NCBI GenBank assembly: GCA_034440575.1
Contig: JAOTOL010001213.1
Location: 320,380 to 384,379 of the forward strand
Source: Imbricaverruca yamaguchii
Taxonomy: Eukaryota; Arthropoda; Thecostraca; Neoverrucidae
Direction of reading: 5' to 3'
Length of the DNA: 64,000 nt
In this document: positions 1 through 64,000 of the stretch, piece by piece
How positions within the stretch are numbered: position 1 is the first letter of the stretch
How the letters are laid out: each line of letters begins with the position of its first letter
Translations under genes and position numbers: made by a program
The notes under the pieces: model-generated
Database searches by the model: none
The model's input: the letters and a program-made list of their open reading frames with translations, nothing else
What the model was told of the DNA's origin: nothing

Positions 1-174
1 CACAGCCGGTACCAGAATACATTGGCATATGCATGTGAATATTTGTAAATTAATGAAATGCCGAACACATATTTCATGTTCAGCGCTGCCGAAGCACAGG
101 TGCCATGTGAAATATAGCGGCGATCTGGCGGTGATATCCATATGTATATTTGACTAACAGGTGCCGCTTGGTAC

Positions 175-240
175 CACGTGGTCTGGTTTCGACAGTATAA
201 AAGCCGACCTATTGCTATGCAGTTCAGGCAGCACCGTCAG
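175..240 (+). promoter_or_regulatory. Core promoter of the BRICHOS peptide gene
   Basis: A canonical TATA box (TATAAAAG) lies at 196-203, and an initiator-like TTCAGG places a plausible start site at about 226, roughly 30 bases downstream. An E-box (CACGTG) sits at 175-180 just upstream. The short leader from about 226 to the ATG at 284 has no upstream ATG. The spacing is that of a strong inducible animal RNA polymerase II promoter. The start site is inferred from motifs only. Confidence 0.6.
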
Positions 241-283
241 CCATAGCTCTCAGTGCACACACCTCCACACCCGGCCACCAACC

Positions 284-3118
284 ATGATCGGTGCTCTGGT
301 GCTCGTCACTGCGCTGAGTCAGCTCAGCGTGCACGCCGCCCAGCCAGAGGTGAGCCAACGTGCTGATATGGAGAAATATTCTGTACTCCATCTGTCCATC
401 TGTCCATCTGTCCATCTGTCCATCTGTCCATCTGTCCATCTGTCCATCTGTCCATCTGTCCATCTGTCCATCTGTCCATCTGTCCATCTGTCCATCTGTC
501 CATCTGTCCATCTGTCCATCTGTCCATCTGTCCATCTGTCCATCTGTCCATCTGTCCATCTGTCCATCTGTCCATCTGTCATCTGTCATCTGTCCTTCTG
601 TCCATCTCTCCATCTGTCCATCTGTCTATCTGTCCATCTGTCTGTCCATCTGTCCATCTGTCCATCTGTCCATCTGTCCATCTGTCCATCTGTCCATCTG
701 TCCATCTGTCCATCTGTCCATCTGTCCATCTGTCCATCTGTCCATCTGTCCATCTGTCCATCTGTCCATCTGTCCATCTGTCCATCTGTCCATCTGTCCA
801 TCTGTCCATCTGTCCATCTGTCCATCTGTCCATCTGTCCATCTGTCCATCTGTCCATCTGTCCATCTGTCCATCTGTCCATCTGTCCATCTGTTCATCTG
901 GCCATCTGTATATCCCTGCGAAAATATGGCGTAGAAAATGCATTGCATTGTATGCTGTGCAAGACGGCAAATTGACCTCTACCACCTCAGATGACCCCAC
1001 TTGGCCCGAGGCAGTGAGGGGTTTACATGGACAACGAGGTATGCACTATGTGTATTCATCCACAACTGATATTATATTCATCACTAATGCCCGGTATGCT
1101 TTTTAAAAAGACTTCCTAAAGATACTCCAAATCGATTTACTCCAGATGACCCGTCGCCTTCCCGGTGACCCCCAGTCAACAACAATACAAATCGATTAAA
1201 GTTATTGGGCTGTCGGATGCGTTTCAATCGTGCGCCGTGGAGCCACCGTCAGGTAAACGTCGGGGTGGTGTGGTCAGAGTTCGGCCAGCTCAGGTCTCTG
1301 ACCTGACCTCAAAGAAAACTCCGAGAAATGCGTTTTGGAGACACTTTCCAATTGCGCCCACGCAGATTGTTCCATCTCAATAACTTTTCAGGTGGCATGA
1401 TCTATCAATTTTCAAACATTGTTCAACGTGGTGCATTTTGACCTAAGCTAGGACGATGATCTTTCATAACCAGTGTTTGAAATTTTCACGTTAAACGCAA
1501 CAATGTTCACGGAACGGTTACCGCAAACTGTGCGGCGTTGCGAGACGCCGTTCTCCCACAGTCGCGGAGCAGATTAGGGGGACCCGAAAATACCCCCGAG
1601 ACGGGTCAGATTAAGATTCCGGCTTAGAGGAGACTATGTTTGTTACTGGAACGCTGTTGGCGAGACCGCAAAAGTAAACCGTGGTTTCTGCTCGGCGCAA
1701 CAAACTGCCAACGCTCATATTACGCTGCGTTTTTTCTTCGCATTATTGCCCGACGTGATAAGAAAACCTTTAGATTGTTATCTAGGGTCCATGCTGTATG
1801 GTTCCCAGGTGCATTAAAAGCGCGGAATAATTTGGGTGATGGGCAAATAGATATATTCTGCTGGTGTGTACCCTAACCTCGGTCCTGTTCAGATGAATAC
1901 TTTGTATTGATCCTTTTAAGGGGAAGTAGGTGCTGAATTCGGTCCCGTGAATTTCAAACCTGCCCCGTCCGATCGCTTTACTTGGTAACTTCGGTTCTTT
2001 CTTTAGAAAGGCGTACTCCGATACACAATGTGTGCCCCAGATCAATTGAGGTCAAGCCCCGAACACCGCTTGTTGCTTCCTATTTCTTCCCCTCGCTGAG
2101 CATAGTTCTCCTGTTGTGATCCAGGGCCTTGCGATAGGATTGTCTGCGACGATCCTATCGCAAGGCCCATAATCATGGCGGGATCACGCAGGGCCCGGGA
2201 TCACGAAGGGTTACTCTCAACGAATTGCACATAATCACAAGACGGATGGTAGTTCGGGTGTGTGATAAGTCTCAAAGATAGGTAGCGAAGAGGACCTTCT
2301 CGTACTTGTAAACACCAATATATACAACTGGGCTTAGTTTCTTGAGGAAGGACACAGCCCCTTAGAATTCAGCCCTGAACCCTGGGTCAGTCAGCCACTC
2401 CTCATAGTCTTCAAGTGTACTCAGGTTTCCAATAAGGTCACCCAGTCACTGCAAAAATTCGAGGCCTCGTGCTTTCCATGCAGTGTTATGCAGCATCGAG
2501 CACAACAGACCCAGCAGCTAGGGAAATCAACGTTACTGAAAAGGTCCTGCGCCCTGAGAATATACGGACTCCGCCCAATGGGAACATGAAAATCCGCAGC
2601 GCCAGCATGTGCTTTCGGTAAGTTTCCTAAGGGACATGTCTAAATGCCCGCAGGTGCTGACGACGATTGGAGATTCCAATGGCAACATCATCGGGGAGGA
2701 GGTAATCCTGGACAAGGACAACGAGGTCACCGTGCGGCGCAACTACCTGACCGAAACCATCCGGGACTACAAGACAGGGTTTGAGGCAATGCGGGGAAAG
2801 GGTCTCAAGGATGTTTGTGTCATCAAGGAAATAGCAAAGGGCAAATCGGCTCAGGATGCGGAGGAGGCCGACACCAACAAAGAAGCCGGTAAACTACAGA
2901 ACATCGAATGGAAAACTGCCCAAGCGGAACCGGCAGAAGACGACCTTGACAAGGCCGGCGCCAAGGTCAAAGGCTTTTGTGGTGAACTGCCTGCTTTCAA
3001 GCTGACTAGTGTTACCAGAGGTCGCAAAAGGGGATTTTGGGGTAAACTTTGGGGTGGAGTGAAAAGCGCACTAGTGGCCAACGCGGGCACAATTTTGATT
3101 GGGGCGGTTGGCCGCTAA
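284..3118 (+). CDS. BRICHOS-domain antimicrobial peptide precursor (two exons)
   Basis: Proposed secreted precursor of about 176 residues from two exons. Exon 1 (284-349) starts at an ATG in a good context (ACC before ATG) and encodes a 22-residue hydrophobic signal peptide (MIGALVLVTALSQLSVHA, cleavage likely near AHA/AAQ). It ends in phase 0 at the donor GTGAGC (350). Exon 2 (2654-3118) follows an acceptor CAG (2651-2653), also phase 0. It encodes a region with BRICHOS hallmarks: an Asp-containing stretch (TIRDYKTGFEAM), a first Cys in KDVCVIKEI, an acidic spacer and a second Cys in GFCGELPAFKL, about 80 residues later. A basic site RGRKR then precedes a short C-terminal peptide and the stop. 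The family role, from annelid precursors such as arenicin and nicomicin, is chaperoning and release of a membrane-active defence peptide. The polypyrimidine tract before the acceptor is weak, and a second donor-like GTAAGT lies at 2618, so a small extra exon is possible. Transcription is unproven. Confidence 0.72.
388..915 (+). repeat. (CCATCTGT)n microsatellite
   Basis: About 65 copies of the 8-mer CCATCTGT, nearly perfect, with a small disordered island (CATCTGTCATCTGTCC, CTTCTGT, CTCTCC, TCTATC) at about 575-650. An 8-bp unit without stops produces long spurious reading frames on both strands, rich in His-Leu-Ser-Ile-Cys-Pro-Ser-Val or Asp-Arg-Trp-Thr-Asp-Gly-Gln-Met. The array starts 38 bases inside the intron donor. 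Confidence 0.98.
2124..2168. repeat. Perfect 17-bp inverted repeat with 11-base loop
   Basis: The left arm 2124-2140 (GGGCCTTGCGATAGGAT) is exactly complementary to the right arm 2152-2168, around an 11-base loop. It lies in the intron of the peptide gene. A partial echo of the flanking words (GATCC...GGGCC, GATCACGCAGGGCCC) follows at about 2190-2210. It could be a foldback footprint or the tip of a small non-autonomous transposon. Confidence 0.9.
3032..3115 (+). other. Predicted mature peptide, 28 residues with C-terminal Gly-Arg
   Basis: After the basic site RGRKR, the C-terminus is a 28-residue segment starting GFWGKLWGGVK. Trp is at positions 3 and 7, Lys at 5 and 11, and there are no acidic residues and no cysteines. 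The second half is Ala/Val/Ile/Leu/Gly-rich. It ends Val-Gly-Arg before the stop. Carboxypeptidase trimming of Arg and amidation at Gly would give a 26-residue Val-amide; this is inference from neuropeptide-type processing. The GFW..xWxGxK start recalls the nicomicin-type BRICHOS peptides of annelids (from memory, not searched). It differs from beta-hairpin family members in lacking a disulfide, so an amphipathic helix is more likely. Confidence 0.65.
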
Positions 3119-3455
3119 CGCCAGGCTGCTGAACATCCTGGACACCATCGGTTTGAAATGCAACAGTTTGACTGAAGTCATAAAGTCCATGCTTTTATCT
3201 CTCTCTCTCTCTCAGTACAGCACTGTTCAAGGGCACGTGGTTTCGATGCATGGTGCAGGGTGTTTGGGGATTCTAACGGTTTGGGGATTCTAACATCATC
3301 CAATTGCGCAATCCTTTTGGTGTTACTGTTTTGACTTTGCACTGTTCGACGTATCGACGTATCGACGTATCGACGTATCGACGTGTGCAACGCTTGATAA
3401 ATTACTATCCACGTATCGACAAGTGAATTTCGAATATCGATATTAGAAATAAATA
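3119..3455 (+). other. Presumed 3' UTR of the peptide gene
   Basis: This is the sequence downstream of the stop at 3116-3118. It carries a (CT)n run at about 3199-3214 and a short tandem CGTATCGA repeat at 3349-3385. An AATAAA at 3448-3453 is the first plausible polyadenylation signal. No other coding signal was seen. Confidence 0.35.
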
Positions 3456-3761
3456 TATAACTAAATTGCTATCGAAATATTGATGTCGAATTATCGACGT
3501 ATCGATAAGTGCAACTCAGCCTCGCTTGATAAAGTACTATGCTGATGATGTTTTGTTCTGCCCTACAACTATTCAATACAACTGGACCTTTCGAGAATGG
3601 ATCTTCGCTTGATATTGCGAATATGGGTAATGTACCCAGGTAAGTTCGGACCGCCCATTTGAAATGCGCCTGGTTCCCCTGTGTTCGGACCCGTCCAGTC
3701 CGTCGTGAGCGCTCCGAGACGATCGCAGACACTCGGCCGGCACCTGCCGACGCGACCTGAC

Positions 3762-4000
3762 CTGACATCGGCCTCTGACGCCTCGGGCGGGGTCAGTCAC
3801 TCGAGGTCGTGTTTGGTCAGATCCAGTACCGATGCGCTGACATCGGCCTCTGACGCCTCGGGCGGGGTCAGTCGCTCGAGGTCGTGCTGGGTCAGATCCG
3901 GTACCGACGCGACCTGACCTGACATCGGCCTCTGACGCCTCGGGCGGGGTCAGTCGCTCGAGGTCGTGCTGGGTCAGATCCGGTACCGACGCGACGACAG
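3762..4000 (+). repeat. Three-copy 74-83 bp tandem repeat
   Basis: The phrase GACATCGGCCTCTGACGCC recurs at 3764, 3838 and 3921, each followed by TCGGGCGGGGTCAGTC and CTCGAGGTCGTG. Unit lengths are 74 and 83 bases. GC-rich, with no coding evidence. Confidence 0.9.
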
Positions 4001-4227
4001 CCGGCCGCCGGGTGCTGTGCCATGGCGCCCGGACACAGTGGCAAGTCGTCGCGCCGTGTCAGCATTGTGACACCCGTGTCACCGTTGTGCCAGGCCGTGC
4101 ATGTGGGGCGTGTCCGGAGGGCTACGACCCCTTTCGCGGTGTGGTGCAATAGGTGATGCCGGCCAATGACCGGCCAGGGCGTTTGTCCAGTGGACCAACG
4201 CCTCGGCTGCTGTGTGTGACCGACGGT

Positions 4228-4556
4228 CTGCGAGGTGAGACTCTACCGCTGCGACTGAGAGGTGAGAGACGGTGAGAGGTGAGACGCTACCGCTGCGAGC
4301 TGAGAGGTGAGAGACGGTCTGCGAGGTGAGACGCTACCGCTGCGAGCTGAGAGGTGAGAGACGGTGAGAGGTGAGACGCTGCCGCTGCGAGCTGAGAGGT
4401 GAGAGACGGTCTGCGAGGTGAGACGCTACCGCTGCGAGCTGAGAGGTGAGAGACGGTGAGAGGTGAGACGCTGCGAGGTGAGACGCTACCGCTGCGAGCT
4501 GAGAGGTGAGAGACGGTGAGAGGTGAGACGCTGCGAGGTGAGACGCTACCGCGCGG
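4228..4556 (+). repeat. Tandem repeat of GAGGTGAGA(CGCTACCGCTGCGAGCT) units
   Basis: Imperfect tandem array built from GCGAGGTGAGACGCTACCGC and GAGCTGAGAGGTGAGAGACG blocks, alternating in a higher-order pattern of roughly 60-80 bases. Reading frames across it are low-complexity Ser-rich artefacts. Confidence 0.9.
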
Positions 4557-5097
4557 TAACACCCCGGTCGGGTAGTCCTTCACGGCCGACTGCGAACAGT
4601 TGGAGGCACAATCTGGCTGGCGCCTGCCTTCGGTTGATTGGAGGAACTGTTGAAAATGGTGCGCAAGTTGGCGCCGCTTGGCTAAATATCAGCCCGAGCA
4701 AGGAGCAAAGCGAAGTGGCTGCGTGTGGTTTTGTAGAGCCTGTTAGGTCGGGCATCAGTTATCGTGGATCGAGGAAACCCCTAGACTATCACTGCTGGGC
4801 AAGCCGAACTTGCCAACAGTAATGTCAACACGTTCATCCCAGAGACAATTTGTTAGAACTGCAAGTGTAAAGGAGCACCGCAAAATCCAGTGCTGAAGTG
4901 CTTCATGAAATAAAACAGCTGGTCGCCACGTCCAGTGATACAAAGCTACAACTTCAAAATTGACGGCAGGTCCCACTATGTGCATTTGCCCTTCCATGCT
5001 CGGCATTGGCGCTCTAGCCCGACATCACTTCGCTCTCAGCTCCTCCGGGAACCTCGGACCCAAAAAACATCCGGAAACAAACGCTTGTGGGACCACC
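4557..5097. other. Intergenic, nothing recognised
   Basis: Unique-looking sequence between tandem arrays. No coding, RNA or mobile-element signature could be supported. Confidence 0.5.
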
Positions 5098-5172
5098 AAG
5101 AACTACGCCAGGCTTCGGGAACTGCGCCAGGCTTCGGGAACTGCGCCAGGCTTCGGGAACTGCGCCAGGATC
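5098..5172 (+). repeat. 19-bp tandem repeat, four copies
   Basis: The unit GGCTTCGGGAACTGCGCCA is repeated about four times, the first copy slightly diverged. It opens onto the degenerate repeat field that follows. Confidence 0.9.
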
Positions 5173-6540
5173 CCTAAGAACCCCGCTGTGGGCCCCAAAT
5201 CTCATAAATCTCACCTGCGCCCATAATATCATATGGGGACAACGTGGTCGCGCAGTGTCCCTGAAGTGCAGCTGGTGGGCCAAAAATCGTACCAAGGCCC
5301 CTTATAATCAGATTGCGGTCCAAGAAACGTTCTGGGACTCATATAATCATATTGTGGACTCCAAAACGTGGCGCAGGGTCCCTGAATATCACATTGGTGA
5401 CCCAGAAATCGTAATTCGGGGCCCTTAAAACTGACACTGCGGCTCCTAAAAGTGGGATTAAGCCATTCAAAATACCGCTGTGTACCCAAAAAGTCCCGCT
5501 GGGATCCCCGAAAAGTCGCGTCGGAGCCACCCAAAATCGCGCTGGGGCTTGAAATGGTCAGACTGCGGCCCTTTGAAATCACGCTGGTAGCCCAAAAAAT
5601 GTCGCCGCCCTGAAAATGACGCTCGGGCCCCAAAAACACGGGTCAGGCCCCTGAAAATCACTCTGTTGCCCAAACCATCCGAGCGGGATACTGATAATCG
5701 GACTAGGACCAGACTTATGCTCGACTCGAGTTGAATCAGGAATCGACCCATGAATCAATCGTTTTTGGATCAGTCGCGAGTCGAATCGATTCTTTTCCCC
5801 AAAATATATCTTGAGTCATGAGTTGAACCACATATTTCTAAAAATGAGTATTATCATGAGTCGGTCATTCAAATATCATGTGTCAGCAGTATACACTGAA
5901 TCCGGTGGCTCATGAGCCTGATACAACTGAGTCGGATATGAATCTATTCGAATTCTGTCAGCCTGTTTGAGTCGAGAGTCGAATCAGATCTGAAGATCTA
6001 TCAGTCGATGCGAGTCGACTCAAACAATTCGAGTCGAGCACATGTCTGACCGGAACCCCAAAAAGTGGGACCGAGGCGCATGAAAATCACGCTGGGTGCC
6101 CCAAAAAGTTGGCATCTGGGCCCCTGAAATTCACGCTAGGGTCGGACAAGTCGCTCCAGGTCCTAAAAGTCCTGAACAGGACCACCTAAAAAATGAAGCC
6201 GAAACCATAAAAAAACAATCCGGACATGTAAAATACTTTCAGGGTCCCAAAAATCGCTCCAAAAGCCCCCAAAACATGTCAGAATCTCAAAAACATGTCG
6301 AGGCCACAAAAACTCGCGTAAGGGATGCCAAGAAATGAAGACGGGGCACCAAAAATTCTACTTCAAGTGAAAAATGTCATATCACTGGCCTCGAACATCA
6401 CACTGGGGAAAAAATCGCGCGGGAGCCTCACAAGTCGCAGCTGGCTTCCCAGAAATAAATCCATACCGCGAATGTCACTGGGTCCCTGGGTCCCAGCAAA
6501 ATACAACGTGCCCGCCAACTTGCGCTAAGTACCCAAATAT
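5173..6540 (+). repeat. Highly degenerate ~30-40 bp repeat field
   Basis: The whole interval is built from diverged variants of CTGGGGCCCC...AAAAATC and CCCTGAAAATCACGCTGG, roughly every 30-40 bases. It looks like a decayed satellite. It is broken at about 5710-6045 by a different low-complexity segment dominated by GAGTCGAATCG-like words. The same style reappears at 9640-9890. No intact reading frame of note. Confidence 0.65.
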
Positions 6541-6549
6541 CGCGGTCTA

Positions 6550-8915
6550 GACTCAAAATTACCGTCAGTAGTGTGTGTGTGAGTTTTGCCAGCCTGCCAC
6601 CGCTTGGTGATATCGGCTGGTTCCAGTTGTGAGAAGATGTGTAAGACAGTGAGTAGCGTAGGGTAGGAGGATCAATCCGAGGTGGAGGTTTAGTAGAGTA
6701 GTCGAGCAGTGGTGAAGTAGCGATGAGATGGTCTTGAAGAGTGGAGCTGAGGTAGTCCGAATCGATTGAAGGTGTAGAGCTGGTGCAGTAGAGTTGTTTG
6801 AGAGCCGGAGATGATGAAGTCGAGAGAGAGAGAGTTAGTCCGGTCGGTGCCACATTGGGGTATTGGGTGTAGTGGGGGGGGGGGGTCGGATCATCGCCAG
6901 AAGTGAACATTGCAAGAACATGAATATATATTTTTCTCTTTTTCTGTTTTCTTTTGTAACGTGTCTTTTCTCTCTTTTTCCCATTTTCCTGGTTTTGTTC
7001 ATTTTCTCTTTCGTTTTTTTCACATATCTTTTCTCTTTTTTTATTTTTCCTTTTTTCACAATTCTTCCATAATGCGTGTAGTTTTGAGAAAGTGGAAGAG
7101 GTGTTCGTGTAATGCTGGATGGTCGTCGTTGAGGAGCGTGGTGAGGTTCAGTGGGATGTTGTTCGTGGTGCAATAGTTTGTGATATGTTGTCTTTGGTTG
7201 TTGTATTTGGTGCAGTATATGAGCAAGTGTTTGACTGTGAGTGTGTGGTGGCAGGTAGTGTATTGTGGTCGTGGTTGATTGAGTAGGAGGTATGAGTGTG
7301 TGAGTGCAGTGTGTCCTATGCGTAGTCGTGTTAGTGTCCGTTCTCTTAGTCTGGTGTTTTGGTTGATGGAGTGCCAGTGTTCGTGTTTGAAGTGTATTTC
7401 GTGTAGCTGTGTTGTTACTGTGTCCCATGTTTGTTGTATGTGTGTGTTGATGGCCTGTCGTATTGTGCGGTAGTAGTCGGATTGTGAATAGGGGCATTGT
7501 GTGGTTTGTTGGAGTGTTGTGGCTATGTTTGCTTCTGTGTCTGCGTGCTCGTTGCCGTGTATGTTTGTGTGACTTGGGATCCAGAGAAGTGTTGGCCGTT
7601 GTAGTATGGTGAGCTGTTTGTGGATGCGCAGTATTTTGGGTATGAGGGGGTGTTTGTATTTGGTGTGGGGTGCTATGCTCTGTAGTGCTGATTTTGCGTC
7701 TGTGGCTATGATGTCGTGTTCAATTTTGGGGTTGTAAATGGTGCAGTATGCCGAGAAGATTGCGAATAATTCTGCTGTGTATGTGGATGCTGTGTTGTGC
7801 AGACGGGCGCGTAGGATGACCCGCGGCGGCGCTGCGTTGGTGTACAGCACCGCCGCTGCGCCCGTCTGCTGTGTATGTGATTTGGAGCCGTCTGTATATA
7901 TGATGTTGTAGTTGGCGTGCTGTGCTGTGAATTGTAGGAATAGTTGTATTTCTGCGTGTGTGTATGTGCCTTTTGGCTTGTCAATGAGGAAGTGTGTGTT
8001 GGGTGTCGGCTGTTTCCACCATGCGATGGGTTGTGGGTGTGGTGTTGTCGTTGGGAGTGTTATGTCTAGTGTGTTAGCGTGTCGGTGTATGCGGCATCCT
8101 ATTGTGGTTCGTAGTCGTGTGGAGTTGATGAATTGGTGTCTGCGTGCTGTGCGGAGTTTTGGTGCCTGTGTGCATGGGTGTTGTTTCGTGAGTTGTGTTT
8201 TGTAGTGGTATCTAAGTAGTGCTTCTGTACGTCTGTGCTGTAATTCTGTGATGTGGTTGTATATGTGAAGAGAGTGAGAAGGTGAGGTGGTGAAGGCTAT
8301 TTGAAGAGATCGTCGTTGAATAGAATCTAGAATTTTGAGGTTTGATTTAGTTGCGTTTTCAAAGAGTGGGGATCCGTATTCCAGAATTGGCCGAATGAGT
8401 GATTTGTAAAGGGTCAGAAGTGTGTTTCGGTCGGATCCCCAGTGTGTGCCAGAAAGTGCTCGTAGTACGTTGATTCTTTTTGAGGCGCGTTTTTGTAAGT
8501 TTAGGAAGTGTGGCCGAAAAGTTAGTTGTTTGTCTAATGTGATACCGATAAATCTTGTTGTGGTGACAAAGGGAATGGGTGAATTGTTTATTTCTAGGGG
8601 TCGTAGGTTTGTGTCTCTGTTGTAGCCGAAAATCATACATTTGGATTTGAGTGGTGCTATATGGAGGTTTAGTGTGTCGAGTTTGTTGTTGAGTTCTGTT
8701 AGTGCGTGTTGTAATACTGTTAGTGCGTGTGCTGGTGCTTTTGTTGATGTCCGTAGTACTATATCGTCGGCGTAGATTGCAATTTTGGTCGAAAAGTTGT
8801 CGGAGACGGTGGAATTTAGGGCTAAAATGAAGACTGAGGACTGAGCCTTGCATTAAACTGGTGGTGGGGAATTTGGTGTCTGAGGTGTGGGGCCCAATTT
8901 TTACTTGAAAAGATC
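6550..8915 (-). mobile_element. 5'-truncated LINE with RNase H (I/Jockey-type)
   Basis: Minus-strand non-LTR element cut off at the 5' side near 8912. Reading leftwards it gives the end of the RT (FPTTSLMQGSVLS, then IYADDIV around 8770-8790), the thumb region, RNase H, a C-terminal His/Cys motif and a stop near 7056. A C/T-rich presumed 3' UTR extends to about 6550, including a G-run (on the plus strand) at about 6877-6888. ORF1 and the endonuclease are absent. Its junction at 8912 abuts the dispersed repeat at 8940-9020. Confidence 0.85.
7056..8905 (-). pseudogene. LINE reverse transcriptase C-terminal half plus RNase H
   Basis: The RT palm motif YADD is present, but one frameshift separates QGSVLS from the YADD frame, near 8830. 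From about 8800 to 7056 the frame is open. It includes the thumb (FIGITLDKQLTF, RPILEYGSPLF) and RNase H with YTDGSK, AELFAI, ATDAKSAL and WIPSHTNIHGNEHAD, so the D-E-D-D residues appear retained. It ends with a CHHT...H...C zinc-binding tail. The protein would replicate the element by target-primed reverse transcription. Truncation at the 5' side means it cannot act alone. Frame openness suggests a fairly recent copy. Confidence 0.85.
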
Positions 8916-8939
8916 ATTCTGGCTAAATAATGCATTTGT

Positions 8940-9020
8940 TGTTAGTGCAATTTGACTTCGAACAACATTTGTCGGTTCCCTCTACCCATTAGAAAAGGAA
9001 AATTAAAGAAAACTTGAAAA
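8940..9020 (+). repeat. Dispersed repeat, copy 1 of 2
   Basis: The words TTGACTTCGAACAAC, CTCTACCCATTAGAAAAGG and AAAACTTGAAAA occur here in the same order and spacing as at 63575-63645 near the right end of the window. It lies exactly at the truncated edge of the LINE. Confidence 0.75.
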
Positions 9021-9129
9021 TGGAATTTGCTGAAACTTTTCCATGGTCCTGGTCGATTTCGCTGTCCTTTTCTCATTCCAGCTATTTTTTTTCTTTCAAA
9101 TATCCCCAAAAGTGAACTTCCAGAGCAAA

Positions 9130-9915
9130 ACATATAAGGAAAGTCATGAAAAGCTAAGCCCCTTAGTGACGTCAGTTTTGGGATTTTGTTTTGGTTGGTG
9201 TTGGCCCTACTCGTCGAACGCTTTCCTATGACAACTCTTTCGTTTTCGTGCTACGCTTAGTTTGGATATCAGAGAGGGTTACTATCAACCCCCGAGACGA
9301 GGTGTGAGGATCTGACCGGAGAGACGGGGTTAAGGAAGCAATGAGGATCTGACCGGGTTAGGCAATATGGAAGAAGCACAGCGTGGCCACATGGCATCGG
9401 GAGCCGACGAAAATCAAGCCGGGAGTTCTTGAACATGGGGAGAGATTCCGAATATTCAATGTCTAAATCATGAAAATCGCCACGGAGCCAAAAACATGTC
9501 AAAGACATCAATGAAGGCATCAATATCATCCTTCAGGTAGGCCTTCAAAATTACGTACGTCCTCGACAAAACTTACCAGAGTTTGAAAAATCGAAACGGA
9601 ACACAAGAATATGGTACCGCATGCCCGATAATTCAGAAAATTATGGGTATAGAAAATTCAGAAGTCAGCAAATATTGCATCAAGCTCAGAACCCTGGCGT
9701 GGAATTCCACAGAACCACACGATTGGGCCTGAGAAATGGAGCCGGGCCCCGGAGAAATTATACCGGAGCTACATGAATCGTGCTGGGGTCCCACAAAAGT
9801 GCGATCAGGAGAACCAAATATCCACAGTGTGACCCTAAAAGCACAACGGGAAGCCGAAAATGCGCCGTGCCCTTCAAAGTGCAACGAATCACGCAAAAAG
9901 TGGCAAACCTTTAAC
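9130..9915. other. Non-coding; degenerate repeat at 9640-9890
   Basis: There is no gene. A short doubled phrase GAGGATCTGACCGG occurs at about 9307 and 9341. From 9640 to 9890 the sequence again has the GGGGTCCC...AAAAGTGCG style of the 5173-6540 field, suggesting a second island of that decayed satellite. Confidence 0.4.
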
Positions 9916-9916
9916 A

Positions 9917-9965
9917 GGCGCCCTGGAGGTGGGGGAGGGGGTTAAATCCGCCCACCCCTCCGGAT
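9917..9965 (+). repeat. Dispersed GC-rich box, copy 1
   Basis: GCGCCCTGGAGGTGGGGGAG followed by AAATCCGCCCACCCCTCCGG. The same box, slightly varied, is at 15267-15320. The two halves are partly complementary (GGGGGAGGGG against CCACCCCTCC), so it could fold into a hairpin. Confidence 0.75.
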
Positions 9966-9999
9966 TTGACCTCAGATCACGCCCGTCTTGGCTCTAAGA

Positions 10000-10560
10000 G
10001 TGGCGTTCATAAACAGCTGAGATATTAAAGGTCAAGGGTCAGAGTCCATGAGGTCGGAAGTTTCAGATTCCATTCAAAATTTGTACACGGGTAGTACTCG
10101 ATGCATTGATCATCATGAGCATGAAAGGTGAGAGGGGCGTTCATAAACAGCTGGATTCTTCGGGTTAAAGCTTCTCCCGTTGCAAATATTCAGCAATTAT
10201 AAATATCCAAGAAACTAATATCAATCTGCAAGTCAAGTTAAATTGATATTCGATTCTTACGCGTGAAACATTTTGAAAACGAGCATACTGATGGAGTTTG
10301 GACACCTGAATTATCAGGAGCACAATCAAGAAGCCGTATTACAAAACTCTACGGAGATATTCGGGGTCAAATGTCAAAGGTCATCGAGATTGGACTCCTT
10401 TGATTTTCCTCAAAACGGGTACACATGTAGTACCCGATGCACTGATCATCTGGAGCATGAAAGCTAAGAGGGGCGTTCACAAACAACCGAGATATTCAAG
10501 CTAAAATGTCAGAGTCCGTGAGGTCGGATTCTTCAGATTCCATTCAAAATTGACCCAGCG
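10000..10560 (+). repeat. Dispersed repeat R, forward copy
   Basis: A tandem-like unit of about 330 bases is headed by GAGGGGCGTTCATAAACA at about 10000, 10135 and 10470. Inside are CTACGGAGATATTCGGGGTC, TCAAAGGTCATCGAGAT and GCACTGATCATCTGGAGCAT. A small hairpin AATATCAAT...ATTGATATT is at about 10217-10250. The reverse complement of the same family lies at 12130-12720. Confidence 0.85.
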
Positions 10561-11188
10561 GCAGCGCTCGATGCACTGATACGCACAAAAGTTGAGAACT
10601 CTGGGGCGCTCTTCAACAATTGCTAGCTCTGGATTGATGTTGTCCCGGTCAAACCAGAGACGTGCGGTTGTGTGATCTAAAATCGTCCATACCGTACTTG
10701 GACTTGATGCATCAGTATTCCCGAGACTTTGGGTGCGATGGGTGCTGCTGTTGGGTATCACAGCTGCTGTTGCTGTTGGGTGTTGCTTTTCCTGTGGTGT
10801 AGGCTGAGTCGGGTCTACTTTCCGGTTTAGCGCTTCCATGGGGGTCGTCAGGACAAGAACAGAACACGGCGAGGATATGGGTATGGAAAGAAATGTCCTC
10901 CACAATTGCCATGCACTTTTGTAGCAAAGCTTCCTGTGGGGGACACTTGGAACACAGAAATCCCCCCGTTCATGTAGCGGCAGGTACCGCGACGGAAGTC
11001 GTCGTCGCTGCTAACTCGGCAATCACCGCCAGTCGGGCTGTCGAGGCCAGTGTCTATTGTGACCCCTCCCCTCTGATCAAGTAACCTCGGCGCCGTCGAC
11101 CGCCGCGGACGCCGCTGTCTCTGATGTCTGACGGAAGTTGACGTGTCAGTGTCTGACGGTCGGTTGTGGCCCTCATGGGTGTATGATG
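10561..11188. other. Intergenic, nothing recognised
   Basis: Mixed-composition sequence with a short GCTGTTG-rich patch at about 10735-10790. No protein family, RNA gene or mobile-element signature could be supported. Confidence 0.4.
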
Positions 11189-11568
11189 ATGTGACAACTT
11201 GTTCTGGGCCGTAGCGCCACGAACTACCGGCTGCCTGTGGAAGTGCGGTTAAGCTTACGTAGACATGTTATGGGTTAATGTGTCTGTCGCCAGTCGTAGA
11301 GTCGGCCGACCGGGGCCGAGGCACAGAGGTGTCTGAGCTGACGGAATGTCTGATACAGTCTGACACGCTGCTGTAGTGCATCGAGTCCGGGCATTGCTCT
11401 GGTTAGTTCAGAGCCGCGTGACGATGACGTGTCTCCTGGCGTGTGGCCAAGGGCGGATCCCCTGAAGCTATATAGCCGCCGAGCGAGACGGATCGCTCTC
11501 TGTTTGGACCTCACCTGACTCTCTCTGGCTGCTGGCTGTGGTCAGCCGCCCCGGGCTGACTACTGCAG
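11189..11568 (+). promoter_or_regulatory. Possible promoter/first exon or solo LTR
   Basis: A TATA-like CTATATAG lies at about 11468-11475, with C/T-rich sequence 30-60 bases downstream and a splice-donor-like CAG/GTATGT at about 11566-11572. The interval starts TGTGACAACTTG and ends CTGCA, which would also suit an LTR. No matching 5-bp duplication was found at the ends. Either reading is weak. Confidence 0.25.
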
Positions 11569-11569
11569 G

Positions 11570-12125
11570 TATGTCTGGAACTAACTGTTTGAAACCGCTG
11601 CATAACTGTCGAGATGTAAGATTGTAAGATGGGAGTAGTATGTTTGAAGATCGATCTGTGAACAAGTTGGAGATTGTGTGTGAACGTTGTTAACAAGAGA
11701 TTGAGATGATATCAGACTGAGTTTATATGAAGACCTGGATGCGGATATGTGTGAGACGGCTCAGAGCTCTGAGATGGAGATTCAGAGTTATGGACATTAT
11801 AACCGGGTTCACAAAATCGCGAACGTCGAGGTCCTGTAGACTATTTCACGTGCCTATAGAAGTTTACGTCAGACAATGTTGGAAATTTCTGAGAAGGCTC
11901 TGGGGAGCAAAACTTCCCTACACTTTATACTTACGCTTATCACATCAGGTGAAGAAGACCAAGGCGAGATTCGACCTAAAGAACCCATGCTTGATGCTTC
12001 TTTATAATCGCTGCACATCTGCACCGGGAGAAGTTTTGATCCGAATAATCCAACTGCATGTTTGCTCGCTTGTTTCCTTGTTTTCTGCTTTACTTGAAGT
12101 TTCCTAGTTGAATTTAGCTTCACGT
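11570..12125. other. Intergenic, nothing recognised
   Basis: No family-level similarity recognised in any frame. Confidence 0.4.
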
Positions 12126-12129
12126 ACAT

Positions 12130-12720
12130 ATTGATATTCGTACAATTGCTCGTGTACAATTGCTGCATATTCGCACTGTAAGAAGTCTTGACCAGAATAA
12201 TGCAGCTGTTTATGAACGCCTCTCCTATATTTGAGCTCATGATGATCAGTACACAAGCTCAACCCGTGGACCTCATGGACTCCGATCTTCGACCTTGAAT
12301 ATCTCAGGTATTTATGAACACCCCTCGTACCTTTTATGCTCCAGATGATCAGTGCATTGAGTACTACCTGCGAACCAATTCTGAAGAAAATTAGAGTTGT
12401 CCGATCTCGATGACCTTTGACTTTTGACCCCGAATATCTCCGTAGTGCTTTTAATGGATTCTTGATTGTGCTCCTGATAATCAGGGTGCCGAGTTCTATT
12501 AGTATGCTCGTTTTCACGATGTTCCAGTTGCAAGCATCGAATATCAATCTAGCTTGACGTGCAGATTGATATTCTTGCTTGATGCTTTGTGCGTATTTAT
12601 AATTGCTGAATATTTTCACTGGGAGAAGTTTCGACAATAATAATCCAGCCGTTTATGAACGCCCTTCTTAGCTCGTACACTCATGATTATCAGTTCGTCG
12701 AGTTCTACCTTTGTGTAAAT
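12130..12720 (-). repeat. Dispersed repeat R, inverted copy
   Basis: This reads as the reverse complement of the 10000-10560 family. It contains TTTATGAACGCC at about 12208 and 12650, ATGCTCCAGATGATCAGTGC, GACCCCGAATATCTCCGTAG and CTCCTGATAATCAGGGTGCC. The hairpin words GATATT and AATATC are again present. With the forward copy it forms a diverged inverted pair about 1.6 kb apart. Confidence 0.85.
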
Positions 12721-13739
12721 TTTGCAGGAGATCGGAAGAGTTTGGCCTCCTGGCCAATGTCAATCGCAACATCAATGTGAATCTGTTGCTAGTTTAACGG
12801 ACATAGGAATTTCATGCCAGAATGGAAATCTTAGGATTCCAAGTGGCCCAGAAATAAGTAATGTTTTGTTTTTTGCTGGTGTTCACAATGAATCCTGATT
12901 TAGCCTATCCCACAAGCTAGATAGCGTGCATGCATGTTGGCTTTAAAATAAGCATCTATTTTAAGTAGAACAACCTAGCCAACCTCACGCAATCTACTGC
13001 AATAGCGTCAGCATACAACTTTATAGACCTCCTGCAATGTGTTAAAGGCTGACAGTTCGATTGCGACGCATGTGTAATGGCAATTATTTCTCCAACTCCT
13101 TTCTCGTGTTGGGACTAGTATTGCCAGTTGTGTTTCTTATTGCAGGTTATGAATGCTCTGGAATACAAAGCATGCATTTCCAAGAAATATTCAAGATTTC
13201 ATAGACAGAATGACGGAGAAATTAGCGGTGAACCAAATAACATTAGTAGAGTACCAAATCAGGGCATCCAGACCATACCGACCCATCTCCAGCCAATTAC
13301 ATTGTGTTTGTCCCTGTGTGAACCACTGCGACTGACGAAAAGGCCGCGGAGCCCGGGCATTAAAAGCGAGGGATTATCTGTACATTGTAGGCGTGGGCAC
13401 ATGTCTCCAAAACATCAGCTTCAATTAAGTTCTCCCTAAATTCGTGTGAAAAACGTGATGCCATTACAGAGGTGGTAAGCACCCCCGCGATGTTGGCTTT
13501 GCCCTCCCCTCCCCTCCCGATAATGTAAACTTTAAACACGGGACTCTGCGGAGTGCGTCCCACCAGAAATCAACACCCGTAACAGTACGCATGCGTGGTG
13601 CTGTGTTGTATAATTTTTGGCAGGCTTATCCCCACTCCCAATGTTCAATGATGACCACCAATAGTTAATTTTCCCCAAATATATAACGGAAAAGACATGC
13701 AGCAAAAAGCATAAAACTGTGGGGTGCGATCGGAACGGG
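12721..13739. other. Intergenic, nothing recognised
   Basis: AT-rich sequence without supported coding or RNA features. A pyrimidine-rich patch CCCTCCCCTCCCC is at about 13502-13516. Confidence 0.4.
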
Positions 13740-13865
13740 AGCGTCGAAGGCCCTGGCGATGGACCTCCCGATGGTCCCACCGATGGTCCCGCCGATGGTC
13801 CCGCCGATGGTCCCGCCGATGGTCCCGCCAATGGTCCCGCCGATGGTCCCGCCGTCTTCCCGCCG
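13740..13865 (+). repeat. 12-bp minisatellite GATGGTCCCGCC
   Basis: About nine tandem copies of GATGGTCCCGCC with single-base variants. The 12-bp unit keeps all frames open, giving Gly-Pro-Ala-Asp or Met-Val-Pro-Pro repeats. These are probably not translated. Confidence 0.95.
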
Positions 13866-14570
13866 ATGGCCCTGGACCTATTGGCGCCCACCCGGTCACT
13901 CTAGTGGCCCGTCACTCAGGAATGTCTTCAGGCGACTGTCGGCCACCGTTAACGTGGCGACTATACCCTGTAGGGTGGCCATCGTGCTGATGTTCGGAGA
14001 CTCTGCGCCGACTGGCGCCTTCCGCGCTGCTGAGTATCCTTACGCCAGTGCTGACACCAGGCCTGAAGCCGAGGCTTCCAGGAATTTGTCAGCCGCGGTG
14101 GCCAGTTGGTCCAGAGGAGCTTCCTCTGACAGCGGCGATGATGGTGCCCAAGCTACCTGCAGCAGCCGTTGAAGCGAAATACTAATCAACAGCTGACGGA
14201 CATGTTGGGAATCTCCTGCTGTAGCCAGTTCGGAGCGGATTGGCAGGAGCAGCTGGAGCGGCTTCTAGTCTGCGAGCTGCTGATGGCACAATAGAGCTTC
14301 TAGGAAGGCCGCTCTCCACTGCGCCAACCTACTGCTCGAAGAGTGAAGAAGGGCCACAGAACTCAACATCTGTGCCGTGATAATATCCGCACCTGCATGG
14401 TGATCGACACAAAATTGCTTCCCACCAGCAGGTTGAACTTGGTGCTGTCATCATGTATTCATGTATGTAGCAACCCGAGACGCACAGTCCGTCCGCGTCG
14501 GCTACAGAGATTTGTCTTCCCCAGAGAAAGAGGAATATTGTGACAGCCTGAACAATAGTTAGGAGAGCAG
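13866..14570. other. Intergenic, nothing recognised
   Basis: A moderately GC-rich frame to 14172 has no recognisable domain. No other signal. Confidence 0.35.
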
Positions 14571-14820
14571 TAGTTAGGAGCAGGCACCGGGGGAGGGAAC
14601 GGCGGTCATGAATCCCCTCTCATAGAAGGTGGCCATTCGTCCGACTGGGAAGCGGCTGTCGTCCGGGAAGGCATTGCGACACGCTGGGATGCACACCGCC
14701 AAACGGTGATGTGTAAATACCGCGATACGGATGGGTACACACCGCAACAAGTTGGGGTACACGCGCCGACACCGTGGGGTTGCATATTTATTGTATTCCA
14801 ACTCTTCCCACAGCGCAAAA
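14571..14820 (+). repeat. Degenerate ~35 bp repeat
   Basis: Phrases such as GGGATGCACACCGCCAAAC, GGGTACACACCGCAACAAG and GGGTACACGCGCCGACACCG recur at about 35-base spacing. Probably a decayed tandem repeat. Confidence 0.5.
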
Positions 14821-16600
14821 ACCCTGGCCTGTTGTTTACCTGACCATATTAGCAGCTGTCTCCAAGATAATCATTATTGAGAAAATTGTTAATGTGAACT
14901 TCTTACCTGGAGTAACAGCAATCAAGCTGATCTCAGTCTCATGAAGGTGGTGCAACTCTGGATCTCAGTTGGCAGAGGCTGGGCTGGGGCCGACTTCTGG
15001 TGCAGGCAGAAGATCGAGACAGGAGAGGTTGGAGGCAGAAGCTATCCCTTGAGGAGAAGGTTAAGATGGATAATCCAGACTGAAAATAAGGACAGACATA
15101 TACTTCAATATGCATCTTTGAGTTAACAACAATTTATTCCTAGACATCTTAGTTTAGACAATTATTTTGCCACCACAAGAACAACAAAGTTTTCAATCTT
15201 TCCAAGTACCCCATTGCATTATCAATTCATGATTATATCTCCAATTGAAGATTAGGCGAGGTTAGCATGCGCCCTGGAGTAGGGGGAGGGGTCGAAATCC
15301 GCCCACCCCTCCGGTTTTTCGAACATAACTCCAGATTTTACCTGTCAATTTATGTCATTCTTTGCGTACCAGCTCAGAAATGACCGGCGCGTTGTTTAAA
15401 GCCAGAAAACGGAAAGTGGCCAATTTTTTATTAGGGGCCGTTAAAGTTTAAAAAATCGCAGCGCCAGGCAGAAATCTGCGCTGATGAGCTTCCGGTATAT
15501 TGGCAAAAGGGAAGTGGTCTTGGCGACATTAGCGATTTATTTGATATGTATTGCTATGCTATATAGTTTCAAAGTCATGTTTCGTCACCTAGGTCAAGTC
15601 AGGTCAAGTCCATGACAGGTTAATGAAACCAATCTTGGTCAACTGGAGTGTTGTCATAAATGAAAGTGACCGTCATGCGCTTAATGTCACTTTGCATGTT
15701 ACTCCCTACACATATTGAAAACTACTGCTTGTCATTGTGTACCAAAGCATTTTAATATTGTATTCATGTACTTCACTCCTTTCTTTGCGGAGCCGATTGC
15801 GCCGAGCCGCCCAATGGAGCAGTCGGAAGGGCGGCCGGTTCCGGTAACTGGAGCAGGTATGGACCTGATAAAGTGCTGCTATGTAGGTGACGAGGTTAAA
15901 TGCCTGTTCTAGCATTTGTATTGCATCATTAGGAATGTCCAAAACATCATTGGTGCCCATTTTGGAGCATTTGAGCACAATCACAGCGATCCACAAGAAT
16001 GGCAAGCCAATCCGCGAAAACCAATTTTTGTTGTTTATATTTTACCTCATTTGGCCTAGAAAATAATTAGCTAAGGTCATTAAGTTTGCACACAATAGAG
16101 GTCACTACCGTATCCATCCATCCTGCGAATTTCGTTACCCCAGCTGTAATAGGAGCCGAGATCTTAGGGGGGGGGGGGGCGGAATCCACTCTCTCCAGTG
16201 CACGTTATTTTCTGAGGCCCTCCAGGGGCCGTGTTAGGTTCTGTTGCATTTTTTGTTTATTTTTTAAACATTGCTTTTTATCAAACTCAAAGCCTCTTTC
16301 TCGTGTTAATTTGACCACAAACTGAAAAGTAAACAATTGCACAAAAAATGAGTGGTCCTAATCGGTGTCAGTCACATTCATAAAAATTGCATTGGAGGGG
16401 TATATTCCAAGGATTCATAAAATGTCTTCAAGCATGAATTTACTACGTAACCTTCCATGTCAACTAAAATTGGACCAAAGACTAGACAAACAAAATCTGT
16501 TTTTGCAGAAAACATATTTCTCAGGAAAATATATTTTTAAAAGTTTCACTTTTTTTTTCAACTGAAAAGAAAAACCTAACCTCACCTAAACTCCGATATC
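14821..16600. other. Intergenic with one dispersed GC box
   Basis: Mostly AT-rich sequence without genes. The box GCGCCCTGGAG...AAATCCGCCCACCCCTCCGG at 15267-15320 matches 9917-9965. A run of 13 G is at about 16168-16180, and doubled CAGGTCAAGTC at about 15594. Confidence 0.5.
15267..15320 (+). repeat. Dispersed GC-rich box, copy 2
   Basis: Second copy of the box described at 9917. The core AAATCCGCCCACCCCTCCGG is identical, and the flanks differ. Confidence 0.75.
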
Positions 16601-16609
16601 TACACCAGT

Positions 16610-17475
16610 CTGGTGACCAGGAGTCGCCACGGCGGCGGCGGCGGGCGGCGCCGCGCCGACCACCCCGTGGACACCCCGGGGACGGCCCCGCGACGAGCGT
16701 GCCCTCCTCTCAGTCGGGGATAGCCGGAACCGCTCAAGGCCAGCGGCAATTCGCTGCGCCGGCCAGGCGCTCCACGCCGGGAGCGCCCGCGGTCGTGGCT
16801 CGGCGCCGCCAAGGTGTGGCGGCAGGGGCGCGCCTACTCCTGCCACGGGGAGGCGGCGCGACCGGAGCCGAGGCGGTGATGGTGGCGGCGACGGCCATGA
16901 TGATGATGGTGGTGGTGGCGGTGACGACGGCATCAGCTTGCCGCTGGCGTCGGCAGCGCACCCCGAAAATATGCATCGCAGGGTGCCCGGGACGACGAAG
17001 TAGACGCCGATGTCGTCCCCGTCCCTCTCGGGCCCAAGGATAATCGAGGGGCCCAGGGAGCATATCGGCCTTCACAGAGGCGTTAAAAACGATAAAATTG
17101 GCCAAGACCAAGGCGCGGGCGGCGTCGGGAAGAGCGGACGGACACACACACAGAACCCCCCGAGGCGGCGGAGCCCACCTCAGCACAGCGACCGCCGCCG
17201 TGTCACGATGGTAGGGGAGGGGCCCACACCAAGGCAACACAACGGCGGACGGCCGTAGAGGACGTAAAACTCCACCTACCTCGAGATGTCCAGGTGCCGG
17301 GCCGCCCGCGAGAGGGTCCTTGCCGCCGTCGCCGCCACGCGCCGTGCGGGATAAAAAGGCGGTGGGTGTTCTTAAAAATATAAAGCCCCAAAACATGAAA
17401 AATCACAACACCGCCTTTTGGCGCGCGAGTCTGCGCGCCAGTCAGTAATGTTCGGTTCCCGCACAGTCACGTGTC
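16610..17475 (+). repeat. GC-rich interspersed family A, copy 1
   Basis: It shares long blocks with 36125-36590, 38690-39200 and 40755-41220. Examples are ACACAACGGCGGACGGCCGT, GATGGTAGGGGAGGGGCCCA and GTCCAGGTGCCGGGCCG. Its left part (16680-16930) is also shared with 18440-18840 (GGCGCTCCACGCCGGGAGCG, GAGGCGGCGCGACCGGAGCC). Frames on both strands are long because of GC content, but no domain is recognised. It may be untranslated sequence of the R2-like element at 36640-37990, near which copies cluster. Confidence 0.8.
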
Positions 17476-17479
17476 GCAT

Positions 17480-18435
17480 GACATGTCATGGACATAGTTG
17501 CATGGCATGTCACCCTGATGCCACAGAAGTCTCAAAGAACTTTTTAAAAAAATGAAACCGGGACAATGAAGTATCAATCGGGACATGGAAAATAACACAC
17601 ACATGCAACTTCTGGGGAACAGGGGAGCAACGAGGATTTTCTTAAGTGGAGGACAGTCCAAAATTGTAAATATATCGAAAAAGGAACCACTTTTGGGGCG
17701 GGGTGCGTGCCGAATGCATCTTTGCATTGTAAATATCTCTAAATTCGCTGTATGATCTTGTGTATTTTTGGTTGGCAATGAATGTATGGCCCCATTGGCT
17801 CCAACTTTCCTTGAATGTCTCTGAAGCTGCTGGGGTTCGCTCTCTTCAGATTGCGGCGTGGTTCCCCTACAACGGCTGGCATACCCTCGTCTGTAGATTG
17901 TTAGGGGCACCTTGACAACGGCTAGTGTGTCCATATCCAAGCCGCATGGGTGCCTTTAAAACGACTGGGGTTTCTCCAAAGCTGTCAGGGTGCTCCTCTT
18001 TGTCGGCTGCAGAGTCGGATCTACTTCCTGGCGTCCCTATACCGACTGTGGGGTGCTCCTACAAAGCCTGAGGGTAGGTGCACCTGTGCAGCTGGGTGCT
18101 ACTACAAGGACTTGGGGCAACTCTGCACACTGGATGGGTCCAGCTACACATCCAGCGGTGCTCGTATCCAATTTGGCACGCTTTGCTTCCATGCACTGTG
18201 CCCCTCCCCAAAACAAAACCGAAGCTTACACCCATGCGCCTGCTCCTTAGATGCATGTCACGGGAAAATGTGAGGGAGCGACATTCAACATGCGTGCCTT
18301 GGCGACCGGGTGGGACCCTATGACCTCCAAATTTTGAAGAGACCCAATAGAAGGAAGATCAAATCCGTGCAGGCATCAACATATCCTTAGAACGAAATTG
18401 AGATCTGAAAAGAAATCTCAAAACGACAAAAAGTC
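17480..18435. repeat. Degenerate ~33 bp repeat region
   Basis: From about 17830 to 18200 the motif GGGTGCTCCT...AACGACTGG recurs at roughly 30-35 bases with heavy divergence. The flanks show nothing recognisable. Confidence 0.4.
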
Positions 18436-18439
18436 AAAA

Positions 18440-18840
18440 TTTCGACGTGGGGCCCCGCGACGTGCGGGGCCCACCAGACGGGGATCGTCGGAACCGCTCT
18501 AGACGAGCGGTTACTCGCTGCGCCGGCGAGGCGCTCCACACCGGGAGCGCCCGCGGTCGCGGCTCGGCGCCGTCAAGGTGTGGCGGCAGGGGCGCGCCCT
18601 CTGCAGCCACGGGGAGGCGGCGCGACCGGAGCCGAGGCAGCGATGGCGGTAGCGACGCCAGCGATGGTGACGATGATGGTGGTGGTTGAGACGGCAGCTG
18701 TTCGCAGCCCCGCCTGCATGGCTGGGCGAAGTCCTCTCCGCTGCCGGGGTCCGGCGGGCCCTCCACACTGCCGGCGCTGGCTCCGCCACTGCCGGCCCGG
18801 GGCGATGGTCGCCGGGCCAGCTCGAAGGTGACCTCACCCT
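18440..18840 (+). repeat. GC-rich interspersed repeat, partial copy
   Basis: Matches the left part of the 16610 copy. The words GGCGCTCCACACCGGGAGCG, TGTGGCGGCAGGGGCGCGCC and GAGGCGGCGCGACCGGAGCC are in the same order. GGCCCCGCGACGTGCGGGGC at about 18450 is a near-palindrome also present at 38704. Confidence 0.75.
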
Positions 18841-18889
18841 CGCAAGGTCGCGTGGAGGTGGCTGCGCATGCCCACGAGGGTGTCACCAG

Positions 18890-19500
18890 TTGCCGGTCAT
18901 CTCTCGAGCTGAGCAGTTCCCGTGTTCGCCGTGCCACCTCTCGGGTAGTTCACACAGACTCGCACAGTTGCCGGACGTCTGTGAAGAGGGCAGTACTATC
19001 TCGCTTGTAAGTACCCGTCATTCTTTTCTTTCGTTTCTGGGGGCGACACCCGTCGCTCTTTTCTTTCGTTTCCGGGGGTGACGCCCGTCGCTTCTCTTCC
19101 GTTTCTGGGGGTGACACCAGTCACCCCGCCCGATTTCCCCGTTGTACTTCCTTTCCCTGCGTTTCTCTGTGCTCTTCTTTGCTTCGGTTCCATTGGGTAG
19201 GGTTTTTCCACGCGATGGAAAAAAACGCAAAAAGGACATTGACCCCAGCTCGCCACCAGACTCCGAATCGGAATCTCCTCCACTAAACACACCTGCCGGC
19301 CATCGCTCGACTCCGGACTTGGCCCCTGATGCTCCCTCACTTAATCAAACCATCGATGGCCGCGAGGAGGCTCAGCGTCTTCATAAATGCACAGGCTGTC
19401 GAATTCCCGCCAACCTTCAAATCGTGGCGGGGCGCCGAGCTTGTGAACGTTCCATTCATGACCAGCACAAAAGTGCCCCACTTTTTAGCAGTTGTACGGA
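18890..19500 (+). mobile_element. 5' end of a LINE (family K), 5' UTR plus start of ORF1
   Basis: 5' UTR with one 24-bp monomer (GCCACCTCTCGGGTAGTTC) at about 18938. The phrase CGCACAGTTGCCGGACGTCT is at about 18961. A ~37-bp unit with TCTTTTCTTTCGTTTC is repeated three times at 19015-19120. It then enters a frame with a basic KKRKK stretch followed by SSPPDSESESPP, the N-terminus of an ORF1/Gag-like protein. Same family as 21940-22665 and probably 33250-33860. Truncated at the 3' side. Confidence 0.7.
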
Positions 19501-19509
19501 CTATTAGTG

Positions 19510-20565
19510 ACATCATGCATGTATGTCGTGACTGACTTTGGATGGGGTAGAGACTGCACGAGAGGTTTTTTTTATTGTTTATGCAAAGTAATTCTGCAAA
19601 ATACTCATTCATATATTGTTAAATTACAAAACTTCGAGTGACCAGTTCCCTAGGGCTCAAACATGCTATGTTAGCTGGGATAGGTAGGGGTGCCCGCTTT
19701 CAGTCATTCAACACTCCCACTCTGAGAATGTATATTGGGTCGGAGTATGGTGGGCTTTGATAGTAAGCCTGCATACGTCAAAGGACGTGACCTCTTAGTC
19801 GAATTTTCCGACTAGGCCACGTCCATCAGAGGCATAGGAACGTCTCAAAAAGTGTGCATGTGTATGTGGAAGGGGCAAAACCGCTAAGCCATGAAGTGTG
19901 GAACCATACCACTCCTCTCCGATTTCCACACCCATGATGTTTACTCGTCTTGCCGATGCTGGTGGATTCAGTAACTGTGTAAATGGCGATGGCAGTGGCA
20001 TATCCAAGGGGATAAAAGAAAACCATTCTTGGTTTAGGGTATTTTATAATATCATGTTCAGGTTCTACCATATCCAGATACGATAATTATAATAATTGGC
20101 ATTAATCTGATGCCACTCGATCTGACTGAAAACAGACTGGTTCTACCCACACTTCGAAGCGAAGGCGGACACAAACATTTGCCTTCGCATGTGGTGACTT
20201 TAGCATTATCTATGTGACGCTGCTTGATAAATAATGCATTGAAGACGAGGTTTGTATCAGCTGATGCAGAAATTATGAATGTATCCATCACAGGTAGGGA
20301 AAAATATGTAGATAGCATACTTCATTTGTTTTGAACAATTATTTGCCAAATTTTGCATCCAGCGGCCGCGGCCACCATGCGACCCAATGGCATGCTTGCA
20401 GTTTCAATATCCGCCGCTAGGTGCTAACGAAGCGCCACCAGTAGCGTGGCCGTGCACGTCCCGTATCGATGCGCTGGGAGAATGCGAAGAAATGATCGGA
20501 ATAACCTAAATATTAGTGAACGTAATTATAAAGGTCGTAGGTTAGAGCTCCCCAATTCAAGAGAC
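19510..20565. other. Intergenic, nothing recognised
   Basis: AT-rich sequence with a short inverted motif TTAGTCGAATTTTCCGACTA at about 19796. No gene or element signature. Confidence 0.4.
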
Positions 20566-20569
20566 AAAG

Positions 20570-20780
20570 GAACTCTCCAATTCAAGAGAGCATGGACCTA
20601 GCTAAGAACACTCCAATTAAATAGTGAAGAAACCTCCAATTCAAAAGAGCATGGACCTAACTGAGAACACTCTAATTAAAGAGTGAAGGAACCTCCAATT
20701 CAAGAGAGCAATGACCTAGTAAAGAGCACTCTAATTCAAGAGTGCTTAAGGAGACCCTCCAATTCGAGAGAGCAGCAGCA
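20570..20780 (+). repeat. Tandem ~65-70 bp repeat of small palindromes
   Basis: Four tandem units are built of CTCCAATTCAAGAGAGCATG and CACTCTAATTAAAGAGTG. The second is an imperfect self-complementary word, as is ACTCTAATTCAAGAGTG, so each unit can form a small hairpin with an AATTCA-type loop. Transcribed sequence downstream is not evident, though a TATATATG lies at about 21017. Confidence 0.8.
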
Positions 20781-21299
20781 TTAGGAAATGGCGTACGAAA
20801 AGCTTGGAAAGAAAGCGGAAAAAGTCGAGCACGGTAACCCAGCCGTGGGGCGAGCAGTGCTGCGCGTGGTTAAATTAATTAACTTCCACCGGTCACACAC
20901 TCATCACTCCAACACTCGCTCAACGCACCCATTTCTATATTGGCGACGGCGAGACGGCAGAGGTGCAGTGCACCTGACGAGGACGACAGAAGAGGGAGGG
21001 GTGTTGACGCGCCGCTTATATATGAAGGTAAGGGCCAGCTGAGACAAAGAGAAGGGGGTCAATGGGTAACAAATATCCCGCACCAGCGTCGCGGCCGGCG
21101 TTCAGCAAATACGCGGAGCGAATACGAGCGAGGCGACCGAGCCGCTCCGCCGGTCAGGCAAACACGTCGTCGCTGGACTTGTACGTCCAGCCCGATGTCG
21201 CGGCTGCCCGCGAACGGCAGGCCACAGCGCGACATGCAGTGTGAACATCACTCCCCCCGTGTTCGACTACACACGACGAACACACAAACGCATGTCTTG

Positions 21300-21905
21300 G
21301 AGAGTGGACCTCATCCTACCGTCGGACGAGACGTGACGAGGTCGTGCTCAGCCGTCTTCGGCTTGGACACTCGCCCAACACACCATCTACTCTGTGAGGA
21401 AGACAGGTCAAGCTGCCCTCGATTTCGTGCACCACTGTCTGTACGTCACGCCTTGGTCTCGTGCCATCTGCTCGCCGATGAGCGATGACTGTTTTTTGGA
21501 GCCGCACAGTCGCTGTCACTCCGCGACCTCCTTGGTGATCACTCGTGTGCCGTAACTTCAGGACAACTGTTCCGATTTTTATCTGATGTTGAATTCAGAG
21601 ATATTTACACACCTCACCGACGAGTAACACCACACGTTCTGAACCGTGGCATGTCGCTGTAATTGAGCTTCGCTTGCTCTTACTGTTTCTCTGTTTCACT
21701 GATGTTACTCCCGTTTCACTGTTTCACTGATGTGTGCTTGCGCTTGTTCTTCCTCCTTCACCGTTTCACTGACATCTGCCCGTATTCTGAACGTACGTGT
21801 ACTACTGTTGGCACCATCATCCTGAGCTGCCAATCTAACACTGTTATGGTCGCTGTTTGACCGAAGCGGTCGATGCGCCCCTAAGCCCAAATAACCATCC
21901 AACCA
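21300..21905 (+). mobile_element. 5'-truncated LINE 3' end (family K)
   Basis: It starts inside the C-terminal zinc tail after RNase H (GACGAGGTCGTGCTCAGCCG, compare the RRDEVVLCRLRLGHT coding at 51286). Then comes the 3' UTR with repeated GTTTCACTGATGTTACTCCC. It ends with the family 3' hairpin (GGTCGCTGTTTGACCG...) and the tetranucleotide tail CCAACCAACC. Frameshifted and non-functional. Confidence 0.8.
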
Positions 21906-21939
21906 ACCGATTCCACACGTCGCCTCCGTACGTCTCGAG

Positions 21940-22665
21940 CTGAGCAGTTCCCGTGTTCCCCGCGCCACCTGCCGGGTAGTTCCCCGCGCCACCTGCCGGG
22001 TAGTTCCCCGCGCCACCTGCCGGGTAGTTCCCCGCGCCACCTGCCGGGTAGTTCCCCGCGCCACCTGCCGGGTAGTTCCCCGCGCCACCTGCCGGGTAGT
22101 TCCCCGCGCCACCTGCCGGGTAGTTCCCCGCGCCACCTGCCGGGTAGTTCCCCGCGCCACCTGCCGGGTAGTTCCCGCGCCACCTGCCGGGTAGTTCCCG
22201 CGCCACCTGCCGGGTAGTTCCCGCGCCACCTGCCGGGTAGTTCCCCGCGCCACCTGCCGGGTAGTTCCCCGGCCACCTGCCGGGTAGTTCCCCGCGCCAC
22301 CTGCCGGGTTCACACCGACTCGCACAGTTGCCGGACGTCTGTGGAGAGGGCAGTACTATCTCGCTTGCAGGTACCCGTCACTCTTTTCTTTCGTTTCTGG
22401 GGACGACACCAGTCACACCGCGAGATTTTCCCCGTCGTACTTCCTGTCCCTGTGTTTCTCTATGTTCTTGTTTGTTTCGGTTCAATTTGGTAGGTTTTTT
22501 CCCACGATAGGGAAAAAACGCAAAAAGAGCACTGGCCACAGCTCGCCACCGGACTCCGAATCGGAATCCCCTCCAATGAACACACCTGCTGACCACCGCT
22601 CGACCCCGAACTTGGCCCCTGGTGCTCCCTCTCTTAACCATCGCCAGTATTCGGCACTTTACCAC
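21940..22665 (+). mobile_element. 5' end of a LINE (family K) with expanded 24-bp monomers
   Basis: Second copy of the 18890-19500 type. The 5' UTR carries about 14 tandem 24-bp units (core CGCGCCACCTGCCGGGTAGT) at 21957-22306, against one in the other copy. The shared CGCACAGTTGCCGGACGTCT follows at 22321, then a single TCTTTTCTTTCGTTTC unit. The start of ORF1 has KKRKK and SSPPDSESESPP (about 22510-22580). The frame is lost after about 22670. Confidence 0.75.
21957..22306 (+). repeat. 24-bp tandem repeat in a LINE 5' UTR
   Basis: About 14 units, three of them shortened by one C. Since 24 is divisible by 3, all frames on the minus strand remain open (Arg-Gln-Val-Ala-type repeats), an artefact. 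Confidence 0.95.
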
Positions 22666-22669
22666 CTTC

Positions 22670-23120
22670 GGTCATAAAGGGCAACGACCCCCTTGGCGAT
22701 TCGAAACCGTGCATGTTATGAAAACGAGCCAGAGACCAAAGTTATAAATCTGGCTGAGATCTCTCGATTGGAATTCAATGTGGCCTAAGGTCAACAGTTG
22801 ACCTCCCAGGTCAGGTCAGACGTCTACAATATATATTTTTGTAGTTTCCTAGGAAAATCGTCAGTTATGCCGCAATTACTGTCTAAATATGCACGAAATG
22901 TCCGGAAACATGTTTATTTGAACCTTGCGAACATAACGACATGTTGCACGATGTGATCGGACCAACATGTCATGCACCAAATGAGGTCAAAGCCGTGACC
23001 CCAAAAGATCCAACTTTGTGAAAATTAGTTCCAATTCGAAGTTTAAATTTCCATAGGGTAAAAATGGACGCTTAATTCGGATTCAGGACGAAAAATTGCC
23101 GTAGGTCAGCTTTAAAGAAT
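22670..23120. other. Intergenic, nothing recognised
   Basis: AT-rich sequence with doubled CAGGTCAGGTCAG at about 22808. No gene recognised. Confidence 0.4.
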
Positions 23121-23130
23121 GTCTGAGGTC

Positions 23131-25170
23131 ACACTATGTCACACTATGTCACACTATGTCACACTATGTCACACTATGTCACACTATGTCACACTATGTC
23201 ACACTATGTCACACTATGTCACACTATGTCACGCTAGGTCACACTAGGTCACACTAGGTCACACTAGGTCACACTAGGTCACACTAGGTCACACTAGGTC
23301 ACACTAGGTCACACTAGGTCACACTAGGTCACACTAGGTCTGACTAGGTCTGACTAGGTCTGACTAGGTCTGACTAGGTCTGACTAGGTCTGACTAGGTC
23401 TGACTAGGTCTGACTAGGTCTGACTAGGTCTGACTAGGTCTGACTAGGTCTGACTAGGTCTGACTAGGTCTGACTAGGTCTGACTAGGTCTGACTAGGCC
23501 ATGTTGGGTGAGACTAGGCCAGACTAGGCGATGTTGGGTGAGACTAGGCCAGACTAGGCCATGTTGGGTGAGACTAGGCCAGACTAGGCGATGTTGGGTG
23601 AGACTAGGCGATGTTGGGTATGGCAGACTAGGCGATGTTGGGTGAGACTAGGCCGAGCGATGTTGGGTGAGACTGGGCAGGGGATGTTGGGTGAGACTGA
23701 AGACTAGGCCAGACTAGGCCATGTTGGGTGAGACTAGGCCAGACTAGGCGATGTTGGGTGAGACTAGGCCAGACTAGGCGATGTTGGGTGAGACTAGGCC
23801 AGACTAGGCGATGTTGGGTGAGACTAGGCCAGACTAGGCGATGTTGGGTGAGACTAGGCGATGTTGGGTGAGACTGGGCGATGTTGGGTGAGACTAGGCG
23901 ATGTTGGGTGAGACTAGGCGATGTTGGGTGAGACTGGGCGATGTTGGGTGAGACTAGGCGATGTTGGGTGAGACTGGGCGATGTTGGGTGAGACTGGGCG
24001 ATGTTGGGTGAGACTGGCGATGTTGGTGAGACTGGGCGAGTGACAACTGGCATGTTGGGTGAGACTGGCGATGTTGGGTGAGACTGGGCGATGTTGGGTG
24101 AGACTAGGCGACTGGGCATGTTGGGTGAGACTAGGCGATGTTGGGTGACTGATGGCTGGCGCGGGGGTGACTGGGCGATGTTGGGTGGACTAGGCGATGT
24201 TGGGTGAGACTGGCTGGATGTTGGGTGGACTGGGCGGTGCTGGGCTGGTGGACTGGCGGGGGGGGTCGGCGGGCAGACTGCATGTTGGGTGAGACTAGGC
24301 CAGACTAGGCGATGTTGGGTGAGACTAGATGTGGGTCAGACTAGGCGATGTTGGGTGAGACTGGGCCAGACTAGGCGATGTTGGGTGAGACTAGGCGAGT
24401 TGGGCGATGTTGGGTGAGAGTTGGGTAGACTAGGCGATGTTGGGTGAGACTAGGCGATGTTGGGTGAGACTAGGCGATGTTGGGTGAGACTGGGCGATGT
24501 TGGGTGAGACTGGGCGATGTTGGGTGAGACTGGGCGATGTTGGGTGAGACTGGGCGATGTTGGGTGAGACTGGGCGATGTTGGGTGAGACTGGGCGATGT
24601 TGGGTGAGACTGGGCGATGTTGGGTGAGACTGGGCGATGTTGGGTGAGACTGGGCGATGTTGGGTGAGACTGGGCGATGTTGGGTGAGACTGGGCGATGT
24701 TGGGTGAGACTGGGCGATGTTGGGTGAGACTGGGCGATGTTGGGTGAGACTGGGCGATGTTGGGTGAGACTGGGCGATGTTGGGTGAGACTGGGCGATGT
24801 TGGGTGAGACTGGGCGATGTTGGGTGAGACTGGGCGATGTTGGGTGAGACTGGGCGATGTTGGGTGAGACTGGGCGATGTTGGGTGAGACTGGGCGATGT
24901 TGGGTGAGACTGGGCGATGTTGGGTGAGACTGGGCGATGTTGGGTGAGACTGGGCGATGTTGGGTGAGACTGGGCGATGTTGGGTGAGACTGGGCGATGT
25001 TGGGTGAGACTGGGCGATGTTGGGTGAGACTGGGCGATGTTAGATTAGGTTTAGGTGAGACTTAGGTGAGACTTAGGTGAGACTTAGGTGAGACTTAGGT
25101 GAGACTTAGGTGAGACTTAGGTGAGACTTAGGTGAGACTTAGGTGAGACTTAGGTGAGACTTAGGTGAGA
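23131..25170 (+). repeat. Composite satellite with stepwise-changing monomers
   Basis: Ten copies of the 10-mer ACACTATGTC (23131-23230) are followed by about 11 copies of ACACTAGGTC (to 23340), then about 15 of TGACTAGGTC (to 23490). A scrambled zone of 20- and 30-bp units follows (AGACTAGGCC, ATGTTGGGTG; 23491-24420). Next is a homogeneous 20-bp array of TGGGTGAGACTGGGCGATGT (24421-25040), and finally an 11-bp TTAGGTGAGAC array (to 25170). The units are visibly related. Confidence 0.97.
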
Positions 25171-25440
25171 CCTGGTCAGATTTTTGGAAAATTATTTTTC
25201 GATGGGAGCACATCTGGGTTCCGTATTTTTTACTACAAGCGCATAATTACGCTAAGTACGATACAAAATCGGCGTTTCCGAGGCATATACAGGTATATTT
25301 TCTAAATTATATTGTGATTTCATATATTGTTCAGTACTACTATTACTACTGGTCGTTAGGTCTCGCGAAAGCAAATGTGTAACAGATACAATTTGTATTC
25401 CAGAGGATTGTGCAGACAAAATGTCTCGCCGAACAGAACA
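25171..25440. other. AT-rich spacer, nothing recognised
   Basis: No gene signal between the satellite and the next tandem repeat. Confidence 0.4.
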
Positions 25441-25612
25441 GATCTGCTCGTCAAGCAGATCAAACGACACATGCCATCCACAACAGAACACGTCAAGCAG
25501 ATCAAACGACACATGCCATCCACAACAGAACACGTCAAGCAGACCAAACACGACACATGCCATCCACAACAGAACACGTCAAGCAGACCAAACACGACAC
25601 ATGCCATCCACA
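25441..25612 (+). repeat. 42-44 bp tandem repeat, four copies
   Basis: The unit contains CGTCAAGCAGATCAAACGAC and ACATGCCATCCACAACAGAA; the last two units carry a 2-base insertion (AAACACGAC). It sits just beyond the C-terminal end of the piggyBac pseudogene. Confidence 0.93.
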
Positions 25613-25649
25613 ATGCGAGCACTGATTCATCAAATATATCACTCGTCTC

Positions 25650-27060
25650 ATTTCATGTGCACAGATAGCACATCATTCTGGACGTGCTTGGTGCACGCTG
25701 GCCTGTTACACTGGCAGCCTCACTCGTCGGCTGCATCTCGTGTGCACAGGTTGCACACCTCGCCTGCATTCCGGCTGTGCTTGGTACACGAGATGGCTTT
25801 TTGCACTCGCAGCAGCGCTGCTTCACTTTGTTCACGTTCTGATGTCGCGCCTTTTTGTATCCGGCTCCCTGCTGAACCACCACGCACACGTGACACCGCT
25901 GGCGCGTCTGCTCGGCGGACTCAGGTGCGGCTCGGCGGACTTGGGTGCGGCTCGGCGGACTCTGGTGCGGCTCGGCGGACTCTGGTGCGGCTCGGCGGAC
26001 TCTGGTGCGGCTCGGCGGACTCTGGTGCGTCGGCTGCTGATGGCGGCGTCCTCCTCTTCAGCACAATCTCCACTGCCGCCCTGGTTTGCAGACCATGCCG
26101 TCTCTCAGCCGGCTCTCGATGGCTGGCTTGATGAGCGACATGCCCAGCTCGCGCAGGAACGCTCTCCTTCCTCCGTGCTTCGTGTCTCCGAAGGGCCCGG
26201 GCTTGTCAGTTATGACCGCCCAGCTGTTCAGAGCGGCCACGTCCGGCATCATTAAAAACATGACCATGAGCCACCTCCACGTTGGTATCTTGCGCGAGTA
26301 GTGGCCGATAATCTGGTCGATGGTGTGGACACCGCCTTTTGTTTGGCCGTAGTAAACAATCATTTCGGGCTTTCTAGGTGGTGAGTAGGTGGTGAGGTGA
26401 GGTTGCTTTCCGACGTAGGTGAGGTTGCTTTCCAACAGGTCCTCACACAGGTCGACGCCGGTGTAGTATCGGTCGGCGGTGGCGTTCAGGCCACTATTTT
26501 TCAGGTCTCTCACCAGGTACTTCACAATGTTTGATGCGCCAGTCACATGAAGCGAATGGTCTGGTTCTTCAACCTTCCAGGGATACGGCAGCATTTCCAG
26601 CATGTACCGCGATGTCGCGTCAGCCACGTCCATGATGAGAAGTCAGTACTTTGCAGGTTTGTTCGGCGTTTGTATGACTAAGCTGCATCGTCCCCTGTAG
26701 CTGCGCAGCGTCTCATCTACGGCTACGCAGTCTGACGGATTGCAATACTTCGAGAGCAGAGCGTTGAATTATTCACACTTCACGAAGGCCGGCGAACTTG
26801 CCAGGCTTCCGCCTCTCTTCCCGATCTGAGCGGGCGTCGAAGCGGAGGATTCGCAACAGATGTTTCCAGCGGTTTTGGGTCGTGGTAGCCCCGTAGAATG
26901 GTCGTGAGAACGCTCCGTAATACAAGTCTTGCAGCTCACAATTGCGGTCAAACTCACACCGATGGAGCAGCATTAGGCCAATGAGAGCCATCAGCTCGTG
27001 CTGTCACTGGCACATGCGTCTTCCTTGTACTGATGGCGACTCTTTCTTCCTCTTCGTTGG
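25650..27060 (-). pseudogene. piggyBac-family transposase pseudogene
   Basis: Minus-strand DDE transposase of the piggyBac (DDE_Tnp_1_7) type. N-terminal signatures LMALIGLMLL and NRWKHLLRILRFDAR lie at 27000-26790. The first catalytic block VDETLRSYRGRC followed by PNKPAKY is at about 26725-26640. Next is LNATADRYYTG near 26480, holding the second Asp. KGGVHTIDQI at 26330 and RWLMVMFLMMPDVAALNSWAV follow. The canonical third catalytic Asp (GGVD) is His here (codon 26325-26327). Two in-frame stops, TAA at 26769-26771 and TGA at 26643-26645, break the frame. A Cys-rich C-terminal tail (RCCECKK, RCATC) lies at 25890-25655 in another frame, beyond a 20-bp tandem insertion. No terminal inverted repeats were found. 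A dead copy. Confidence 0.87.
25911..26030 (-). repeat. 20-bp tandem repeat inside the piggyBac relic
   Basis: About six units of GGCGGACTCTGGTGCGGCTC lie between the catalytic part and the Cys-rich tail of the transposase. Confidence 0.93.
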
Positions 27061-27119
27061 TGTGCTTCAAGATTTGGGATGCTGCACAGCTCTGGCAACA
27101 CCCGTTGGTCCAGTTGCAT

Positions 27120-28430
27120 CACGCATAATGTTGGCACTGGAAGCACGGACACGGTGATTGGGTGGCTCGGTCGACCATGTCCTTCCGGTGCGCGCCTTCA
27201 TCTGAGTGGTCTCCTGCTCGGCCGCGTGGTCCCCCCCCCCGCAGGCGGCGCAACACAGCTCGCCGCTGTCGCACGTTTCCGTTGGGTGATTTTGTGCGCA
27301 TCGGCCGGATGTGGTCGTGTTGGCTCGGCACCCCCCCCCGCGGAGTGGCCGTAGCGTTGGCAGTGCTTACAGCGCCGCGGGAGGGGTGCGCGAGGTGTTA
27401 CGGGGTACCGTAGGTACCCCGCTTTGATGTGTGCTGGTGGTGTCCTTGTGGTGAACGTGAGTATAAGGAGGTGATTTGTTGTGAACCCCGGCCTCGGGGG
27501 CGGCCGGTACACGGCGGAGACAGCCTGGTCCCCAAGCTTGAGGGCCGGTGCCTCCGCCGGTATACCGGCCAGCTCCCGGGCCAGGATAGTCCCCTGGCTA
27601 TTGTTCAAGTGTGTTGCCGGTGTGATCGTGATGGGTGTGTGCTTGATTCTCCTGATTTTAGTGAGTAAGTGTCCGTCCGTTGTATCATTCGCCTGCATCA
27701 GGAGCGCCCCGGATCTGTGTTTTGGCGTGTAGGGGCGCCCCTGTGTATTGGGAATTTTTCCCTCCACCAGCCAGGGGTCCAGGGAGCTCATTGGCTCCCC
27801 GTCCCCCCGGCGGAAGATGAAAAAATCTCCCGTGGGTGGTGGATGGGTGGTGATCATGCTCGTGTAGTGCTGATAGTGTTTTGCTGTCAGGTAGTGTTGA
27901 AAAAAGATTGTAGCTGGCAGGTGCGTGGAACACTGCACACTCGACAAAAATGGCGGAGGGTAAAGAAGGGCGTGAAGAGAGCCCGACAGGTGTAGCGGAG
28001 GGGGCAGATAAAGACGAAGAATACACAAAGAAATCAGAAACTGTGCTTGAAGGGAGCACGAATAGATAGATCAGATAAACACCGTGCAGAGGGCACTAGA
28101 GGAAAGATCGGGGGGGGGTGGGGGTTCCTGGGTGGGGAAGTGGCAGCACCGCCGGACTAACCTTGCTGTAATCCGGCCTGAAGGTAGGTGTAGCTGGAGT
28201 ATAGATGAAGCACTGCACTGAAGAGGTCTTGTAGAGGTAGATGTAGAGAAGCTGTCGGGCGCGTAGATGCAGGAGAGAAGCTTGTAGAGGTGGTGTAGCG
28301 CTAGGTGTTAGAGAAAGCTGAGAAGTAGATCCGGGAGCTCGAAGTTGAAGGTAGCTGAAAATAGGTTAGCGGAGCGGGAAGGTAGTGTTTGTTTGTAAAG
28401 GTTTGGTTTGGATCGGTGCTTGTGGTCTTG
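27120..28430 (-). mobile_element. LINE 5' portion: 5' UTR and ORF1 (Gag-like)
   Basis: Minus-strand non-LTR fragment. A C/T-rich 5' UTR (about 28430-28070) precedes ORF1, which reads leftwards to about 27120, where piggyBac sequence resumes. EN, RT and the 3' UTR are missing. It may have inserted into, or recombined with, the piggyBac element. Confidence 0.65.
27198..28028 (-). pseudogene. LINE ORF1 (Gag-like, zinc knuckle) fragment
   Basis: The protein has the pattern of I/Jockey-type ORF1: LLILTFTTRTPPAHIKAGYLRYPV, RRCKHCQRYGHSA, then cysteines. The last part is shifted at a G-run near 27310, after which the other frame shows CCAACGGG and DHAAEQ, the expected continuation of the CCHC knuckles. 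Upstream, GTILARELAG and HTPITITP are typical of the RRM-like middle domain. ORF1 proteins bind element RNA. Homopolymer breaks could be sequencing errors. Confidence 0.65.
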
Positions 28431-28449
28431 TATTTATAGTTTTGTGTAG

Positions 28450-28615
28450 GTGGCTGGTGGCTGGTGGCTGGTGGCTGGTGGCTGGTGGCTGGTGGCTGGT
28501 GGCTGGTGGCTGGTGGCTGGTGGCTGGTGGCTGGTGGCTGGTGGCTGGTGGCTGGTGGCTGGTGGCGGTTGGCGGTTGGCGGTTGGCGGTTGGCGGTTGG
28601 CGGTTGGCGGGGTTG
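28450..28615 (+). repeat. (GGCTGGT)n then (GGCGGTT)n heptamer array
   Basis: About 16 copies of GGCTGGT pass directly into about 7 copies of GGCGGTT. The G-rich strand has regularly spaced GG pairs. Spurious Trp/Leu/Val/Gly frames arise from it. Confidence 0.96.
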
Positions 28616-28783
28616 GCGGGTGGCTGTCTTGCTTCGGTCTTCCGCCCGAGACCTCGTCCGCGTCTTCCTTCTCCTCCTCCTCCGTCAACACTTGGGGGGC
28701 CAATCTCCCGTGGCTCTTCAAGCGTTGTTCGTGCGCAGCGTCAGATCGTAGGTGCAGAAGTGCAAAACCAGATTTGTGTATGT

Positions 28784-29116
28784 CTAACCTGGTGAAGCTG
28801 GTGACCGGACAGCCGTCCTTCCCTCTGTCTCACTGTGGTCGTCAGAGGAGTTATTTTCTGCAGGTAGCTGCGGTAGTCGAGCTGCCTCGTCCTCTTCTTC
28901 GATGCACATGACGGCAGAGACAACCTCTGGCTCTTCCTCGCTGTCTGATGTGTCTGATGCGTCTGATCCTGGTTGAAGTTCCGTATCGCTGTCGTATTCT
29001 ACAGCGTTGAGGCGCATGATCTCGGTGAGAGAACGGCCAGCACGGCCACGGTTTGGTCCCGCTGATGAGGCGCCATGACCGACCTTGCGACCCCTTCCTC
29101 GTGGCATGCTCAGCAC
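28784..29116 (-). CDS. Acidic, Ser-rich hypothetical ORF; possible transposase N-terminus
   Basis: A frame of 110 codons begins with a basic patch (MPRGRGRKVGHG at its second Met), then an acidic Ser/Asp/Glu region (DSDTELQPGSDASDTSDSEE). The basic-then-acidic order resembles N-termini of piggyBac-type transposases. It lies upstream, in the same orientation, of the piggyBac relic, separated by the LINE ORF1 block. No domain proves this. It could equally be an unrelated or non-coding frame. Confidence 0.35.
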   Translation of the reverse strand: MLSMPRGRGRKVGHGASSAGPNRGRAGRSLTEIMRLNAVEYDSDTELQPGSDASDTSDSEEEPEVVSAVMCIEEEDEAARLPQLPAENNSSDDHSETEGRTAVRSPASPG

Positions 29117-29377
29117 AGCGACACAGGTGTATCACTCCGCGCAACCGCGACAGAACTGGACAAATTAAAACGTGATATCGACCACCGACGCCGCACCGTG
29201 TGCCCATCCCTGTACTGTCACATTTCCCGTGTAGGGGAAACAGTTCGCCCTCAATCCGGCGGCCCGTGTCGACATCACGCGCGCGGGCGCCAGGAGACCA
29301 ACAATGACGCACCATGTGCCCAGCCATTGTGCCCACACGATCGCCCAAACCGTTGACGTGGCACCGGAAATCATGCG

Positions 29378-32300
29378 CCACCAGTCCCCTGCGACAAGGC
29401 AACCAGTCCCCACCAGTCCCCTGCGACAGGGCAACCAGTCCCCACCAGTCCCCTGCGACAGGGCAACCAGTCCCCACCAGTCCCCCTGCGACAGGGCAAC
29501 CAGTCCCCACCAGTCCCCTGCGACAGGGTAACCAGTCCCCACCAGTCCCCTGCGACAGGGCAACCAGTCCCCACCAGTCCCCTGCGACAGGGCAACCAGT
29601 CCCCACCAGTCCCCTGCGACAGGGCAACCAGTCCCCACCAGTCCCCCTGCGACAGGGCAACCAGTCCCCACCAGTCCCCTGCGACAGGGCAACCAGTCCC
29701 CACCAGTCCCCTGCGACAGGGCAACCAGTCCCCACCAGTCCCCTGCGACAGGGTAACCAGTCCCCACCAGTCCCCTGCGACAGGGTAACCAGTCCCCCCC
29801 CCCACCAGTCCCCTGCGACAGGGCACCAGTCCCCCTGCGACAGGGCAACCAGTCCCCACCAGTCCCCTGCGACAGGGCAACCAGTCCCCACCAGTCCCCT
29901 GCGACAGGGCAACCAGTCCCCACCAGTCCCCTGCGACAGCCCAGTCCCCTGCGACAGGGCAACCAGTCCCCACCAGTCCCCTGCGACAGGGCAACCAGTC
30001 CCCACCAGTCCCCTGCGACAGGGCAACCAGTCCCCACCAGTCCCCTGCGACAGGGCAACCAGTCCCCACCAGTCCCCTGCGACAGGGCAACCAGTCCCCA
30101 CCGGTCCCCTGCGACAGGGCAACCAGTCCCCACCAGTCCCCTGCGACAGGGCAACCCAGTCCCCACCAGTCCCCTGCGACAGGGCAACCAGTCCCCACCA
30201 GTCCCCTGCGACAGGGCAACCAGTCCCCACCAGTCCCCTGCGACAGGGCAACCAGTCCCCACCAGTCCCCTGCGACAGGGCAACCAGTCCCCCACCAGTC
30301 CCCTGCGACAGGGCAACCAGTCCCCACCAGTCCCCTGCGACAGGGCAACCAGTCCCCACCAGTCCCCTGCGACAGGGCGACAGGGCAACCAGTCCCCACC
30401 AGTCCCCAACCAGTCCCCACCAGTCCCCTGCGACAGGGCAACCAGTCCCCACCAGTCCCCTGCGACAGGGTAACCAGTCCCCACCAGTCCCCTGCGACAG
30501 GGCAACCAGTCCCCACCAGTCCCCTGCGACAGGGCAACCAGTCCCCACCAGTCCCCTGCGACAGGGTAACCAGTCCCCACCAGTCCCCTGCGACAGGGCA
30601 ACCAGTCCCCACCAGTCCCCTGCGACAGGGCAACCAGTCCCCACCAGTCCCCTGCGACAGGGCAACCAGTCCCCACCAGTCCCCTGCGACAGGGCAACCA
30701 GTCCCCACCAGTCCCCTGCGACAGGGCAACCAGTCCCCACCAGTCCCCTGCGACAGGGCAACCAGTCCCCACCAGTCCCCTGCGACAGGGTAACCAGTCC
30801 CCACCAGTCCCCTGCGACAGGGCAACCAGTCCCCACCAGTCCCCTGCGACAGGGTAACCAGTCCCCACCAGTCCCCTGCGACAGGGCAACCAGTCCCCAC
30901 CAGTCCCCTGCGACAGGGTAACCAGTCCCCACCAGTCCCCTGCGACAGGGCAACCAGTCCCCACCAGTCCCCTGCGACAGGGCAACCAGTCCCCACCAGT
31001 CCCCTGCGACAGGGCAACCAGTCCCCACCAGTCCCCTGCGACAGGGTAACCAGTCCCCACCAGTCCCCTGCGACAGGGCAACCAGTCCCCACCAGTCCCC
31101 TGCGACAGGGCAACCAGTCCCCACCAGTCCCCTGCGACAGGGCAACCAGTCCCCACCAGTCCCCTGCGACAGGGTAACCAGTCCCCACCAGTCCCCTGCG
31201 ACAGGGCAACCAGTCCCCACCAGTCCCCTGCGACAGGGCAACCAGTCCCCACCAGTCCCCTGCGACAGGGTAACCAGTCCCCCACCAGTCCCCTGCGACA
31301 GGGTAACCAGTCCCCACCAGTCCCCTGCGACAGGGTAACCAGTCCCCACCAGTCCCCCTGCGACAGGGTCAACCAGTCCCCACCAGTCCCCTGCGACAGG
31401 GCAACCAGTCCCCACCAGTCCCCTGCGACAGGCAACCAGTAACCAGTCCCCACCAGTCCCCTGCGACAGGGCAACCAGTCCCCACCAGTCCCCTGCGACA
31501 GGGTAACCAGTCCCCACCAGTCCCCTGCGACAGGGCAACCAGTCCCCACCAGTCCCCTGCGACAGGGCAACCAGTCCCCACCAGTCCCCTGCGACAGGGC
31601 AACCAGTCCCCACCAGTCCCCTGCGACAGGGCAACCAGTCCCCACCAGTCCCCTGCGACAGGGCAACCAGTCCCCACCAGTCCCCTGCGACAGGGCAACC
31701 AGTCCCCACCAGTCCCCTGCGACAGGGCAACCAGTCCCCACCAGTCCCCTGCGACAGGGCAACCAGTCCCCACCAGTCCCCTGCGACAGGGCAACCAGTC
31801 CCCACCAGTCCCCTGCGACAGGGCAACCAGTCCCCACCAGTCCCCTGCGACAGGGCAACCAGTCCCCACCAGTCCCCTGCGACAGGGCAACCAGTCCCCA
31901 CCAGTCCCCTGCGACAGGGCAACCAGTCCCCACCAGTCCCCTGCGACAGGGCAACCAGTCCCCACCAGTCCCCTGCGACAGGGCAACCAGTCCCCACCAG
32001 TCCCCTGCGACAGGGCAACCAGTCCCCACCAGTCCCCTGCGACAGGGCAACCAGTCCCCACCAGTCCCCTGCGACAGGGCAACCAGTCCCCACCAGTCCC
32101 CTGCGACAGGGCAACCAGTCCCCACCAGTCCCCTGCGACAGGGCAACCAGTCCCCACCAGTCCCCTGCGACAGGGCAACCAGTCCCCACCAGTCCCCTGC
32201 GACAGGGCAACCAGTCCCCACCAGTCCCCTGCGACAGGGCAACCAGTCCCCACCAGTCCCCTGCGACAGGGCAACCAGTCCCCACCAGTCCCCTGCGACA

Positions 32301-33104
32301 GGGCAACCAGTCCCCACCAGTCCCCTGCGACAGGGCAACCCAGTCCCCGACAGGGCAACCAGTCCCCACCAGTCCCCTGCGACAGGGCAACCAGTCCCCA
32401 CCAGTCCCCTGCGACAGGGCAACCAGTCCCCACCAGTCCCCTGCGACAGGGCAACCAGTCCCCACCAGTCCCCTGCGACAGGGCAACCAGTCCCCACCAG
32501 TCCCCTGCGACAGGGCAACCAGTCCCCACCAGTCCCCTGCGACAGGGCAACCAGTCCCCACCAGTCCCCTGCGACAGGGAACCGCCCCCTCCCCTCGACA
32601 GGGCAACCAGTCCCCACCAGTCCCCTGCGACAGGGCAACCAGTCCCCACCAGTCCCCTGCGACAGGGCAACCAGTCCCCACCAGTCCCCTGCGACAGGGC
32701 AACCAGTCCCCACCAGTCCCCTGCGACAGGGCAACCAGTCCCCACCAGTCCCCTGCGACAGGGCAACCAGTCCCCACCAGTCCCCTGCGACAGGGCAACC
32801 AGTCCCCACCAGTCCCCTGCGACAGGGTAACCAGTCCCCACCAGTCCCCACCAGTCCCCTGCGACAGGGTAACCAGTCCCCACCAGTCCCCTGCGACAGG
32901 GTAACCAGTCCCCACCAGTCCCCACCGGTCCCCTGCGACAGGGTAACCAGTCCCCACCAGTCCCCACCGGTCCCCTGCGACAGGGTAACCAGTCCCCACC
33001 AGTCCCCACCGGTCCCCTGCGACAGGGTAACCAGTCCCCACCAGTCCCCTGCGACAGGGTAACCAGTCCCCACCAGTCCCCACCGGTCCCCTGCGACAGG
33101 GCAA
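29378..33104 (+). repeat. 32-bp satellite, about 116 tandem copies
   Basis: A 3.7-kb array with unit CCACCAGTCCCCTGCGACAG plus GGCAACCAGTCC. Sites vary mainly at one position (GGCAACC or GGTAACC). Short truncated or duplicated units occur at about 29790-29830, 30380-30415, 31430-31445, 32340 and 32580. At the right end (32830-33080) an extra CCAGTCCCCACCGG makes a higher-order unit. Every unit holds CCCTG-CGA-CAGGG, a short inverted repeat. The array gives open frames over 4 kb on the minus strand; these are not genes. Confidence 0.98.
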
Positions 33105-33250
33105 CAGCACGGGCGCGCCGAGCGACGAGAGAAAAGAAAACTAGAGAAAAGTCGAAGGTTGTCCCAGAAGGCACTGAAAAATCTCAGCGAGATCCGCTCA
33201 TCGGTTTGGAAGGAATAAACAAAATACCTTAGGGTAACACAGTACCTTAG
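33105..33250. other. Short spacer
   Basis: Purine-rich GAGAAAAGAAAACTAGAGAA directly after the satellite. Nothing else seen. Confidence 0.4.
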
Positions 33251-33860
33251 GCACCCCCTCCATATACGGGCGAGGGTCAATCAAACCATCGATGGCCCTT
33301 GTCGGAACATCGCTTTGGATGACGTAATGGAAGCCCTCTGTCCTTCGCCGACCCCTACCCGTCCCAAGACTACGACCTCGCCTCGCAATCCAGACCAGAC
33401 CATCACTCTTCATGCCGCTGACCCTTGCTTGAACCAGACCACACTTTCTCCACCTGAACATATCCAATTCATCGAACCCTACCTGGACAGTATTGGCTGG
33501 TACGTAGTCGTTAAGCCTGTCGAGGAATCTGTCTCCTTTCGCCGTGTCAACGTTGTCTGGTCGACTTAGCAGCTAATTGTCATCTGCCCCTTATCCAGTC
33601 CCGACATTGAAGCCCCAGGCAACGGAACCCTTGTTGTCAAGACCCAAACCCGAGCCCAGACCGAAGCCCTCCTCCGTACCACCACATTTTGTGGGAAATC
33701 CGTCACCGTCACTCTCCATTCGAACCGTAGCACCTCCAAGGGCACCGTATTCGCGCCGGAGCTCCGTTCTATGTCTGAGGAAGATGTTCAGGCGGATCTC
33801 AGACACTGTGTACACTATTTCCCTCCCTCGTCCAACGTTTTGGTCTTGAACGTCGGGCAG
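33250..33860 (+). pseudogene. LINE ORF1 fragment (family K or relative)
   Basis: Plus-strand fragment. The phrase TCAATCAAACCATCGATGGC near 33278 is shared with 19338-19365 in the family K copy. Around 33600-33800 one frame reads GTLVVKTQTRAQTEALLRTT and SKGTVFAPELRSMSEEDVQ, typical of the RRM-like middle of I/Jockey ORF1. Frameshifts separate the parts. It stops at about 33850 against the inverted BEL/Pao fragment. Confidence 0.6.
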
Positions 33861-34955
33861 TCAGCCATTTTGTATTTGCCCTTACGAACTACGCACAGGG
33901 GTAGCGATCTTGCTTCAGCTCCTTCAGCTACGTACGTCGCAACGGTTACGAGTGCCGACTTTCGCGCGGCACCATCCATGGGCGTGTGAGCCGCACGTTT
34001 ACGGTCCGACGCTTCCGTTTGGACAGCGGAGAACCTGAAGATGCTCACCTGGACTCTGAGCCATTCGCTGAGCGTCTCCAGCGAAGGCTGCTCGGGTCGT
34101 AAGCGGAAGACTTCACGACCCCATTTGCGAGACAGCTCGTTTGGCAGCTTTTCCACCACTCTCCGCAAATTCTCACTGCTGGAGAGGTCACTCGCATAGC
34201 CCAAGTTGCACAGCACCGTCAGTGTGTTCAGAACGACAGCGTATGATTTCTCCATGGACGGCAGGTCGTTGCCGGCGACATAGTGAAGACGCTTCTCAAA
34301 TGGGCCTGAACGGCTTCATCTCGCATGGGTGCAATACAATCCACAAGGATTGACGCACCCTAAAACCCCAATAATCATCTTCATCTCGCCCGAACCGCTC
34401 TCGTAATGTCACTAAGGCGTCTATGTGAAGACCACCGTTGAAGAGCATGCCGTCGATTGCCCCAGCATCCGGCGCATCCACCGCGTTTTGGAGCTGGGCC
34501 ATCCGCTCGGAGGCCGTCAGCGGTGGCTGATCGTGCACGAGGGCCTTGAACAGGCCGATCCAGCGCGGCCACTCCTGCGCTCTTCCGCGGAACGTAGGTC
34601 GGCTCAGGCGCGGTATGCTCTTGATGAATGCCGACGGCCCTCCACTTCCGTCCGAGCATAATCCCTTCATCCAACAGGCCGGATCATACCTGACGTGCCG
34701 CACTGGCTCGGCCTCGGCAGGTGCGACAGGAATGACGTCCAGCGGGCGCGCCTGACTACCCGGCTCGCCAACGTCACGCGGCTGCTCACGTTCCTCGCTG
34801 GATCGGTCATCGTGGATCACAGGGGTATCCCTAGTCTCTTCAATGGCTTCCTCCTCGAAGTCATTCCTCCGCTCCCAATCGGGGTCAGATTCCGCTGCCA
34901 TGCATAAGCGTGCCTTCATAAGGCCGTGCTCCAGCTCTTCTTCGATGCTTGTCAC
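33815..34955 (-). pseudogene. BEL/Pao retrotransposon gag fragment
   Basis: Minus-strand Gag in two frames. The first (34955-34296) has an acidic N-terminus and the DUF1759-type core: LSRPTFRGRAQEWPRWIGLF, a run of residues around LTASERMAQLQNAV, then LVTLRERFGRDEDDYW. The second (34255-33815) continues with VVEKLPNELSRKWGR and a zinc-knuckle relic LCVVRKGKYKMADCPTFK. In that relic the expected second Cys and the His are Arg and Tyr. Gag would form the particle. Protease, RT and integrase are absent in the window. Broken by frameshift. Confidence 0.7.
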
Positions 34956-35650
34956 ATCTCAAAGTTCATTTGATCTCTTCTGCTGTTCTTTCTGATCTTA
35001 CAACTCCTCTCTGAATCTTCTTTACATTTTCTGCCTTTCCCTCGGATGCTTAACCTCGAGAGTCGTTAATTCTGCGGCGATGACTGCTTCCTTCGACGCC
35101 ACCGAGGTTCTCGAACGTTGCGAGTCGCGAGACGCACTGATCTTGCTTCACTCGCGGCGTGCAGTGAGTGACTGCCGACTCTCTCTCGGGTGGGGCAGAG
35201 CGCGCCATGCCGGCTGCTGAACAGCCGCATGCCTGATCTTAATTGCCATGCCGGTGTGCAACAGTTTCCAAATGTACTGTGCTTACCGTAAAATACGTAC
35301 ATCGGAATAGTACAATAATGCTGGTCTGTAGCTGTAAATGCTGTGACACCGCAAGCCAGCCGACATGCAACTCCTGAGCTGGAGTCGGCCGGTGGGTTGC
35401 CGACGGCCCGAGCCGCGGCGGCGACCGGACGTTAAAAGCGTATGATATTGTTTACAAGCCGACATTGATCTCCAGACTTCTTCACTTCGGCAGAAAGGAA
35501 ATTCAGCTCATTATTTTATAGGGTTTTGTCTCGTTCCCGTCATTTTCATCTCCGGTGCAGGTCAGCGATTTCAGAGTTACATTTCATGAAAAACTGACTA
35601 CCACAAAGAAGCTGTTCTACAAAATACGACAAACAAAAATTCCACCAGTT
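34956..35650 (-). other. Leader/LTR candidate upstream of the BEL/Pao gag
   Basis: On the minus strand this precedes the gag, so it may hold the 5' leader and part of an LTR. No second LTR copy exists in the window to test it. Otherwise nothing recognised. Confidence 0.25.
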
Positions 35651-35655
35651 TCGCT

Positions 35656-36125
35656 CTCGTCATCGACACGTTCACTTTGTTTTCACAGACGGATCCAAAG
35701 ACTAAGATAGCATAGGAAATTCCATTGTTTCAGGTACATATACACAACCATATCGCCTGCCAAACGGGCCTCCCATATTCATCGCCGAATTGCACTGACC
35801 ATCGCTACATCTTCTTACTGACCATCGCTATATCCGCAACCGTTCAAACTGTCACCCCACGCGCAATGACGTCACTTGTTCCGACTCAAAATCTGCTCTT
35901 CAATCTATTTCTTCACTTTCCTTTTCGCACCGTTACGATGTTTCCATTTATGACACACTTGAAACACTTCATTGGATGGGCATGAAGGTCCGTTTCCCGT
36001 AGGTGCCAGGTCACTGTGGCATCCTAGGAAACAAGGAAGCGGACCATTTCGCAAAACAATTATTGCAATTACCACACAGCACAGAAATCCCGCTACACTT
36101 TGACGCCATCAAATCAGCAATACGA
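35656..36125 (+). pseudogene. LINE RNase H fragment
   Basis: Read across frameshifts, the strand shows TDGSK near 35690 and CSDSKSALQSI near 35880. VPGHCGILGNKEADHFAKQ is near 36005-36060. Together these are the catalytic D, D and H/D blocks of a LINE-type RNase H domain. It ends where family A repeat copy 2 begins. A different family from J1/J2. Confidence 0.7.
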
Positions 36126-36590
36126 CGATAAAACTTGACTAATAAAAAACCAAAACGATAAAACTAGACCAAGACCAAGGCGCGGGCGGCGACGGGAAGA
36201 GCGGACGGACACCGACACCGACACACATAACCCCCAAGGCGGTGGAGGCCACCTTAACACAGCGACCGCCGCCGTGTCACGATGGTAGGGGAGGGGCCCA
36301 CACCAAGGCAACACAACGGCGGACGGCCGTAGAAGACGTAAAACTCCACCTACCTCGAAAAGTCCAGGTGCCGGGCCGCCCGCGATAGTCCTTGCCGCCG
36401 TCGCCGCCACGCGCCGTGCGGGGTAAAAGGGCGGTGCTGTAAAGCTAGAAAAGGTCGCAAGTCACCCCACCGCCCGCTGGGGCGCGAGCTTGCGCGCCAG
36501 TCACAATGTCCGCTCCCCGCAGTGTGCACCTGTCGCACATATTTTCCTTTCATTTACAATAAATGCTTCAGTATATTGAGTACAATAGAA
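36125..36590 (+). repeat. GC-rich interspersed family A, copy 2
   Basis: It shares GATGGTAGGGGAGGGGCCCA, ACACAACGGCGGACGGCCGT, GTCCAGGTGCCGGGCCGCCC and GCGCGCCAGTCACAATGTCC with the other copies. It ends with ATTTTCCTTTCATTTACAAT then AAATGC, an AATAAA-type end similar to that at 41837-41860. Confidence 0.8.
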
Positions 36591-36639
36591 ACAAACAATT
36601 ACTAATGGCAGATATTAAGCTGATAAGAACATATTTGTC

Positions 36640-37990
36640 CTTTATTGACAATAAATGCTTGATCATCACATCTCGGGTTTCACAATCACAGAGCACCCAC
36701 CAGTGTCCGGGCACCACACAAGTGCCCGGGCACACACAAACCTGCTCAGGTGCGCTCCCGGCGGCTGAATCCAGGCGTGGTAGGCCGCACGGGGGCGCAC
36801 CACACCAAACACATATACATAGGAAACAAAACAAATACCTTTAAAACTGGCCCCGCACGGCCGCGGCCGCAACGCCAGTGTACAAGCTAAAAACGTTAAA
36901 ATGGCATGTAGAATGCCGGACGGGCCGCCCTCTAATTAAACAATAAACAATGAAAAACAAAGCACAATACCATGACAATAACATAAGTAAAAAAGGGGTG
37001 GGCCACGGCGGCCAAAAGGGCCATAATAACCGTGGCCCGAGAGACGACCCGCCCTAAAACAAACGCAAGTTAAAGACGTTAAACACCCCCACGCCGCGGC
37101 CCGCAAGACCGGCCCGGCGTGGGTACCACGCGCCCCAGCCCGGAGCGGCGCGCCAACACAACACAGTCGGCGCGCCACCCCGCGGCCCGACCGTCACGCG
37201 GCCGGGCAAAAGGCCGGGGCGGCAGCACCCAGCGCTGCTCCAGGCAGCGCCAGCCGCCGCCGCAACGCGCTAAGGGTAGGTGGGTCCTGGGGAAGGACAA
37301 GGAACCCCCAGAGCGGAGCCATCTAGAGTCTCTCGCCCCCTCCACCCAGGGCCCCGCATGGTATGGCGCAACACCCTGCCTATCCGCGGTCGTCACGTAC
37401 GACCGCGGGTTGCTGGTACTGGCGACGCCCGGTGACGTGTTCGACGTACACGTCACGGGACCACCTCAGGGTATCACTCACCAACAGCTGACGCATAAGC
37501 TTCGCATAAAAGCGACTAACGCGCGGCTGTTTGAGGGCGGCCTCATTCCCCCGGCACCAAGTGCCAAGGGAGCCCACGACGAAGTCGTGGATCGAGGCCG
37601 TTTTGCCCTGCTGGCGGAGCTGCTCCACAAGGGGGGCATACTTCTCCAGCTTCCCGTCGGCAGCGGCACGCAGCGCGGCGGCTCGGTTCTCGAAGGCGAT
37701 GGTAACATCGACCAACGAGACCTCGTTGCCCCTCGTCACAACAAGGTTCGGGCGGAGAGCCGAGTCCACGCCCGGCACCCGCCGATTGACACGCAGCTCC
37801 GTGCCACCACGCTGCGGCACCGCTTTGGTGAGGCGGGACAGCACTGCGTTGTGGCGCAACTGAAACGCAGCACTCTGCGGCCTACAGTGGTTCAAAACGT
37901 GAGGCAGCGTCTCTTTGGCGTAGCCACAGCGCCGGCAGCGCCGGTCCCGTGCGCCACGCTGGTAGTTGTTCAGCTGGTGGTAGCCGTTCA
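36640..37990 (-). mobile_element. R2-type LINE 3' half (REL endonuclease) with 3' UTR
   Basis: Minus-strand non-LTR element of the group with a C-terminal restriction-like endonuclease (R2/NeSL-like). Coding part 37990-37380, then a GC-rich 3' UTR down to about 36640. The 3' UTR ends near a hairpin (CCGGGCAC...GTGCCCGG at about 36708-36730) also seen in the copy at 38070-38090. The RT is not in the window; the 5' edge at about 37990 is a CAGCTGGTGGTAGCCGTT repeat. Confidence 0.75.
37380..37975 (-). pseudogene. R2-like CCHC knuckle and restriction-like endonuclease
   Basis: The frame begins with the zinc knuckle CRRCGYAKETLPHVLNHC (C-x2-C-x7-H-x4-C, about 37940-37885). It continues LRHNAVLSRL and RRVPGVDSALRPNLVVTRGN, then VSLVDVTIAFENR, KLEKYAPLVEQL and VVGSLGTW. 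This is the PD-(D/E)xK nuclease of R2-type LINEs, which nicks the target before reverse transcription. The PD of the nuclease motif is PN here (codon 37746-37748), a one-base change that should abolish cleavage. The DVT Asp and downstream Lys are kept. Confidence 0.75.
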
Positions 37991-38009
37991 GCTGGTGGTA
38001 GCCGTTCTT

Positions 38010-38690
38010 TTCTATATTTAAAATGTTTCAACATTCACAAGAACAATCAGAAAGACATCCGCTCGTGGCCGGGCACCACGCTGGTGCCCGGGCACACATA
38101 AATCTGCTCAGGTGCGCTCCCGCCGGCCGAATCCAGGCGTGGTAGGCCGCACGGGAGCGCACCACACCAAACACATCAATAGTAAAACAAAAACAAATAC
38201 ATTAAAAACCGGCGCCGTACGGCCGCGGCCGCAACGCCAGTATAAAAGTACGAATATTAAAATGGCATATAAAATTCCGGACGGGCAGCCCTCTAATTAA
38301 ACAATAACAATAACAAAAACAAACAATGAAAAACAAAACGCAATACATTAACACTCACAGATAAATGACAGGGGTGGGCCATGGTGGCCAAAAGGGCCAT
38401 AAAAACCGTGGCCCGAGAGACGGCCCGGCCCGCCCTAAAACAAACGCAAGTTAAAAGCGTTAAAAAACACCCCCACGCCGCGGCCCGCAAGACCGGCCCG
38501 GCGTGGGTACCACCGGCCCCAGCCCGGAGCGGCCCGCCCCCGAGCCGGGACCCCGACGAGGCGGCCGAGGACCCAGAGGTCCGCCCCACGCCGCCGGAGC
38601 CCGACGAACCCGCCAGGAACGCCAGCGGGCCGTCTGGCGACCAAGACAGTTGCCACGGCGTCGGCGGCAGGCGGCGCCGCGCCGACGACC
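38010..38690 (-). repeat. R2-like 3' UTR, second truncated copy
   Basis: Shares with 36640-37200 the CCGGGCAC/GTGCCCGG hairpin, CTGCTCAGGTGCGCTCCC, GGCGTGGTAGGCCGCACGG, GGCCGCGGCCGCAACGCCAG and AAGACCGGCCCGGCGTGGGT in the same order. No coding part. It continues directly into family A copy 3. Confidence 0.8.
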
Positions 38691-39205
38691 CCGCCGACGT
38701 GAGGCCCCGCGACGTGCGGGGCGGATTATACAGTGCATGGTGCCCGGGACGGGGAAGTAGACGACTAGGTCGTCCCCGTCCCTCTCGGGCCCAGGAATAG
38801 TCGCGGGGCCCGGGGAGCCGCTAATGGTGCGGCTCCCTCACGCGCACCGGTTTCTGCCGTCGCCGATAAAAACGCATGTGCGGGCCGTGTAAATCGGCCC
38901 ACACAGAGGCGTTAAAAACGATGAGAAGATAAAACTTGGCCAAGACCAAGGCGCGGGCGGCGACGGGAAGAGCGGACGGACACACACACAGGAACCCCCC
39001 GAGGCGGCGGAGCCCACCTCAGCACAGCGACCGCCGCCGTGACACGATGGTAGGGGAGGGACCCACACCAAGGGAACACAACGGCGGACGGCCGTAGAAG
39101 ACGTAAAACTCCACCTACCTCGAGATGTCCAGGTGCCGGGCCGCCCGCGAAAGAGTCCTTCCCGCCGTCGCCACGGGAAGGACTTTCTTTCCCGCCGTTA
39201 TCTAT
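38690..39205 (+). repeat. GC-rich interspersed family A, copy 3
   Basis: Contains CGGGGCCCGGGGAGCCGC with its complement GTGCGGCTCCCTC, AAAAACGCATGTGCGGGCCG, ACACAACGGCGGACGGCCGT and GATGTCCAGGTGCCGGGCCG. Continuous with the R2-like 3' UTR at its left, which suggests that A-type sequence and the R2-like element belong together. Confidence 0.8.
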
Positions 39206-39234
39206 CCCTTTCAACAATAGGCGTGCCGAATGTT

Positions 39235-39573
39235 ACTGTTTCACGGATGTTACTTCCTTTTCACTGTTTCACGGATGACGTTTGCTTGCGCTTGCTCTTA
39301 CTGTTTCACTGATGCTGCTCCCATTTTGCGGTTTCGCTGATGTTTGGTTGCGTTTTCTCTTGCCGTGCCGCTGTTTCGCTGATGTTGCCTCCATTTCGCC
39401 GATGTTGCTCCATTTCGCCGTTTCGCTGACTATGTTGCTGGCTGAATCGCACATTATGCCTTCAGGACAGCTGTGTCTCTTTCCCTCGGATATCAAGTTT
39501 GGAGCAATCTGCAGATCTCGCGGACATGTGACACTTTTTTCTTATGAAGTTGTTTTAATCCTTACCTTTGGTT

Positions 39574-39622
<49 letters not shown>

Positions 39623-39740
39623 GTTCGTGTACTACTATTGGCACCAATCATCCTAAGCTGTGAATGCAACATTGTTATGGGCGCTGTATGACCGAAGCAG
39701 TCGAAGCGCCCCTAAGCCCAAATAACTAACTAACTAACTA
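39235..39740 (+). mobile_element. LINE family K 3' end with 45-base T run
   Basis: 3' UTR with repeated GTTTC(A/G)CTGATGTT phrases, then a T run at 39575-39619. The family terminus follows: TGTTCGTGTACTACTATTGG, the hairpin GGGCGCTGTATGACCGAAGC...GCGCCCC and the tail TAACTAACTAACTAACTAACC. Confidence 0.8.
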
Positions 39741-39744
39741 ACCG

Positions 39745-40330
39745 CCGTCGCCGCCACGCGCCGTGCGGGGTAAAAAGGCTGTGCCGCAGCAGGTAAAACG
39801 TCACAATCACTGCATCGCTACTACACTTTGGGCCCCGGAAGGCCCGGGCCCGCAGGCACGCGGCGCAGGAGCGGCCACGTCACCACCACCGATCGGGCCG
39901 CCACGCCGCGGCCCGGCCACCACGCCGCTGAGCCACCGGGTGACGCGCGCGCTGACACTCATGCTGCGGTGGGCGGGCGGCACCTCCGACGTCGCCCTCT
40001 CCTCCACCAGCCGCCCGCCTAACCGCAGCTCCCTCCACGGCCGCCCCAGGGCCGGGCCAGGGGCGGCCACCGCGCGCGCGTCCTCGTCCTCTTGTTCCCG
40101 TTCGCCGCGGCGGCCGGGCGGCACTTGGCGGGCCTCGTCACTGGTACGCCGCCCGGTCCGCCGCGGCCCATCCTCCAGCCGCCCCGGAGCCGAGTCCGGG
40201 GCGGCGCGCAGGCAGGCGGGGCCCGGCCGCGCCCAGCGCACCCCCTCCAAGATCAGCACCAGCCAAAGGTATCAGATACAAACCAACTGTATCTGGCGAT
40301 ACAGTTGCTCCAATGACAATGTACACAAGC
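39745..40330. repeat. GC-rich segment, partly family A end
   Basis: Starts with CGCCGTCGCCGCCACGCGCC shared with family A copies, then a very GC-rich segment (to about 40260) with long overlapping frames on both strands but no recognisable domain. Confidence 0.4.
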
Positions 40331-40754
40331 AATGCGCGGCACACGGGACGATAGCCACCCGGTTGATAAAATGTCCCATCAAAATGGAAAGTTATCATTT
40401 TGACATCACTGTCAAAATGACTGATCGCTGCCGAATCAACTCCGTTTCAAAGCACAACGCGGAAGTCAACTACCGGACTGACCCTGCTCAGGTTGCGACA
40501 CACTAAGTCACTTCAACCTGCGGGATCTGTGGGGAACGTGTGTGCACCTCTTGACAGCAGAAAACAAGGGGCCCAACTTCAAGAAGCAGAAAACCGTCCT
40601 CGCACTTGACGCTCTCCTGGTCAGTCTAACGCTTGGCGCGCACAATCTCGTGAGTACTCGAGCTACTGTCATTGTTATGTGTGCTGGGTAGAAAAGAACG
40701 CTTTTCATTTTATTAACAAAAAATGTTTCAACACGGATTTTCGATCATGAAAAT
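40331..40754. other. Intergenic, nothing recognised
   Basis: No gene or RNA signature. TTTATTAACAAAAAATGTTTCAACA at about 40713 resembles 38015-38035, the left edge of an R2-like 3' copy. Confidence 0.35.
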
Positions 40755-41189
40755 CAGTCCGAGGCCCACGTGTAGTCGCGGGGCCCGGGAGCCGCGACTA
40801 CTCCCTCACGCGCATAGGCGTTGCCACAGACGCCGCCGATAAAAACGCATGTGCGGGCCGTGTAAATCGGCCCACACAGAGGCGTTAACAGATAAAATTG
40901 GCCACAGAACCCCCGAGGCGGTGGAGGCCACCTTAACACAGCGACCGCCGCCGTGTCACTATGGTAGGGGAGTGGCCCACACCAAGGCAACACAACGGCG
41001 GACGGCCGTAGAGGACGTAAACTCCACCTACCACGAGAAGTCCAGGTGCCGGGCCGTCCACGAGAAGTCCGTGTGCCGGCTTGTCGCCGTCGCCGCCACG
41101 CGCCGCGCGGGGTAAAAGCTGTAGAAGCTAAAAAGTCCTAAAGCCGGCACAAATCACCGCACCGCCTGGTGGCCCGCGAGCTTGCGCGC
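40755..41189 (+). repeat. GC-rich interspersed family A, copy 4
   Basis: Contains CGGGGCCCGGGAGCCGC, AAAAACGCATGTGCGGGCCG, ACACAACGGCGGACGGCCGT and GTCCAGGTGCCGGGCCGTCC. It has an internal deletion relative to copy 3 and a duplicated CACGAGAAGTCC near its end. It runs directly into the 40-bp array. Confidence 0.8.
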
Positions 41190-41829
41190 CAGTCACAATG
41201 TCCGGTCCCGCACAGTGTGTATCTGCGCCACTCACAATGTCCGGTCCCCGCACAGTGTGTATCTGCGCCAGTCACAATGTCCGGTCCCCACACAGTGTGT
41301 ATCTGCGCCAGTCACAATGTCCGGTCCCCGCACAGTGTGTATCTGCGCCAGTCACAATGTCCGGTCCCGCACAGTGTGTATCTGCGCCAGTCACAATGTC
41401 CGGTCCCGGTCCCCACACAGTGTGTATCTGCGCCAGTCACAATGTCCGGTCCCCACACAGTGTGTATCTGCGCCAGTCACAATGTCCGGTCCCCACACAG
41501 TGTGTATCTGCGCCAGTCACAATGTCCGGTCCCCACACAGTGTGTATCTGCGCCAGTCACAATGTCCGGTCCCGCACAGTGTGTATCTGCGCCAGTCACA
41601 ATGTCCGGTCCCCACACAGTGTGTATCTGCGCCAGTCACAATGTCCGGTCCCGCACAGTGTGTATCTGCGCCAGTCACAATGTCCGGTCCCCGCACAGTG
41701 TGTATCTGCGCCAGTCACAATGTCCGGTCCCCACACAGTGTGTATCTGCGCCAGTCACAATGTCCGGTCCCACACAGTGTGTATCTGCGCCAGTCACAAT
41801 GTCCGGTCCCGCACAGTGTGTATCTGCGG
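41190..41829 (+). repeat. 40-bp tandem array, 16 copies
   Basis: The unit is CAGTCACAATGTCCGGTCCC plus CACACAGTGTGTATCTGCGC, with 39-bp variants. A single copy of this word occurs at the ends of family A copies 1 and 2 (17440, 36500). The array is therefore an expansion of the element's own terminus. After it comes TTTTCCTTTTATTCCAATAA, the normal family A end. All three plus-strand frames stay open. Confidence 0.97.
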
Positions 41830-41869
41830 ACAGATTTTCCTTTTATTCCAATAAATGCTTGCACACAGT

Positions 41870-42430
41870 TGTTCACATAGATACACTTTGATATTAGCTA
41901 AAAGGCCGAGAAGCGATGCAATTTATTCATCCTTTTTCTCAGTTCATCATTCATCTTAGGTCTTTTTAGTTTTGCGGGAAATTTTGAGGTTGACGTTTCA
42001 TTTAGGAAGACAAAACATATTTTTTTCATAGAGTTGGCGTCCAAAATGACGAAGAATGTCGATTTCTACACGAATAACTGCTGAGATTCGTGCATCCGCC
42101 CCTAAAATTCATTTCTAAAAATATTTTTGCGAAAATAATTAAAAGTAGCTAGTTTATATCAAATACTACATTTTCCACACCGTGCTGACCGGCCGGCCGG
42201 CTGGTCGAGCGGCGCCCATATCGCGTCCGCAGCAGTCAAAAGCCGGCGATTGGATTGATCCTTCACTCTCACCACCGCATGGACTATCCAAGCTATTTCA
42301 AATACCTACCAAACCGCAATTTCACCATGAATTTGCACGACTACTGGCTTTCCTGCAGATGATGCCACTGTGCCGTTATTGATGCCACAAGTGATAATTT
42401 GTTGCTGCCCACGTTTTGCAAAGTCTGATC
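41870..42430. other. Intergenic, nothing recognised
   Basis: AT-rich sequence without recognisable features. Confidence 0.4.
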
Positions 42431-42720
42431 GTATGCTCTACTAATCAATAATAAAGAATGAAAACAACACAATATAATGCACAATAACGGATAAGTATAG
42501 TGAACCACGGCGGCCAAAATAGCCATAATAACCGTAGCCCGAGAGACGGCTCACCCTAAAGCAAACACATGTTAAAATATTATTTAAAAAAGACCTCCCA
42601 CGCGGCGGCCCGCACGGCCGGCCCGGAGTGAGCACCATACGTACCAGCCCGGAGCGGCGCGCCAACACAACACAGTCGGCGCGCCAACCCGCGGCCCGAC
42701 CGTCACGCCCGCACGGGCAT
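42430..42720 (-). repeat. R2-like 3' UTR, third truncated copy
   Basis: Diverged copy: CACGGCGGCCAAAATAGCCA, CGTAGCCCGAGAGACGGC, CCCGGAGCGGCGCGCCAACA and CACAGTCGGCGCGCCAACCC match 36980-37190. Confidence 0.75.
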
Positions 42721-42740
42721 GCGGTGGCGGCATGCCCGTG
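42712..42740. repeat. Perfect 11-bp inverted repeat
   Basis: CACGGGCATGC (42712-42722) and GCATGCCCGTG (42730-42740) around a 7-base loop, at the edge of the R2-like 3' copy. The 260 bases beyond it, up to 43003, hold nothing recognised. Confidence 0.9.
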
Positions 42741-43399
42741 GAACCCCCCGATGAGGCACCACCTCTACGCGGTGGGGGGATTGAGTGCCCCAATGACCCG
42801 GCGACCATCATACCGGCGAGGGGTGAGACCAGGAGTGCCTCACTCGTCCTTCCATCCACACGCTCCCATTCCAACACCAATATCATCCCAACCCATGTCC
42901 TTCACTTGGCGCCTGCCAACACCAACTATCCCAGCTATGAGCAGGCAGGGCTTCCCCGGTCCTGCCCACCAGCTCTGTTTTATCGGGGTAGCCGCGCCCC
43001 CTCGGCCCGTCCCCAGGGGTTGACGGAGTCCTGGAGGTTGAGGTCCCCCGTCGCACGGTGCTAGTTGTGACGGGGGACCAACACACCTCTCTGGTACTGA
43101 TATCCCGGAGGGGCGGGCGGGCCCGCGGGGCCTCACGCGGGCCAAGTGGCTGGTCGCCTCGGGCCGGGGGCCTGGGAATCTTCCCAGTGCCCGCCGGCCC
43201 GGCCGGCCGGGGTCAAGGGGTGGGCGGCGTTGGATCCTGGTCGGGGTGGTGAGTCTCTCTCTCCCGGCCGGACTAAGGCGCTTCCTGCCCCGTATAGATT
43301 CTCGGGCGCCTGGCGACCTCCCGTTCGCGGGACCCAGGCGTCCCCCCAGTAGGGCCCTATGCGGTGGGGCGCCCGGGGAGCTGAAACCAAACGCACTAC

Positions 43400-45110
43400 A
43401 TGGCATCAACAACCCAAAAAAACACCCCTGGTCCCTCTCGTGGGGGCCAGACCAGCCCCCATATACGACGTGATCGGAGCTCTCCATCGGATGGTACCCC
43501 CGTACCACGTGTGCTGATTTTCCGTGGAATTAGCAAGAGTCTTGCGTCCCTGTCCCGCTTCCAAAGGCGGGACGGATGTGACAGTTTCGGTAGGATTATA
43601 AGATGCGAAAGGCTGAAGGACGGTGCTCTGGAGGTAGAATTTGCGGCAGCAGAACAGGCAGACACAGCACTGCGATCATTTGAGTTTGTGTATGGCGTGC
43701 GTAAGAATGGGAAAAAGGAGGACGAGACGACCACAATCACCGTAGAACCACATAGTACAAAAAAAAACACCTCGCGTGGAGTAATTAACTGCTTTGACCT
43801 AAGAGATGTTACAGAGGATGAGATCGTAGATGGGCTGGCAACTTTCGGGGTTATAGCCGCCAGGAAAATGAAAGTAAGGAGAGGTACAGACTTTATTTTG
43901 TCCAACAATATTATTTTAACTTTCAACACAACCGACCTTCCCTCGGAGATCAGGGTGGGCTACCTGCGTGTGAGAGCGAGGCAATTCCTCCCAAATCCAA
44001 TGCGTTGTTTCAGATGCCAAAGATTCAGTCACACTAAACAGTCATCACCCAGCCAGTGGCCGCCCTGCGTGCAGCAGATGTGCCTCCCATGATCACATGG
44101 GTGAGCAGTGCTCCTCTGAGCACCCTTTTAGTACGAACTGCGATTCAGGACAGGTCCCCCACACGTCGTATGACCGTACATTTCCAAATTACATAAGGGA
44201 AAAGGAAATTATTGAATTGAAGCACACGCACAACATATCGTTTAGAGAGGCCAGGGACCTCTATGAAAGATCACACCCAAAAATATCGTATTCTTCCAGA
44301 ACCAAAACCAGCACAACCGCACCAAACGTACAGCCCGACAAGGCATGCGAGTTGATCGCACAACTTACAGCTCCTCTCCGAGCTTTTGGGGTGCCCCTCG
44401 CCTCGCCTACGATGAACAGACAGTATAGTGAAAAGAACGACAAAACAACTAAAGCCCCACCCACCACCAAAGAGTGTGCGGAAGATGTTTGCAGGCCTCT
44501 CAGCAGCCTACTCCTGACGGTGGGGAGTGGACCCAAGTCCACCGGTCCAGGAGGCCGGCGAGATCTTCCTCTTCCATCCCAGACTACCACATCTACCTAT
44601 ACCCCATCATCACCCAAATCCACGCCTACTCCTTCTCCCAAAGCCACCCCCGTTAACCCTATCACTTCGGCCATCTCAGGAGGGGGCAGTGCCGCCTCCC
44701 GTCGCGTCCCGGTACAGCCTCCTCCGACATCGCGGCGATCGCAGATGACCGGGGTTCGACCAGGAGCTCCCGATATGGGGGTATCGGGTCGAGTAAACCG
44801 TGACGGGTCGCGTGACCCCTCACTTAGCGAGCGTCCTCCCGGTCCGTCACAGGCCGAGGGCCTGCACGAATCCCTAGCCAGGACCTCTCGGGCACCCCCC
44901 CCCCTGACGGTTCCTGGAGATACGATGGGACCTCCACCCATTCCCCCTTGTGAGAACCTGCCACGCTCTTCCTCTATTGCCGGACGCAAAAGGGCATCAC
45001 CCTGGGCAATTTTGCCATCGAGCGGTGGTATCCCTAGGAATCTAGGAATCGCCAGCGAGCGAATTCTGCGTCCGCGGAGGCTAGGATCCACACTGGTGGA
45101 TCCTAATTAG
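43400..45110 (+). pseudogene. LINE J1 ORF1 (Gag-like, zinc knuckles)
   Basis: ORF1 begins with MASTTQKNTPGPSR and is followed by an RRM-like middle: VINCFDLRDVTEDEIVDGL, KMKVRRGTDFIL, LRVRARQFLPNPMRCFRCQR. A frameshift at about 44060-44095 falls inside the first CCHC knuckle (CFRCQRFSHTKQ). In the second frame come the remaining knuckle cysteines and YIREKEIIELKH, FREARDLYE. A Pro/Ser-rich tail extends to the stop at 45110. The protein coats element RNA. In the second knuckle several Cys positions are replaced compared with J2. Confidence 0.85.
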
Positions 45111-45217
45111 TCATTCACGTAATTTTGTTTTTATTGAACACTGATATTTGGATGTCCGGAGGCGGGGCAAGTTTGTATACATGGACACACACCACTTTTA
45201 AATTATAAGACACTTAT

Positions 45218-48200
45218 ATGACACCTACGTCAACAGTTTTACAGTGGAACTGTCGTGGTTTTAGAACTAGCGCCCAAGACTTCCAGGTGGTCTTAAATCG
45301 GTACGGCCCTGTGGCGGTATGTCTTCAGGAGACAAAACTTCCACCTAACTACATCGTGTCGTTGAGTGGGTACTCGATATTTCGGAAGGATGTGGTGACT
45401 GATGCTGCGGCACACGGTGGAGTGCTACTAGCAGTCCATAACAGCATCCCCATGAGAGTACTAACCCTGCATACTACACCCCAGGCGGTTGCCGCTCGAA
45501 TACTATTTGGTCACAGATGCATCTCAGTATGTTCCGTATACCCGCCTCCAGGGAATGTGTTCCTCACCGTGGAACTCGCCAACTTGGTGTCTGAACTGCC
45601 TCGACCCGTCTTGCTTTTGGGCGATTTTAACGCTCACCACACGTTGTGGGGATGTGACGGTATCAACACCCGTGGTTTATTTATATAACATTTTATTTAT
45701 AACATTTGGAATCTTTAATCCTTAAGGAATTGATCTGCATTTTAAATACTGGAACACGAACACACTTCTCCACACTGTCGGGAACCACTTCCATCTTGGA
45801 CCTCAGCCTGGCTAGCCCGCAGCTAACGGAGTGCCTCGAGTGGACGGTGGACTCCGATCCACTGGGGAGCGATCATTTCCCAATCTGGTTGAGTTATCTG
45901 GACGGATCAGTTTTAGGCCCGCGCCCGTAGCGATGGAATTTTAAGAAAGCGGACTGTGATAGATTTCAGGAGAAATTTCAAGCTGCTTTCCGCTCAGAAT
46001 CAAGGTCTCCACCACTGCCAGTGACCGAATTCACTGCACTTCTTCTGGAATGCGCCTCCTCAAGTATCCCCAGGACCTCCGGACTTCCTCGACGCACCCC
46101 TGTGCCGTGGTAGACGGAAGGGTGCAGTGCTCGAGGACGCGCGTTTCGAGCCTTCAACCGTAATAGCACAACTGCCAACTTAATAGAGTTCAGACGTGCT
46201 CGGGCCCTCGCTCGGCGCACTATGCGGGAGGCCAAGCGTGTTTCGTGGATTGAGTATGTTAGGTCACTCAATCGATCCTCGCCAACCTCATTAATTTGGT
46301 CTCGCATCAAGAGTATCTCTGGCCGATTTAATGCAGACTCGCTTCCCACATTGACCGTCGGTAGCCGTGAAGTGACGAACCCGATTGATGTGGCGAACGA
46401 GATTGGCCATGCTTTGGCAGACGTTAGCCGCGCCGGCAACGGCGACCCACAATTTATGCGCCACAAGGCGCGCTGTGCATCGATTTTGATTGATTTTTCT
46501 ACTTCAGAACATCAGTCATACAACGGTTGCTTTACTCTGGCTGAGATGGAATCGGCAATTCATTCGTTGCGCAATATAGCCGAAGGACCCGATGAAGTGC
46601 ACAATGACCTGCTGAAGCACCTGCCTTCCTCTGTGGTCGCGGAGCTTTTACGTACCTTGAGCCTGATATGGACTAATGGCGAGTACCCTCCATCGTGGTG
46701 CGAAACTACAGTTATCCCACAGTTGAAATCTTGGAAACGTGGCCAGGACCCCTTAGATTATCGTCCAATCTCTCTGACGTCTGCATTAGGTAAACTAATG
46801 GAGAAGCTCGTGAATGGACGCCTGTCCTGGTTCTTAGAAAAAATGACATCTTCGTAAACACGCAGTGTGGCTTTCGGAAGAACAGGAGTACCATTGACCA
46901 TATTGTATCTGCTGTATTGCTGTATATGCGTGCCACGGAACCTCACACTACCGGCCTCCACGCCCACCACCAAAACACCCCCGCGCCCCCGCCGACCGCG
47001 CCCACGGGTCGCCACAAAGGGCGGTACAGTCCCTAACATTCACCACACGTTACAGTCTCTGACACGGGGGGGCAATCACACCAAGCAGTGCACGCAGCCA
47101 ACGAGCACACATATTTTAACACTGGACACCGAAGTACGCATCGCTTTTAAGAGGAAGCGACATCTAGGCGTTTTTTTACATAGAAAAGGCTTACGACACC
47201 ACGTGGCGTAGAGGAATCCTGCTGAAGATCCACAAGCACGGAATTCGAGGACGACTTGGTACCTTTTTACAAAACTTCCTAGCAAATCGCTGTTTTCGTG
47301 TACGTGTCGGTAACTGCCTGTCGAATTGGTTTATTCAAGAGAACGGAGTCCCACAGGGAAGTGTCCTGAGTGTGACCCTCTTCGGGGTAATGATCAACGA
47401 TGTTGGGGACTCGCTTCCTGTGACCATTGGGCGCTCCTTATATGTTGATGCTTTCGCCATATGTTAATGTGCCTCACGTACACCGCCGATGGAGCGACAG
47501 CTACAGCTAGCCATCAGGTGCTTGGAGAAATGGGGAAACACGAATGGATTCCGCTTTTCTATAGTGAAAACCGTTGCCGTACACTTCTGTCGCCGCCATT
47601 TATGTTCCAATATGAAAATCCCACTGCACAGGCAGGTGATACCGGTGCAACCGGTAGTGAGATTTCTGGGGGTGGAATTTCATTCACCCTTGACATACCG
47701 ACAACATCTTAAAACGCTACGAGATAAGTGTGTAAATACTTTAAATATCTTCAAATGTGTGGCTCGTGCGACCTATGGAGCAGACCGCGCATCGCTGCTT
47801 CTGCTATACCGATCGCTTGTTCGGTCAAAGCTTCACTACGCGTGTTTTATTTATGACGGAGCTTGTTTGACGAATAAACGCATCTTGGATGCGGTCCACC
47901 ACTCTGCGCTTCGCATCATCACGGGTGCATTTCGTACTTCTCCAACGGCGAGTCTCCTTGCGGAAGTTCACGAGTTTCCACTCTCTCTGCCGCGTGAACA
48001 GCTTGGCATGCGATATGCTTGCAAGCTACGGCAATATCCGGACCACCCAGCTTACACCCATGTATTCTCCCACCGGATAGTAACGCTGTTCAGAAACGAA
48101 CACCCTACGAGAGCCGTGCCATACGGAGTGAGGATGAGACGACTTTTTTCTCAGAGCGATCTCCGGCTCCAGGGAGTTAGACTGATTGAGCCCTTTTCAA

Positions 48201-49159
48201 CGGCTCCCTGGGAACTGATCACACCGGAAGTTGACACATCCCTCGCATACACAAATAAATCCGATATTACACCACATGAATTCAGAGCACTCGCAATGGA
48301 GCACATTGAATGTTACACTGGATTTGTTGCAACATACATCGATGGATCCTGAACTGAGACCGGCGTTGTCAGCGCTTGTATTGCAGGTACTGTGGTGAGA
48401 AGCTTTTCCATTCCAGCACATGCTTCTGTGTATTCTTCCGAGCTGATTGCCATTCTGAAAGCTATCTGTTTCATCGAAGTATCAGATCATCTACTCCACA
48501 TTATTTTGACGGATTCTTTAAGTAGCCTTTTAGCGTTGAGGACACACAATCCGTCAAACCCCATTTTACGTGACATCTTAACTCGTCTCACCAGTGTGTA
48601 CCAGACAGGTAAAAGAGTGGTGCTATGTTGGATCTCTAGTCACGTGGGCATCCCAGGAAATGACCTTGCTGATGCTGCTGCAAAACGCGCGACGCAAGCT
48701 CCATGTTCACGAACTCTACCACTCCCTGCCCGTGACCACTTTCGAACCATTTCTGACTTTATGCTCACAAAGTGCCAAGGCTCGTGGAACGGAATACCGG
48801 ACAACAAGTTGAAGGCGATCAAGAATCTCCTCGGAAAATGGAGTTCGTGCTCGCGTAGGATCAGGCGAGATGAGGTGGCACAATGTCGCTTGAGAATTGG
48901 ACATACATATGCCACTCACTCTTACTTGCTAACTGGTGATGACGTGCCACGTTGCCCCAGATGTCACGCCCGCCTATCTGTGCGCCATGTCTTGCTGTCC
49001 TGTCCCGGCTACGAGGAGGAGCGTAAACGTCACTTTGGGCGTGCTCAGTCTTTGTCACTCAGCGAGGTTTTTGGCAACGACTCGGATATTGTTCGATCAG
49101 GGCGACTATTTGACTACCTCGCTGAAATATCATTTTCAGTAATATATGCACCAAGTTGA
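45218..49159 (+). pseudogene. LINE J1 ORF2: endonuclease, RT, RNase H
   Basis: APE-type endonuclease from 45218: LQWNCRGFR, QETKLP, YSIFRKD, LLLGDFNAHH; a stop follows at 45686, and SDPLGSDHFPIW is in a shifted frame. Stops TAG at 45928 and near 46111. RT from about 46220: EGPDEVHNDLLKHL, DYRPISLTSALGK. After the 205-bp insert come NGVPQGSVLS and then YVDAFAI at 47441, where YADD is expected, so the second Asp is Ala. RNase H at 48340-48720 has DGS, SSELIAI, TDSLSSLLAL and WISSHVGIPGNDLADAAAK. The C-terminal zinc tail PRCHARLSVRHVLLSCPG ends at 49159. Not functional. Confidence 0.87.
46905..47109 (+). mobile_element. 205-bp insertion in LINE J1 RT, 6-bp duplication
   Basis: Relative to J2, a 205-bp GC-rich segment splits the RT between IDHI and LTLDT. 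CATATT flanks it on both sides (46899-46904 and 47110-47115). Removing one duplicate restores collinearity with J2. The insert holds ACACCCCCGCGCCCCCGCCG and no reading frame. No terminal inverted repeats are obvious. Probably a small non-autonomous element. Confidence 0.7.
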
Positions 49160-49339
49160 AAATGTTGAATGTTGTTTTTTTTTCTTTTTTTTCTATTTTT
49201 AAAGATGTACGATTCGTTGTGTCGACTATTATTATGCAAGCTTAACTAGCTATGATGTGTGATATATCGACGTGTAAGTAAGCTGTGTTATGGGCGCTAC
49301 ATGACCAATGTAGTCGATGCGCCCTAAAGCCCTAATAAC

Positions 49340-50170
49340 TAATTCTCATGGTTTATCACATCGAATGCCTTGCTGAGGTCGAGGAGACACAGAAGAGATA
49401 CATCCCCACGGTCGTTGGCGGAAAGGACGCGGTCGGATTGGGACAGGAGTGCGATTTCGCAAGAGTGATTGGGACGGAAGCCGTGCTGGGTAGGGGAGAG
49501 GAGGCGATTGTAGGACAGGTAGCCGTAGAGCTGCTGGTGTACAGCACGCTCTACAATTTTAGCGATGGTGGGAACTATGGAAATTGGACGGAAAGAGGAA
49601 GCGAAGGATGAATCGCCTGATTTATAAACCGGAAAAACGAGGGAATGTTTCCAAGCGGGGGGAAGTCGCAGTTCGCAAGACAGGAATTGACCAGGTGAAG
49701 ATATACATCTCCTAACACGTCGAGGGTCAGACGCACGATCCGTATGCAAATCCCGTCTGCTCCTGCGGAGGCAGAGCACCGCATCCCCAGGACCAGTAAT
49801 TGAAAGTCCGCCAGTGAGAGGGGGAGGGGCTGAACGCGCAGACACCCACACGGGGTAGCAAGCATGGTAGGTTGGGGGAACTACCCTGCGCGGCCACCTC
49901 CGCTGCTACACGGGGACCTACCCCCACAAAGTAAGTGTTGAGGTCATCTGGGGACGCGGTAGGGATGACGCGTTTGTCGAAATTGTTTCGACCAACTGCG
50001 GTGTCTATGCTTTTAAATACCGACCGCGCGCCACCCTCCTCTATTCTCCTGCTATACTCCTCTCGATTATCACGGAGAATCTCGCGTTTCACCGCTTTAT
50101 TTAGGATGCTATAGCGGATTGAGCAATGTCCCACCTCTGTCGGGGCTTCCCTTCGCCGGGCCATAAGGGC
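49340..50170 (-). pseudogene. CR1/L2-like LINE RT fragment
   Basis: Minus-strand fragment. Reading from 50164: the linker after the endonuclease (AVKREILRDNREEYSRRIEEGGARSV, split here by frame), PDDLNTYFVGVGPRVAAEVA, then across frameshifts the ADGICIRIVRL block. The RT follows: WKHSLVFPVYKSGDSS, FRPISIVPTIAKIVER, LSPTQHGFRPNHSCE and LLDLSKAFDVINHE, which holds the first catalytic Asp. It stops exactly at the 3' end of LINE J1. A different clade from J1/J2; no RNase H seen. Confidence 0.8.
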
Positions 50171-50344
50171 TTTTGTAGTATCAGAGCTTGGGGGCGCTGG
50201 GGTTTCTGATTTTAACCGAGCACAAGGGGGCGTGGGAGTCGAGTACCGGCATAAATTTCCCTAAAAATTGGTCCCACTTTTCGGAAACAGTTGGTGACAA
50301 ATAGACCCCACTCCAATCGATGGACACCAAATCGTGATAAAATG
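50171..50344. other. Spacer, nothing recognised
   Basis: Sequence between two LINE fragments with no recognised feature. Confidence 0.4.
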
Positions 50345-51868
50345 ACTGGGTATCTTAGCTACAAGGAACACTTGAAAACACTTCGGGAGAAGCGCTTTCT
50401 ATCACTAAACCTACTGAAGGTTGTCTAGCGCACGTCCTACAGAGGCGACCATGGAGGACAGCTATGCTCCTGTTGTATCGTTCATCATACGTCCAAAACT
50501 ATATTACGCGTGTTTTATATACGACAGCGCATGTTCAACAAACAAACGACCACTAGATGTGATACACCATTCGGCACTACGAATTGTGACCAGCAGGTGA
50601 CTCATCAAATAATTTCCACAAACACCGCCTTGGCAGGTGACTCATCCAACTATAGACATGTCACTCTCCGCGGTGAAAAAGGCCCATGCAAGGGAACACG
50701 ATCGTCTGTCTCATGCTCTAGAGAACCTAGCCTCCTTTGACGAATACTTCCCGACATATATAAACGGGTCAAAAACTGATACTGGTGTTGGCAGTGCGTT
50801 TGTGATTGGTTCCACGTCGCGATCTTTCTCTCTACCACTTCATGCAACGGTATGCACATCGGAGTTGGTTGCCATCATCAAGGCGCTCAGTTTTATAGAA
50901 GTATGTCGTGATACATCGTATGTAATTTCTACTGATTCCCTCAGCAGTCTTGGGACGCTACTGTAGTTGAAACCATCTGACCCTAATGTACAGGATGTTC
51001 TGCGACGTCCCACATCACTGGCCCAAGCTGGAGAGGCTGTTACCCTCTGTTGAATTCCGAGCCACGACGGCGTTGTGGGTAATGAGACAGCTGATGCTAC
51101 CGCGAAGCGTGCCGCCCAAGCACCATGCCGGCGGGCTATGCCGCTCCCCGCGAGGGAACGTCACTGTTTAATCACAACTTTTGTTTGTGAAAAGTTGCAG
51201 AATAGCTGAAACAGTTTGCTGGACAACAAACTCCCGACCATCAAGCCATGTCTTCCAGAGTGGGCCTCGTCCTATTACAGGACGAGGCGAGACGAGGTCG
51301 TGCTCTGCCGCCTTCGGCTTGGGCACACTCATCCAACACTCCACCGTCTTCTCTGTGAAGAGAATAGGCCAAACTGCCCTCGATGTCACGCACCACTGTC
51401 TGTGCGCCACGTTTTGATTTCGTGCCCTCTGCTTGGCGATGACCGAGGACGGTTCTTTGCAGTCGCACAGTGGCCGTCCGCGAACTTCTTGGTGTCACTG
51501 CGTCGCGGAAACCTCTGGATAAATGTTTCGCTTTTTATCTGAAGTTTCCTTCAAAGCGATTTACACGCCTCACTGACGTGTAGCACTGTACGCTCGAACC
51601 CGTGACATGTCGCTCCAACTGATCGTCGCTTGCACTTGCTCTTGCTATTTCACCGTTTCACTGATGTTACTCCCGTTTCATTGTTTCACTGATGTTTGAT
51701 TGCACTTGCTCTTTCTCTTTCACCGTTCCACTGACATTTCCCCGTATTCTGAATGTTCGTGTACTACTGTTGGCACCAATCATCCTAAGCTGCCAATCTA
51801 ACACTGTTATGGTCGCTGTATGACCGAAGCAGCCGAAGCGCCCCTAAGCCCAAATGACCAACCAACCA
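50345..51868 (+). mobile_element. 5'-truncated LINE (family K/J type), RT end to 3' tail
   Basis: It begins in the RT thumb (YKEHLKTLREKRF near 50360) and continues with a broken RNase H: YINGSKTDTGVGSAFV, SELVAIIKALSF and STDSLSS, with stops at about 50963 and 51050. The zinc tail CPRCHAPLSVRHVLISCP follows, then a 3' UTR with repeated GTTTCACTGATGTTACTCCC. It ends with the hairpin GGTCGCTGTATGACCGAAGC and the tail ACCAACCAACCAAG. It abuts the Gypsy element on the right. Confidence 0.82.
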
Positions 51869-52056
51869 AGTAGGCTGCCAGGTCATCTGGTACGGGTGCC
51901 CTGCCGAGGCGAGGCATCACGGGGTCACGGGAGCAGAGGAGCTGCGACGTGGCAGCAGCCATTAACCCGCGCCGTCTTTCCGGTCAAATCCTCACACCCC
52001 TTCTCCGGGGGGGCAACTGGTGACGTCTGGAGACAATGTGATGAGAAAATATCTCG

Positions 52057-52620
52057 TTGCTTCACCAACTGTTTGAACAGCCTAGAAATGTCCTGTCTGA
52101 ACGCGTGAAGTTCCGTCGGTGCCGTCAGCGGGTTGGCGAATCGGTCGCCACGTTTTTGACCACCTTAAAGGAACAGAGCAAGTTCTGCGCATTTGGGGCC
52201 TTGGAAGATGACATGACACGGGACCAGTTTGTGGAGACATGCGTTTCGAGTCGTCTCCGTGATCGCCTCTGTGTGGAGGACCACCTAACTCTGCGTCGTC
52301 TAGAGTCCATGGCTCTGGCCGAGGACCGAGCGATGGACCGACAGCGGTTTTTGGAGGGAGGAGGCGGTGGGAGACGTCACGACCAAGCAGTGCCGTCAGC
52401 TGAGCCGGTGGAGGTGGCCTACGCGATGCGGAAGAATACACCGAGACCGGTAGGAAGAACGCCAAAAGGCAAATTTTGCTATGCCTGTGGACGACAAGGC
52501 CATATTTCGACAGATGAAGCGTGTCCAGCGAAAGGACAAGTGCAGGAAATATGGGACTTTGGGACATTTTGCTGTGAAATGCAAAAAGCAGGTCGGAGCA
52601 GTAAGCGCTGTTGAACCGGG
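52057..52620 (+). pseudogene. Gypsy G1 gag
   Basis: Retrotrans_gag-type capsid region: RVGESVATFLTTLKEQSKFC, TRDQFVETCVSSRLRDRL, LTLRRLESMALAEDRA. The first CCHC knuckle CYACGRQGHISTDEAC is intact. The second lies in a shifted frame (YGTLGHFAVKC near 52545-52575), with one of its Cys replaced by Tyr. Codons upstream of 52057 are probably part of gag in another frame. The protein would assemble the particle and bind RNA. Confidence 0.8.
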
Positions 52621-52682
52621 CACTGCATATTATTGCTATTGAGCAGAATGATTCTGCCTTGAAAATGAAGATTAAGATAGGA

Positions 52683-52737
52683 TGGGCGCTGTATGGCCGA
52701 AGCAGTCGATGCGCCCCTAAACCCAAATAACCAACCA
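52683..52737 (+). mobile_element. 55-bp LINE 3'-end stub with 15-bp target-site duplication
   Basis: The insert starts TGGGCGCTGTATGGCCGAAG and ends AACCAACCAA, that is, only the 3' hairpin and tail of a LINE. It is flanked by AAGATTAAGATAGGA at 52668-52682 and 52738-52752, identical 15-bp duplications. It splits the Gypsy frame just ahead of the protease domain. Confidence 0.93.
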
Positions 52738-52752
52738 AAGATTAAGATAGGA

Positions 52753-53208
52753 GGCTGTTGGGTGGATATGCTCCTGGACACCGGTGCAGCCGTGTCCATC
52801 ATTCCACAACGGATTTATGAGAATGTCATGCGTCACATTCCTCTGAAGTCCACTACAGCCAGCCTGCAGGCGTACGGAGGCGGTCAGCTGATGGTGGCTG
52901 GAGTCATCTCGGCAATGGTGGAGACAGAGGACGGGCGAGGCTGTCAGGGCTGCCTGTACGTGGTGGACGGCGGTACGCCGCTCCTCGGCAGGGACCTGCA
53001 GAGAAGACTGCGTATCTCCGTCAAGCACGGGTCAGCTGTGTGCGCCGTGAATCAGCCAGTGACCAGCGCAGAGGTCACGTCAGAGGGTGAGGGCGAGAGT
53101 ACCCTGCCACCCAGCAAGGGCTTCGTACACAGAGTCCAGCTTCGTGAAGACGCCGTTCCGGTGCAGCAGAAGCTGCGACCAGTGCCATTTGCCCTTCGAG
53201 AGGAGTAG
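52753..53208 (+). pseudogene. Gypsy G1 protease and start of RT
   Basis: Retropepsin-like aspartic protease with the active-site DTGA at 52777-52788, followed by VSIIPQRIYENV and a distal LLGRDLQRR. It runs into the RT N-terminus (GFVHRVQLREDAVPVQQKLR) before an in-frame TAG at 53206-53208. The protease would mature the gag-pol polyprotein. Confidence 0.82.
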
Positions 53209-54270
53209 AAACGCCATCTGCAGGAACTGGAGGACCAGCAGATCATCGAGAGAGTCGACGGATCACCGTGGATTTCTCCCATCGTCATCTCCAGGCGCCG
53301 ATCGGGTCAGTTCAGACTGTGTGTTGATCTCCGTGAGGTTAACAAGTATCAACCAGCGGGTACCCATTGCCAGATATGCAGGAGATGCTGGACCAGTTAG
53401 TAGGAGCAAAAGTACTTTCAACTCTCGACATGAAAGCCGCTTATCATCAGCTCATGCTTCACGAGGAGTCTAGAAACTTGATCGCGTTCGTTACTCACGA
53501 AGGGGTGTTCCGCTATCTGAGGTGTTGCTACGGCATGCGATCCCTACTAAAGCTGCTTCCAGAAGATGATGGAAACAATCCTGCGAGGACTGCCTGGCAC
53601 TCAAGTCTACCTTGATGACGTCATTGTTGCAGGGCGCACGCAAGAGGAGCACGACACCCGGGTAAGCGCCGTGCTTGTTAGACAAGTACAACGAGACATT
53701 GAATACGGACAAGTGTCACTGGGGTGTAAGCCGTATCGACTTCCTGGGCTTCTCCGTGTCCGGTGACGGAGTGGCGGTGAACCCCAACTGAGTTCAAGGC
53801 CTGTGGGACATGAAGCCGCCAAGCACGCCGAAACAGCTTCAGGCGGTGCTGGTTTATTTGGCTTTTATAGCAGATTCATCCGCAGGTACAATTCGAGGGT
53901 GGAGGAACTACGGCAGCCACTGAGGAAGGACGCGCCGAAGTTCAAGTGGACGCCAGAAATGGACGCAGCGTTCAGAGACATCAGAGAAGCGATTCTGACT
54001 AGCTCTGTCCTGGCTATCTAGGTTCCGACTCTGCCCACAGCCGTGACGTCAGACGCCAGTGACGTGGGCATCAGAGCGGTGCTCACGCAGCTGCGTCCCG
54101 ATGGCGAACGAGTGGTGGCGTTTGCATCCAGTACGCTGTCTGAGGCTCAGCGTCGCTACAGCGTCACTGAGAGAGAGGCGTTGGCCTGTGTCTGGTCAAT
54201 TGAGAAGTGGCACAGGTATCTGTGGGGCAGGGAGTTCGTCCTGAGAACAGATCACCAGGCGCTTAAGGCT
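53209..54270 (+). pseudogene. Gypsy G1 reverse transcriptase and RNase H
   Basis: RT blocks lie in three frames: QIIERVDGSPWISPIVISRR and FRLCVDLREVNK (53240-53350), STLDMKAAYHQLML (53415) and GTQVYLDDVIVAGRT. The catalytic YLDD is at 53608-53619 and is intact. The connection WTPEMDAAFRDIREAI ends in a stop near 54020. RNase H shows TSDASDVGIRAVL, REALACVWSIEKW and LRTDHQALK. At least four breaks. Confidence 0.83.
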
Positions 54271-54271
54271 G

Positions 54272-55873
54272 ATGACGTCACGAGGCATCGGCATGGCGGG
54301 GATGCGTATTTCTCGATGGGCGTGTCGATTGATGGAATACTCCTTCACAGTGCAGCACGTCAAGGGAAGCGTCAACCCGGCACATGGGTTGTCTCTGCTC
54401 CCACCGCCGGTGCAGGAGGCGTCAGACGACGACCAGCTGGTCGTGGCCGCACTCACGGAGGAGCGAGCAGCGGTGAGCGGCACGGAGCTTAAGACAGCTT
54501 CACGGGTGGACCCTGTTCTCGGTAAGCTGAGACGACAGATTTCACGTCCGTGGCCCAGACACTATCGTGAGTGTACGCCGGAACTACAACCGTTCTACCG
54601 ATGCAGGGACGAGCTGACGATGATGAACGACGTCGTCCTGCGCGGTGGCCGGGTTCTGGTACCAGCAGATCTGCGGACACGACTGGTGGAACTTGCCCAC
54701 GAGGAGCATCAAGGTATAGTTCGCACCAAGCAGATAATGCGTAAACTGTACTGGTGGCCTGGTATGGATCAGGCAGTGGAGCAGAATGTGTGGGACTGCA
54801 AGATATGTTCCGTGGCAGATAAGACGGCGGCGCCTAGGCACGCGCCTCTGCAGCCCGTCCCACTACCTGATGAGCCATGGTCTCAGCTCGGGCTTGATTT
54901 CATCGGTCCCACGGCAGGCAGTCGCCCTGGACAGCGATTTGCGATCGTTGGCATCGACTACTTCTCGAAGTGGATTGAGGTTGGGCTTTGTGAGCACCCG
55001 ACATCTGACGTGGTCGTGCAGTTCATTCAGAAGCTTGCATGTCGAAAAGGTTACCCGAAGGAAATAGTGTCAAATTGTGGATCCGCTTTCACGTCTGAAC
55101 GATTCGCCTCGTACCTACGCAGTGTTGGGGTCGCTCACAAAAAAGTGTCGCCTTATCATCCGCAGTCATCAGGCCAGGTGGAGCGGGCGAACAAGACGAT
55201 CAAGCCAGCACTTCAGACAGCAGATCTGGAAAAGGCTGACCGTCCCCAGTATCTCCAGCTCTTTCTGCTGTCATACCGGAGAACGATCCAGGCAACCACC
55301 GGGCGCGGTCCAGCCCGACTAGCTGCACGGGCGTCCGATGCGCAACAAGCTCAGCGCGGCGGTGGATGTCGGAGGGCGAGACCGGCTGACCTGCGGGACC
55401 GCGTGACGCAGAAGCAAGCTCGTCAGAAGGCCTACTTCGACCGCACACATCGTGTAGAGGTTCCCGACTTCGCCGTTGGAGACACCGTACGGCACCGTCT
55501 TCCGCCACAGGCACGTAAAGGGCGGATGAGGTTCTCGCGCCCGAAGAGAGTCTTCGAGTGGCGCGGACCGGCGAGTTTCGTTCTCGAAGACGGTACAAGA
55601 GTGCACGCTGATCGACTTACGAGAAGCACAGGCAACAGCCGCCGCGGAGAGTGTGAGGAGCGCCCGAGGCCCGAAGCAAAGACCGTCTCCAGGGAGCAGA
55701 CCCTGACGCCGGTGGAGACTCCTGAGGGGGACGAGCTGTGCGGCGGAGGCCGACATGCGCAGTTGGGTCAACAGGCGCGGCTGCATCACCAGGCGCAGCA
55801 AGAAGAGGCAGCGATGCCGTCTAGCGAGCGCGAAACACCAGTGAGAACCAGATCTAGTCGAGTCAGTCAGGCT
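54272..55873 (+). pseudogene. Gypsy G1 integrase
   Basis: Long open frame with the H2C2 zinc domain (HEEHQGIVRTKQIM...CKIC, 54700-54805). The core domain follows: WSQLGLDFIGP gives the first Asp. In EIVSNCGSAFTSERF the second catalytic Asp is Asn (codon 55073-55075). PYHPQSSGQVERANKTIK carries the Glu. A C-terminal GDTVRHRLPPQARKGR/FEWRGPASFVL region is typical of the Gypsy GPY/F module. The frame then enters LINE J2 at 55874. The integrase would insert the DNA copy; with Asn in the triad it should be inactive. Confidence 0.87.
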
Positions 55874-56273
55874 TGGCCCGTCCCCCGGGGTTCACGGAGT
55901 CCTGGAGGTTGAGGTCCCCGTCGCACGGTGCTAGTTGTGACGGGGGGACCAACACGCCTCTTTGGTCCCGATATCCCGGAGGGGCGGGCGGGTCCCTATG
56001 GCCCCATACGGACCAAGTGGCTTGTCGCCTCGGGTCGGGGCCTGGGTTTCGTCCCAGTGCCTGATGGCCCGGCCGGCAGGGGTCAAGGGGTGGGCGGTGC
56101 TGGATCCCGGTCGGGGTGGTGAGTATCTCTCTCCCGGCCGGGCGAAGGCGCCGCCTGCCCCGTATAGCTCCTCGGGCGCCTGGCGACCTCCCCGTCCGCG
56201 GGATCTAGGCGTCCCCCCAGTAGGGCCCCCATGGGGTGGGGCGCTACGAGGAGCCGACACGTACAAACAGTAT

Positions 56274-57797
56274 ATGGCATCCACTACGCAAACAAACACT
56301 CCTGGTCCTTCTCATAGAGACCAGACAAGATACTTTTCTGCCCCTCGTATCCTTATTCTTCGAGGAAAAAAAAAGGTGTCTCGCCTCATTATCACCCTTT
56401 CAGAGGCGAGACGGGTGTGATAGACTTGGCAACATTATAAGGTGCGAAAAATTGAGGGATGGTTCCTTAGAGGTAGAATTTGCGCGGGCAGGAGAGGCAG
56501 AGAACGCATTGAAAATATCCGACTTTACATACAGTGTCCGGAAGAATCGGAGCAAAGTAGACGAGAATATCCCAATCACGATAGAACCGCACAAGACAAA
56601 GAATACTTCACGAGGGCTTATAAACTGCTTTGACCTGGAGGGACGTTCCGGAGGAGGAGATCGTGGAGGGCTTATCGGAGTTCGGGGTGACTGAGGCGAG
56701 AAAGATGAAGGTGAGGAGAGGCGAGAAACTGCTTACGACCAACAACGTGATTTTGACATTCAACACCACCGATATTCCTCCAGAAATACGTGTGGGCTGC
56801 GTTCGAGTGAAGGTCCGTATTTTTCTCCCCAATCCAATGAGATGTTTCAAGTGCCAGAGGTTCGGACATACTAACCAGTTCTGCCGGAACCGCTCTGCAT
56901 GTTCCAAGTGCGCTTCCCTCGAACACGTTATGGAAAACTGCACCTCAGAAACCCCGTTTTGTGTGAACTGTGGCGCAGGGCAGGAGCCGCACACTTCTTT
57001 CGACAGAACTTGCCCGATCTACTCCAGAGAGAAAGAAATAATTGCAATCAAACACACACAAAAATTAACGTTTCGGGAGGCAAGGGATCAGTACGAACAA
57101 ACTCATCCTAGAATATCGTACGCATCCAAAGTTAAAAGCAACACAACCACTCCACATCACGCACAGCTCGGCAGAGCCTGTGAGCTCATCGCCCAACTGA
57201 CGGCCCTTCTTCGCTCCCTTGGAGTACCTCCTGTATCGCAGGTAAGGGAAGGCCAGCCAACCCACTACCACACAGATGCGACCGATGTCCCACCCCCGAC
57301 GAGTGACGCCGTCCGTCCCCAAGAGGTCCCTTCCCAACCGACGCCCGATGGTGGGGCGTGGACGATGGCCCAACGACCCAAGAGGCCTCCTCGGTCCCTC
57401 CCACCCAATCCTAGTCCATCCCCATCTACCTCTAAATCCCCTCCCCTCAATTCCCACCCGCCCTCCATCCTACCCTTGCCTCTCACACACACCACCACCC
57501 TCTCCAAATCAATCCTGTCCACCTCTTCCCTGCCAGACCCTTTCTCACCTCCCGGTGAGCCAGTCCTCACCACCATCCTCGACTTCCACTTCCGCTCCAG
57601 CATCCCCGTCCCGTAACACCCGACCGATCCAACTACCCGACACCAACCTCCAGTATCAGGAGGCCGAGAGGCGCGCCCGTGATGCGAAGACGGCGCCCCT
57701 GGCCCAAATGGAGAGGGCTAGGGCGACGAGCCGCCAAGGTCCTGACAAGGCACATTCCCAAAGGCCGGCTACCCCCGTCGCCACGAAGGCGTATTGA
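56274..57797 (+). pseudogene. LINE J2 ORF1 (Gag-like, three zinc knuckles)
   Basis: Starts MASTTQTNTPGPSH at 56274, matching J1. Frameshifts occur at an A-run near 56365, near 56636 and near 57600. The middle has SFGV/EFGV-type RRM sequence (EEEIVEGLSEFGVTEARKMK). Three intact CCHC knuckles follow at about 56840-56990: CFKCQRFGHTNQFC, CSKCASLEHVMENC, and CVNCGAGQEPHTSFDRTC. A Pro/Ser-rich tail follows and a charged C-terminus with PVATKAY. The role is RNA binding. Confidence 0.85.
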
Positions 57798-58086
57798 GGG
57801 ACCGGCGGCAGCCCAGCATACCCATAACATGGGCCCTCCCCGCCTCCTCCCAAGCTGGGGGCACAGAAAGAGGCTTGCCGCTTTCTAGCTCCCCACTGGG
57901 CGAGGGATCGCCGAACACTCGGCCCAGAACACATTCCTTCGGACAGAGTGGAGGCTCACCGCCCGAACTGCCGGTGATGCCCTCCTGGCTCGGGCCACAG
58001 GGCCAAGTCTAAAACTCACGTTCCCCATTCTAGTCACTCCTGAACATCGTACTATGTCACCCATCCACATTAGTCATTCATGAAAC

Positions 58087-61000
58087 TTGTCATCCCTAGT
58101 CATCACCGAAATGCCATCCTTAGTTTTACAATGGAACATACGTGGTCTTAGAGCAAATTTTCCAGACCTTCAGAACGTTTTATCCCAGCGAAACCCCGCG
58201 GTTATTTGCCTGCAAGAGACGAAACTACCGCCAGGAGCCTATTGCTCAATAAACGGATACTCCGTCTACCGCAAGGACGTACCTGCTGAAACAGTGGCCC
58301 ACGGAGGAACCATGCTGGCAGTCCACCATAGCGTGGCGGTGCACGAGGTATCACTACGCACATCGCTCCAGGCGGTTGCTGCCCGTGTCAACCTCGGTGC
58401 CCGCCTAGTAACCTTCTGTTCGCTGTACCTACCGCCGGGACTTCCTCTCCCCTCGGCAGAGCTTGACTTTTAATGTTGGAGCTCCCTCCACCGGTTCTAC
58501 TTCTAGGGATTTTAATTGCCACCACACAGCTTGGGGCTGTGACACTACTAACGTGCGGGGAAGTTTGCTGGAGCGTTTTATCCACGATGAGTCACTATTT
58601 CTTTTAAACACAGGCTCGCCCACGTATTTTAAATTCACCCTCCGGGGGAACGTCGGTCTTAGACCTGAGCCTCTGCTCTCCACAGCTTGCCCCGCATTTT
58701 GCATGGTCGGCTGACGACGATCCACTAGGAAGCCACCACTTCCCGGTGTGGCTGGACTATAGATCTGGAGCTGTCCTGGGCAAGAGACCCCGGAGGTGGA
58801 ACTTCCACAAGGCTGACTGGAGTGAATTCGAGGCCAAGTTACAGGCACGGCTTACTCCTGCTCCCAACACTCCACTTTCAGTGGCTACCTTCACAACGTT
58901 GGTCCTTGAGACGGCCGCCACATGTGTACCGATGACGACTGGGACCCCCGTCGTTCCCCAGTCCCGTGGTGGACCCCGCAGTGCCAAGACACTATTCGTG
59001 CCAGGAAGCGAGCTTATCGAGTCTTTGATCGCCAGAGTTCAACGATCAACTTAATCGCATTTAGGAAAGCTAGAGCCTTTGCCCGTCGGACAGTGCGAGA
59101 GGCCAAGCGATCTTTCTGGCAAAGTTATGTCGGAGGCCTCACCTCATCCACCCCGTCAACTGAGGTGTGGACACGCATAAAGCGAATCTCTGGCAAATTC
59201 TCTCCCGCTCAATTACCCGTCTTACAAGTAGCCGGCGACACAGTTTTCCAACCATATGAAGTAGGAAATGAAATCGGCCGCACGGTATCACGACGCAGCA
59301 ATCTAGGAAACCTTAGCCCACATCTTCTTCGGATACCGCACAGTGTGAGAAGTCCAGGCTGGACTTTACTACATCAGAAAGGCTCGATTACAACGATCCA
59401 TTCACTAAGGCCGAACTGATGTCGGCTATTTCTTCGTTGCGGGACGTGTCTGAGGGTCCCGACAAGATACACAACGCAATGGTGCGTCACTTACCACGAT
59501 GTGCACAGGACGTTCTACTGGTCACGCTAAACTCACTGTGGGAAAGGGGCACCTTTCCGGACGCATGGAGAGAGGCCACTATTATACCTGTTTTAAAGCC
59601 AGGAAAGGGTGGACAAGATCCGCTGCACTACCGCCCCATTTCCTTAACATCATCTCTCTGTAAAGTGATGGAGAAGATGGTGAATGTCCGTATGGGATGG
59701 TATTTGGAAGACAAAAACATCTTATCAAATTGTCAGTGTGCTTTTAGGAAACATCGTTGCACAATAGACCACCTCATCACCCTTGATACTGACATTCGTG
59801 CTGCTTTCGCCAGGAAACAACATGTTGGAGCAGTGTTTTTCGACATTGAGGGTGCCTTCGACACAGCGTGGCGTCACGGCATACTAACAAAGTCCACGAA
59901 TGCGGCCTTCGTGGTTCTCTAGCGATCTTCCTTCGTAACTATTTAACAGACCGTCGATTCCGCGTACGCATCGGTAACCAGCTCTCAGACTGGTTCCAGC
60001 AAGTGAACGGGGTACCGCAGGGCGGAGTACTCAGTGTACCCCTGTTTGCTCTTATTATTAACGACATCTCCTGTTCATTGCCAACACATATATGTAGCTC
60101 GCTCTTCGCAGATGACTTTGCGATCTGGGCTTCGAGCACTTCGGCACCGGCGTTGCAGAGACGGATGCAGCTTGCTGTTTCCCGCTTGGAGCGCTGGGCA
60201 GACGTGAGCGGTTTCCGCTTTCCACGGGAAAAACGGTTGCTGTGCATTTCTGCCGGCGCCAGAGGTGTCAAGGTTTGGAATTGACATTATATAAGTCAAG
60301 AATCCCTACAAAACCGGTGGTCAGGTTTCTTGGTCTTCTTCTTGACTGTCGCTCGACTTACAGGAACACTTTAAGGTGCTTCGTGACAACTGTTTTAGAA
60401 CTTTGAACATTCTTAAGGTTGTCTCACGTACGTCATACGGCGCTGATAGACGAACATTACTGCTCCTATATAGGTCTTTGGTCCGCTCTAAACTCGATTA
60501 TGCGTGTTTCGTCTATGACAGTGCATGTGCGTCGGCTAAGCGAATATTGGACACAATCCATCACACCTCGCTGCGCATTGCCACGGGTTCCTTTCGCACG
60601 TCACCAGCAGCGAGCCTTCTGGTAGAAGCCAACGAACCATGCTTGGCACTGCGTCGCGAAATGCTTGGTATGCGCTATGCGTGCAAGTTGCGCCAATTCC
60701 CGACCACCCCACCTATCAGTCGGTGTTTTCCCGACGTACTTTGGCACTGTTTAGAGGAAGGCGACAGGGAACCTCCGCACCACTATGCGTGAGGATCGAG
60801 GCCCTATTCGCCGACAGCGGTATAAAGCTGCGTGGGGTGATGCGCGTGAAGTCCTTAAAAACTCCTCCTTGGAGACTGGTCACTCCAAATATCGATTTGT
60901 CGCTCACCTCTCTGAGGAAATGTGATGTCATTCCACAAGAACACAAGTTAAGGGCACATGAACTTATATCAACATATAGGAACTACACCCCGATCTATAC

Positions 61001-61788
61001 TGATGGGTCCAAAACTGAAATTGGTGTTGGTAGTGCCTTTTGTAATGGATTCTGCAACTCGAACGTTTTCTCTTCCCGCGAATGCATCAGTGTACACATC
61101 CGAACTGGTCGCTATTAACAAAGCCCTGAGTTTTGTTGAGGTTGGACATGATGCAAGACATGTTGTGTACAGTGACTCGCTTAGTAGCCTACTGGCGCTG
61201 AAGGAGTTTTACCCACCGAACCCTTTTGTACAAACCGTCTTATCTAGGCTCACGATGCTGAACATAGTAGGTAAAAAGGTGGTATTTTGTTGGATTCCAA
61301 GCCACGTGGGAATCAGCGGAAATGAAGCTGCTGATGCTGCAGCTAAACGTGCTGCTCAAGGTCCACGCACGCGTAGTCTTCCCCTCCCAGCGAGTGACTT
61401 CTTCCCGGACATTAGAAGCACCATTTTGAAGAAATGGCAGGATAGCTGGGACTCAATGGCGGACAATAAGTTAAGGAGGATCAAACACCGTATTGGTGAT
61501 TGGTCATCGTCATCACGTAGAACTAGACGCCACGAGGTGGCGCTATGCCGGCTGCGAATAGGTCACACATACAGCACCCACAGATACCTCTTGAGTGCCG
61601 ACCAAAGGCCACTGTGCCCAAGGTGTCATGTTCCACTAACAGTTCAGCATGTCTTGGTTGCGTGTCCTAGACTTGCCCAGGAACGACGACGACATTTCGG
61701 ACGCACTTCAGTCTCGTTACGGGACTTGCTGGGGATGAATCGCCGTTTATTCAAACGGAACAACTCTTTCGCTTTATCTCAGAAATAA
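58087..61788 (+). pseudogene. LINE J2 ORF2: endonuclease, RT, RNase H
   Basis: APE endonuclease: LQWNIRGLR, CLQETKLPPG, YSVYRKD; after a stop at 58471 the frame shifts to DFNCHHTAWGC. DPLGSHHFPVW has His where J1 has the catalytic Asp of SDH. RT: EGPDKIHNAMVRHL, HYRPISLTSSLCK, VFFDIEGAFDTAW, NGVPQGGVLS, and FADD intact at 60105-60116. Thumb 60376-60790. RNase H: YTDGSKTEIGVGSAF, then in the next frame SELVAINKALSF, YSDSLSSLLAL, WIPSHVGISGNEAADAAAK. The zinc tail CPRCHVPLTVQHVLVACP ends at 61788. About six breaks. Confidence 0.87.
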
Positions 61789-62051
61789 AGTTTTATGTAG
61801 TGTATGCTCCCCATTAACCCCTTGCATATTACGTAGTAAGACTATTACGTTCCAATCTCTATCTCGAACGGAACTCGTTTTGAAATGTAGTGTATGTGAC
61901 TAGCCTTCGCTTAGTCAATACCGTGTGACACACTATGTTATGGGCGCTGCATGACCACTGCAGTCGATGCGCCCCTAAGCCCCAATAAACAAACAAACGA
62001 GTCAGTCAGGCTCCTCTTCGATACGGTTTCGACAAATGTGGGAGTATTTAG

Positions 62052-62565
62052 GTATGCTGTTGTACCAAGAGGCTTTGCAATGTTCGAGCGTAGCGCTTCA
62101 TTTGTAATTGTAGCACGTGAAATTGTGTTGCTTAGGTAGGCACGCTCCAGGCTTATTTCGTAGGGGAAGAGAATGTAGTGTTGTGTGGCGACATCTAGGC
62201 AGCGGAAACAGCACGTGAGATATTGGAGTGACACCGCCAGAGCAGCGGCCGTGGGATTGGCGGGTACTCTTCGCGTGAGTCCCGCGGTGCGCGGTCGGAG
62301 CGTGACGCTCCCGAGTGACCCCTGTTCGGGGCCATGAAGTTGCCACGAGTTTGGCTAGTACAGCAAGACAGTACAACTATATCCCAACCAAGCGATAGCA
62401 TTCGCTGAGAACATAGATGACAGATTTAGAGCATTTGGTTGACATGACGCAGGACATCAGCTTGACCCCGTCACCTACTCCCTCTGACCCATTTGAGCAA
62501 GCTCGGATGGCTCACCTGTCCGGCGCTGACTCCTGTGCTCCTGTGGCGCCGAGATCGAACGGCTG
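62052..62565. other. Possible 3' LTR of Gypsy G1 and spacer
   Basis: Follows the end of the G1 pol frame. A TGTAGTGTTGTGTGGCGACA at about 62175 could open an LTR. The rest has no recognised feature until the second Gypsy fragment. Confidence 0.3.
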
Positions 62566-63180
62566 TTGCATGGCAACGCTGACTTATTTGCTGCGACCGA
62601 CGTTGACCGTGGCATGGCTCACGTAATGACTATGATTATGTATGATTACGAACATAATGATAATGATTATGAACATGCACTGCTGACCATCCCCTTATCC
62701 GTCAAGCTCCTTACAAAACTATTTTCTCAGCGCAGATACGTAGAGGACCAAATTAAAGTCATGTTAGAAGCAGGAATTATTGGGTGCGACAGTCTGTCGG
62801 CCGCGCCCCTTGCCATTGTACGACAGAAAGACCGTGGCATCAGACTTGCAGTCGATTATAGAATACTGAATAAAGAAACCAAGAATAGCACCTACCAGCT
62901 GCCTCTAATAGAAAATATCCTTGCATCCTTCGGAGTAGCGAGCTTCTTTTCATCGCTAGATTTGAAATCTGGATACTGCAAATCCCAATGTCAGAAGAAA
63001 TCATCCCAAAAACAGCGTTCACGTGTTTCGTATGGTTATGGAGTTTCAGGAAAATGCCGATCGGCTTCTGCAACGCACCATCTAAGTTGATGGAACTAAT
63101 GAACACAGTAGCAGGAACTCAGTATCATTTCGCAACAGCTTACATTGACGACATAATGATGTATTCGAAAACATTTAACC
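62566..63180 (+). pseudogene. Second Ty3/Gypsy RT fragment (G2)
   Basis: Reading frames contain QIKVMLEAGIIGCDSLSAAP, RLAVDYRILNKET, FFSSLDLKSGY, then in the next frame IPKTAFTCFVWLWSFRKMPI and GFCNAPSKLMELMNT. YIDD is intact at 63141-63152, followed by IMMYSKTF. This is a Gypsy RT distinct from G1 in its fingers and palm sequence. One frameshift lies near 62985. It breaks off at about 63172; the RNase H is missing. Confidence 0.8.
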
Positions 63181-63694
63181 CGCCCCGTCTGGGGGTGTGT
63201 CTTCAACCGCCCCCTCAGGCTTTTCGCGGATAGCGGACGAACGGCGCGAGGGAGCGTGCCCCAATTTGGCATACCTTTTCCCACATCAATTTAACATGCT
63301 GATTCAAAAATTTTAGGTCAGGTCTTCTAGGGTCAACGAGTTAGTCACGGTCATGTGAGGTTACCTCCACCACAAAAACGTTCAAGCAGTCGGCACGCTT
63401 TAACGGATACGGATATTTTCATGAAACTTTCATGCTTATCTTGACGGATGCAACAAAACGTACGAATGGAATTTCTCATTTCTTTCTTGTTTTTTGACTA
63501 CATAAGTTTTGCGTATTTCCCAAATTGCAGTTCAAATACAGGACCCTGGATAAAGTCAGCATTTTTTATTATGGCAAGTTGACTTCCAACAACGTTTCTC
63601 GGTCTGCTCTACCCATCAGAAAAGGAAAATTGAAGAACTTGAAAACTCAAAATTTTGAAATTTCAAGTTCTTCAATTCAATTCAGAGAGAGGAC
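63181..63694. repeat. Non-coding insertion/deletion junction with dispersed repeat copy 2
   Basis: Interrupts the G2 element between RT and integrase. At 63575-63645 the words TTGACTTCCAACAACG, CTCTACCCATCAGAAAAGG and GAACTTGAAAA match 8940-9020. It ends in a perfect hairpin, AATTGAAGAACTTGAAA (63628-63644) with its complement at 63661-63677. Confidence 0.7.
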
Positions 63695-64000
63695 ATGATG
63701 GCCGCCCCGATGAACGACACGAACTCCGCCTTACCTAGCTTACCCGACCTCAGAAAAGCGCAATTAGCTGATGACGAACTGGAGAACATTAGATCGCAAT
63801 TAATCAAGGAAAATTCTCAGTTCATGGCTAAATATTGTATAGAAGACGGATTACTATATCATGTGGAGAACGCAAAAAAACGCGCCCTCAAACTCGAATG
63901 CAGCTGATGCTGCCCCTTCCCTTCCAGTGTTAGTGTATGCATGATGGTTTCTTCGGTGGACATTTGGATATTGAAAAAAACTATTGATAAAGTGGCAAAA
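63695..64000 (+). pseudogene. Gypsy integrase N-terminal region, runs off the window
   Basis: A 70-codon frame, LPSLPDLRKAQLADDELENI then YCIEDGLLYHVENA, matches the segment that precedes the integrase zinc domain in Gypsy pols. After the stop at 63905-63907 another frame gives HDGFFGGHLDIEKTIDKVAK, the HH part of the H2C2 zinc finger. Probably the same element as the RT fragment at 62566 (G2). The remainder lies beyond the right edge. Confidence 0.7.

Follow-up and report, generated by a model that had tools for sequence, protein, structure and literature searches.

Precursors of BRICHOS antimicrobial peptides (BRICHOS-AMPs) are defined by a hydrophobic signal or membrane stretch, a linker with a BRICHOS domain, a basic cleavage site and a C-terminal cationic peptide (PMC6780910, PMC10745061). 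According to a 2019 review, the family is seemingly restricted to marine worms (PMC6780910). Judging from such accounts, BRICHOS-AMPs have mostly been published as transcripts; the genome described here shows the genes themselves. We analysed a 64-kb stretch of DNA, called the window, comprising bases 320380-384379 of contig C980 (JAOTOL010001213.1), and searched the genome to which it belongs (767 Mb in 1430 contigs). A first-pass annotation had proposed a candidate BRICHOS-AMP gene in the window, with the architecture of arenicin/nicomicin-type precursors. Our analysis supports and extends this proposal. The parts occur in the same order, the PDB offers a single match to the peptide, nicomicin-1, and the gene is one of a family with several copies in its own genome. 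We conclude that the locus is very probably a functional two-exon gene of the animal innate-immune BRICHOS-AMP family, working by the mechanism proposed below. The sequence features behind this view are the gene structure, the domain match, the hallmark residues, the family and the pattern of selection. The order of parts is already known from BRICHOS-AMPs, and the window peptide is a new variant of them.

Like the nicomicin-1 and nicomicin-2 precursors of Nicomache minor (PDB 6hn9), as described by their authors, the window gene encodes a signal peptide, an acidic BRICHOS propiece and a basic cut (PMC6265681). The C-terminal peptides also share their start, GFW...W.G.K, and an N.GT step (PMC6265681). 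The nicomicin precursor is longer (239 aa, against 176 aa; PMC6265681). Moreover, the nicomicin tail is a six-residue disulfide loop, whereas the window peptide is free of Cys and carries an amidation signal. In Heteromastus filiformis, HfBRI-28 and other HfBRI precursors are reported to place a Cys-free helical peptide behind BRICHOS, and a single species has peptides of many classes (PMC10745061). The likeness drawn here is one of published description, and the HfBRI-28 precursor is a membrane protein whose peptide has a charge of +7 (PMC10745061). Alvinellacin, arenicin and capitellacin, as published, also combine signal peptide, BRICHOS, basic cut and AMP, but their peptides are beta-hairpins. 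The alvinellacin gene is described with five introns and the AMP in the last exon (PMC5431198), whereas the window gene has one intron and encodes BRICHOS and AMP in one exon. In Alvinella, the AMP is reported as frozen while BRICHOS changes (PMC5431198). The window family shows the reverse, with the peptide changing faster.

The window peptide also resembles the scorpion venom peptides Um3 and UyCT1 (Urodacus), which in the published descriptions have 14 residues when mature, against 26 here. Note that short helical scorpion AMPs of the UyCT/IsCT type have a different precursor order, reported as signal, mature peptide, GKR or GRR, and acidic propeptide (PMC4447460). The window gene does not follow that order: its acidic domain comes first and its GR stands at the protein end.

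Organisation of the gene

The coding sequence is split in phase 0 between two exons, 284-349 and 2654-3118, and specifies a 176-aa precursor. This starts with a hydrophobic signal peptide and continues with a BRICHOS-like propiece of net acidic charge, the basic site RGRKR, the Trp-rich peptide GFWGKLWGGVKSALVANAGTILIGAV, GR and a stop. Hence, the gene has the layout of a BRICHOS-AMP precursor, with the BRICHOS part recognised by a sub-threshold profile match and the hallmark residues. The features are as follows (D38, C55 and C109 in exon-2 numbering).

196..201, + strand: TATA box (TATAAA), 88 bases upstream of the ATG
284..349, + strand: exon 1, 22 aa, ATG at 284, signal peptide MIGALVLVTALSQLSVHA(A)QPE; homologous exon in 5/5 open paralogues
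350..2653, + strand: intron, phase 0, 2304 bases, GT..AG; donor GAG/GTGAGC after 349, acceptor CCCGCAG before 2654
387..909, + strand: minisatellite of TCCATCTG, 66 copies, within the intron
2654..3118, + strand: exon 2, with propiece, cleavage site, mature peptide and stop codon (3116-3118)
2753..2998, + strand: BRICHOS domain by profile match, exon-2 residues 34-115, Pfam profile positions 6-90 of 91
2765..2767, + strand: hallmark Asp D38; masking -5.5 bits; invariant in 10/10 aligned rows
2816..2818, + strand: first hallmark Cys C55; masking -8.0 bits; invariant in 10/10 aligned rows
2978..2980, + strand: second hallmark Cys C109; masking -8.5 bits; invariant in 10/10 aligned rows
3017..3031, + strand: basic processing site RGRKR
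3032..3109, + strand: predicted mature 26-residue peptide GFWGKLWGGVKSALVANAGTILIGAV
3110..3115, + strand: Gly-Arg, predicted C-terminal amidation signal; GR also ends L004, L006 and L007, not L003 and L005
3448..3453, + strand: AATAAA, likely polyadenylation signal judged by sequence, starting 330 bases past the stop

The signal cleavage point in exon 1 was placed by eye. The intron also contains an inverted repeat at 2124-2168 (45 bases, 89% self-complementary). On re-reading of the sequence, the exon coordinates and phase-0 junction of the first-pass annotation were all exact. The basic cleavage site and short Trp-rich C-terminal peptide that it described are likewise in place, as RGRKR (3017-3031), the 26-mer (3032-3109) and then GR. 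Its signal-peptide exon upstream of exon 2 has a matching signal exon in all five open paralogues.

Short open stretches that could pass for exon 1 also arise by chance. Across the two strands of the 64-kb window there are 33 stretches from an ATG to a phase-0 donor (18-40 codons, donor at least 7/9). Three of these have a hydrophobic core of at least 1.9, exon 1 among them. What decisively shows that the split gene is more than chance is its repetition in the same genome.

Assignment of the propiece to BRICHOS

According to published descriptions, two Cys and one Asp are the hallmark residues of BRICHOS (PMC6265681, PMC9627735). The first-pass annotation had noticed a BRICHOS-like Cys pair with an Asp block and expected a Pfam match at permissive thresholds. 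Such a match was found. With PF04089, E was 5.7e-4 when the whole protein was used, 4.4e-4 with exon 2 and 2.4e-4 with the propiece. The match covers 85 of the 91 profile positions, with scores of 20.5-21.7 bits that lie below the curated cut-off of 25. Masking with X lowered the propiece score, 21.7 bits when unmasked, to 13.2 for C109, 13.7 for C55 and 16.2 for D38. Masks at Y39 and P113 left 18.0 and 18.7 bits. Control masks at two other Asp residues, D53 (20.9) and D96 (21.6), cost just 0.1-0.8 bits. Hence, the match rests most on C55, C109 and D38, the very residues noticed at first. In a ten-row alignment of the six window-family members with four of the nine loci of the second family described below, 21 columns are invariant, all three residues included.

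The precursor family could be real, secreted and two-exon, with a prodomain that is some other small Cys-pair domain and scores as BRICHOS by chance. Consistent with this, the Pfam score is sub-threshold, the same exon also draws unrelated families (at 0.006 and 0.06), and only the window member, 1 of 10 family members, reached Pfam BRICHOS at E up to 10. We nonetheless consider a chance score quite unlikely. None of seven controls (one reversed and six shuffled sequences) matched BRICHOS, the score depends most on three hallmark residues, the match spans nearly the full profile, and the order of parts equals that of published BRICHOS-AMPs.

A PF04089 search of the gene's own genome found no match, and was uninformative since 14 controls were equally silent. 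Similarly, PF16915 (annelid linker) had no match, while no control matched either. AlphaFold, run with the single sequence of exon 2 alone, gave a pLDDT of 39, too low for the model to be used. In the PDB, the propiece had no match, and the whole protein matched ribosomal L1 and an Rhs-family protein (E 0.75-1.2), both rejected. Annexins were the sole PDB matches of the family profile (best E 0.0064), with no BRICHOS structure; they were rejected as short similarity. Among 108 word-sharing candidates from 5.8 billion predicted proteins, no homologue was found at E up to 10, and neither of two pattern matches in IMG/VR is a relative.

Related genes in the same genome

A six-frame genome search with exon 2 returned 19 matches. 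Note that this search scores the best candidates only, so copy counts are lower bounds. Besides the window gene there are at least five open copies, L003-L007, which are 56-62% identical. Each has a signal exon with a phase-0 donor upstream, found directly for L004, L006 and L007, and via L021 and L022 for L003 and L005. Introns of 1341 (L004), 658 (L006) and 647 (L007) bases were read. A TATA box lies at -87 to -89 in five of six genes (window, L004, L006, L021 and L022; L007 is without), and the acceptor AG and first exon-2 codons (Val-Leu) are alike in all six.

The peptides behind these propieces differ. The residues before the peptide are KR in L004, L006 and L007, whose predicted peptides are GWRRFLRTVKAIVKNRGTIIKVIRWF, GWPRFRHRAHTVIRNNAGTILRAAILSW and GWKRFRNIVKKVIRKNAGTIIKHFFSAW respectively, each followed by GR. 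In L003 and L005, RR precedes predicted peptides of the form WxKxAKFIRNNSGTVVKRC..., with six and four Cys respectively and no GR end. The flanks of L006 and L007, and of L003 and L005, are collinear at 89-96%. Hence, each of these pairs may be two alleles. On contig C407, at 50145-50774, L008, L009 and L018 are three pieces of one broken copy with in-frame stops; a second partial copy of the 3' half lies alongside. A further match, L020 (E 0.5), is due to chance.

A second, BRICHOS-like family comprises at least nine loci (L010-L017 and L019), 28-30% identical to the window exon 2 in the genome search; the four loci in the ten-row alignment are at 27-28%. They lie on contigs C677, C404 and C960, are closely alike, and have spacings of 12-17 kb between copies on the same contig. 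Their products end with GRAKR and then QQQCSCVNICTQSGCSCVF in eight of the nine loci (L017 has I for the first S). The six-Cys peptide behind GRAKR is QQQCSCVNICTQSGCSCVFKC in most copies. A signal exon was found for five of nine loci, with an intron that we read as phase 1. Counting possible alleles once, there may be four independent peptide types, with that of the second family in addition.

Together these genes form a natural series with one chaperone and about five peptide types: a Trp-rich peptide with an uncharged tail, two strongly cationic Cys-free kinds, one with a Cys-rich tail and one with six Cys. Hence, the series can be used to test whether the chaperone limits its peptide cargo.

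The peptide changes faster than the propiece

Among the six open members, propiece dN/dS was 0.35-0.65 in all 15 pairs. The ratio was computable for the peptide region in all pairs but one (14 of 15). Twelve gave values below 1 (0.35-0.71) and two gave values above 1, namely L004-L006 (1.89) and L006-L007 (6.32). The peptide region begins at the first peptide column of the window gene, in a gapped alignment that is uncertain. Because the start was set by that column, the region in paralogues includes one cut-site residue and the GR end.

Amino-acid changes are concentrated in the peptide region, with 14/31 against 5/124 in the propiece for L006-L007 (Fisher 6e-8), 16/28 against 10/125 for L004-L006 (Fisher 3e-8), 11/28 against 13/124 for L004-L007 (Fisher 6e-4) and 11/33 against 6/127 for L003-L005 (Fisher 3e-5). 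In these four closest pairs, two of which are possibly alleles, the propiece is 90-96% identical and the peptide region differs at 33-57%. Nonsynonymous-to-synonymous tables for the same pairs, in the same order, gave p values of 0.065, 0.080, 0.75 and 0.69, which are not significant. Hence, the data show faster change of the peptide, and not positive selection.

These figures also speak to whether the window gene is a decayed or untranscribed copy. It adjoins transposon-rich sequence and has a broken sister copy on C407. However, its frame is open, the TATA box, splice sites, and cleavage and amidation signals are present, and the propiece dN/dS is in the above range against all five open paralogues. 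We consider decay or silence very unlikely.

Likeness of the peptide to nicomicin-1 and scorpion venom peptides

Among 177635 PDB sequences, nicomicin-1 was the only match to the 28-residue C-terminus at E up to 10 (E 0.67), and the alignment starts at the first residue of both. The two peptides share six of their first 14 residues, the local alignment also pairs N.GT..I, and only 1 of 20000 shuffles scored as high. The paralogue peptides fared differently, with 51 to 1104 of 5000 shuffles as similar to nicomicin-1 across the five, and 2531 of 5000 for the second-family peptide. A profile of the six mature peptides of the family did not find nicomicin in the PDB at E up to 10. Hence, we do not claim nicomicin-wide homology. 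Allophycocyanin and a disintegrin, which that profile did match, were not taken as relatives.

The venom likeness is closer. According to the published sequences (PMC5308254), residues 1-14 are identical to Um3 of Urodacus manicatus at 12 of 14 positions, and to UyCT1 at 11 of 14. No shuffle among 200000 equalled the Um3 likeness; the best reached 8/14. Um3 and UyCT1 were tested in amidated form, and Um3 is reported as active on most bacteria tested (PMC5308254). The nicomicin authors had already remarked that nicomicin resembles UyCT1 and StCT1 (PMC6265681). The first-pass annotation did not recognise the peptide. Given Um3, the first 14 residues are not wholly unfamiliar. As to the full 26-mer, among the matches listed for BRICHOS-AMPs, nicomicin, annelid or polychaete precursors and scorpion peptides or UyCT1, no title or abstract opening describes it. 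BRICHOS, scorpion and UyCT1 occurred together in the nicomicin paper alone, among the matches listed.

Because the sister genes have quite different peptides, convergence would be the simplest reading of the Um3-like residues. If so, the near-identity would illustrate cleanly how immunity and venom can arrive at the same membrane-lytic sequence. More fully, the chaperone may be held while the warhead is free, with one member having independently arrived, behind an unrelated prodomain, at a 14-residue lytic helix nearly identical to that of scorpion venom. We regard this fuller scenario as evenly poised.

The window peptide has two basic side chains only. Its side-chain charge is +2, against +8 for L004, +5 for L006, +8 for L007, +5 for L003 and +6 for L005. 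The tail, residues 12-26, has a GRAVY of 1.76. The helical moment is 0.08 for all 26 residues, so that one ideal helix would be hardly amphipathic, and 0.35 for residues 1-14. With its low charge and hydrophobic tail, the peptide might be a regulatory or aggregation-prone client of a real BRICHOS precursor rather than an antimicrobial; many BRICHOS proteins are described as having other clients (PMC9627735). The basic cut and amidation signals, the higher charge of all five paralogues, the nearly complete match of residues 1-14 to a venom peptide that acts on bacteria and the faster change of the peptide all argue otherwise, and we consider a non-antimicrobial role unlikely.

Proposed route from precursor to membrane damage

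From the precursor anatomy and published relatives, we infer secretion, disulfide formation, cleavage, amidation, chaperoning and antibacterial action of the BRICHOS-AMP, as follows. The signal peptide would direct the precursor into the secretory pathway, where a C55-C109 disulfide would close the BRICHOS domain. This domain would serve as a built-in chaperone for a hydrophobic peptide prone to aggregation, which would thereby stay in solution and do no harm to the cell that makes it. Cleavage after RKR would then fall to a convertase. Carboxypeptidase and PAM are the trimming enzymes for GR-type ends. Their removal of GR would yield a cationic, C-terminally amidated 26-mer. The Trp-rich residues 1-14 may form a membrane-lytic helix, with the uncharged tail inserting or oligomerising, and the end effect would be membrane damage in bacteria. 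Nicomicin-1 (PMC6265681) and HfBRI-28 (PMC10745061) are both reported to act via membrane damage.

Surroundings of the gene

A tblastn search found no second gene copy within the 64-kb window, where Rfam and tRNA scans likewise gave no hits. A loose BRICHOS-like pattern occurs there in five open frames: three are tandem repeat, one is retroelement and one is the gene itself. At 29378-33081 lies a 3.7-kb minisatellite with a 32-base unit in about 115 copies; open frames on both of its strands look like repeat artefacts. Non-LTR retroelement stretches (RT, endonuclease, RNase H) occupy 7056-8852, 43385-51542 and 56224-61788. Searches with two retroelement proteins of the window gave matches of which 3 of 23 and 0 of 38 respectively name an organism; all three are arthropods (34, 26 and 32% identity), which we take as no evidence of phylum. 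Other mobile sequences are a piggyBac-type transposase fragment at 26058-26642 (PF13843) and a Gypsy-like integrase region at 52045-55912 (PF17921, PF00665).
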